Positions 1-50,198 of a stretch of DNA of 50,198 nucleotides are shown here, in pieces. The notes below the pieces were generated by a model. The model searched no databases. It saw only the letters and a list, made by a program, of their open reading frames with translations, and was not told the DNA's origin. How positions within the stretch are numbered: the first letter of the stretch is position 1; the number at the start of each line of letters is the position of its first letter. Both the position numbers and the translations under genes were made by a program. The stretch is from the NCBI RefSeq assembly GCF_028292805.1, contig NZ_JAQGLS010000055.1:1-50198 (forward strand). The letters are read 5' to 3'. This DNA is from Ramlibacter sp. (GTDB taxonomy: Bacteria; Pseudomonadota; Gammaproteobacteria; Burkholderiales; Burkholderiaceae_C).

Positions 1-34
1 CCATCAGGCGAAGGATCCGCTCCATCGTGCTCAT
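1..34 (-). CDS. 5' end of a gene running off the window, probably a PilT/PilU-type pilus ATPase
   Basis: Only the first codons are present, reading MSTMERILRLM leftward off the edge. An AAGGTGG ribosome-binding site lies about 5 bases before the ATG, and the gene starts 30 bases after the dapD stop on the same strand. In Comamonadaceae the gene after dapD is often a PilT/PilU-like type IV pilus retraction ATPase beginning with a similar MERILRLM segment. The identification rests on that recollection of gene order and eleven residues, so it is tentative. Confidence 0.4.
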   Translation of the reverse strand, partial: MSTMERILRLM

Positions 35-64
35 GAATCCACCTTCGGCATGGGATGGCCCCGG

Positions 65-889
65 TCAGGGGCGAAGCAGGTCGTTGAGCGAGGTCTTGGC
101 CCGGGTCTGGGCATCGACGCGCTTGACGATGATGGCGGCGTACAGGCTGTACTTGCCGCCGTCCTTGGGCAGGCTGCCGGAGATCACCACCGAGCCGGCC
201 GGGATCCGGCCGTAGGTCGTTTCGCCGGTCGTGCGGTCGTAGATCGGGGTGCTCTGACCCAGGTACACGCCCATCGAAATGACCGAGTTCTCCTCGACGA
301 TCACGCCCTCCACGACTTCGGACCGGGCGCCGATGAAGCAGTTGTCCTCGATGATGGTCGGGTTGGCCTGCAGCGGCTCCAGCACGCCACCCAGGCCGAC
401 GCCGCCGGACAGGTGGACGTTCTTGCCGACCTGCGCGCAGGAACCGACCGTGGCCCAGGTGTCCACCATGGTGCCTTCGTCGACGTAGGCGCCGATGTTC
501 ACGTAGCTGGGCATCAGGATCGCGCCTTTGGCGATGAAGCTGCCCCGGCGAGCGACCGCGGGCGGCACGACGCGCACGCCGGTGGCGGCCATTTCCTCGG
601 CCGACAGGTGGGCGAACTTGGTCGGCACCTTGTCGAAGAAGGCCAGGTCGCCGGCCTTCATCAGCACGTTGTCGTTCAGCCGGAACGACAGCAGCACGGC
701 TTTCTTGAGCCACTGGTGCACCGTCCACTTGCCCACGCTTTCGCGGGTGGCCACGCGCAGCTTGCCCACGTTCAGCTCGGAGATGACGTGATCGACGGCC
801 TCGACCACTTCCTTGGGCGCCTTGCCGGGCGACAGGTTGGCGCGGTCGTCCCACGCGGTATCGATGGTCTGCTGGAGTTGCTGGGTCAT
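65..889 (-). CDS. dapD: 2,3,4,5-tetrahydropyridine-2,6-dicarboxylate N-succinyltransferase
   Basis: DapD transfers succinyl from succinyl-CoA to tetrahydrodipicolinate in the succinylase branch of lysine and meso-diaminopimelate synthesis in the cytoplasm. The product is 274 residues, the same length as the E. coli enzyme. It starts [13 protein letters not shown], has the helical N-terminal domain, and continues into the left-handed beta-helix of hexapeptide repeats (for example [19 protein letters not shown]) from about residue 110 onward. The ORF track extends the frame far upstream, but the ATG at 889 overlaps the dapC stop by four bases (ATGA), which fixes the start. It is translationally coupled to dapC, which supplies the next pathway step. 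Confidence 0.96.
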
Positions 890-2100
890 TGGGGACTCTG
901 GTCTCGGGTATCTTGAACGAACTGCACGATCCGCTGCGCGGCTTCCAGGCATTCGGCGGTGTCGGCCACCAGCGCCATGCGCACGCGGCCGGCGCCGGGG
1001 TTGGCCCCGTGGGCCTCGCGCCCCAGGAAGCTGCCCGGCAGCACGACCACATTGTATTGAGCCAGCAGGGCGCGGGCGAACGCCGTGTCGCTTCCGCGCA
1101 CCCCCGCCCACAGGTAGAAGCCGGCGTCGGGCAGCCGCACGTCCAGCACCGGCTCGAGCAGCGGCGTGACCTGGGCGAACTTGCGGCGGTACTGTTCGCG
1201 GTTGTCCACCACGTGCGCCTCGTCGCTCCAGGCCGCGGCGCTGGCAGCCTGCACGATCGGGCTCATCGCGCTGCCGTGATAGGTGCGGTACAGCAGGAAC
1301 TGCTGCAGCAGGCCAGCGTCGCCAGCCACGAAACCGCTGCGCATGCCGGGCACGTTGCTGCGCTTGGACAGGCTGGTGAAGGCCACCAGCTGCTTGAAGT
1401 CTGTGCGACCGAGTTGCGCCGCCGCCTCCAGCCCGCCCAGCGGCGGCTCGGCGCGGAAGTAGATTTCGCTGTAGCACTCGTCCGAGGCGATCACGAAGCC
1501 GTGTTTGTCCTGCAGCGCGAACAACTTGCGCCACTCGTCCAGCGGCATCACCGCGCCGGTCGGGTTGCCGGGCGAGCAGACGAACAGCAGCTGCGTCTTC
1601 GCCCAGGTCGCCTCGGGCACGCTGTCCCAATCGATGGCGAAGTTGCGCGCCGGGTCGCTGGGGACGTAGTACGGCTGCGCGCCCGACAGCAGCGCCGCCC
1701 CTTCGTAGATTTGGTAGAACGGGTTGGGGCAGACCACCACCGCCGGCCGCGTCGGGTCGATCACGGCCTGGGCGAACGCGAACAGCGCCTCGCGCGAGCC
1801 GTTGACGGGCAGCACCTGCGTTTGCGGATCCAGCGCAATGCCGTAGCGCCGCTGGACCCAGCCGGTGCAGGCGGTGCGCAGCTCGCGCGTGCCGGCCGTC
1901 GGTGGATACCCCGCCAGGTCGTGGCCTGGCGTTTCCAGCGCGGCGGCCAGCGCCTGCTTGATGAAAGCGGGGGTCGGGTGCTTGGGCTCGCCGATGCCCA
2001 GGCTGATGTGGCGGTAGGCCGGGTTCGGCGTAACGCCGGCAAACAGCTCCCGCAGCCGCGCGAATGGGTAGGGCTGCAGGCGGGATAACAGGGGATTCAT
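886..2100 (-). CDS. dapC: Succinyldiaminopimelate transaminase
   Basis: DapC is a PLP-dependent class I/II aminotransferase that converts N-succinyl-2-amino-6-ketopimelate to N-succinyl-LL-diaminopimelate with glutamate as amino donor. The 404-residue product is normal length. Visible landmarks are [10 protein letters not shown], the [10 protein letters not shown] strand carrying the PLP-contacting Asp and Tyr, and the PLP lysine in [15 protein letters not shown] near residue 254. It is the first gene of the leftward dapC-dapD operon. A GATAAT hexamer sits 6 bases before the ATG inside a perfect palindrome (see separate entry), so its mRNA may be leaderless. Confidence 0.95.
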
Positions 2101-2117
2101 GCGGGGATTATCCCCGC
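2101..2117 (-). promoter_or_regulatory. Palindromic -10 region of dapC (possible operator, leaderless start)
   Basis: The 17 bases directly before the dapC ATG form a perfect palindrome, GCGGGGAT-T-ATCCCCGC. On the minus strand it contains GATAAT ending 6 bases before the ATG, so a transcript from it would begin at or next to the start codon. No good -35 hexamer is visible. It could be a promoter -10, a repressor site over it, or chance; the position is what makes it notable. Confidence 0.4.
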
Positions 2118-2570
2118 CGCCGCAAGGACGCCCGGGGATCGGCGTTCGTCAGCGGCAGCCCGGCTCGCCGGTACGCCGCCAGCACGAACGGAGAGCAAAA
2201 AAAGCGGTCACTGCGACCGAGCCCGAGCTGCACGGCGCCCACGCGTGCAGCCAGAACTCGCGCACCAGTGCGGGCGTCAGGGCCAGCTCGCACAAGCGCC
2301 GCTCGGTCAAGAACGGCGCCTGCAGCATCAAGCCCATGAAGTTGTAGCGAGTGCCGACCGGCGCGCCCACGAAGGCGTGCCTCCGCTCGACGTGCGCCTG
2401 CCGCGGCTGGGGATGGCGCAACGCGATGTCGCCGGCTGGCAGCGCCTGAGGCCCGACGCAGAAGCCGCGGCGTGCTGTCCGCGCGGTCGTCGTAGAAGCG
2501 CGCCGCGCAGCCCCCCGGCAGGGCGAGCGGAACGGCGGCAAGGAGGCGGCGGCGGGAGGGCGTGGCAGCC
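2108..2570 (-). pseudogene. Decayed lipoprotein gene resembling permuted papain-like (YiiX/YebB-type) amidases
   Basis: No single frame is coherent. One frame gives a lipoprotein-like signal (RRRLLAAVPLALPGGCA) followed by RFYDDRADS. A second frame gives LPAGDIALR and then GTRYNFMGLMLQAPFLTERR. The first frame returns with VQLGLGRSDRFFCSPFVLAAY and stops immediately before dapC. The order signal, YNF segment, late CSxFVLxAYRRAGLPL segment resembles NlpC/P60-superfamily permuted hydrolases, so two frame changes and a truncated C-terminus are needed. One shift lies near 2240. I infer a degraded gene; a rapidly evolving real gene or sequence errors are alternatives. Confidence 0.5.
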
Positions 2571-2574
2571 GATT

Positions 2575-3459
2575 CTAGGCAGCGGGGCCCTCCAGCATCG
2601 CCATCAGCTCCCGCGCGTTGTCCGGCGCATGGCGTTTGTCGGTGTTGTCGAAGTAGCAAAACACGTCGCGCCGGGTGCGCTGCGACGGCGGCTCGCCCGG
2701 CGCGATCAGCCGCGCGTGCGCCGGCTGGCCACCCGCGGCCCAGGCGGCCATCAGGCGCGCCCAGCGTTCCAGTTCTTCGGTGGTGTAGCGGCTGTTGTAC
2801 AGCTCGGTGGCGCCGTGCAGCCGCATGTAGACGAAGTCGGACGTCACGTCTTCGTACAGCGGCCAGGGTCGGGGCGTGTCGGCGACGACCCAGGCGATGC
2901 GGTGGCGGCGCAGCTGGCGGATGAAGTCGGGGGTGACGAAGCTTGCGTGCCGCACCTCGATCGCGTGCCGCAGGCGCCGGCTGCGGTCCACCTGCAGGCA
3001 GTCGCGTCCCTCCAGCCGGCCGTCGCGCTCCAGCGCCAGTTCGGCCGCCGCCAGGGTGGTCCGGGGCAGCAGCCGGAAGAACGCCTCGAACAGCGCCGGG
3101 TCGTATTGCAGGTTGGGCGGGAACTGCCACAGGATCGGCCCGAGCTTGTCGCCCAGCGCGAACAGGCCGGAGGCGAAGAAGTTGGCCAGCGCCACCCGCA
3201 CGTTGCGCAGCCGCAGCATGTGGGTGATGTAGCGGCTACCCTTGACGGCGAACACGAAGCCCGGCGGCGTCTGCTCCGCCCACATGGCGTAGCTGGAGGG
3301 CCGCTGCAGCGAATAGAAGGATCCGTTCAGCTCCAGCGACGGGAAGGCGCGCGCCGCGTGTTCCAGCTCGCGCGCCTGCACCAGGCCCTCGGGATAGAAA
3401 TGGCCGCGCCAGGGCGGGTAGCGCCAGCCGGAAACGCCGATCAGGATCCTGCCTGGCAT
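2575..3459 (-). CDS. DUF72 family TIM-barrel protein
   Basis: The product is 294 residues, beginning MPGRILIGVSGWRYPPWRG. The DUF72 (YecE-like) fold is recognisable from GVSGWRY near the N-terminus, LELNGSFYSLQ, FVFAVKGSRYITH, LWQFPPN, AIEVRHASF and YMRLHGATELYNSRYT. The biochemical role of the family is unknown; some authors suspect a nuclease- or phosphatase-like TIM barrel. The frame stays open for 1,667 codons upstream only because it shadows smc. I chose the ATG that directly precedes the conserved glycine-rich strand. It is divergent from smc and shares a 168-base intergenic region with it. Confidence 0.9.
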   Translation of the reverse strand: MPGRILIGVSGWRYPPWRGHFYPEGLVQARELEHAARAFPSLELNGSFYSLQRPSSYAMWAEQTPPGFVFAVKGSRYITHMLRLRNVRVALANFFASGLFALGDKLGPILWQFPPNLQYDPALFEAFFRLLPRTTLAAAELALERDGRLEGRDCLQVDRSRRLRHAIEVRHASFVTPDFIRQLRRHRIAWVVADTPRPWPLYEDVTSDFVYMRLHGATELYNSRYTTEELERWARLMAAWAAGGQPAHARLIAPGEPPSQRTRRDVFCYFDNTDKRHAPDNARELMAMLEGPAA

Positions 3460-3555
3460 GGGGTGCGGGAGGGTGTTTTCACCGTTTGTGCCAGAACCCG
3501 GGCGCCACGGGGGATTGCTGTAACAGGCGGGCACCGGCCCTGCCGGGCCAGCGGT

Positions 3556-3594
3556 TATGATTTCCCGCATCGGACGCCGGCTGCCAGCCGGCGT
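3556..3594 (+). promoter_or_regulatory. Candidate -10 and perfect hairpin in the smc leader
   Basis: A TATGAT hexamer (3556-3561) lies 66 bases before the smc GTG. It is followed at 3574-3594 by a perfect inverted repeat, ACGCCGGCT-GCC-AGCCGGCGT. No convincing -35 is present. If transcription starts near 3568, the hairpin sits at the very 5' end of the leader, where it could stabilise the mRNA or bind a regulator. The function is inferred from position only. Confidence 0.35.
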
Positions 3595-3627
3595 TCTCAT
3601 TCGCGTCAGCATCAAAGGCGAGGGGTC

Positions 3628-6600
3628 GTGCGTCTCACTTCCATCAAGCTTTCCGGCTTCAAGTCCTTTGCCGATCCGACCAACTTCCTGCTGCCCGGCC
3701 AGCTGGTGGGGGTGGTCGGCCCGAACGGCTGCGGCAAATCCAACATCATGGACGCCGTGCGCTGGGTGCTGGGCGAGTCCCGCGCCAGCGAGCTGCGCGG
3801 CGAGTCGATGCAGGACGTGATCTTCAACGGCACCACCACCCGCAAGCCGTCCTCGCGCGCGTCGGTCGAACTGGTGTTCGACAACCCCGACCAGCGCGCC
3901 GGCGGCCAGTGGGCCCAGTTCGCCGAGATCGCGGTCAAGCGCGTGCTGACGCGCGACGGCACCTCCAGCTACTACATCAACAACCAGCCGGTGCGCCGGC
4001 GCGACGTCCAGGACGTGTTCCTGGGCACGGGCCTGGGCCCGCGCGCCTACGCCATCATCGGCCAGGGCACCATCAGCCGGATCATCGAGTCCAAGCCCGA
4101 GGAGCTGCGCCTGTTCCTGGAAGAGGCCGCCGGTGTCTCCAAGTACAAGGAGCGCCGACGCGAGACCGAGAACCGGCTGCACGACACGCGCGAGAACCTC
4201 ACGCGGGTGGAAGACATCCTGCGCGAGCTCAACGCCAACCTGGAAAAGCTTGAAAAGCAGGCCGAAGTCGCCGCCCGCTACAACAAGCTGCAGGCCGACG
4301 TCACGCTCAAGCAGCAGCAGCTGTGGTTCTTGAAGCGCTCGGAAGCCGAGGTCGACCAGGGCCGCGTCAAGGCCGATGCCGACAAGGCCGTCAACGACCT
4401 GGAAGCGCGGATGGCCGACCTGCGCCGCATCGAGAGCGAACTCGAGACGGTGCGCCAGGCCCACTATGCGGCCGGCGACCAGGTCAACCAGGCCCAGGGC
4501 CAGCTGTACGAAGCCAGCGCCGAAGTGGGGCGGCTGGAAGCGGAGATCCGCTTCGTGGTCGAAGGCCGGCAACGGGTCGAGCAGCGCTTGCTGCAGCTCA
4601 AGGAGCAGGCCGCGCAATGGGCCGATCGCAAGGACGAAGCCCTGGCCGAGACCGAGAACCTGGCCGCGATGAGCGTCGACGCCGAGGAGCGCGCCACCTT
4701 GCTGGCCGCCCAGCTGGAAGAGCAGGACACGCAGCTGCCCGACCTGGAAGAGGCGCAGCGCCAGGCCCAGGCCCGCGCCTCCGAACAGCGCAGCGCCGTC
4801 GGCCAGGTGCAGCAGCAGATCCAGGTGCTGGCCGCCGACCAGCGCAACATCGAGGAACAATCGCGCCAGCTGAACCAGCGGCGCGAGCGGCTGGTGGTCG
4901 ACCGCAACGCGCTGGCCGCGCCGGACGAAGCCCGGCTGGTCAAGCTGCAGGCCCAGCTGGCCGCCGCGCAGGAAAGCGCCGAAACTTCCGACGCCCGCCT
5001 GCACGAATTGCAGGAACAGGTGCCGCAGCTGGACGAAGACCGTCGCACCCGGCAGCAGGACGTCAATGCCCAGAGCGCCCGACAGTCCGAGCTGTCGGCC
5101 CGGCTGGAGGCCTTGAAGGCGCTGCAGGACAAGGTCCGCACCGACGGCAAGCTGCAGCCCTGGCTGGCCAAGCATGGCCTGGACGGCCTGCAAGGCTTGT
5201 GGAGCCGCATCCACATCGAGCAAGGCTGGGAAAGCGCGCTGGAAGCGGCGCTGCGCGAACGCATGGGCGCGCTGGAAGTCTCGCGCATCGAAATGGTCCG
5301 CGCCTTCGCCGGCGACCCGCCGCCGGCCAAGCTGGCCTTCTACCATCCGCCGGCGGCCGCCGTGCCGGCAGCGGCCGGCGCGCTGCCGCGCCTGGCCGAC
5401 CTGCTGCGCCTGAACGATGCCGGCCAGAAGGCCTTGCTGTCGGACTGGCTGCACGGCTGCTTCACCGCTGGCACGCTGGAAGAGGCACTGGCCGCGCGCG
5501 ACCGGCTGCAGCCGGGCGAGGCGATCTTCGTCCAGGCCGGCCATGCGGTGACGGCGCACAGCGTCAGCTTCTATGCGCAAGATTCCGAGCAGGCCGGCTT
5601 GCTGGCGCGCCAGCAGGAGATCGAGAACCTGGACAAGCAGCTGCGCGCGCAGTCGCTGATCGCCGAAGAAGCGCGGTCCGCCCTGGTGCGGGCCGAAGCA
5701 GCGTACAGCGACGCCGCGCAGCGCCTGACCACGGCCCGGCGCGAGGCCGCCGAGCACCAGGGGCGCGCCCATGAGCTGCAGGTCGAGACGCTGCGCCTGA
5801 CGCAGCTGGCCGAACAGACCCGCGCCCGCAGCGAGCAGATCAGCGGCGACTTGGCCGAAGTGGACGCCTTGCTGGAGGAGTTGCAGGAGCGCCGCGTCGC
5901 CGCCGAGGGCCGCTTCGAGGAACTGGACATGCAGCTGGCCGACAGCCAGGAGCGCCATGCCCAGCTCGATGAACGCGTGATCGAGGTCGAGCGCAAGCTG
6001 GCTCAGGCGCGCGAGCAGCACCGCAGCCTGGAGCGGCAGGCGCAAGAAGCCCAGTTTGCCCAGCGCGCCCTGCAGGCGCGGCGCGGCGAACTGCAGCGGG
6101 CGATCGAGACCGCCACCCAGCAGACGGGCTCGCTCGCGGCCGAGGAAGAACGGGCCCAGGTCGAACTGACGCGGCTGACCGACGCCGCCGCGCAGGCCGG
6201 GCTGCAGACCGCGCTGGAGCTCAAGTCCGCGCGCGAGCAGTCGCTGGGCGCCCAGCGCAGCGAATACGACGACCTGACGGCCAAGCTGCGCGCCAGCGAC
6301 GAGCGCCGGCTGCAGCTGGAGCGCGAGCTCGACCCGCTGCGCCAGCGCATCACCGAGTTCCAGCTCAAGGAACAGGCGGCGCGGCTGGGGCTGGAGCAAT
6401 ACACCCAGCTGCTGGCCGACAACCAGGCCGACCTGGAGGCGGTCGCCAGGTCGATTGCCGAAGGCAACGTGCGGCTGGGCGGCATGCAGGGCGACATCGA
6501 CCGCATCCACCGCGAAGTGGCGGCGCTGGGCGCCGTCAACCTGGCCGCGCTGGAGGAGCTGAGCACGGCGCGCGAGCGCAAGCAGTTCCTGGACGCGCAA

Positions 6601-7143
6601 TCGGCCGACCTGAACGAAGCCATGAGCACGCTGGAAGACGCCATCAAGAAGATCGACGGCGAAACCCGCGAGCTGCTGGGCAGCACCTTCCAGACCGTCA
6701 ACGAGCACTTCGGGCGGATGTTCCCCGAGCTGTTCGGCGGCGGCAACGCGCGGCTGGTGATGACCGGCGAGGAGATCCTGGACGCCGGCGTGCAGGTGCT
6801 GGCGCAGCCGCCCGGCAAGAAGAACCAGACCATCCACCTGCTGTCGGGCGGCGAGAAGGCGTTGACGGCGATCGCCCTGGTGTTCGCCATCTTCCAGCTG
6901 AACCCGGCGCCGTTCTGCCTGCTGGACGAAGTGGATGCGCCGCTGGACGACGCCAACACCGAGCGCTATGCCAAGCTGGTCAGCAGCATGAGCAAGGAAA
7001 CCCAGTTCCTGTTCATCAGCCACAACAAGATTGCGATGGAAATGGCCAAACAACTGATCGGGGTGACCATGCAGGAGCAGGGCGTCTCGCGCATCGTCGC
7101 GGTCGACATGGAGGCCGCCAAGTCGATGGCCGAGCTGGCATGA
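3628..7143 (+). CDS. smc: Chromosome segregation ATPase SMC
   Basis: SMC forms the DNA-entrapping ring of the bacterial condensin with ScpA and ScpB. The 1,171-residue product has the family's normal length. It contains an N-terminal ATPase half with Walker A GPNGCGKSN (about residues 31-39), a long coiled coil rich in Glu/Gln/Ala, a hinge around residues 500-660, a second coiled coil, and a C-terminal half with signature LLSGGEKALTA and Walker B CLLDEVDAPLDD. The start is GTG in VRLTSIKLSGFKSF, preceded by GGCGAGGGG; the upstream part of the tracked ORF is shadow. It begins the plus-strand smc-zipA-ligA series common in Burkholderiales. Confidence 0.97.
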   Translation: MRLTSIKLSGFKSFADPTNFLLPGQLVGVVGPNGCGKSNIMDAVRWVLGESRASELRGESMQDVIFNGTTTRKPSSRASVELVFDNPDQRAGGQWAQFAEIAVKRVLTRDGTSSYYINNQPVRRRDVQDVFLGTGLGPRAYAIIGQGTISRIIESKPEELRLFLEEAAGVSKYKERRRETENRLHDTRENLTRVEDILRELNANLEKLEKQAEVAARYNKLQADVTLKQQQLWFLKRSEAEVDQGRVKADADKAVNDLEARMADLRRIESELETVRQAHYAAGDQVNQAQGQLYEASAEVGRLEAEIRFVVEGRQRVEQRLLQLKEQAAQWADRKDEALAETENLAAMSVDAEERATLLAAQLEEQDTQLPDLEEAQRQAQARASEQRSAVGQVQQQIQVLAADQRNIEEQSRQLNQRRERLVVDRNALAAPDEARLVKLQAQLAAAQESAETSDARLHELQEQVPQLDEDRRTRQQDVNAQSARQSELSARLEALKALQDKVRTDGKLQPWLAKHGLDGLQGLWSRIHIEQGWESALEAALRERMGALEVSRIEMVRAFAGDPPPAKLAFYHPPAAAVPAAAGALPRLADLLRLNDAGQKALLSDWLHGCFTAGTLEEALAARDRLQPGEAIFVQAGHAVTAHSVSFYAQDSEQAGLLARQQEIENLDKQLRAQSLIAEEARSALVRAEAAYSDAAQRLTTARREAAEHQGRAHELQVETLRLTQLAEQTRARSEQISGDLAEVDALLEELQERRVAAEGRFEELDMQLADSQERHAQLDERVIEVERKLAQAREQHRSLERQAQEAQFAQRALQARRGELQRAIETATQQTGSLAAEEERAQVELTRLTDAAAQAGLQTALELKSAREQSLGAQRSEYDDLTAKLRASDERRLQLERELDPLRQRITEFQLKEQAARLGLEQYTQLLADNQADLEAVARSIAEGNVRLGGMQGDIDRIHREVAALGAVNLAALEELSTARERKQFLDAQSADLNEAMSTLEDAIKKIDGETRELLGSTFQTVNEHFGRMFPELFGGGNARLVMTGEEILDAGVQVLAQPPGKKNQTIHLLSGGEKALTAIALVFAIFQLNPAPFCLLDEVDAPLDDANTERYAKLVSSMSKETQFLFISHNKIAMEMAKQLIGVTMQEQGVSRIVAVDMEAAKSMAELA

Positions 7144-10335
<3,192 letters not shown>

Positions 10336-10357
10336 GGTGTGCAGCTTGCTGCGCACC
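10336..10357. repeat. Hairpin repeat, copy 1 (ligA/ybaN convergent gap)
   Basis: GGTGTGCAGC-TT-GCTGCGCACC begins immediately after the ligA stop. The stem is 10 bases with one mismatch. Two more copies of the same sequence family occur at 27577-27642, also in a gap between convergent genes. There is no T-tract, so the element may act as a bidirectional end-of-transcript structure or simply be a dispersed repeat. Confidence 0.6.
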
Positions 10358-10386
10358 GGAGCACGACCACCGCTTGACGTTCTGTC

Positions 10387-10797
10387 TCACGGGGGCGATT
10401 TGCACTCCGGCCGCCGCCACAGCCACACCAGCACCAGCGCCATGATGGAGATGGTGATGCCCACCGCCCATTTCTGCGGCACGAACACCAGCATGAAGAC
10501 CGTGCTGCAGGACATCATCGCGGTGGTCAGCACCTTGGCACGGCGCGGCACCACGCCGCCGTCGCGCCAGTCGCACAGCTGCTGGCCGAAGCGCGGATGG
10601 TTGTGCAGCCAGTCGTGCAGGGCCGGCGAGCAGCGCGCCGCCGCCCAGGCCGCCACCAGCAGGAATGGAACCGTCGGCATCACCGGCAGGAACAGGCCAA
10701 CGACGCCCAGCAGCAGGAACAGTCCGGCCAATGCCAGCATGGCGTAGCGGGCAGCGCCCGTCAGTTGCGGGAGGGGTTCTGGCGCGCCTGGATCCAT
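10387..10797 (-). CDS. YbaN/DUF454 family inner-membrane protein
   Basis: The product is 136 residues with hydrophobic segments at about 19-50 and 89-127. The DUF454 core is visible as [20 protein letters not shown] followed by [20 protein letters not shown] and an inter-helix RRAK segment. The family is a small inner-membrane protein of unknown function. It is convergent with ligA and divergent from def. A TATCTT hexamer ends 7 bases before its ATG, suggesting a leaderless transcript. Confidence 0.85.
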
Positions 10798-10804
10798 GGG
10801 CCAG

Positions 10805-10840
10805 AAGATACCAGCTGCGGCCGGGCAGCGGCGGTATGCT
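10805..10840. promoter_or_regulatory. Divergent -10-like hexamers for ybaN-like gene and def
   Basis: The 50-base gap between two divergent start codons holds TATCTT on the minus strand (10810 to 10805, 7 bases before the ybaN-type ATG) and TATGCT on the plus strand (10835-10840, 7 bases before the def ATG at 10848). Neither has a convincing -35. The spacing predicts transcripts starting at the A of each ATG and favours 10848 over the upstream in-frame ATG at 10836 as the def start. Confidence 0.4.
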
Positions 10841-10847
10841 CGTGCGC

Positions 10848-11387
10848 ATGGCTGTACGAGAAATTCTGAAGATGGGGGACGCGCGCCTCCTACGCCTGGC
10901 GAAACCGGTCGAGGCGTTCGATACCCCCGAGCTGCGCGCGCTGCTGGTGGACATGCACGACACCATGCAGGCCGCCAGCGGCGCCGGGCTGGCCGCGCCG
11001 CAAATCGGCGTGGACCTGCAGTTGGTGGTCTTTGGCACCGACGCGCCCAACCCGCGCTACCCCGAGGCCCCGGTGGTGCCGCGCACCGTGCTGATCAATC
11101 CGGTGGTCATGCCCATCGGTGAGGAACAGGAAGACGGCTGGGAAGGCTGCCTGTCCGTGCCCGGGCTGCGCGGCGTGGTGCCGCGCTACCGCCGGATCCT
11201 GTACACGGGGTTCGACCCGCAAGGCCGGCGGATCGAGCGGGAAGCCGAGGGCTTCCACGCGCGGGTGGTGCAGCACGAGTGCGACCACCTGCTGGGCAAG
11301 CTCTACCCGATGCGGGTGCGCGATTTCAGCCAGTTCGGCTTCACCGAGGTGCTGTTCCCGGGGCTGGACGCCGGCGACGACGACTGA
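10848..11387 (+). CDS. def: Peptide deformylase
   Basis: This enzyme removes the formyl group from the initiator methionine of nascent proteins, using a metal ion. The 179-residue product carries all three family motifs: [11 protein letters not shown] (GxGLAAxQ), EGCLSVPG (EGCxS) and HECDHL (HExxH). The start [11 protein letters not shown] is chosen because a TATGCT hexamer sits exactly 7 bases upstream; an in-frame ATG four codons earlier overlaps that hexamer. Its partner enzyme methionine aminopeptidase is also in the window (map), but far away. The last 85 bases overlap a convergent membrane-protein ORF. Confidence 0.95.
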
Positions 11388-11635
11388 GGCCGCAGCCTCG
11401 CCCAAACCAGCACGAGCAGCCGCACCAGCAACAGATGCTGGGCAGCCAGCACCAGGGCGACCAGCAGCAGGCCATTTGCGCCCGTGGGCAACACGGCGCC
11501 GACGGCGAGCGCGGGCAACCAGGTGAGCCAGAGCTCGAAGGCGAGCGGGCCGGCGCCACCCCACCAGACGTCCAGCAGGGCGCAGCCCAGGGCAAGGCCC
11601 AGGGCTGTTGCGAGTTGCGCGATCAGGATCACCAT
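11303..11635 (-). CDS. Small hydrophobic membrane protein overlapping def antisense
   Basis: The ORF encodes about 110 residues, with three probable membrane helices (from [16 protein letters not shown], from [16 protein letters not shown], from [16 protein letters not shown]) and a Ser/Pro/Lys-rich tail. The third codon positions are almost all G or C, as in real genes here. AGGAG lies 6 bases before the ATG at 11635, which I prefer over the ATG two codons upstream. I recognise no family. Its 3' end runs 85 bases into the convergent def gene, which is unusual; the tail may be recent extension after loss of an earlier stop. Confidence 0.5.
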
Positions 11636-11861
11636 GGCCATCTCCTGCGATGCCTGGTGAGGGTGCGCCTGCCGGGCAGGCAGGACCAGTGCGCCAGTGC
11701 GGCCCGCCGCGGTGACCGATGGCACTGGTGAATGGCCTGAGGAAACGCCGACCAGGGCGCTGGCCTGGACTTCACGAATCGAAAACCGGGCTGCGCATGG
11801 CGCGGACTGGTTGCCCTGGTGGAGAGGAGGCGGCTTTGCGGTCCTCTCCACGCTGATCAAG

Positions 11862-11898
11862 TCACCTGAAAAAATCGCTTTGAGCGATTTTCAGGTGA
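11862..11898. terminator. Long inverted repeat, terminator of the Bug gene
   Basis: TCACCTGAAAAAATCGCT and AGCGATTTTCAGGTGA pair around a TTG loop, with a small A-run imbalance, giving a 16-base stem. It lies two bases past the stop of the leftward Bug gene. The A/T-rich inner stem reads U-rich in either direction, so it can act on transcripts from both sides. Confidence 0.6.
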
Positions 11899-11900
11899 TG

Positions 11901-12890
11901 TCATTGCGCCGTGATGCCGCGCATCATGATCACGCCACCGAGCATGGCGGTGTCGGACTTGATGCGGTTGGCCAGGCCTTCGGCGGAGGTGCCGGCCACC
12001 TGCCAGCCTTGCTGGAACAGCTTGCCGCGCACGTCGGGCGAGCGGGTGATCTCGGAGATCAGCTGCGACAGCCTGGCGGCGATCGGCTTGGGCATCGACA
12101 CCGGGGCGGCGGCGGCCGTCCAGATTTCCAGCTGGAAGCCACGCACGTCCTGCTCGTTCAGGCTGGGGTAGTCGGGCACCAGCGGGCTGCGGTTCAGGGA
12201 CGTGACGCCCACGGCCTTGAGCTTGCCGGCGCGGATCTGCGCGGCGGCCAGCGCCGGGGGCAGCAGCGACAGCTGGATCTGGTTGGTCATCAGCGCCTGG
12301 ATCACCTGCGGGTTGCCCGGATAGGGAATGTGCACCGGGGTGATGTTGGTCTTGGTGGCCAGCAGTTCCATGCCGATGTGGCCGACCGTGCCGATGCCTG
12401 GCGAGCCGTAGCTCCACTTGGTGCCGCCGTTGCGCGCCGCCAGGAAGAACTCCTGCGCGTTCTTGAACGGCGCGTCGGCGGGTGCGGTCAGAAGCAGCGG
12501 GGCGGTACCGATCAGGCTGAGCGGCTGGAAGGCCTTGAGCGGGTCGAACGGGGTCGCCGGGTTCAGCATCTTGGCGATGGTCATGTTGCCGTTGATCATC
12601 ACGCCGATGGTGTGGTCGTCGGTCGCCTTGGCCACGATGTCGCCGGCGATGTTGCCGCCCGCGCCGACGCGGTTTTCCACCAGCACCGGCTGGCCGAGCG
12701 CGCGCGACAGCGGCTCGGCGATGGTGCGCGCGACCAGGTCGGGCGTGGAGCCGCCGGGGAAGCCGACGATGATGCGGACCGGCTTGGTCGGCCAGGCGAC
12801 GGCGGGAGCGGTTTTCTGCGCGAAAGCGGTGGTGGCGGCGGCGGCGAGCGCCAGCAGTACGAATCCGCGGCGGGCGGTGGTCTTCGACAT
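11901..12890 (-). CDS. Bug/TctC family periplasmic solute-binding receptor
   Basis: The product is 329 residues with a signal peptide ending AAATTAFAQ. The tripartite tricarboxylate receptor fold is visible in WPTKPVRIIVGFPGGSTPD, RTIAEPLSRALGQPVLVENR, the GAGGNIAGD loop that contacts carboxylate ligands, and YPSLNEQDVRGF. These receptors bind carboxylates or amides in the periplasm for a TctAB membrane pair; many are orphans in Burkholderiales, and no tctA/tctB is nearby here. AGAGGG precedes the ATG. It stands alone, with a strong terminator after it. The ligand cannot be read from sequence. Confidence 0.92.
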   Translation of the reverse strand: MSKTTARRGFVLLALAAAATTAFAQKTAPAVAWPTKPVRIIVGFPGGSTPDLVARTIAEPLSRALGQPVLVENRVGAGGNIAGDIVAKATDDHTIGVMINGNMTIAKMLNPATPFDPLKAFQPLSLIGTAPLLLTAPADAPFKNAQEFFLAARNGGTKWSYGSPGIGTVGHIGMELLATKTNITPVHIPYPGNPQVIQALMTNQIQLSLLPPALAAAQIRAGKLKAVGVTSLNRSPLVPDYPSLNEQDVRGFQLEIWTAAAAPVSMPKPIAARLSQLISEITRSPDVRGKLFQQGWQVAGTSAEGLANRIKSDTAMLGGVIMMRGITAQ

Positions 12891-13055
12891 GGGGATCCCT
12901 CTTGAAATGCGAAACGGCCTTGCTCGGCCGTGGTGGCGATGGTACCGAGCCCCACTGGCGCGGCTTTAAGTGAATTGCGTAGGAAATAAACTCAGGGCCC
13001 GAAGCCGGAAGCTGTCACCATCGGACATCCATGGCCTCCATGGCGTGGAGCAGTC

Positions 13056-13358
13056 ATCAATCCCCTTATCTGGTGCGCCGTCGGCGCGGTCGTCGGCCTG
13101 CTGGCCGGCACCATCATGGGCAGCAACGGCAAGACCGTGCGCATCGAAGAGATCTGCGTGGGCATCTTCGGCGCGTTCATCGGCGGCGAGTTCCTGCCTT
13201 CGGTGCTGAGCGAAACCGGCACCGTGGCTCCCGGCTTCAGCGGGATGGCGCTGATGACCGGTGTCGCCGGCGCGGCCGTCATGCTGGTGCTGCTGAAACT
13301 CATGCGCCGCACGGTCGGCCCGATGCGCGACAGCAAGAGCCGCATGACGAAACGCTGA
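13056..13358 (+). CDS. GlsB/YeaQ/YmgE-type (transglycosylase-associated) membrane protein with apparent ATC start
   Basis: The full frame reads (I)NPLIWCAVGAVVGLLAGTIMG and continues through EEICVGIFGAFIGGEFLP to a third hydrophobic segment, the usual three-helix layout of this stress-associated inner-membrane family. The ORF-track start at 13116 would remove the first helix. No ATG, GTG or TTG lies in frame upstream. GGAG at 13047-13050 is followed after 5 bases by ATC AAT CCC, where homologs would have ATG AAC CC, so an ATC start is the simplest reading. Alternatives are a point mutation, a sequence error, or a one-base change joining the GTG frame just upstream. Product about 100 residues. 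Confidence 0.7.
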   Translation: MNPLIWCAVGAVVGLLAGTIMGSNGKTVRIEEICVGIFGAFIGGEFLPSVLSETGTVAPGFSGMALMTGVAGAAVMLVLLKLMRRTVGPMRDSKSRMTKR

Positions 13359-13381
13359 CCGCGGTTCGGCTCCCTCGCCTG

Positions 13382-16006
13382 TCAGGAACTGATTGCCTGC
13401 AGCAGCTCGGTTTCGATCTCGATCTGTTGCCGGCTGTGCTGCAGTTCCGGCCCGTCGATCAGGAAGGTGTCTTCCACCCGTTCGCCCAGCGTGCTGACCT
13501 TGGCCAGCTGCAGGTTCAGGTTGTGCTGCGCCAGCACCCGCGCCACCGAATAGAGCAGCCCCACCCGGTCGCTGGCCGAGATCGACAACAGCCAGCGCTG
13601 CGCCTTCTCGTCGGGCCGCAGCTCCACCCGCGGGGGCACCGGGAAGCTGCGCACCCGGCGTGACACGCGGCCGCGACTGGGCGCCGGCAACGGCCCGGCG
13701 GCGGTGATGGTAGCGCACAGGTCGCTCTCCACCATGCTGCACAGCTCGCGGTAGTGCTCCGGCAGCATCGCCGTCACCACCTGGAAGGTGTCCAGCGCCC
13801 AGCCGTTGCTGGCCGTGTGGATCTTGGCGTCCAGGATGCTGAAGCCGGCCTGGTCGAAGTAGCCGCAGATGCGGGCGAACAGGTCGGTCTGGTCCGGCGT
13901 GTACGCCAGCACCTGCAGGCCTTCGCCCACCGGGGACATGCGCGCGCGCACGATCACCTTGGCACTGCCCACGTGGCGTGACAGGTGGCGCGTGTGCCAG
14001 GCGATGTCGCCGGCCTCGTGGCGCATGAAGTAGCCGACGTCGAGCGTGTCCCACAGCTTCTTGTGCCCCTCGAACGGCTCGGCCAGCAGCTGCAGCTGCA
14101 CCAGCGCCTCGCGCTTGCGCGCCTCGATCTCGGCCGCCGGGTCAGGCGCGCGGCCGCCCAGGCGGCGCAGCGTGTAACGGTACAGGTCCTCCAGCAGCTT
14201 GGCCTTCCAGGCGTTCCACACCTTGGGGCTGGTGCCGCGGATGTCGGCCACCGTCAGCAAGTACAGCGCGGTGAGATAGCGTTCGTTGCCGACCCGGGCA
14301 GCGAAGGCCTCGATGACGGCCGGGTCGCCCAGGTCCTGCTTCTGTGCCACCTGGCTCATCGCCAGGTGCTCCCTGACCAGGAACTCGACCAGCGCGCAGT
14401 CCTCCGGGTCGATCCGGTGCTGGCGGCAAAAGCGTCGCACCTCGCGCGCGCCCAGCTCGCTGTGGTCGCCGCCTCGGCCCTTGGCGATGTCGTGGAACAG
14501 CGCCGCGATGTAGAAGATGTGCGGCTTGTCCCAGCCGGCGGCCAGCTGGCTGCAGAACGGGTACTCGTGGGCGTGCTCGGCCAGGAAAAAGCGGCGCACG
14601 TTGCGCAGCACCATCAGGATGTGCTGGTCCACCGTGTAGACGTGGAACAGGTCGTGCTGCATCTGGCCGACGATGCGGCGGAACACCCACAGGTAGCGCC
14701 CCAGGACCGAGGTCTGGTTCATCAGCCGCATGGCATGGGTGATGCCCTTGGGCTGCATCAGCATGGCGCGGAAGGTGGCGTGGTTGACCGGGTCGTTGCG
14801 AAAGCTTGCGTCCATCACCTTGCGCGCGTTGTAGAGCGCGCGCAGCGTGCGGGCCGACAGGCCCTTCACGCCCGGCGTGGTCTGGTACAGCAGGAAGGTC
14901 TCGAGGATGGCTTGCGGCTGCCGCAGGTACAGGTCGTCGCTCGCCACCTCGATGTTGCCGGCCTTCTCGAAGAAACGCCCGTTGATGGGATGCGGCTCCT
15001 GCGCCGCCGGGTTCAGCCGCTCCTCGATGTTCAGCAGCAGGATCTGGTTGAGCTGGGCGACGGCCTTGGCCGCCCAGTAGTAGCGCTTCATCAGCCGCTC
15101 GCTGGCCCGCTGCAGCACCCGGCCGTCCAGGCGCATGGTGGCCCTGTAGCCGAAGGTCTCGGCCACTGCGGTCTGCAGGTCGAACACCAGCCGGTCTTCG
15201 CGCCGCTGCGCCACCATGTGCAAGCGGGCCCGGATCAGTCCCAGCAGCGCTTCGTTGCGCTTGATCTGGCGCGCCTCGAAGGCCGTGGCCAGGCCGCGCC
15301 GCGCCAGCTCGTCCCAGGTCTTGCCGAAGCCGGCGGCGTTGGCCACCCACAGGATCACCTGCAGGTCGCGCAGCCCGCCCGGCGACTCCTTGCAGTTCGG
15401 CTCCAGCGAGTAAGGCGTGTTCTCGAACTTGTTGTGCCGCTGGCGCATCTCCAGCGTCTTGGCGACGAAGAAGGCGCGGGCGTCGACGGTGGCGCGAAAG
15501 CGCTCCTGAAAGCCGGCGAACAGCTTGCGCGAACCGGTCAGCAGGCGCGCCTCGAGCAGGCTGGTCTGCACCGTGACGTCGCCGGCGGCCTGCGCCACGC
15601 ATTCCTCCACCGTGCGCACGCTGGAGCCGATTTCCAGCCCGCAGTCCCAGCAGCTGCCGATGAAGGCTTCCACCCGGCGCTTGAGGTCGGGATCGTGGCC
15701 CACCGCAATGCCGTCGGGAACCAGCACCAGCACGTCGACGTCGGAATAGGGAAACAGCTCGCCGCGGCCGAACCCGCCCACTGCCACCAGCGCCACCCCG
15801 GCCGGCATGCCGGCGCCTTGCCACAGGGCTATCAGGGCGTCGTCGGCGACCGCGGCAAAGGCCTGCAGCAGAGGCCGGATGCCGCGGGTGGTGCCGGCTT
15901 CCGAGCGCAACGCGCCCAGCAGCGCCGCCTTGCGCACGCGAAACGCCCCCCGCACCGCCTGGACTTCGGCGGCGGGTGCGGCCGGAAGCGCGGCGGCCGG
16001 GTTCAT
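13382..16006 (-). CDS. glnD: Bifunctional uridylyltransferase/uridylyl-removing enzyme (PII regulator)
   Basis: GlnD senses glutamine and uridylylates or deuridylylates PII proteins, controlling nitrogen assimilation. The 874-residue product has the nucleotidyltransferase motif [19 protein letters not shown] (about 77-95) and a helical GlnD linker. The HD phosphohydrolase motif is in [15 protein letters not shown] (about residue 500), and two ACT domains lie near 685-745 and 800-855, where glutamine binds. Length and order match the family. It lies 7 bases after map on the same strand, so it is probably co-transcribed. Confidence 0.96.
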
Positions 16007-16013
16007 CCGGCCT

Positions 16014-16817
16014 TCACCCCTTCACGAACGCTGGCGGCGCCGGGCTTCCCGCCGACAGCGTCAGCACTTCGTAGCCGGTGTCGGTCACCAGCACGGTGTG
16101 CTCCCACTGGGCCGACAGCGAATGGTCCTTGTTGACGATGGTCCTGCCGTCGTTGCCGAACTCCTTCACGTCGCGCCGGCCGGCATTGATCATGGGCTCG
16201 ATGGTGAACGTCATGCCCGGCTTGAGCTCCTCCAGCGTGCCGGGCTTGCCGTAGTGCAGCACCTGCGGCTCTTCGTGGAAGTTCTTGCCGATGCCGTGGC
16301 CGCAGAACTCGCGCACCACCGAGAAGCTGTGACTTTCGGCGAACTTCTGGATCGCCCAGCCGACGTCGCCCAGCCGCACCCCCGGCTTGACCTGCACGAT
16401 GCCATGCCACATGGCGTCATAGGTGACGCTCACCAGGCGCCTGGCGGCGATGGAGGCGTCGCCGATGATGAACATCCGGCTGGTGTCGCCGTACCAGCCG
16501 TCCTTGATGACGGTGACGTCGACGTTGCAGATGTCGCCCTTCTTGAGCGGCTTGTCGTTGGGGATGCCGTGGCAGACCACGTGGTTGACCGAGGTGCAAA
16601 GCGACGCCGGGTAGGGCGGGTAGCCGGACGGCTGGTAGCCCAGCGTGGCCGAAATCGAGCCCTGCTTTTTCATGTGCTCGGACGCCAGCCGGTCGATCTC
16701 CCGGGTGGTGATGCCCGGCTTGATGTGCTCGGTGAGGTGGTCCAGGACCTCGGCGGCCATCCGGCACGCGGTCCGCATCCCCTGGATGCCTTGTTCGTCT
16801 TTGTACGTGATACCCAT
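16014..16817 (-). CDS. map: Methionine aminopeptidase, type I
   Basis: This enzyme removes the N-terminal methionine from proteins after deformylation. The 267-residue product shows the five metal ligands in context: the two aspartates in [20 protein letters not shown], the histidine in [14 protein letters not shown], the glutamate in [11 protein letters not shown] and the glutamate in QWEHTVLV. It is the first gene of the leftward map-glnD pair. GATAAT ends 7 bases before the ATG, so the message may be leaderless. Divergent from purL. Confidence 0.96.
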
Positions 16818-16824
16818 GCTGTGG

Positions 16825-16830
16825 ATTATC
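16825..16830 (-). promoter_or_regulatory. -10-like GATAAT for map
   Basis: The minus strand reads GGGATAATCC directly before map, with the hexamer ending 7 bases from the ATG. The same GGGATAATCC core precedes dapC. No clear -35 is visible. A transcript would start at the first base of the ATG or one before it. Confidence 0.4.
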
Positions 16831-16924
16831 CCAGAGGGTGGAAACCCGCGCAGTTAGAATTGCCGGGGTGCCGAGTCCCAGTCAGCGACCGGCAAGCCAC
16901 TCCTCCAAGACCAGGTTTCCAACA

Positions 16925-19900
16925 GTGTCCCTGCACATCACCGAGTTCGAGGGCGGCCAAGCCCTCAGCGACTTCCGGATCCAGCAACTCCTGCCGCGCC
17001 TGCAAGCGGCGCACCCGAAAATCGCCGGCATCCAGGCGCGCTACGTGCACCTGGTGGCCACCGACCACGCGCCCGCCGCCAGGGAGCGCGAGCAGCTCGC
17101 GGCCTTGCTGACCTACGGCGAGCCGTACGCCGGCGGCGCCGACGGCACGCTGCTGGTCGTCACGCCGCGGCTGGGCACGGTTTCGCCCTGGGCCTCCAAG
17201 GCCACCGACATCGCCCACAACTGCGGGCTGGCGCTGCGCCGCATCGAACGGGTGGTGGAATACCGGCTCGCGACGCAGTCCGGCTGGCTGGGCAAGGCGA
17301 CGCTGGAGCAGGAGCAGCTGTGGGCGGCCGCGGCGCTGCTGCACGACCGCATGACCGAAAGCATCGTGCCGCATCGCTGCGATGCGGCCCGCCTGTTCAC
17401 CGAGCTGCAGGCCCCGCCCATGGAGCACGTGGACGTGCTGGCTGGCGGCCGCGCGGCGCTGGAGGAAGCCAACCGCCGCTTCGGCTTGGCGCTGGCCGAC
17501 GACGAGATCGACTACCTGGTGCAGGCGTTCCAGGGGCTGCGGCGCAATCCGACCGACGTCGAACTGATGATGTTCGCCCAGGCCAACAGCGAGCACTGCC
17601 GCCACAAGATCTTCAACGCCACTTTCGCCATCGACGGCGTGGCGCAGGACAAGAGCCTGTTCGGCATGATCCGCAACACGCACCAGCTGCACCCGGAACA
17701 CACCATCGTCGCCTATGCCGACAACGCGGCGGTGATGCAAGGCCATGCGGTGGAGCGCTTCGTGCCGGCCGCAGGCGGCCACTACACCAAGACCGCAGCC
17801 ACCCACCATGTGCTGATGAAGGTGGAGACGCACAACCACCCGACGGCGATCTCGCCGTTCCCGGGCGCCTCCACCGGCGCCGGCGGCGAGATCCGCGACG
17901 AAGGTGCCACCGGCCGCGGCGCCCGGCCCAAGGCTGGCCTCACCGGCTTCACTGTCTCCAGGCTGTGGGACGGCCAGTTCGGCAAGCCCGACCACATCGC
18001 CAGCCCGCTGCAGATCATGACGGAAGGGCCGCTGGGCGGCGCCGCCTTCAACAACGAATTCGGCCGGCCCAACCTGCTGGGCTATTTCCGCGAGTACGAG
18101 CAGCAAGTGGCCGGTGTGGCCCGCGGCTACCACAAGCCCATCATGATCGCCGGCGGCCTGGGCTTCATCGACGCCGGCCTGACCCACAAGATCCCGTTCC
18201 CGCCCGGCAGCCTGCTGGTGCAGCTGGGCGGCCCGGGCATGCGCATCGGCATGGGCGGCAGCGCGGCGTCGTCGATGGCGACCGGCACCAACACGGCCGA
18301 ACTCGATTTCGATTCGGTGCAGCGCGGCAACCCGGAGATCGAGCGGCGCGCCCAGGAAGTCATCAACCGCTGCTGGGAGCTGGGCGAGCGCAACCCGGTG
18401 CTGGCGATCCACGACGTCGGCGCCGGTGGCCTGTCGAACGCCTTTCCCGAGCTGACCAACGACGCTGGCCGCGGCGCCCGCTTCGACTTGCGCCAGGTGC
18501 CGCTGGAAGAGTCGGGCCTGTCGCCGCGCGAGATCTGGAGCAACGAAAGCCAGGAACGCTACGTGATGGCGATCGCCCCCGAGTCGCTGGAGCAGTTCCG
18601 CGGCTTTTGCGAGCGCGAGCGCTGCCCGTTCGCGGTGGTGGGCGTGGCGACCGAGGAAAGGCAGCTGGTGGTCGAGGGCCCGCCGGACGACGACGCAGTG
18701 GACATGCCCATGGACGTGCTGCTGGGCAAGCCGCCCAAGATGCACCGCGACGTGCAGCGCGTGCAGCGCGAGGTGCCCGAGCTGGACCTGACCGAGGTCA
18801 AGCTGCAGGACGCCGTGATCCGCGTCCTGAGCCACCCCACCGTGGCTTCCAAGCGCTTCCTCATCACCATCGGCGACCGCACCGTCGGGGGCATGACCCA
18901 TCGTGACCAGATGGTCGGCCCCTGGCAGGTGCCGGTGGCGGACTGCGCAGTCACGCTGGCTGACTACCAGGGCTTCGCCGGCGAGGCCATGAGCATGGGC
19001 GAGCGCACGCCGCTGGCCTCGGTGAACGCGCCGGCATCGGGCCGCATGGCTGTGGCCGAGGCCATCACCAACCTGCTGGCGGCGCCCATCGAGCTGCCGC
19101 GGGTGAAGCTGTCGGCCAACTGGATGGCCGCCTGCGGCGAACCGGGCGAAGACGCCGACCTGTACGACACGGTGCGCGCCGTCGGCATGGAGCTGTGCCC
19201 GCAACTGGGCGTCTCCATCCCCGTGGGCAAGGACAGCCTGTCGATGCGCACGCAATGGACCGACGCCGGCGCGGTCAAGAAGGTGACCTCGCCAGTCAGC
19301 CTGGTGGTGACAGCTTTCGCCAGCGTGGCGGACGTGCGCGGCACGCTGACGCCGCAGCTGGAGGCGAGCGAAGACACGACGCTGGTGCTGGTCGACCTGG
19401 GGCGCGGGCGCAACCGCATGGGCGGCAGCATCCTGGCGCAGGTGCTGGACCAGCCCGGCGGCGCGGTGCCCGACCTGGACGAGGCGCAAGACCTGGTGAA
19501 CCTGGTCGATGCCGTCAATGCGCTGCGCGCGCAAGGCCGCATCCTGGCCTACCACGACCGCAGCGACGGCGGCCTGCTGGCGGCCGCTTGCGAGATGGCG
19601 TTCGCCGGCCACGTGGGCATCGCGCTGAACGTGGACCTGCTGGTGACCGAGGGCGACGGCATCAGCGACAGCCGCGCCGAATACGGCGACGCCAAGAACT
19701 GGGCCACGCAGGTGAGCGCCCGGCGCGAGGAGCTGACGCTCAAGGCCTTGTTCAGCGAGGAACTGGGCGTGCTGCTACAGGTGCGCACCGCCGAGCGCAA
19801 CGACGTGATGCAGGTGCTGCGCGCGCACGGCCTGTCGAAGTTCAGTCACTTCGTCGGCAAGACCCGGCCGGCGGCCTCCACCATCGAGATGGGCAAGGGC

Positions 19901-20953
19901 GAAGTGCAGGTCTGGCGCGACGCCAGGTCAGTCTTCAGCGGCAAGCTGGCGGACCTGCAGCAGGTCTGGGACAGCGTCAGCTGGAAGATCTGCCAGCAGC
20001 GCGACAACCCGGTGTGCGCCGACAGCGAGCATGCGGCGGTGGGGGATCCGACGGATCCGGGGCTGCATGTTTTCCTGCCGGGGCTGCCCCCAACCCAAGC
20101 CTCCCCCGAAAGGGGAGGGAGCAACGCGGGACTCCCGCACCCGCTGCGCGAGGGCGGGGATGGAGGCGGCGGGCCAGCGCTCCTGACCTCCCGCCCCAAG
20201 GTCGCCATCCTCCGCGAGCAAGGCGTCAACTCCCACGTGGAGATGGCCTATGCCTTCACCGAGGCCGGCTTCGACGCCGTCGACGTCCACATGACCGACC
20301 TGCAGGCCGGCCGGCACGACCTGGCGGCCTTCCAGGGCGTGGTCGCCTGCGGCGGCTTCAGCTACGGCGACACGCTGGGCGCGGGCATCGGCTGGGCCCG
20401 CAGCATCACCTTCAACCCGGCGCTGTCGCAGCAGTTCCAGTCCTTCTTCGGCCGCGGCGACACGTTCGGGCTGGGCGTGTGCAACGGCTGCCAGATGTTC
20501 GCCGAGCTGGCCGACATCATCCCCGGGGCGCAGGCCTGGCCGCGCTTTACCACCAACCGCAGCGAGCGCTTCGAGGCGCGGCTGGCGATGGTGGAAGTGC
20601 TGGAGTCGCCCAGCCTGTTCCTGGCTGGCATGGCGGGCAGCCGGCTGCCGATTGCGGTGGCGCATGGCGAGGGCTACCCGGACTTCAGCCAGCGCGGCGA
20701 CGAGGCGCAGGTGCTGCGCGCCATGCGCTTCGTGGACAACCATGGCCAGCCGACCGAGCGCTACCCGTTCAACCCGAACGGCGGCGCCGGCGGCCTGACG
20801 GCGGTGACCACGGCGGACGGCCGCTTCACCGCGCTGATGCCGCACCCGGAGCGCGTGTTCCGCAACATCCAGATGTCGTGGACCTCGGCCGATCCGTCGG
20901 GCTTCAGCCCCTGGATGCAGATCTGGCGCAACGCGCGCAAGTGGGTCGCATGA
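16925..20953 (+). CDS. purL: Phosphoribosylformylglycinamidine synthase, large single-chain form
   Basis: PurL makes FGAM from FGAR, glutamine and ATP in purine synthesis. The 1,342-residue product has an N-terminal PurS-like part, two AIRS-like synthase halves ([32 protein letters not shown]) and a C-terminal class I glutaminase with [10 protein letters not shown]-type cysteine motif [14 protein letters not shown] and the PHPERVF histidine/glutamate. The GTG start follows the shadow part of the tracked ORF. It is longer than the 1,295-residue E. coli enzyme, partly because a hairpin-repeat insertion of roughly 30 codons sits in the linker before [25 protein letters not shown] hexamer at 16855-16860 is a weak promoter candidate. 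Confidence 0.96.
20085..20180 (+). repeat. In-frame repeat insertion inside the purL linker
   Basis: Within purL the DNA becomes typical of an intergenic repeat: CCTCCCC-CGAAA-GGGGAGG (stem arms 20100-20106 and 20112-20118) followed by a C/G-tract region. It translates to a low-complexity stretch ([19 protein letters not shown], then a glycine run) unlike either flanking domain. The frame is preserved. Boundaries are approximate; they are inferred from where PurL-like sequence stops and resumes. Confidence 0.6.
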
Positions 20954-21363
20954 TGGCCGAGCAACGCGAACCCGATGCCCAGGGCGCCCCGGTACGGCGC
21001 TTTCGCGACCCGGGCTACCGGCCGTTGGCCGCCAACCTGGCTGGCGTGCGCGCCGGCATCGACCGCATCGACGACCAGATCGTGCGCCTGCTGGCCGAGC
21101 GCGCGATGCTGGTCAAGGACGCCGCCAGATTCAAGCGCGACGCCTTCCAGGTCAGCGCGCCGGCGCGCCAGGCCCAGGTGTTCGAGCACGTGCGCGAACT
21201 GGCGCGGCGCCATGCACCGGACTTCAACGGCGGCTTCGACGGCTTGCCCGGCGTCGTGGAAGCGGCCTACCGGGCGCTGGTCGCCGGGTACATCGGCTGC
21301 GAACAAAGCTACTTCGGCCACACCGAAGAGATCAACCCCGCTTCCAAGGAAGACTCCCAGTGA
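20950..21363 (+). CDS. Monofunctional AroQ-type chorismate mutase
   Basis: The product is 137 residues. After an N-terminal tail of about 30 residues, [25 protein letters not shown] and the following [11 protein letters not shown] segment match the first helix and active-site basic residues of AroQ chorismate mutases, which turn chorismate into prephenate for Phe/Tyr synthesis. Helices two and three follow ([13 protein letters not shown], then [15 protein letters not shown]). An isochorismate-pyruvate lyase-like activity is possible because the folds are shared. It overlaps the purL stop (ATGA) and the following Bug start, implying translation coupling. Confidence 0.82.
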
Positions 21364-22346
21364 CCCAAAGACGCGCACTCCTCAAAACCCTGGCCGCCAC
21401 CTCGGCTGCCGCCTTGGCCGGCCCTTGGACGGCCACTCGCGCCCAGGCCGACTATCCGGCCAGGCCGATCCGCATGCTGGTGCCGTTCGGCCCCGGCTCG
21501 ACCCCTGACGTGTTCGCCCGCCTGGTCAGCGAGCACGCCAGCAAGACGCTGGGTCAGCCCATCGTGATGGAGAACCGCGCCGGCGCCGGCGGCAACATCG
21601 CCACCGGCATGATGGCCAAGGCGAATCCGGACGGCTACACCATCGGCGTGTCGATCACGGGGCCGCTGGTGAACAACACCATCATCTATCCCAACCTGGG
21701 CTACGACCCGTTCACCGAACTGCAGCCGATCACCTTTGGCGTGCACCAGGGCAACGTGCTGGCGGTCAGCCCGGCGCTGGGCGTGAACAGCATCCAGGAG
21801 CTGATGGCCCTGCTGCGCAAGAACCCCGGCAAGTACAACTACGCCTCGGTGGGCGTCGGCACGCTGTCGCAGCTGAGCGTGGAGGCGATCAAGGCGCTGA
21901 CCAACAGCTATGTGGTGCAGGTGCCATACGCCTCGTCGCCGGCCGCCGTGTTGAGCGTGCTGCAGGGCGACACCCACATCGTCAGCCTGGCGCCGCTGGC
22001 CGTCATGCCGCAGGTGCAGGCCGGCAAGATGACCATCCTGGCCGTTTCCACGGCCAAGCGGCTGCCGCAGCTGCCCAACGTGCCGACGCTGCGCGAATCG
22101 GGCATCCCGCTGGACGGCAGCGCCTGGATCGGCATCGTGGCGCCGGCCGGCATTTCGGCGCCGGTGCTGGCCAAGCTGAACCAGGCTTTCGTCGGCGCGA
22201 TGCGCGACCCTGCCGTGCTGGCCAGGCTGCGCGCGCAGTACATGGAGCCGGAGCCGGGCACGCCCGAGCAGTTCGCCGCCTACATGCGCGCCGAGCGCGC
22301 CAAGTGGGGCCCGGTGATCAAGCGGGCGGGGATCAAGGCGGAGTAA
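21360..22346 (+). CDS. Bug/TctC family periplasmic solute-binding receptor
   Basis: The product is 328 residues with a GTG start overlapping the chorismate mutase stop by four bases; GGAAG lies 7 bases upstream. The signal peptide has a twin-arginine-like start ([20 protein letters not shown]). Family marks are YPARPIRMLVPFGPGSTPD, GQPIVMENRAGAGGNIATG and LPNVPTLRESGIPLDG. As with the other Bug protein here, no TctAB partner is near. The coupling to purL and chorismate mutase is probably an accident of operon packing rather than a functional hint. Confidence 0.92.
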   Translation: MTQRRALLKTLAATSAAALAGPWTATRAQADYPARPIRMLVPFGPGSTPDVFARLVSEHASKTLGQPIVMENRAGAGGNIATGMMAKANPDGYTIGVSITGPLVNNTIIYPNLGYDPFTELQPITFGVHQGNVLAVSPALGVNSIQELMALLRKNPGKYNYASVGVGTLSQLSVEAIKALTNSYVVQVPYASSPAAVLSVLQGDTHIVSLAPLAVMPQVQAGKMTILAVSTAKRLPQLPNVPTLRESGIPLDGSAWIGIVAPAGISAPVLAKLNQAFVGAMRDPAVLARLRAQYMEPEPGTPEQFAAYMRAERAKWGPVIKRAGIKAE

Positions 22347-22354
22347 AAAAAACT

Positions 22355-22383
22355 CGTCGCCCCGGCGCAGGCGGGGGTGACGA
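22355..22383. repeat. Dispersed CGTC-CCCC/GGGG-TGACG hairpin
   Basis: An imperfect palindrome with arms CGTCGCCCC and GGGGTGACG around GGCGCAGGCG lies just after the Bug stop. It is a variant of the widespread proteobacterial GTCATCCCCGCGCAGGCGGGGAT repeat seen more cleanly at 43581-43600. It sits between convergent genes and follows an A-run, so it could serve as a terminator. Confidence 0.55.
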
Positions 22384-22703
22384 CAGGCTCAGGCTTTGGC
22401 CGGCGGGCGCCACCGCCGCGCCTTCGATCCCGTGCCGCTGCAGCGCGTTGCCGGCGAAGCCGCCGGCCTTCATCTCCTCGATGAAGCCGCTCAGCCAGGC
22501 CTGCGCCGCGGTTCGGCCCCTTGGCCACGCCCATGGCCTGGTTGATCACCATGAAGCGCCCCGGCAGCAGCCGCACCCCGCCTGCCCGCTGGGCATCCAT
22601 CTCCAGCTGCTGCCTGACCCCGCGGCGACGTCCAGGTTCTGCGCCAGGAACACGTTCACGACTTCGGGCGAGGTCGGCGCCCGCACCAGCGCCGCCTGCT
22701 TCC
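22380..22703 (-). pseudogene. C-terminal remnant of an ABC transporter substrate-binding protein
   Basis: Reading leftward, one frame gives QAALVRAPTSPEVVNVFLAQ and then, after a one-base shift, RQQLEMDAQRAGGVRLLPG and FMVINQAMGVAKG. After another shift it gives RTAAQAWLSGFIEEMKAGGF and ALQRHGIEGAAVAPAG. Together these match the last ~110 residues of amino-acid-type (SBP family 3) periplasmic receptors. The N-terminal two-thirds are missing; the fragment begins right at the end of the neighbouring metallo-hydrolase gene. Two frame changes plus truncation mean it is dead. It fills the only gene-free stretch of this area. Confidence 0.7.
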
Positions 22704-22704
22704 A

Positions 22705-23571
22705 TCAGAAGTCGAACTTCTGGCCCGGTTCCAGCAGTAGCATGCGCGGCCCGGTGTTGCCCAGCGCGGCATCGAACTGGGCCGGCGTGCCGGCCAGCTG
22801 CGGCGTGGTGCCGAAGTGGATGGGAATCGCGAACCTGGGCTTGATCAGGTCGCGCACGGCCATCGCGGCGTCGGCCGGGTTCATCACGAAGTGGCCGCCG
22901 ATCGGAATCAGCACCACGTCCGGCTTGTACATCTCGCCGATCATGCGCATGTCGCCGAACACGGCGGTATCGCCCATGTGCCAGATCTTGAAGCCGTTTT
23001 CCATCTCGACGATGAAGCTCACCGGCTCGCCGCCGACGTGCACTTCTTCCTTGCCGGTGGCCGGATTCTTGTAGGCCAGCTCGGAGGAGTGCTCGGCGCG
23101 CACGGCCGTGATCCTGGGACCGGCGGGGCCGAACGGCGCGATGGTGCCGCCCTTGCCAAAATGCGGCGCCAGTTCCGCCGGCAGGATGCCGAGCGTGGAC
23201 ACCGTCTGGCTCATGCCGGCCGGGCCGTACATCGGCGCCCTGTGCATCCGCGCCAGCGCCGGGGCATCGGCGAAATGGTCGAAGTGGCCGTGCGTGACCA
23301 GGATCAGGTCGATCTTGCCCAGCGCCGGCAGCTGCTTGAAGGAGGCGGGCGTCTTCGGGTTGGACGTCAGCCAGGGGTCGATCATGATCACCTTGCCGCC
23401 CGGCGTGGTGATGCGCACGCTGGCCTGGCCCAGCCACAGCACCTCGGTCTTGCCGGCGGCCAGCTGGCCCGGCGGCAAGGCCTGCGGCGTGGTCGAGGAC
23501 TGCATCGTGGTGGGCCCGGCACAGCCGGCAAGCGCCAAGGCGGCGGTGAGTAGCAGCGAAAATAGCTTCAT
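22705..23571 (-). CDS. Lipoprotein metallo-beta-lactamase-fold hydrolase (UPF0173-like)
   Basis: The product is 288 residues. It starts MKLFSLLLTAALALAGC, a lipoprotein signal with the lipid-modified cysteine at residue 17, so it is likely membrane-anchored on the periplasmic side. The metal-binding motif is LVTHGHFDHFADAP; further metal ligands lie in KIWHMGDTAVFGDM and IPIHFGTTP. The fold and core resemble UPF0173/UlaG-like hydrolases, whose substrates are mostly unknown. The tracked ORF extends upstream through shadow sequence; the ATG before the signal peptide is the start. The following gene on this strand is a dead transporter fragment. Confidence 0.85.
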   Translation of the reverse strand: MKLFSLLLTAALALAGCAGPTTMQSSTTPQALPPGQLAAGKTEVLWLGQASVRITTPGGKVIMIDPWLTSNPKTPASFKQLPALGKIDLILVTHGHFDHFADAPALARMHRAPMYGPAGMSQTVSTLGILPAELAPHFGKGGTIAPFGPAGPRITAVRAEHSSELAYKNPATGKEEVHVGGEPVSFIVEMENGFKIWHMGDTAVFGDMRMIGEMYKPDVVLIPIGGHFVMNPADAAMAVRDLIKPRFAIPIHFGTTPQLAGTPAQFDAALGNTGPRMLLLEPGQKFDF

Positions 23572-23691
23572 TGCATCGATCCTTCTGGTTGGCATCCAGC
23601 CCCGGGGCGGGGGCCGGCACTGCGCGATTGGAACGGCGCGCGCCGGCGCCGTCAACGGGGCAAGCCCGCCGTGGCACCTACACTGGCGGCC

Positions 23692-24429
23692 GTGCCAACC
23701 GCCATCGCCAGCCGCCGCTTCGACCGCATCGACGCCTTGCGCGGCGCCGCCATCGTCTGGATGACGGCTTTTCACTTCTGCTTCGACCTCGACCATTTCG
23801 GCTGGATCGGCGAAGACTTCCAGCGCGACCCGTTCTGGACCTGGCAGCGCACGGCGATCGTCAGCCTGTTCCTGTTCTGCGCCGGGCTGGGCCAGGCGGT
23901 GGCGGTGGCGCAAGGCCAGAGCTGGCGTCGGTTCTGGCGCCGCTGGGCCCAGGTGGCGGGTTGCGCCCTGCTGGTGACGGCCGGCTCGTGGTTCATGTTC
24001 CCGCGCAGCTTCATCTTCTTTGGCGTGCTGCACGGGATCGCCGTGATGCTGGTGGTGGTGCGCCTGACGGCCGGCGGCGGCCGCTGGCTGTGGCCGGCCG
24101 GCGCTCTGGCCATCGCCGCGCCGTTCATTGCCCGCGCCGCGCACGCGGCCTGGCCGGCACTGGAGTTCCTGAACCAGGGCGGCTACAACTGGCTGGGACT
24201 GGTTTCGCGCCGCCCCCTGACCGAAGACTACGTCCCGCTGCTGCCGTGGCTGGGCGTGGTGTGGTGGGGGCTGGCGTGCGGGCAGTGGCTGCTGCTGCGG
24301 CGTCCCGACTTGGTCGGCGGTCCGATCGCGACGGCGGCCGGACCGCTGGCCTGGCTCGGCCGCTGGAGCCTGGGCTGGTACATGCTGCACCAGCCCTTGC
24401 TCATCGGCGCAATGCTATTGGCCCGATAG
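23692..24429 (+). CDS. DUF1624 multi-pass membrane protein (acyltransferase-like)
   Basis: The product is about 245 residues with roughly six or seven hydrophobic helices. The family signature RIDALRGAAIVWMTAFHFCFDL is at the N-terminus and LGRWSLGWYMLHQPLLIG at the C-terminus, as in DUF1624 proteins related to heparan-alpha-glucosaminide N-acetyltransferase. The substrate is unknown. The track starts at 23671, but I prefer the GTG at 23692. A TACACT hexamer (23679-23684) ends exactly 7 bases before it, and homologs begin shortly before the RRxDxLRG motif. Confidence 0.85.
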   Translation: MPTAIASRRFDRIDALRGAAIVWMTAFHFCFDLDHFGWIGEDFQRDPFWTWQRTAIVSLFLFCAGLGQAVAVAQGQSWRRFWRRWAQVAGCALLVTAGSWFMFPRSFIFFGVLHGIAVMLVVVRLTAGGGRWLWPAGALAIAAPFIARAAHAAWPALEFLNQGGYNWLGLVSRRPLTEDYVPLLPWLGVVWWGLACGQWLLLRRPDLVGGPIATAAGPLAWLGRWSLGWYMLHQPLLIGAMLLAR

Positions 24430-24533
24430 CGCCGATAAATCCCGCTGTCGGCATCGGCCTACAAGCTCGGCTGGAAGCGACCCTCTACTGTGACGCACGG
24501 CAATCCGCCGTCCAACGTCGCCACATTCCAGCC

Positions 24534-26963
24534 ATGCCAAAGAACACGAAGCCAGCCGCGCCTGGGCGCAAATCCGCGGTCAAATCCGCCGCCCGCAACA
24601 CCGACAGCGGCCCCGCCAAGATCGATCCCGCAGCTGCGGAGGACATTCCGGCGCGACAGAAGTTCGAAACCGAACAGGTTGCGCGAGCCATGGACAACAG
24701 CGCCAACAAGGCGGCCGAGCACGGCTTTGCCAACGGCGTCAACCCGCTGCCGGGCGCGACCGTCGCCCCACCGTCGCGCCTGCCCACGGCCAGCACGCTG
24801 ACGGAAGCGTTCGGCACCGAAAAGACGGGCAGCATGGCGCCCGAAGGCCGCAACTCGACCATCGAACCACTCGACCGCGTGCGGGTCGACTCCAGTGGCC
24901 AGGTGCTGACCACGAACCAGGGCGTGGCCGTCGCCGACAACCAGAACTCGCTCAAGTACGGCGTGCGCGGTCCGGCCCTGCTGGAAGACTTCATCCTGCG
25001 CGAGAAGATCACCCACTTCGACCACGAACGCATCCCCGAGCGGATCGTGCACGCGCGCGGGTCGGGCGCGCACGGCTTTTTCGAGTGCTACGCGCCGCAG
25101 ACGCAATACACCAAGGCCGCCCCGTTCAAGGAAGCCGGCAAGATCACGCCGGTGTTCGTGCGCTTTTCCACCGTGCAGGGCGAGCGCGGCTCCAAGGACA
25201 CGGCGCGCGACGTGCGCGGCTTCGCCGTCAAGTTCTACACCGACGAAGGCAACTGGGACCTGGTGGGCAACAACATCCCGGTGTTCTTCATCCAGGACGC
25301 GATGAAATTTCCCGACCTGGTGCACGCGGTCAAGCCCGAGCCGCACCACCAGATGCCGCAGGCGGCCAGCGCCCACGACACGTTCTGGGACTTCGTCTCG
25401 CTGATGCCCGAGTCGACCCACATGCTGATGTGGGTGATGTCGGACCGCGCCATCCCGCGCAGCTACGCCACCATGCAGGGCTTCGGCGTGCACAGCTTCC
25501 GGCTGGTCAACGAGGCCGGCGAGTCGGTGTTCGTCAAGTTCCACTGGACGCCGATGGCCGGCACCCATTCGCTGGTCTGGGACGAGGCGGTGAAGATTTC
25601 CGGCGCCGACCCGGACTACCACCGGCGCGACCTGTGGGAGCGCATCGAGTCCGGCAACTTCCCCGAATACGAGCTGGCGTTCCAGATCTTCACCGAGGAA
25701 CAGGCCGACCAGTTCAGCTTCGACATCCTGGACGCGACCAAGATCATCCCCGAGGAACTGGTGCCGTTGATCCCGGTGGGCCGGATGGTGCTGAACCGCA
25801 ACCCGGACAACTTCTTCGCCGAGACCGAGCAGGTCGCCTTTTGCACCGCGCACGTGGTGCCCGGGATCGATTTCTCCAACGACCCGCTGCTGGCCGGCCG
25901 CATCCACTCCTACGTCGACACCCAGATCTCGCGCCTGGGCGGGCCCAACTTCCACGAGATCCCGATCAACTCGCCGATCGCCCAGGTGCACAACAACCAG
26001 CGCGACGGCATGCACCGGCAGGCGATCCACCGCGGCCGCGTGAGCTACGAGCCCAACTCCCTGGCCGGCGGCTGCCCGTTCCAGGCCGGCGCCGCGCAAG
26101 GCTTCGTCTCGGTGCCGGCGCGCATCCGGGCCGACGAGGAGCAGGGCAAGGTGCGGGCCAAGCCGGAGAAGTTCGCCGACCACTACACCCAGGCGACGCT
26201 GTTCTTCGACAGCCAGACGCCGGTCGAGCAATGCCACATCGCCAACGCCTACCGCTTCGAGCTGAGCAAGGTGACGGTGCCGGCGGTGCGCGAGCGCATG
26301 GTGGCCTCGCTACGCAACGCCTCGGAGTGGCTGGCCAGGCAGGTCGCCGATGGGCTGGGCATGGACCCGATGCCGGCACCGCTGCCGCGCGCACTGCCCA
26401 ACCCCACCCCGCCCGAAGTGACCAGGTCGCCGGCGCTGTCGCTGCTGGCGCGGCCGGGGGACGGCTCGATCAAGGGCCGCAAGGTCGCCATCCTGGTGGC
26501 GGCCGGTGTGGAAGGCGAGGCGCTCCAGCAGCTGCAGGCCGCCTTGCTGGAGCAGGGCGCCGTCGGCCGCCTGGTCGGCCCCCGCATCGGCCCGTTCAAG
26601 ACCGCGGCCGGCGTCATGCTCGACGCCGACGCCTCGCTCGAAAACGAGCCTGGCTTCCTGTTCGACGCTCTGGTGCTGCCCGACGGCGCGCAGGCGGTCG
26701 CCGCCCTGGCGCAGGACGGCCACACCGCCGAGTTCATCAAGGACCAGTTCCGCCACTGCAAACCGATCCTGGTGCTGGGCGCCTCGCGCGAGCTGCTGGT
26801 CAAGGCGGGCGTGCCGTTGGCCATGGACAAGAGCCTCATCCAAGGCGGCACCGGCCTGATCGTCGTCGATGCCGGCGACGCCCAGGCCGGCACCGAAGCC
26901 TTCATCGCCGCGATGGCCAGGCATCGCCACTTCGGCCGGGAGATGGACCCGCCGATGGTCTGA
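24534..26963 (+). CDS. katE: Large-subunit (HPII-type) catalase
   Basis: KatE decomposes hydrogen peroxide. The 809-residue product has a Lys/Ala/Pro-rich N-terminal extension. The distal-heme histidine is in [17 protein letters not shown] (about residue 172), the catalytic asparagine in [15 protein letters not shown] (about 245), and the heme-ligand tyrosine in [16 protein letters not shown] (about 459). A C-terminal DJ-1/PfpI-like domain from about 640 is typical of clade 2 catalases. It is about 55 residues longer than E. coli HPII. The start [13 protein letters not shown] follows shadow sequence in the tracked ORF. It is followed 40 bases later by a hemerythrin-like gene, suggesting a stress-response pair. 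Confidence 0.95.
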
Positions 26964-27003
26964 ACCCGATTCAACGAACCCAGGCACAACCAGGAAACCG
27001 ACC

Positions 27004-27507
27004 ATGCCCCAACTCGTAGCCAAAAACGCCTGCGACCTGCTCGATGCGGACCATGTCGCCGTCAAGCACCTGTTCGTCGAATACGCGCGCCAGGCCCACG
27101 CCGGCGCCGCCGGCACCGGCGTGGGCAGCCAGGCCGCTGCTGGATTGCCGGACCAGCGGCTGGCGCTCGCGCAGAAGATCCGCAGCGAACTGACGATCCA
27201 CGCCACGATCGAGGAAGAAATCTTCTATCCGGCGCTGCGCGGCGCGATCGACGAGCCGCAACTGCTGGACGAGGCGCAAGCCGAGCACCAGCAAGCCAAG
27301 GATCTGATCGCGCAGATCGAGGCCCTGCCGGCGGCCGATGCGGCGATGGACACGCTGGTGGCGGCGCTGGCCCGGGCGATCGACCATCACGTGAAGGAAG
27401 AGCGCGACCAGCTGTTTCCGAAGGCAAAAGTGTCAGGCCTGGACCTCGACGCGCTCGGGGCGCAGCTCAAGGAAAGGCAGCAGGAGCTGGAAGGGCAGCT
27501 GGCTTAG
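27004..27507 (+). CDS. Hemerythrin HHE-domain protein
   Basis: The product is 167 residues, a four-helix bundle. Metal-ligand positions appear in DADHVAVKHLF, IHATIEEEIFYPAL, EAEHQQAKDL and IDHHVKEERDQLFPKA, the HHE cation-binding pattern. Such proteins bind a di-iron centre and sense or detoxify oxygen, NO or peroxide; the exact role here is not readable. A Gly/Ala-rich loop (AHAGAAGTGVGSQAAAG) enlarges the first inter-helix turn. A GGAAA site precedes the ATG, and a terminator follows. Position after katE supports an oxidative-stress role. Confidence 0.88.
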   Translation: MPQLVAKNACDLLDADHVAVKHLFVEYARQAHAGAAGTGVGSQAAAGLPDQRLALAQKIRSELTIHATIEEEIFYPALRGAIDEPQLLDEAQAEHQQAKDLIAQIEALPAADAAMDTLVAALARAIDHHVKEERDQLFPKAKVSGLDLDALGAQLKERQQELEGQLA

Positions 27508-27526
27508 GCAGAAGCCCCGCGCAAAG

Positions 27527-27552
27527 AAAAAGCGGCCCTGCTGCCGCTTTTT
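27527..27552. terminator. Bidirectional intrinsic terminator
   Basis: AAAAAGCGGC-CCTGCT-GCCGCTTTTT: a ten-base stem whose ends give a U-run in both directions. It lies 20 bases past the hemerythrin stop and serves the convergent parvulin operon as well. Confidence 0.85.
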
Positions 27553-27576
27553 CATCTCAGCTTCGGCAATTCGTGG

Positions 27577-27642
27577 GGTGTGCAAGCTTGCTTGCGCACC
27601 GCTGCGTTCGCGTGAGGCCGGGCGCAGCAAGCTGCACACCCC
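27577..27642. repeat. Hairpin repeat, copies 2 and 3, forming a long inverted repeat
   Basis: Copy 2 (27577-27600) is GGTGTGCAAGC-TT-GCTTGCGCACC. About 20 bases later an inverted, slightly shortened copy (27622-27640) reads GCGCAGCAAGCTGCACACC. Both belong to the same family as 10336-10357. Together they can pair into one long imperfect stem. They lie between convergent gene ends, past the intrinsic terminator. Confidence 0.6.
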
Positions 27643-27649
27643 GCGAGAC

Positions 27650-28429
27650 TCACTCCACCTTGGCCGACTTGCGCAAGGATTCCTGGAACGCCGCCAGCTT
27701 CTGCTGCTGCAGTTGCTGGGCGATCTGCGGGCGCACGTCGTCCAGCTTGGGCAGTTGCGCTTCACGCACATCGTCGACGCGGATGATGTGGAAACCGAAC
27801 TGCGACTTGACCGGCACGTCGGTGGTCTGGCCCTTGTTCAGCTTGACCATCGCCTGCGAGAACTCCGGCACGTAGCTGTTGGCCGCGGCCCAGTCCAGGT
27901 TGCCGCCGTTGGCGCCCGAACCCGGGTCTTTGGACGACTTCTTGGCGATGTCTTCGAACTTGCCGCCTTTCTTGAGCGACGCGATGATGGCTTTGGCCTC
28001 GTCTTCCTTTTCCACCAGAATGTGGCGCGCCTTGTATTCCTTGCCGCCGCTGGCGGCGACGAACTTGTCGTACTCGCCCTTGATCTCGGCATCAGTCACC
28101 GGGTTCTTCTTCTGGTAGTCGGCGAACAGCTCGCGGATCAGGATGGTCTGGCGGGCCAGCTCCAGCTGCGACTTGTAGTCGTCGCTGGCGTCCAGGCCGC
28201 GCTTTTGCGCTTCCTGCATGAACACCTCGCGGGCGATCACCTCGTCCTTGAGCTGACCCTGCATCTCGGGCGGAATCGGCCGGCCGGACTTGGCCAGCTG
28301 CGCAGCCAGCATGTCGACGCGCGCGGTCGGCACCGGCTTGCCGTTGACGATGGCGACGTTCTGGGCCGCGGCAGGCAGGGCCAGGCCGAGGGTGGCCGCG
28401 GCGAGCGCGGTCAGGAGCATTTTTTTCAT
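27650..28429 (-). CDS. Periplasmic parvulin-type peptidyl-prolyl isomerase
   Basis: The product is 259 residues with a cleavable signal (MKKMLLTALAAATLGLALPAAAQ) and an N-terminal helical SurA-like region. A parvulin domain follows from about residue 130 to 225, marked by YKARHILVEKEDEAKAII, KDPGSGANGGNLDWA, VPEFSQAMVKLNKGQ and SQFGFHIIRVDD. It assists folding of exported proteins in the periplasm. It is the last gene of the leftward selO-msrB-yciB-bolA series, 31 bases after bolA with AGGGAAA before its ATG, and it ends at the hairpin repeats. Confidence 0.92.
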   Translation of the reverse strand: MKKMLLTALAAATLGLALPAAAQNVAIVNGKPVPTARVDMLAAQLAKSGRPIPPEMQGQLKDEVIAREVFMQEAQKRGLDASDDYKSQLELARQTILIRELFADYQKKNPVTDAEIKGEYDKFVAASGGKEYKARHILVEKEDEAKAIIASLKKGGKFEDIAKKSSKDPGSGANGGNLDWAAANSYVPEFSQAMVKLNKGQTTDVPVKSQFGFHIIRVDDVREAQLPKLDDVRPQIAQQLQQQKLAAFQESLRKSAKVE

Positions 28430-28460
28430 GGGGTTTCCCTAGGGCAGGAGAGAGTCGGTT

Positions 28461-28727
28461 TCAGAGCGTTTCGATCGCCAGGGCGTGCAGCCCGTGGTCC
28501 AGAAATTCGCGCAGGGCATCATACACAAGGCGATGGCAGGCCACCTTGGCCTTGCCGGTAAAAAGGGGGGACGCGATGCGCACGCGGAAATGGGTGCCGG
28601 CGCCGGTGCCGTCCGAGCCCGCGTGGCCCATGTGCGCCGCGCTTTCGTCGATCACCTCGAGCCGTGTGGGCGCCAGCAGTTGCGACAGGCGCTGGTGCAG
28701 CGCCTCGGCCGTGATGCCGGTGCTCAC
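28461..28727 (-). CDS. BolA family protein
   Basis: The product is 88 residues from a GTG start that overlaps the yciB stop by four bases (GTGA). The BolA fold is visible in LEVIDESAAHMGHAG and FRVRIASPLFTGKAKVACHRLVYDA, with the conserved histidine of the C-terminal half in ACHRLV. BolA proteins work with monothiol glutaredoxins in iron-sulfur trafficking and affect cell shape and stress responses. Coupling to yciB is common in Betaproteobacteria. The longer tracked ORF in this frame is mostly shadow. Confidence 0.9.
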   Translation of the reverse strand: MSTGITAEALHQRLSQLLAPTRLEVIDESAAHMGHAGSDGTGAGTHFRVRIASPLFTGKAKVACHRLVYDALREFLDHGLHALAIETL

Positions 28728-29278
28728 GAGTCGCCGGCTCCCGCTTCCTTGCCTTCCTTCATGTAGCGGTTCAGGAACAGCGCCTGGCCGATCACGAAGA
28801 CGGCCATCAGGCCCAGGCCGCCGAACAGCTTGAAGTTGACCCAGGTGTCGGTGTCGAAGTTGAACGCCACCCACAGGTTGAGCACGCCCATCACGGCGAA
28901 GAAGGTGACCCAGCTCCAGGTCATGGCGCGCCAGCCGGCGTCGGGCAGTTGCATCTGCGCGCCCATCAGGGACTTGAGCAGGTTCTTGCGGAACACCAGC
29001 AGGCCGGCGGCCAGCGTGCCGCCCATCAGCCAGTACAGGACGGTGGGCTTCCATTTGATGAAGGTGTCGTCGTGGGCCAGGATGGTGGCGCCCCCGAACA
29101 GCACGATGATGCCCAGGCTCAGCCACTGCATCGGCTCGACCTTCCCGGTGGAATAGCGCAACCAGCCGATCTGCAGGATGGTCGCGACGATCGCCACGCC
29201 CGTCGCCACGTAGATGTCCCACAGCTTGAACGCCGCGAAGAACAGGATGATCGGGAAGAAGTCGAGCAGCAGTTTCAA
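28724..29278 (-). CDS. yciB: Septation protein A / YciB inner-membrane protein
   Basis: The product is 184 residues with five or more membrane helices. The family start KLLLDFFPIILFFAAFKLWDIY, central KWKPTVLYWLMGG and C-terminal FKLFGGLGLMAVFVIGQALFLNRYM are clear. YciB (IspZ) links to cell envelope synthesis and division. The start codon is TTG one base after the msrB stop, with AGGAAAG upstream, so translation is coupled. Confidence 0.92.
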   Translation of the reverse strand: MKLLLDFFPIILFFAAFKLWDIYVATGVAIVATILQIGWLRYSTGKVEPMQWLSLGIIVLFGGATILAHDDTFIKWKPTVLYWLMGGTLAAGLLVFRKNLLKSLMGAQMQLPDAGWRAMTWSWVTFFAVMGVLNLWVAFNFDTDTWVNFKLFGGLGLMAVFVIGQALFLNRYMKEGKEAGAGDS

Positions 29279-29279
29279 T

Positions 29280-29699
29280 TCAGGCTTTCCTGGTGTCCGG
29301 CTGGAAGTCCAGCGAGGCGGAGTTCATGCAATAGCGCAGGCCGGACGGTTCCGGGCCGTCGGGAAAGACGTGGCCCAGGTGCGCGCCGCACTGGGCGCAC
29401 ACCGTCTCGGTGCGGATCATCCCATGGCTGGCGTCGCGGATGTCCTTGATGGCGCCGGGCACCGCCAGCGAGAAGCTGGGCCAGCCGCAGCCGGCGTCGA
29501 ACTTGGTGGCGGCGTCGAACAGCTTGTTGCCGCAGCAGATGCAGTGGTAGCTGCCGTCGGCCCAGACCCGCTCGTACTTGCCGCTGTAGGGGCGCTCGGT
29601 GGAGGCATGGCGTGTCACCTCGAAGGCGCCGGGCTCGGCGCCTTTTTCGGCCAGCACGGCCTTCCATTGCGCTTCGGATTTGTGGATGGGGTAGGTCAT
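29280..29699 (-). CDS. msrB: Peptide-methionine (R)-S-oxide reductase
   Basis: MsrB reduces methionine-R-sulfoxide in oxidised proteins. The 139-residue product has two zinc-binding CxxC pairs (CICCGNKLF and [10 protein letters not shown]), the GCGWPSF substrate loop and the catalytic cysteine in [12 protein letters not shown]. The ATG at 29699 overlaps the selO stop by four bases; the tracked ORF continues upstream only as a selO shadow. Placed with selO, it suggests a redox-maintenance operon. Confidence 0.95.
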
Positions 29700-31186
29700 G
29701 AAGAGCAGCTGATCTCGATGTGGGCCGCCCAGTCGGGCGGAAAACCGGCCTTGGCCTCCTGGTCCGGGTGCTCGTCGTACGGCGCTTGCACCAGGCGCAG
29801 CAGGGTTTCGACTTCGGAATGGTCCTGGAGTTTCGCCTGCCGGATGGCCAGCTCGCACAGGTGGTTGCGCAACACGTATTTGGGGTTGGTTGCCAGCATC
29901 GCAATGCCGGCGGCGGATCGGTCGGCGGGCAGCCGGGCCAGCCAGCTGTGCAGCCAGGTGTCGGCGGCCGCACGGTCCATGAACAGGTCGCGCACCGGCT
30001 CCGCCGGGCTGCCCGCGGCCAAGTGCGACAGCCGCCGCCAGAAGATCGGGTAATCCACCCGGTCGGCCGCCAGCAGCTTCAGGATGTCCTCGACCAGCTC
30101 GCGGTCGCCGTCCTGCTGGTCGGCCAGGCCCAGCTTGGCGCGCATGCGCGCTTGCAGCTCGCGCGGGAACACGGTCTTGTACGACTCCAGCGCGGCCAGG
30201 GCCAGCTCCTGCTCTCCCACCAGCGGCAGCAGCGCCTGGCCCAGGCAGAACAGGTTCCAGTACGCCACGTTGGGCTGGCGGTTGAAGGCGTAGCGGCCTT
30301 GCTCGTCGCTGTGGTTGCACACGTGGTTGGGCACGAAGGCATCGAGAAACTGGAACGGCCCGTAGTCGATGGTCAGCCCCAGGATGCTCATGTTGTCGGT
30401 GTTCATCACCCCATGGCAAAAACCCGCCGCCTGCCACTGCGCCACCATGGCGGCCGTGCGTTCGCTCACCCGCTCCAGCAGCGCCGCGTAGGGGTTGCCG
30501 GCGAAGCGCTCGGTGAGCCGGCATTCCGGGTAGAACTGGTCGATCACGTAGTCGGCCAGCCGGCGTAGTTCGCCATATTGCTCGCGCGCCGAAAAATGCT
30601 CGAAGTGGCCGAAGCGGATGAAGCTGGGCGCCACCCGCAGCACCACCGCGGCGGTCTCGATTTCTTCCCGGCGCACGGGTTGCGGCGAGCCGGTCACGCT
30701 CAGAGCGCGCGTGGTGGGAATGCCCAGCCCGTGCATCGCTTCCGAGCACAGGTATTCGCGGATGCTGGAGCGCAGCACGGCGCGGCCATCGCCCATACGC
30801 GAATAAGGGGTGAGGCCACTGCCTTTGAACTGCAGCTCCTGCGGGCCTTGCGGCGTCTCGATGTCGCCCAGCAGGATGGCGCGGCCGTCGCCGAGCTGGC
30901 CGGCCCAGACGCCGAACTGGTGGCCACTGTAAACCGAGGCCAGCGGCCGCTGGCCGGCCAGCGGCAGGCTGCCCGCCAGCGCGGCCACGCCGTCGGGCGA
31001 AGAGAGCAATTGCGCGTCCACGCCGAGCTGAGTTGATAGCTTCGTATTAAGTGAAACCATGTACGGCGCGGCCAGCGGCGTGGGGCTAAGGTCGGTGCGG
31101 AAGGCTGGCCCCAGCCCGGAGAAGCTGTGCTTCCACGCGAGGCCCAGGTCCAGCGCCCGCGAGGGTGCTGCTACGGCTTGATCCAT
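29696..31186 (-). CDS. selO: Protein adenylyltransferase SelO (YdiU/UPF0061)
   Basis: SelO is a pseudokinase-fold enzyme that AMPylates proteins, including redox proteins. The 496-residue product shows [20 protein letters not shown], the nucleotide-binding [20 protein letters not shown] region, a metal/catalytic stretch [19 protein letters not shown], and a C-terminal SCSS. The start [10 protein letters not shown] at 31186 is chosen; the track extends 22 codons further. It heads the leftward operon selO-msrB-yciB-bolA-parvulin and is divergent from the signalling module. The terminal Cys is ordinary cysteine, with no sign of selenocysteine. Confidence 0.94.
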
Positions 31187-31238
31187 GCCTGATTGTCGAC
31201 GCTGGTTCGAACACGGGCCTCGAGCGGGATACAGACGG

Positions 31239-31266
31239 TTGCGTTTCGACACCAGAACGGGATAAT
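31239..31266 (+). promoter_or_regulatory. Sigma-70-type promoter of the signalling module
   Basis: TTGCGT (31239-31244), a 16-base spacer and GATAAT (31261-31266) lie in the 132-base gap between selO and the FeeM-like gene. A start near 31273 gives a leader of about 45 bases ending in AGGGAG before the ATG. This is one of the better promoter matches in the window. Confidence 0.5.
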
Positions 31267-31318
31267 TCCAGCCTGCAGAGTTCCGACCACGGGACCGCTT
31301 TCAGGGAGAAAGTCAGTG

Positions 31319-32028
31319 ATGAACGAAGTATCCGGGGCGCAGCGCTCGCCGACGATGCTGCCAGCCAGCCTGCGGGCGATGCTGGCCGCGCCGCCACCCA
31401 CGGCGGCCACCGAGCTGCAGGCGCACGAGGTGGCGTTCCGCTGCCTGCGTGGCGCCCACGAAATCAGTCAGATCCAGCACCTGCGCAACCAGATCGCGCT
31501 GCCCGCGTCCGCGGTGGGTGACGCCGGCTTTGCCATGCGCGAAAAAAAAGAGACGAAATCGGCGTGGTCGGCGCTTTCGTGCGCTACGGCGAGTACATCG
31601 GTACCATCCGCTACCTTCCCATGAACGAGGGCCTGGCCCCGTGCGACGCGTTGGTCCGCCGGCACGGTGTTGCCGACGAACTCCTGGACGCGAGCTGGGA
31701 GGTCGGCCGCCTCGTGCTGGATCCCCGCTACCGGAGCAGTCCCGAAGCCCTCAAGCGCTGCCTGTTGCTGCCGCTGGTCCACCTGATGAAGCAAATGCCC
31801 GTGGTTAACGTGTTCGCATCCTGCACGCCGGTGCTCAGCCGCCTGTACCGGCGCTTCGGTTTCAGCGTCCTGGTCAAGGACGCGGCTCAAGACGCAGAGG
31901 GCAGCTACTCGCTAATCCACGGCCGCACGCCGGACATGTTGCGGGCGCTGGTCGCCGGCGACGCCGAAAAACGCATGGCCGAGGAAATCCTGGCGATGCA
32001 GGAAGCCTCCATGGTGTTGCCATGCTGA
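31319..32028 (+). CDS. FeeM-like GNAT / acyl-homoserine-lactone-synthase-superfamily protein, frameshifted at A8
   Basis: Two overlapping frames make one protein of about 236 residues. The first runs from MNEVSGAQRS to FAMREKK at 31549; the second continues RDEIGVVGAFVRYGEYIGTI to 32028. They join if the run of eight A's (31542-31549) had nine. The joined product has an N-terminal substrate-recruiting region, a strand-helix core with SWEVGRLVLDPRYR (where LuxI/FeeM proteins have an E..R.V strand), a long acyl-CoA/ACP-binding helix, and VFASCTPVLSRLYRRFGF, the usual GNAT end. FeeM-type enzymes make N-acyl amino acids from acyl-ACP. It overlaps the kinase gene by 7 bases. It may be an inactivated gene, a slippage-controlled gene or a sequencing error. 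Confidence 0.62.
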
Positions 32029-34535
32029 TGGGCTTGGCGCGCGGCTTGTTCAAGCACTATGAGGATTACCACGCTTATGGCCCGTCGCGGCTGAAGGCCA
32101 TCGGCGTCCTCGGCGCCATCACGTACTGCATCTTCTACTTCATGCGGTTCACGCGACCCGATGCGTCGCTCACCGCCGACCTGGGCGAGCGCGCGCTGGC
32201 CATCATCCTGTTCGCCATTCTCGGCCTGCGCGACTACTGGCCCGAGAAGCTCAAGCCGTACTACATCCGCGTCTCGTACGTGGTAGTGCTCTACAGCCTG
32301 CCGTGCTTCACCGTGCTGGTGGCCCTGCAGCGCAGCGGCGGTGTCGCCAACATCTCCAACGCCTTCATCGTCCTGAGCTTCCTGGTGTTGCTGACCGACT
32401 GGCGCAACACGCTGGTGATGCTGGCGGCGGGCACCGGGCTGGCCGCGGCGATCTACTGGGCGACCACGCCCGACCCGCAGGTGCCGATGGACCTGGTGGC
32501 GCAGCTGCCGGCCTTCGCGCTGATTGTGATCGGTGGCAACCTGTTCAAGTCGAACACCGACAAGATCGACGCCGAGCGCAAGCTGCGGGCCACTCAGGCG
32601 CTGGCCGGCTCCATCGCCCACGAGATGCGGCACCCGCTGGCCCAGCTCAAGCACAGCCTGGAAGGCATGCAGGAGGTGCTGCCGGCGCCGGGCGCGGCGC
32701 GCCAGACGGCAAAGCTCGACGCGCAGCAGGTGCAGCAGCTGTACCGGCACCTGGCGCGCGGCGAGCAGGCGGTGCAGCGGGGGCTGCAGGTCATCTCGAT
32801 GACGCTGGACGAAGTCAGCGCGCGGCCGATCGACGCGTCCGCCTTCCGTCACCTGTCGGCCGCCGAGGTGGTGCACCAGGCCGTCGAGGAATACAGCTAC
32901 GACAACGACGCAGCGCGCGACAAGGTCACCGTCACCGTGGCCGACGACTTCACCTTCAAGGGCGACGAGACGGCCTATCTGTTCGTGCTGTTCAACCTGA
33001 TCAAGAACGCGCTGTACTACCTGGCGCCGTACCCGCAAACGCGGGTGACGATCACGATCGGCAACCAGCAAGTGAAGGTGCACGACAACGGCCCCGGCAT
33101 CGCACCGGATGCGCTGCACGGCCTGTTCGAGCCGTTCCGCTCGGTCGGCAAGTCGGGCGGCACCGGTCTTGGGCTGGCCTATTGCCAGCGCGTCATGCGC
33201 GCCTTCGGCGGCGAAATTTCGTGCGTCTCGGTGCCCGGCCAGTCCACCGAGTTCACCATGCGCTTTCCCGGCATCAGCGAGGAGGAGCGGGAGGCGCACT
33301 GGCGCGACGCCGTGGCCGAGGCGCGCGCCGTGCTGGCCGGCAAGCGCGTGCTGATCGTCGAGGACGACGCGGTCCAGCGCATGGCCACCCGCCACAAGCT
33401 GGGCCCGCTGGCCGTGACGGCGGAACTGGACGAGGCGGCCGACGGCCAGCTAGCCATCGACCTGCTGACGCGCCGTGCCTACGACATCGTGCTGCTGGAT
33501 CTGCACATGCCCGGCCTGGACGGCTATGCCGTGGCCGAGAAGATCCGCAACGACCCGGGCATCAACCAGGACGCGCGCATCGTCGCGTACTCCAGCGAGC
33601 CGGCCCACCTGGCACGCGCCAAGGCCTTGAAGGGCGGCATGGACGGCTTCATCAGCAAGCCTTGCGCCCAGCTGCCCTTGCTGGCGGCGCTGCAGCAGTC
33701 GGTGCAGCAGCCGCGCGGCCTGGGGCGCCACGCACCGGGCCGGCTGGCCGGACGCCGGATCCTGCTGGCCGACGACAGCTCCTTCAGCCGCAAGGCCGTG
33801 GCGGCCTACCTGCGCAATGCGGCGGCGACGGTGATCGAGGCCGAGCACGGCCAGGCCGTGCTCGACCAGCTGAACGCGCTGGAAGGTTTCGACGCCATCA
33901 TCCTGGACCTGCACATGCCGGGCATGGACGGCCTGGAGACGGCCCAGGCCATCCGCTCGAGCAGCGCAGCCTGGTCGACTTTACCCGTCGTGGCCCTCAC
34001 CGCGCACTCCGACGAGCAGGCGGTGGCGGCGGCCCGCGCCGCCGGCATGGACGGCTTCCTGGTCAAGCCGGTCGAGTCGGCCCACTTGTACGAAACGCTG
34101 GTGCGCCTGCTGGGCGGCAGCGCGGTGGCCAGTCCGGCCGTTACGCAACCGCTGGCGCAGGGACCGCCGCCGGTGCCCGACGCCGGCTTGCTGAACCTGC
34201 AGCGGCTGGAGAGCTATCGGCGGCTGGGAATGGTGGAGGAATTGCTCGAGGACTACGTCCCCGAGATGGCCAAGCTGGTGCTGGCACTGCAGGAGGCGGG
34301 CCGCGCCGACGACCAGCCGCTCAGCCTCGGTGCCTTGCACTCGCTGCTGGGCATGAGCGGTGAGGCCGGTGCCCAGGCGCTGTACCAGCACGTGCGGCGG
34401 ATCTACGTTCCCTTGCTCGAGCAGGGCCAATGGCCAGCCGGCGAGAACTGGCTGGCCGAACTCCAGGCCCTGGCGGCCCGCACCGAGAGTGCACTGAAGG
34501 CTTACTGCGAGACCGAGTTCCGCTCGAACGCTTGA
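32022..34535 (+). CDS. CqsS/PhcS-like hybrid sensor histidine kinase with two receiver domains and HPt
   Basis: The product is 837 residues. Six membrane helices span about 25-175 with short loops and no periplasmic sensor domain, like the quorum-sensing receptor CqsS. The HisKA box GSIAHEMRHPLAQLKHSL places the phospho-histidine at about 200; the HATPase has NLIKNALYYL, VHDNGPGIAPDAL and GGTGLGLAYCQRVM. Receiver 1 (about 440-555) has LLDLHMPG, receiver 2 (about 577-700) ILDLHMPGMDG, and a C-terminal HPt has ALHSLLGMSGEAGA (about 772). It can therefore run a complete phosphorelay. The gene overlaps the FeeM-like gene by 7 bases and is followed 8 bases later by an RR-kinase. The ligand is unknown. 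Confidence 0.88.
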   Translation: MLMGLARGLFKHYEDYHAYGPSRLKAIGVLGAITYCIFYFMRFTRPDASLTADLGERALAIILFAILGLRDYWPEKLKPYYIRVSYVVVLYSLPCFTVLVALQRSGGVANISNAFIVLSFLVLLTDWRNTLVMLAAGTGLAAAIYWATTPDPQVPMDLVAQLPAFALIVIGGNLFKSNTDKIDAERKLRATQALAGSIAHEMRHPLAQLKHSLEGMQEVLPAPGAARQTAKLDAQQVQQLYRHLARGEQAVQRGLQVISMTLDEVSARPIDASAFRHLSAAEVVHQAVEEYSYDNDAARDKVTVTVADDFTFKGDETAYLFVLFNLIKNALYYLAPYPQTRVTITIGNQQVKVHDNGPGIAPDALHGLFEPFRSVGKSGGTGLGLAYCQRVMRAFGGEISCVSVPGQSTEFTMRFPGISEEEREAHWRDAVAEARAVLAGKRVLIVEDDAVQRMATRHKLGPLAVTAELDEAADGQLAIDLLTRRAYDIVLLDLHMPGLDGYAVAEKIRNDPGINQDARIVAYSSEPAHLARAKALKGGMDGFISKPCAQLPLLAALQQSVQQPRGLGRHAPGRLAGRRILLADDSSFSRKAVAAYLRNAAATVIEAEHGQAVLDQLNALEGFDAIILDLHMPGMDGLETAQAIRSSSAAWSTLPVVALTAHSDEQAVAAARAAGMDGFLVKPVESAHLYETLVRLLGGSAVASPAVTQPLAQGPPPVPDAGLLNLQRLESYRRLGMVEELLEDYVPEMAKLVLALQEAGRADDQPLSLGALHSLLGMSGEAGAQALYQHVRRIYVPLLEQGQWPAGENWLAELQALAARTESALKAYCETEFRSNA

Positions 34536-34543
34536 ACCCGTCC

Positions 34544-35722
34544 ATGCAAGCGCCACCCGAGCTTCCCGGCGCCGCGCCCGGCATCCTGTTCGTCGACGAC
34601 GAACCGACATCCCGCAAGTGGTTCGCCCGCGAATTCGGTGACGAGTTCAAGGTGGTCACGGCCGGCGGCGCCGACGAGGCTCTGGCCATGCTGGGCGCGC
34701 GCAGCAGCGAGTTCGGTGTGCTGGTCACCGACTACCGGATGCCCGAGCGCGACGGCATGAAGCTGCTGCGGGCGGTGCAGCGCGACTTCCGCCACGTGAT
34801 CCGCCTGCTGGCGACCGCCTACGCCGAGAAGGACGTGGCGATCGCCGCGGTCAACCAGGGCAAGGTGCTGCGCATCCTGGAAAAGCCGTTGGACGGCAAC
34901 GCGACGCGCGAGGCCTTGCGTGAGGCGCTGGCGCTGTACCGCACCCAGACCCTGGAGCGGATGGTCAACGAAGGCCGGGTGGCGGCCTTGCGCGAGGCGC
35001 TGGGCTTCCTGGCGCACGAACTGAACACGCCGCTGGCGACCGTGCGCGGCCTGATCGGCACCGTCGCGGCGCGGCAGCTGCCGACGCCGCCGGACGCCGC
35101 CGCCGGCGTGGCGTACTTCACCGAAGACCATCCGGGCGAGATCGTCGCGGCGCTGGAGCGGGCCGAGCGCCGCGCGTTGTACTGCCAGTCGCTGGTGTCC
35201 ACCTTCGTGCAGTCGGCGCGCGACGCCTATCCGGGCGCCGTGCCGCAATCGGTCAGCGCCAGCAGCCTGGTGGGCGCGCTGCTGGACGAATTTCCGTTCG
35301 AAGCCAACGAGCGCGGCTGCGTCAGCAGCGACGTGCAGCACGACTTCCACCTGCCCGGCCGGCGCGACTTGCTGTACCTGGTGCTGTGCACGCTGGCCAA
35401 GAACGCCTTGTTGGCGCTGCGCGGGCGGCCGTCGCCGCAGCTGCGCATCGAAGTCGGCTGCGACGAGCGGGCCCTGCCGGGCCGGCGCGCCTGGATACTG
35501 TTTCGCGACAACGGCCCCGGCATCCCCCCGGAGGTGCTGGCCAAGCTGACCCGCGAGCCGGTCACCACCCGGGCAAGCACCGGCGGCAACGGCATGGGCT
35601 TGCTGTTCTGCCACCGCGTCATGCAGGCCATCAACGGCAGCATCGACATCCAGTCGGTGCCGGGGCAGGGCACCGCAGTGGCGCTGTTCTTCCAGCCACT
35701 GGCCGCGGGCAGCACCGGATAA
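34544..35722 (+). CDS. Response regulator with C-terminal histidine kinase domain (PhcR/PhcQ-like layout)
   Basis: The product is 392 residues. The receiver (about 12-120) has ILFVDDEPTSRKW, the phospho-aspartate at about 63 in VTDYRMPERDG and ILEKPLD. A linker helix leads to a HisKA-like segment AALREALGFLAHELNTPLATV with a histidine at about 158. The HATPase (250-388) has LAKNALLAL, FRDNGPGIPPEV and GGNGMGLLFCHRVM. There are no membrane helices and no DNA-binding domain, so output is phosphotransfer. Similar receiver-kinase proteins accompany PhcS in Ralstonia. The start is the ATG 8 bases after the preceding stop; a longer start is possible. Confidence 0.88.
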   Translation: MQAPPELPGAAPGILFVDDEPTSRKWFAREFGDEFKVVTAGGADEALAMLGARSSEFGVLVTDYRMPERDGMKLLRAVQRDFRHVIRLLATAYAEKDVAIAAVNQGKVLRILEKPLDGNATREALREALALYRTQTLERMVNEGRVAALREALGFLAHELNTPLATVRGLIGTVAARQLPTPPDAAAGVAYFTEDHPGEIVAALERAERRALYCQSLVSTFVQSARDAYPGAVPQSVSASSLVGALLDEFPFEANERGCVSSDVQHDFHLPGRRDLLYLVLCTLAKNALLALRGRPSPQLRIEVGCDERALPGRRAWILFRDNGPGIPPEVLAKLTREPVTTRASTGGNGMGLLFCHRVMQAINGSIDIQSVPGQGTAVALFFQPLAAGSTG

Positions 35723-35789
35723 CGCCGACGCCCCGGGCCGGGCCGGTTAGGATTTCGGTCATCGCGTAGCCAACAACACAGGAGACCGA

Positions 35790-37430
35790 ATGCTGGGCCT
35801 GATGCAAAGCCAACCGCTGCTGATTTCGTCGCTGATCGAGCACGCGGAGCGCCACCATGGCGACACGGAAATCGTTTCGCGGCGGGTAGAAGGCGACATC
35901 CACCGCTACAGCTGGCGCGAGGCGGCGCGGCGGTCGCGCCAGGTGGCGCATGCCCTGGACGGCATGCAGCTGCTGTTTTCCGACCGGGTGGCGACGCTGG
36001 CCTGGAACGGCTACCGCCACCTGGAGCTGTACTTCGGCGTCAGCGGCTCGGGCCGCGTGCTGCACACCCTGAACCCGCGGTTGCACCCGGAGCAGATCGC
36101 CTGGATCGCCAATCACGCCGAAGACCAGGTGCTGTGCTTCGACCTGACCTTCCTGCCGCTGGTGCAGGCGATCCACGCCAGGTGCCCAGGCATCCGCCAG
36201 TACGTGGCGCTGTGCGAGGCCGACCAGATGCCGGCGGACAGCGGCGTGCCCAACCTGCTTTGCTACGAAGACTGGATCGGCGGCCAGTCCACCAGCTACC
36301 GCTGGCCAACCTTCGACGAAAACTCGGCCTCGAGCATGTGCTACACCAGTGGCACCACCGGCCACCCCAAGGCCGCGCTCTACAGCCACCGTTCGACCCT
36401 GCTGCACGCCTACGCCGCCGCCTTGCCGGACGTCATGAGCCTGTCGGCGCGCGACTCGGTGCTGCCGGTGGTGCCGATGTTCCACGTCAATGCCTGGGGC
36501 ATCCCGTACTCGGCGGCGCTGACCGGCTGCAAGCTCGTGTTCCCCGGCCCGGCCCTGGACGGCAAGTCGGTGTACGAACTGATCGAGGCCGAGCAGGTGA
36601 CGTATGCCGCCGGCGTGCCCACCGTCTGGCAGATGCTGTTGGGCCACATGAAGCCGGCCGGGCTGCGCTTTTCCGCGCTCAAGCGCACGGTGATCGGCGG
36701 CTCGGCCTGCCCGCCGGCCATGATCGCCGCCTTCCGCGAAGACTACGGGGTCGAGGTGCTGCACGCCTGGGGCATGACGGAGATGAGCCCGCTGGGCACG
36801 CTGTGCACCTTGAAGAACAAGCACCTGGCGTTGCCCGCGCAAGACCAGATGAAGCTGCGCCTGAAACAGGGCCGCACCATCTTCGGCGTCAACATGAAGA
36901 TCGTCGGCGACCAGGGCCAGGAGCTGCCCTGGGACGGCAGGACCTTCGGCGACCTGTACGTCAAGGGGCCGTGGGTGCTGCGCGAGTATTTCAAGGGCGA
37001 GGGCGGCGATCCGCTGGTCAAGGATGCCGACGGGGTCGGCTGGTTCCCTACCGGCGACGTCGCCACCATCGACGGCGACGGCTACATGCAGATCACCGAC
37101 CGCAGCAAGGACGTGATCAAGTCGGGCGGAGAGTGGATCAGCTCGATCGACATCGAGAACATCGCCATGGCCCATCCGGGGGTGCAGATGGCAGCCTGCG
37201 TCGGCATGCCGCACCCGAAATGGGACGAGCGCCCGATCGTCGCCGTCGTCAGGCGCCCCGGCGCCGAAGTCACGCGCGAGGAGCTGATCGGGTTCTACGA
37301 AGGCAAGATCGCCAAGTGGCAGGTGCCCGACGACGTGGTATTCGTCGAGGCGATTCCGCTGGGTGCCACCGGCAAGATGCTCAAGACCCGGCTGCGCGAA
37401 ACGCTCAAGGACTACAAGCTGCCAGCGTGA
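35790..37430 (+). CDS. AMP-forming acyl-CoA ligase (medium/long-chain type)
   Basis: The product is 546 residues and activates a carboxylic acid to its acyl-CoA via an acyl-adenylate. Motifs are [17 protein letters not shown] (P-loop), [45 protein letters not shown] (hinge) and [13 protein letters not shown] with the C-terminal catalytic lysine. The sequence is of the fatty-acyl-CoA ligase FadD13/AlkK-like group; chain length cannot be set by eye. A CAGGAGA ribosome-binding site precedes the ATG. TAGGAT at 35748-35753 may be a -10. It lies 67 bases after the signalling module and ends before a strong terminator. Confidence 0.9.
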
Positions 37431-37518
37431 CCGGCGGCGCCAACTCTTGCCTGTCACCTGCGCGATATGCAGCCGGGGCCTCAGGGGCGATCCCTGAGCA
37501 GAGGCGCCGCTACGGCAG

Positions 37519-37543
37519 GCCCGACCGCTCGGGCTTTTTTTTT
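37519..37543 (+). terminator. Intrinsic terminator after the acyl-CoA ligase gene
   Basis: GCCCGA-CCGC-TCGGGC followed by nine T's, a textbook rho-independent terminator. It sits 19 bases before livH, so it either separates the operons or attenuates read-through into the transporter. A second small hairpin, CTCAGGG/CCCTGAG (37480-37498), lies just upstream. Confidence 0.88.
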
Positions 37544-37561
37544 GCAGACTGCTGGAGGGGT

Positions 37562-38515
37562 ATGTTTTCCGAGTTCGTGACCATTTCGCTGTTGAACGGC
37601 GTGAGCTACGGCCTGCTGCTGTTCATGCTCAGCTCTGGCCTGACGCTGATCTTCAGCATGATGGGCGTGCTCAACTTCGCCCACACCAGCTTCTACATGC
37701 TGGGCGCCTACCTGGCGTACACCATCTCCGGCGTGGTCGGCTTCTGGCCGGCCCTCTTGCTGGCGCCGCTGGCAGTGGGCGCGCTGGGCGCGCTGTTCGA
37801 GCGCTACGCGCTGCGCCGCGTGCACAAGTTCGGCCACGTACCGGAACTGCTGGTGACCTTCGGCCTGTCGTACCTGATCCTGGAGCTGGTCCAGCTGATC
37901 TGGGGCCGCTCCACCGTGCCCTACGGCCTGCCGACGCAGCTGCAGGGCCCGCTGTTCACGCTGTTCGGGACGCAATTTCCCAGGTCGCGCTCCTTCATCA
38001 TGCTGGTGGCGCTGATGATGCTGGCCAGCGTCTGGCTGCTGCTCACGCGCACGCGGATCGGGCTGGTGATCCAGGCCGCGCTGGCGCATCCCGACATGGT
38101 CGAAGCGCTCGGGCACAACGTGCCGCGCGTGTTCATGCTGGTGTTCGGCGGCGGCGCCGCGCTGGCAGGGCTGGCCGGCGTGATCGGCGGCAACACCTAC
38201 GTGACCGAGCCGGCGATGGCCGCCTCGGTCGGCTCCATCATCTTCGTGGTGGTGGTGGTCGGCGGCATGGGCTCGCTGGCCGGCGCCTTCCTGGCCTCGC
38301 TGCTGATCGGCATCCTGCAGACTTTCGCGGTGGCGCTGGACCATTCGGCGGCCAGCATGCTGCGGCCGCTGGGCGTCAACCTCACTGAAGGCGACTTCGG
38401 CTACCCCTTGATGTCCCTGACCATCTCGCAGGTGGCGCCCATCCTGCCGTACCTGTTGCTCGTGCTGATCCTGATTTTCCGGCCCAGTGGCCTGCTCGGG
38501 AAGCGGGAAGACTGA
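37562..38515 (+). CDS. livH: Branched-chain amino acid-type ABC transporter permease
   Basis: The product is 317 residues with about eight membrane helices, a LivH-family permease of the hydrophobic amino-acid uptake transporters. Typical are LLNGVSYGLLLFMLSSGLTL, GVLNFAHTSFYMLGAY and the late GGMGSLAGAFLASLLIG. A GGAGGGG site precedes the ATG. It is the first of four consecutive transporter genes; a livK receptor gene is not in the window. The substrate may be amino acids, aromatic acids or related compounds. Confidence 0.93.
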   Translation: MFSEFVTISLLNGVSYGLLLFMLSSGLTLIFSMMGVLNFAHTSFYMLGAYLAYTISGVVGFWPALLLAPLAVGALGALFERYALRRVHKFGHVPELLVTFGLSYLILELVQLIWGRSTVPYGLPTQLQGPLFTLFGTQFPRSRSFIMLVALMMLASVWLLLTRTRIGLVIQAALAHPDMVEALGHNVPRVFMLVFGGGAALAGLAGVIGGNTYVTEPAMAASVGSIIFVVVVVGGMGSLAGAFLASLLIGILQTFAVALDHSAASMLRPLGVNLTEGDFGYPLMSLTISQVAPILPYLLLVLILIFRPSGLLGKRED

Positions 38516-38516
38516 G

Positions 38517-39814
38517 ATGGCACGCACCAAGACCCATTACAGCTTCAGGCCGCTGAACGCAGCCCGCTGCGCCATCTGGTCGCTGTTCGCGCTGGCGCTG
38601 GTCGTCGCCCCGCTGGTGTTCAAGAGCAGCCTGGCGCTGACGATGCTGTCGCAGATCGGCTATCTGATCGTCATCTGCCTGTCGTACAACATCCTGCTGG
38701 GGCAGGGCGGCATGCTTAGCTTCGGCCACGCGGTGTACGTCGGCCTGGGCTCCTTTATCGCCATCCACGCGATGAACCTGGCGTCCAAGGGCGCCATCCC
38801 GGTGCCGCTGGTGCTGATCCCGCTCGTGGGCGGCCTGGCCGGCGTGTTCTTCGCGGCGCTGCTCGGCTTCGTGACGACCAAGAAGTCGGGCACCACCTTC
38901 GCCATGATCACGCTGGGCATCGGCGAGCTGGTCGCCTCGATGGCGTTGATGTTCCCCAGCTTCTTCGGCGGCGAGGGCGGCGTCACCACCAACCGGGTCT
39001 ACGGCCAGCCGTTCCTGGGCATCACCTTCGGGCCGCAGATCCAGGTGTACTACCTCATCGCCTCCTATTGCTTCGTCTGCACCGCCGCGATGTACGCCTT
39101 CACCGGCACGCCGCTGGGGCGCATGCTGAACGCGGTGCGCGACAACCCTGAGCGGGTCGAGTTCATCGGCTACAACACCCAGCGCGTGCGCTACTTCGCC
39201 TTCATCGTCTCGGGCTTTTTCGCCGGCGTCGGCGGCGGGCTGGCGGCGATCAACTTCGAGATCGTCAACGCCGCCGACAGCCTGGCGGCGGCGCGCTCGG
39301 GCGGCTACCTGCTGTTCACGTTCCTGGGCGGCGCCACCTTCTTTTTCGGCCCCATCATCGGCGCCGTGCTGCTGGTGTTCGCCTCCATCCTGCTGTCGGA
39401 GTTGAGCAAGGCCTGGCTGCTGTACCTGGGCCTGATCTTCCTGTTCATGGTGATGTATGCGCCCGGCGGCGTGGCCAGCCTGATCATGATGAACGTGCGG
39501 GTGGCGGCCTACGGCAAGCTGCGCACGCTGTGGGTGGCGTACCTGGCGCTGGCCGGCACGGCGCTGTTCGCCGTGCTGGGCGTGGCCGCGATCGTCGAGA
39601 TGATCTACCACATCCAGTTGAACGCGGCGCTCGGGCCGGTGGTCCCCTTTCTGGGCGCCAGCCTCGACACCCGTTCGCTGGACACCTGGGCCGGCGCCGT
39701 CTTCCTGCTGCTCGCCAGCCTCGGGCTGTTCGAGCTGACGCGTCGCAGCTTCCTGCGACAGTGGGACACCATCCAGGAAGAAATCGAGCGCGAGATCAAG
39801 CACCGGGAGGCACT

Positions 39815-39818
<4 letters not shown>
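38517..39818 (+). CDS. livM: Branched-chain amino acid-type ABC transporter permease, extended
   Basis: The product is 433 residues, the LivM partner of LivH. Core family marks are LSYNILLGQGGMLSFGHAVYVGLG, GTTFAMITLGIGELVASM and the cytoplasmic coupling loop GRMLNAVRDNPERVEFIGY. It is about 100 residues longer than the usual LivM because of one or two extra membrane helices and a charged tail (QEEIEREIKHREAL) after the core. The ATG is one base after the livH stop. Confidence 0.92.
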
Positions 39819-40593
<775 letters not shown>

Positions 40594-40594
<1 letters not shown>

Positions 40595-41289
40595 TGCTGA
40601 CCGTGAAGAACCTGCATGCCTTCTATGGCAAGAGCCACGTGCTGCATGGGGTGCAATTCGAAGTGGGGCAGGGCGAGATCGTGGCCTTGCTCGGGCGCAA
40701 CGGCTCCGGCCGCTCCACCACGGCCAAGGCGGTGATGGGAATGGTGGAATGCGCCGGCGACGTCAGCTGGCGCGGCCAGGCGATCCAGGGCCGCAAGCCG
40801 TACGAGATCGCCCACCTGGGCATCGGCTACGTGCCGGAAAACCGCGAGATCTTCCCCCGGCTCACCGTCCACCAGAACCTGATGCTGGGGCAAAAGAAAG
40901 CCGGCCAGAAAGGCCGCTGGAGCTTCGGTGACATGTACGCGATGTTCCCGCGGCTGAAGGAGCGGCAGCACACCGAGGCTGGCGTGCTCTCGGGGGGCGA
41001 GCAGCAGATGCTGACGCTGTGCCGCACCCTGATGGGCGACCCGGAGCTGATCATCATCGACGAGCCGACCGAGGGCCTGGCGCCAAAGATCGTGGAGCTG
41101 GTGGGCGAGTACCTCAAGAGGCTCAAGGCGCGCGGCGTGTCGGTGCTGCTGATCGAGCAGAAGCTGACCATCGCCATGGCGATCTCGGACCGCACGCTGG
41201 TGATGGGGCACGGCAGCATCGTGTTTCAGGGAACCCCTGACAGCCTGCGCGCCGACGCCTATATTCGGAAGGAATGGCTGGAGGTCTGA
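40594..41289 (+). CDS. livF: ABC transporter ATP-binding protein LivF with arginine in Walker A
   Basis: The product is 231 residues, the second ATPase of the Liv transporter. It has a normal signature (VLSGGEQQMLTLCRTL) and Walker B (LIIIDEPTEGLAP), but Walker A reads GRNGSGRSTT, with arginine where the catalytic P-loop normally has lysine. The codon is CGC, so this is not a marginal read. The partner livG has the normal lysine. The start ATG overlaps the livG stop (TGATG), preceded by AAGGAGG. Confidence 0.92.
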
Positions 41290-41369
41290 CACCCGCGCAA
41301 CTGCGAGGCTGAGCCCGGGTGGGAGCCCGGGACGGCAGGATTCCGTGTCCCGCAGCCGACAGGCAGTGA

Positions 41370-41418
41370 TTGCACGGCAGCAACGCCCACCTACAATCCC
41401 CGAAACGAACGACCGTTC
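41370..41418 (+). promoter_or_regulatory. Promoter and inverted-repeat operator of the FadB-type gene
   Basis: TTGCAC (41370-41375), a 16-base spacer and TACAAT (41392-41397) form a good sigma-70 promoter with a start near 41404. Directly downstream, GAACG-AC-CGTTC (41407-41418) is a perfect inverted repeat of the kind bound by TetR-family repressors of fatty-acid degradation genes. Its position over the first transcribed bases fits repression. No regulator gene is in the window. A CCCGGG/CCCGGG pair at 41314-41331 precedes the promoter. Confidence 0.6.
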
Positions 41419-41442
41419 TTTTCTCATTCGAAGGAAACCAGC

Positions 41443-43542
<2,100 letters not shown>

Positions 43543-43580
43543 CGGGCCCCGGCTTCGCACCAGCGGCGCCATGGCCCGTC

Positions 43581-43600
43581 ATCCCCGCGCAGGCGGGGAT
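43581..43600. repeat. Dispersed ATCCCCGC/GCGGGGAT palindrome
   Basis: ATCCCCGC-GCAG-GCGGGGAT, preceded by GTC, is a clean copy of a repeat common in intergenic regions of many proteobacteria. A degraded variant is at 22355-22383. It follows the FadB-type stop by about 40 bases. Confidence 0.65.
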
Positions 43601-43622
43601 CCAGGGCCCGCCTTTCCACCCC

Positions 43623-43895
43623 ATGGACAAACGCATCTTCCTCACCCTCGCTGCCCTGCTGCGGTTGCCGCTGGCAGCCGTGGCTGTCGACACCAGGCGC
43701 CAGGGTTCGCGCCAGGTGCGGGTCGCGCCGGCGCCCTATCGCCGACAAACATCTACTGGTTCTCCCCGGTGCGGGTCAAGCCGAGGATCTGCCCCGGCCG
43801 CACCGCACCAACGAGGGCTGGCGGTCGCCGACCTCGGCGGGATCGTCCGCTTCTATCACCAGCTGCTGCGCAACCTGAACGCGCCGGCGCCCTGA
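43623..43895 (+). CDS. Unrecognised 90-codon ORF with a signal-like N-terminus, possibly decayed
   Basis: This fills the 381-base gap between the FadB-type gene and the thiolase. From the ATG at 43623 the frame reads [23 protein letters not shown], resembling an export signal. It then runs through an Arg/Ser/Pro-rich middle with no protein-like pattern, and ends [20 protein letters not shown]. The start and end look protein-like but the middle does not, so frame changes in an older gene are likely. No good ribosome-binding site is visible. I recognise no family. Confidence 0.25.
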
Positions 43896-43923
43896 CCACG
43901 TACTTCCCCCAGAAAGGCCTCCC

Positions 43924-45099
<1,176 letters not shown>

Positions 45100-45112
45100 G
45101 CGCAGGGAAGGT

Positions 45113-46273
45113 ATGTCTTGCCTTCGTCCCACCCTCGACTTCCTGCTCAATGACTGGTTGCAGGCTGGTCGCCTTGCCCAGGGGCCGCGCTTTGCCGACC
45201 ATTCGCGCGAGACCTTCGACGCGGTTCTCGACACCTGCGAGCGGATCGCGCGCGAGAAATACGCGCCGTTCAATCTCCTGGTCGACACCGAGGAGCCACG
45301 CTTGGCCGGTGACAGAGTCATCCTGCCGCAGGCGACGCAGGCGACGCACGAGGCGCACCTGGCCTACGTCGCGTCCGGCATGATCGGCGCGGCGCAAGAC
45401 GACGGGGAGGGTGGCATGCAGCTGCCCTACACGATCGAGGCGGCGGCCGGCACCTTCTTCGCCACGGCTTCGGTCAGCATCGACGCCAGCCTGCTGACCA
45501 AGGGCAATGCCAACCTGCTGCTGGTGCACGGCACCCGGGCGCAAAAGGCAGCCTTCGCCCGCCCTGAGTTCGCCGGCCGCTTTGCCGGCACGATGTGCCT
45601 GCCGCAGCCGCAGGCCGGCTCCTCGCCGTCGGGCATCACGACCGGCGCGACGCCCGACGGCCGCGGCTTCGCAGCCGACCCGCTGGGCCCACGCTTTCGC
45701 CTCGAGGGCGACAAGATGTGGTTCTCGGCCGGCGAGCACGAGCTGGCCGAGAACATCGTCCACCTGGTGCCGGCCGAGATCCCGGGGCCGGACGGCAAGC
45801 TGGTGGCGGGCACGCGCGGCATCTCGCTGTTCATCGTTCCCAAGGCCGATCTGCTGGGGGCGCAAGGTGGTGATGGAGGACGGCAAGGGCCTGCAACTGC
45901 TGGCCGGCCGCATCGACTCCACCGTCGAGCGCGCGATCCCGCAGCCGCAGCTGGCCGAGCACGCCAAGGCGCTCGCTCAGGCGCTGCAGCGCGTGCTCGC
46001 GGCCACCCAGGCCGCCTGGGCCAGCGGCCAGTTGGCCCAAGCGCTGGCCAAGGCCGTGCCTTACATGCAGGCCTTCAGGCACCTGGTGATCGCCTGGGCC
46101 TGGCTGGACGTGCTGCTGGTGGTGCCCGCCGACAGCACGCGGCCGGCCGACGAAGGCCGCAGCCGCGGCGCCCGCTATTTCTTCCACTACGAGTTGCCCC
46201 GGGTCCCGGCCTGGCTGCGCGTGGTGGAGACCGTAACCCGACCTGCGCCACCATGCCCGAGGAGGCTTTCTGA
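45113..46273 (+). pseudogene. Acyl-CoA dehydrogenase gene with internal deletion and frame changes
   Basis: The first ~249 codons are a normal long acyl-CoA dehydrogenase start (LDFLLNDWLQAGRLAQ, then FAGTMCLPQPQAGSSPS, then GISLFIVPKADL). At about 45860 the sequence jumps directly to the C-terminal domain in another frame: RKVVMEDGKGLQLLAGRI, ALAKAVPYMQAFRHLVIAWA, RYFFHYELPRVPAWL. A last shift near 46230 returns to the first frame, giving the usual ending NPTCATMPEEAF. The middle, about 200 residues including the FAD/substrate core, is missing compared with the ~595-residue family. The tracked 386-residue ORF is therefore not a working enzyme. Confidence 0.82.
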
Positions 46274-46506
46274 AAACCACCACTGCCCGCAACCTGGCGC
46301 GCCTGCACGCGCTGATCTGGAGCCTGATCTTCGGCGGCCTGTTCGTCCTGGTGCTGGGCCTGGCGACGCAGCGATTCGACGACGCGGTCGGCTGGTCGCT
46401 GGTGGTCGTCGGCGGCCTGGCCGCGGCAGTCGGCGCGGTGCTGATCCTGGTGCGCGCGCGCCTGGTCGAAGCGCCCGCGGCCCCAGGCGCACAATCCGAC
46501 GCATGA
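46270..46506 (+). CDS. Small two-helix membrane protein with a CTG start (not in ORF track)
   Basis: A third frame, missed by the track, reads (L)KTTTARNLARLHALIWSLIF to a TGA at 46506, 78 residues. It has two membrane helices (ALIWSLIFGGLFVLVLGLA and WSLVVVGGLAAAVGAVLILV) and a basic/acidic tail. Third positions are strongly G/C. GGAGG lies 4 bases before a CTG at 46270 that overlaps the preceding TGA; no ATG, GTG or TTG fits before the first helix. It is 19 bases before the SDR gene. The family is unrecognised. Confidence 0.6.
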   Translation: MKTTTARNLARLHALIWSLIFGGLFVLVLGLATQRFDDAVGWSLVVVGGLAAAVGAVLILVRARLVEAPAAPGAQSDA

Positions 46507-46525
46507 CCCAAAGGAGACTTCCCGC

Positions 46526-47317
46526 ATGACGCGCACCGTGCAGCAATTGTTCAACCTGGAAGGCAAGACCGCGCTGGTCACGGGCGGCTCGCGCGGGCTC
46601 GGCCTGCAGATGGCGCACGCGCTCGGCGAAGCCGGCGCCCGGATCATGCTGACGTCGCGCAAGGCGGACGACCTGGAAGTGGCAACGGCCGACCTGCAGG
46701 CCGCCGGCATCGACGCCCGCTGGATCGCCGCCGACTGTGGCCGCGAGGGCGACATCCACAAGCTGGCCGACCAGACGCTCGAGCGCATGGGTGACGTCGA
46801 CATCCTCGTCAACAACGCGGGGGCCGCCTGGGGCGCACCGGCCGAAGACCATCCGCTGGACGGCTGGGACAAGGTGATGAACCTCAACGTGCGCGGCTAC
46901 TTCATCCTGAGCCAGCGCGTCGCCAAGAAAAGCATGATCCCGCGCCAGCGCGGCCGGATCATCAACATCGCCTCCATCGCCGGGCTGGGCGGCAACCCGC
47001 AAGGCATGCAGACCCTGGCGTACAACACGTCCAAGGGGGCGGTCATCACCTTCACCCAGGCGCTGGCCTGCGAGTGGGGCCGCTACGGCATCACAGTCAA
47101 CGCGATCTGCCCGGGGTTCTTTCCCAGCAAGCTGACGCAGGGCCTGCTCGAGCGCATGGGCGAGGAGAACATGGCGAAGCACGCGCCGCTGGGACGGCTG
47201 GGCGACGACGAGGACCTCAAGGGCACGGCGGTGCTGCTGGCCTCCGACGCCGGCAAGCACATCACCGGCCAGTGGCTGGCGGTGGACGGCGGCGTCAGCG
47301 TGGTCAGCGGGGGCTGA
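46526..47317 (+). CDS. Short-chain dehydrogenase/reductase
   Basis: The product is 263 residues of the classical SDR family. The NAD(P)-binding TGGSRGLGLQM is at about 20, NNAG at about 95, the catalytic serine in NIASIAG and the YxxxK pair in AYNTSKGAV. The C-terminal ITGQWLAVDGGVS is typical. The gene sits in the acyl-CoA cluster, which suggests a 3-hydroxyacyl/3-oxoacyl-CoA or related substrate, but this is inference. AAAGGAGA precedes the ATG. Confidence 0.92.
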   Translation: MTRTVQQLFNLEGKTALVTGGSRGLGLQMAHALGEAGARIMLTSRKADDLEVATADLQAAGIDARWIAADCGREGDIHKLADQTLERMGDVDILVNNAGAAWGAPAEDHPLDGWDKVMNLNVRGYFILSQRVAKKSMIPRQRGRIINIASIAGLGGNPQGMQTLAYNTSKGAVITFTQALACEWGRYGITVNAICPGFFPSKLTQGLLERMGEENMAKHAPLGRLGDDEDLKGTAVLLASDAGKHITGQWLAVDGGVSVVSGG

Positions 47318-47321
47318 GGCC

Positions 47322-47747
47322 GTGGCCGCCCCCAATCTGTTCGGCGTCGAGATTCCCTTCGTCAGCCACCTCGGCCTGGAGCTGGTGCTGATGGAAGGCG
47401 GCGCCTCCGAGCTGCGCTACCTGCCCAAACCCGAGCACATGAACTCCTTCATGGTCACCCACGGCGGCGCCGTGATGACCATGCTGGACGTGACGCTGGC
47501 CACCGCCGCGCGCAGCATCGACCTGGAGATCGGCGTGGTCACCATCGAGATGAAGACGTCCTTCATGCGGCCCTGCGTCGGCCAGCTGGTCTCGCGCGGC
47601 CGCCTGCTGCACCGCACCCGGTCCATGGCGTTCACCGAAGGCACGATCTACGACGCCCAGGGCAACGCCTGCGCGCATGCCACCGGCACCTTCAAGTACG
47701 TCAAGCGCCAGCCCACCGGCCCGCAAAGCGCCATTTCCACCGACTGA
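47322..47747 (+). CDS. PaaI-type hotdog thioesterase
   Basis: The product is 141 residues from a GTG start 4 bases after the SDR stop. The hotdog motif FMVTHGGAVMTMLDVTLATAA contains the HGG loop and the aspartate used by PaaI-type acyl-CoA thioesterases, followed by the strand VVTIEMKTSFMRPC. Enzymes of this type release free acids from aryl- or acyl-CoA and can relieve CoA trapping during degradation. Neighbours support acyl-CoA substrates. Confidence 0.9.
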   Translation: MAAPNLFGVEIPFVSHLGLELVLMEGGASELRYLPKPEHMNSFMVTHGGAVMTMLDVTLATAARSIDLEIGVVTIEMKTSFMRPCVGQLVSRGRLLHRTRSMAFTEGTIYDAQGNACAHATGTFKYVKRQPTGPQSAISTD

Positions 47748-47762
47748 CAGGCGAGGTTCCCC

Positions 47763-48779
47763 ATGCCCCAGAACGAGCAGATCCACCTGGACAACCGGCC
47801 CCAGGCCGAGGCCACGGCAAGCAACTTCAAGCTGGTCACCGGCCAGACGGCGCCGCTGCAGGAGGGGCAGGTGCTGGTGCGCCACCGGTTCCTGAGCCTG
47901 GATCCGTACATGCGCGGGCGCATGAACGACGCCAAGAGCTACACGGCGCCGCAGCCCGTGGGCCAGGTGATGCAGGGCGGCACGGCCGGCGAGGTGGTCG
48001 AGAGCCGCAACCCGAAGTTCAAGCCGGGCGACCAGGTGGTGGGCTTCGGCGGCTGGCAGGAGTACAGCGTGGTCGACGGCAACCAGCCGGGCGTGCTGCG
48101 CAAGGTCGACACCACGCACGTGCCGCTGTCGCACTATCTCGGCGCCGTCGGCATGCCGGGCGTGACCGCCTGGTACGGGTTGGAGAAAATCATCCAGCCG
48201 CAGGCCGGCCAGACCGTCGTGGTCAGCGCCGCCTCCGGCGCGGTCGGCAGCGCATTGGGCGCACTGGCCAAGGCCCGCGGCTGCCGCGCCGTCGGCATCG
48301 CCGGCGGGCCCGACAAGTGCCGCTACGTGGTCGAGGAACTGGGCTTCGATGCCTGCGTCGACTACAAGCTGCACAAGGATGCGCACTCGCTGTCCAAGGC
48401 GCTCCAGGAAGCCTGTCCCAAGGGCGTGGACGGCCACTTCGAGAACGTCGGCGGCATGGTGATGGATGCGGTGCTGTTGCGCATGAACGCCTTCGGCCGC
48501 ATCGCCTTGTGCGGAATGATCGCCGGCTACGACGGCCAGCCGATCCCGCTGACCTATCCGCAGCTGATCCTGACCAACCGGCTGCTGGTGCAGGGCTTCA
48601 TCGTCAGCGAACACATGGAGGTCTGGCCGCAAGCGCTGCAGGAACTGGGCATGCTGGTCGGCACCGGCAAGCTGCGCCCGCGCGAGTCGGTCGCGCAAGG
48701 CCTGGAATCCGCGCCGGAGGCGTTCCTCGGAATGCTCAAGGGCAAGAACTTTGGCAAGCAGCTGGTCAAGGTCGGCTGA
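47763..48779 (+). CDS. Zinc-independent medium-chain NADP-dependent oxidoreductase (MDR family)
   Basis: The product is 338 residues, like the leukotriene B4 dehydrogenase / CurA group that reduces enones with NADPH. Marks are FLSLDPYMRGRMND, GMPGVTAWYGL, the cofactor-binding SAASGAVGSALGALAK, VDGHFENVGG and RLLVQGFIVSEHM. No structural zinc cysteines are seen. The ribosome-binding site is weak (GGCGAGG). It lies between the thioesterase and an AidB-like dehydrogenase gene, consistent with unsaturated acyl or carbonyl turnover. Confidence 0.92.
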   Translation: MPQNEQIHLDNRPQAEATASNFKLVTGQTAPLQEGQVLVRHRFLSLDPYMRGRMNDAKSYTAPQPVGQVMQGGTAGEVVESRNPKFKPGDQVVGFGGWQEYSVVDGNQPGVLRKVDTTHVPLSHYLGAVGMPGVTAWYGLEKIIQPQAGQTVVVSAASGAVGSALGALAKARGCRAVGIAGGPDKCRYVVEELGFDACVDYKLHKDAHSLSKALQEACPKGVDGHFENVGGMVMDAVLLRMNAFGRIALCGMIAGYDGQPIPLTYPQLILTNRLLVQGFIVSEHMEVWPQALQELGMLVGTGKLRPRESVAQGLESAPEAFLGMLKGKNFGKQLVKVG

Positions 48780-48799
48780 TTTTTTCCGGAGCAGCCGCC

Positions 48800-50198
48800 G
48801 TGCCAGAGCTCACCCACGAAGTGTTCAACCAGCCGCAGCCGCTGGTCGACTACAACCTGCTTGAGACCAACCGCCCCCTGCGCGATGCGCTGCGGTTCAA
48901 CGCGCCGGCGCTCGACACCGGCGCGCTGTCCGGACTCGGCGCCTTGCTGGGCAGTGCGGAGATGCAGGCCCATGCCAGGCTGGCCAACGTCCACGGCCCG
49001 CAGCTCCAGACCCACGACCGCTTCGGCCGGCGCCTGGACGAGGTGGAGTTCCACCCGAGCTACCACGCGCTGATCCAGGCCGCGGTGCAGGCTGGCCTGC
49101 ACGGCACGCCCTGGGCGGCAGGCGGCCACGCGCACGTGCAGCGGGCGGCAGGCTTCATGCTGTTCACCGAGCTGGAGCCGTCCGTGCTGTGCCCGATCTC
49201 GATGACTTACGCGGTCACGCCGGCGCTGCGCGGCAACCCGGCGCTGTTCGCGGACTGGGGCCCCAAGCTCACCAGCCGCAACTACGACCCTGCCTTGAAG
49301 CCCTGGCACGCCAAGGCCGGCGTCACCATGGGCATGGGCATGACGGAAAAGCAGGGCGGCTCCGACGTGCGGGCCAACACCACCCGCGCCGAACCGGACG
49401 GCACCGATGCCTGGGGCCCGCGCTACAGCGTCACCGGCCACAAGTGGTTCTTCTCGGCGCCGATGTGCGACGCCTTCCTGGTGCTGGCCCAGACCGCCTC
49501 GGGCCTGAGCTGCCTGTTCCTGCCGCGCGTCTTGCCGGATGGCGCGCGCAATGCCATCCGCATCCAGCGCCTCAAGGACAAGCTGGGCAACAAGGCCAAT
49601 GCCAGCTCCGAAGTCGAGTTCCACCAGGCCTCGGCCTGGCTGGTGGGAGAGGAAGGCCGCGGCGTGCCGCAAATCCTCGAGATGGGGACCATGACGCGGC
49701 TGGACTGCGCGCTCGGCACCAGCGGGCTGATGCGGCAGGCGCTGGCCATTGCCTTGAACCACACGCGGCAGCGCGCCGCCTTCGGCAAGCGGCTGATCGA
49801 GCAGCCGCTGATGCGCAACGTGCTGGCCGACCTGGCGCTGGAAAGCGAAGCCGCCACTGCGCTGGCGATCCGCCTGGCGCGCGCCTTCGACCGGACCGGC
49901 GACGCCCACGAAGCCGCGATGGCGCGCTTGCTCACGCCCGTCGCCAAGTTCTGGATCTGCAAGCGCGGCAGCCACTTCGCCCAGGAGGCGATGGAATGCC
50001 TGGGCGGCAACGGCTACGTGGAGGAGGGCGGGCAGGGCATCATGGCCCGCATCTACCGCGAGATGCCGCTCAACTCGATCTGGGAAGGCGCCGGCAACAT
50101 CATGGCGCTGGACCTGCTGCGCGCCTTGCGCAAGGCCGACGCGGCGGCGGCCCTGGCCCAGGAACTGGCGCCGGCGCGCGGCGCGCACCCGGCGCTGG
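48800..50198 (+). CDS. AidB-like acyl-CoA dehydrogenase, cut by the window end
   Basis: A GTG start (VPELTHEVFNQPQPL) is preceded by CCGGAG at 8 bases; 466 codons are present without a stop, so the ORF track omits it. The N-terminal HEVFNQPQPLVDYNLLETN and PSVLCPISMTYAVTPAL, plus MGMGMTEKQGGSDVRANTT, GHKWFFSAPMCDAFLVLAQ and PLNSIWEGAGNIMALDLLR, match the AidB branch (E. coli AidB is 541 residues). AidB binds FAD and DNA and is alkylation-induced; related proteins act as isovaleryl-CoA-like dehydrogenases. The location in a beta-oxidation cluster favours metabolism. About 80-100 residues are missing. Confidence 0.9.
   Translation, partial: MPELTHEVFNQPQPLVDYNLLETNRPLRDALRFNAPALDTGALSGLGALLGSAEMQAHARLANVHGPQLQTHDRFGRRLDEVEFHPSYHALIQAAVQAGLHGTPWAAGGHAHVQRAAGFMLFTELEPSVLCPISMTYAVTPALRGNPALFADWGPKLTSRNYDPALKPWHAKAGVTMGMGMTEKQGGSDVRANTTRAEPDGTDAWGPRYSVTGHKWFFSAPMCDAFLVLAQTASGLSCLFLPRVLPDGARNAIRIQRLKDKLGNKANASSEVEFHQASAWLVGEEGRGVPQILEMGTMTRLDCALGTSGLMRQALAIALNHTRQRAAFGKRLIEQPLMRNVLADLALESEAATALAIRLARAFDRTGDAHEAAMARLLTPVAKFWICKRGSHFAQEAMECLGGNGYVEEGGQGIMARIYREMPLNSIWEGAGNIMALDLLRALRKADAAAALAQELAPARGAHPAL

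Follow-up and report, generated by a model that had tools for sequence, protein, structure and literature searches.

Three clustered genes in Ramlibacter sp. quite probably form a circuit for an acyl signal whose synthase would be obtained only through programmed recoding, with a signalling role that we infer. The first gene, predicted to encode a synthase, is divided between two reading frames that meet at a run of eight adenines (A8), and the second and third encode a hybrid histidine kinase and a receiver-kinase. The conserved -1 frameshift is the most unusual feature of the locus, and it was missed in an earlier reading of the same DNA (the sequence-only reading), where the two frames had been joined silently. 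The locus lies within the window, by which is meant the whole stretch of 50,198 nucleotides that was analysed, and which comes from a genome of 3.83 Mb.

Organization of the locus

All three genes are on the plus strand downstream of selO, in the order and at the coordinates at which they were first read. The synthase-like gene occupies positions 31319 to 32028 and is composed of an N-terminal part in frame 0 (31319 to 31549, which runs from the ATG through both AAA codons of the shift site) and a C-terminal part in frame -1 (31549 to 32028, stop codon included) that carries the GNAT core with E128 and R131 (numbered along the joined protein) and the motif YRRFGF. It is followed by the gene for the hybrid histidine kinase (32022 to 34535; 837 aa), in which a sensor domain (residues ~1-185) precedes HisKA, HATPase and two receiver domains and a weakly Hpt-like C terminus, and by a gene for a receiver-HisKA-HATPase protein (34544 to 35722; 392 aa from the ATG at 34544). 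The packing is as tight as originally described, with an overlap of 7 bases between the end of the -1 frame (32028) and the kinase start (32022), and a gap of 8 bases between the kinase stop (34535) and the next ATG (34544). The sigma-70-like promoter proposed for the cluster was not recovered, a promoter scan of positions 31050 to 35800 giving 0 matches.

The shift site and the joined protein

Frames 0 and -1 of the first gene meet at ATGCGC GAA AAA AAA GAG ACG, with the shift motif GAAAAAAAAGAGAC at 31541 to 31554 and its A8 at 31542 to 31549. Read without a shift, frame 0 (31319-31624) ends at a stop codon at 31622-31624 and encodes 101 aa; the full synthase reading, as predicted from the sequence, requires a slip back of one base at A8. 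Here, frame 0 reads GAA AAA AAA GAG, and after the -1 shift the reading continues as AGA GAC, giving ..REKK|RDEIGVVGAF.. and a joined protein of 236 residues. The N-terminal part fits the family profile in frame 0, and Shine-Dalgarno sequences precede the zero-frame starts in most genes. The fused products align without gaps across the junction to in-frame relatives, in which the KK pair is not conserved. Regarding the earlier description of this gene as a synthase, the family likeness stands, but the gene is not one open frame.

The two frames might instead be made as separate proteins that assemble, and possible internal starts do exist in the -1 frame (for example, GTG at 31564). However, no conserved -1-frame start was seen past the tract, internal starts would lose the conserved residue D79, and the in-frame relatives are single chains, which together make an assembly of two products extremely unlikely.

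Distribution, gain and loss of the shift

The same -1 shift was found in 44 distinct genes from 43 genomes and five genera, the window included. The A8 run and its -1 relation are seen in the Ramlibacter records L012-L020 and L022 (L016 apart) and in further members of the genus, and the shifted gene also occurs in other genera (L092, L098, L116-L118). In a survey of the genus the synthase was present in 43 of 60 genomes, and an order-wide profile search of 399 genomes gave a match in the source genome only, where absence is weak evidence because no more than seven candidates were scored per genome. The sequence GAAAAAAAAGAGA[CT] is present in 42 of the 43 distinct loci besides the window, the remaining one (L093) having an A9 variant that still requires a -1 shift. 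The slippery sequence A_AAA_AAA is in register with the -1 frame change in 44/44 genes, which come from a patchy sample of genomes; the sequences are related by descent, so that these counts are not independent. Among all fetched loci, the homologues without the A-run (13 distinct) are all in frame.

Homopolymer indels are frequent in assemblies, and the indel-rich assemblies of R. terrae (L022) and R. montanisoli (L016) were left out of the 44-gene count. The A8 with its -1 relation is still visible in R. terrae; R. montanisoli (one assembly, L016/L187) is in frame at the tract by way of a 2-base deletion, and several other indels are present in adjoining genes. A sequencing error or a decaying pseudogene might on such grounds be suspected in the window as well, yet the same single shift recurs in 44 genes, including those of genomes in one or few contigs (G273, G838, G792), both halves are conserved, and the codon constraint is limited to the site. 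An artefact or pseudogene was rejected on the strength of the 44 conserved cases and has a practically negligible probability; the comparison indicates that the shift is genuine and not an error. Homopolymer runs also mutate readily, as would be expected of a phase-variable contingency locus in which A8 is the OFF state and tract-length mutants are ON. None of the 44 genes is in frame through an altered tract length, however, and the sole A9 case still needs the -1 shift; phase variation was rejected for this lack of in-frame tract-length variants and is very unlikely.

In a maximum-likelihood tree of 57 synthases, drawn with a root for display only, the 44 shifted genes all fall within one group of 46 (support 100/100), and the two other members, the in-frame genes L163 and L094, each pair with a shifted gene at a well-supported node. 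On this tree there must have been three changes of shift state, which would most simply be explained by one gain and two losses, the shift and the run having been lost together twice. At the site L163 reads GAA AGA CGA AAA GAC and L094 reads GAA TCG ATC CGC GAC; neither retains the run, and each is again in one frame. These two genes are the strongest argument that it is the joined product that functions and that the run serves the shift. Programmed recoding of the synthase gene is strongly supported at the level of comparative sequence.

Codon constraint and the mechanism of the shift

Across the 44 codon-aligned genes only four codons (GAA AAA AAA AGA) are essentially fixed, GAA and both AAA codons in 44/44 each and AGA in 43/44, and the G, T, R and P residues that are invariant at 20 to 26 codons downstream are encoded by mixed codons. 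Outside the site, as counted in 18 genes, lysine is encoded by AAA in 16 of 67 cases and arginine by AGA in 6 of 347, AGG being commoner than AGA (25 versus 6).

Stimulators such as a Shine-Dalgarno-like sequence or a stem-loop are common at -1 recoding sites, although they are not obligatory. No conserved Shine-Dalgarno-like motif was found upstream of the site by inspection, nor a conserved stem-loop or other structure downstream of it, and for want of a conserved stimulator ribosomal -1 frameshifting and transcriptional slippage are not separated. In the latter, RNA polymerase would add an extra A at A8 in some transcripts, and ordinary translation would then yield the same protein. A bare A-run with no conserved stimulator suits such slippage, and A8-A9 runs in some insertion sequences are thought to be used in this way (PMC1088944). 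On the other hand, the constraint passes the end of the run, AGA being kept despite the commoner AGG, and the run length is 8 in 43/44 genes as against the usual slippage length of nine (PMC1088944). Neither point is decisive, and transcriptional slippage remains a substantial possibility, if somewhat short of probable. The fixation of AGA past the run leans slightly towards the ribosome. A_AAA_AAA, with seven A, produced 10% shifting in one published E. coli cassette (PMC3711429). The recoding of dnaX, of insertion sequences and of magnesium chelatase also involves a -1 shift at an A-run (A_AAA_AAR or poly-A), in another class of genes (PMC5009743, PMC3711429). In the literature searched there was no signal-synthase case of A-run recoding, no frameshifting in an AHL or autoinducer synthase, and no account of a circuit of the window's type.

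The synthase family

The first gene product is predicted to be a GNAT synthase of the FeeM/LuxI superfamily. This likeness, noted at first reading, was confirmed with Pfam FeeM (E=6e-4 on the window fragment) and by a search of the PDB with the synthase profile, in which the AHL synthase TofI was the only match (E=2e-5). Pfam FeeM recognizes 14/15 family members at E<=0.01 (best 1.6e-9); the window scores 19.6 bits, below the curated cut-off of 27, and the member L018 scores 28.2. Only FeeM/GNAT models match the first gene. A search of the source genome with Autoind_synth (PF00765) gave no match, and it is uninformative as the controls were silent too. The predicted model of the in-frame relative L094 has a GNAT fold (pLDDT 88.6), with FeeM (TM 0.60) among its top fold matches and AHL synthases also present, at ~15% identity. 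The window synthase has a predicted GNAT fold and a conserved E..R pair in common with FeeM and the LuxI-type AHL synthases TofI and LasI, and it differs from them in this ~15% identity and in being split over two frames. The synthase alignment shows no variation at R56, D79, R98, E128 and R131; since R56 is located before the junction and the other four after it, the short product would be unable to act as an enzyme of the GNAT synthase type.

The kinases and their pairing with the synthase

The second gene had been described as a CqsS-like six-helix receptor kinase, which agrees with the six membrane-length helices of the sensor domain in the predicted model and with the results of profile searches. 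Across the phylum the sensor profile retrieves CqsS-like hybrid kinases of another family (680-730 aa; E=3e-13 to 6e-18), as well as kinases whose neighbouring enzymes pass the alpha-hydroxyketone autoinducer synthase cut-off of NCBIfam, and the window sensor aligns with the CqsS/LqsS-type sensors so found. Against the PDB, the sensor sequence gave no significant match and the sensor fold search nothing below E 0.5. The third gene is, as first read, a receiver fused to a kinase, and no output domain was found in it.

The three genes are co-conserved across species, and neither of the findings that the sequence-only reading had named as refuting it, a first protein devoid of GNAT/FeeM similarity or a lack of co-conservation in relatives, was obtained. 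Every locus of sufficient length has a CqsS/LqsS-type kinase after the synthase, and a receiver-kinase is often next. Synthase stop and kinase start overlap in 24/38 measurable loci and are within 25 bases of each other in most others, an arrangement in which ribosomes that have shifted could go on to translate the kinase. Synthase identity follows sensor identity closely (Spearman 0.86), and the partial correlation of synthase with sensor, kinase core and receiver-kinase being removed, is 0.56 as against 0.05 for the core and 0.16 for the receiver-kinase, values that are built on overlapping pairs. The trend is clearest in L018, L019 and L093, which in comparison with the window have identities of 45-47% in the sensor, 41-42% in the synthase and 77-78% in the receiver-kinase. 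Divergence in the synthase is matched by divergence in the sensor domain and not in the kinase core.

Variants of the arrangement were also encountered. In two genomes of another genus (L116, L118) the synthase retains the A8 shift, although the kinase is shorter, at ~570 aa, and there is no receiver-kinase. In L096 a related kinase (start 9482, reverse complement) is beside an apparent decayed synthase remnant upstream (LSRLCRRLGF) and is perhaps an eavesdropping receptor. In L223 (2051-3364, minus strand) a CqsS-type hybrid kinase of another family has upstream of it a 438-aa ORF of no clear Pfam family, perhaps another type of synthase. Between synthase and kinase in L117 (7210-7878), and at the matching place in L094, there is an iron enzyme of the Haem_oxygenas_2 type (PF14518); this haem-oxygenase-like enzyme is a possible signal-tailoring step.

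The metabolic neighbourhood and a second pair

Downstream of the circuit, the plus strand carries an AMP-binding, acyl-CoA-ligase-like gene (35790 to 37430), assigned by Pfam AMP-binding (E=1e-68) and synteny, then permeases and ATPases of a Liv-type (branched-chain amino acid) ABC transporter (37523 to 41289), and next in the order come FadB-like and thiolase-like genes. The ligase adjoins the circuit in most loci compared, and the Liv-type binding-protein gene that is present in relatives is missing in the window (37430-37523). With ligase, transporter and beta-oxidation genes adjoining, the recoding might be real and the kinase nevertheless not sense the enzyme's product, the pair being linked otherwise, for example through acyl-lipid metabolism. 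Against this stand the adjacency of synthase and kinase in every testable locus and the co-divergence of synthase and sensor, and we consider a non-sensing kinase unlikely, though less so than the other readings set aside above. A kinase that senses the product is the preferred reading.

Several relatives possess an in-frame sister pair that the first reading missed. In L092, a FeeM-like synthase read in frame, together with a CqsS-type kinase of its own (2664-5404), faces the shifted system (12572-16919) across the ligase-transporter block, such that two signal pairs surround one metabolic block. Four genomes (G806, G795, G838, G788) match L092 in the spacing and orientation of the synthases, the shifted and the in-frame synthase being 13-16 kb apart and oppositely oriented, and in G135 an in-frame synthase-kinase pair is found at the opposite end of the block.

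Relation to known signalling systems

In the alpha-hydroxyketone quorum-sensing systems CqsA/CqsS, LqsA/LqsS and JqsA/JqsS a synthase is likewise found beside a six-helix membrane histidine kinase, and the sensor domains are homologous to that of the window. CqsA, LqsA and JqsA have an aminotransferase fold, whereas the window synthase is GNAT/FeeM-like, requires a -1 shift and is accompanied by an additional receiver-kinase; no aminotransferase-fold synthase accompanies the window's CqsS/LqsS-type kinase. The Phc system of Ralstonia has the same order of synthase, membrane kinase and receiver-kinase, and is likened to the window by gene order alone. PhcB is a methyltransferase, in contrast to the first gene of the window with its FeeM/GNAT matches.

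Neighbouring genes for an AHL synthase and a hybrid kinase are also known from Vibrio, as LuxM/LuxN and AinS/AinR. LuxN is the best NCBIfam match of the window kinase core, a match that covers the kinase and receiver part and not the sensor. LuxM belongs to another enzyme family than the window synthase, and recoding is not known in either system. The pairing of a FeeM/LuxI-type synthase with a CqsS/LqsS-type receptor holds, and is co-conserved, but given these precedents it is less unprecedented than the sequence-only reading had claimed.

The proposed circuit and its implications

Decoding would begin in frame 0 at 31319 and proceed to GAA AAA AAA, where a fraction of it would slip back one base on A8 (or the RNA would have gained one A) and continue with AGA GAC to produce the 236-residue synthase. 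Unshifted decoding would end in a product of ~101 residues that is predicted to lack the catalytic core. With the synthase stop overlapping or abutting the kinase start in most loci, shifted ribosomes could contribute to translation of the receptor. The synthase probably moves an acyl chain onto a small amine or amino acid, and its product is probably recognized by the CqsS-type sensor, from which the signal would pass through the kinase and its receivers to the receiver-kinase. We tentatively entertain, as quite possible but not yet probable, the fuller proposition that the circuit serves cell-to-cell signalling, that the synthase is obtainable only by way of conserved programmed recoding, that the shift gates the level of synthase and, by the overlap, translation of the receptor, and that FeeM-like acylation is new for CqsS-type receptors.

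Obligatory recoding is uncommon in ordinary bacterial chromosomal genes, and were the shift regulated, the threshold for signalling would be set by decoding itself. As the shifted genes would normally be called frameshifted pseudogenes, the circuit would escape automatic annotation altogether. L163 and L094, in which the site has been lost naturally, could serve as controls, and signal specificity may be tested on the divergent pairs of synthase and sensor, in a system that spans Ramlibacter and related soil bacteria.
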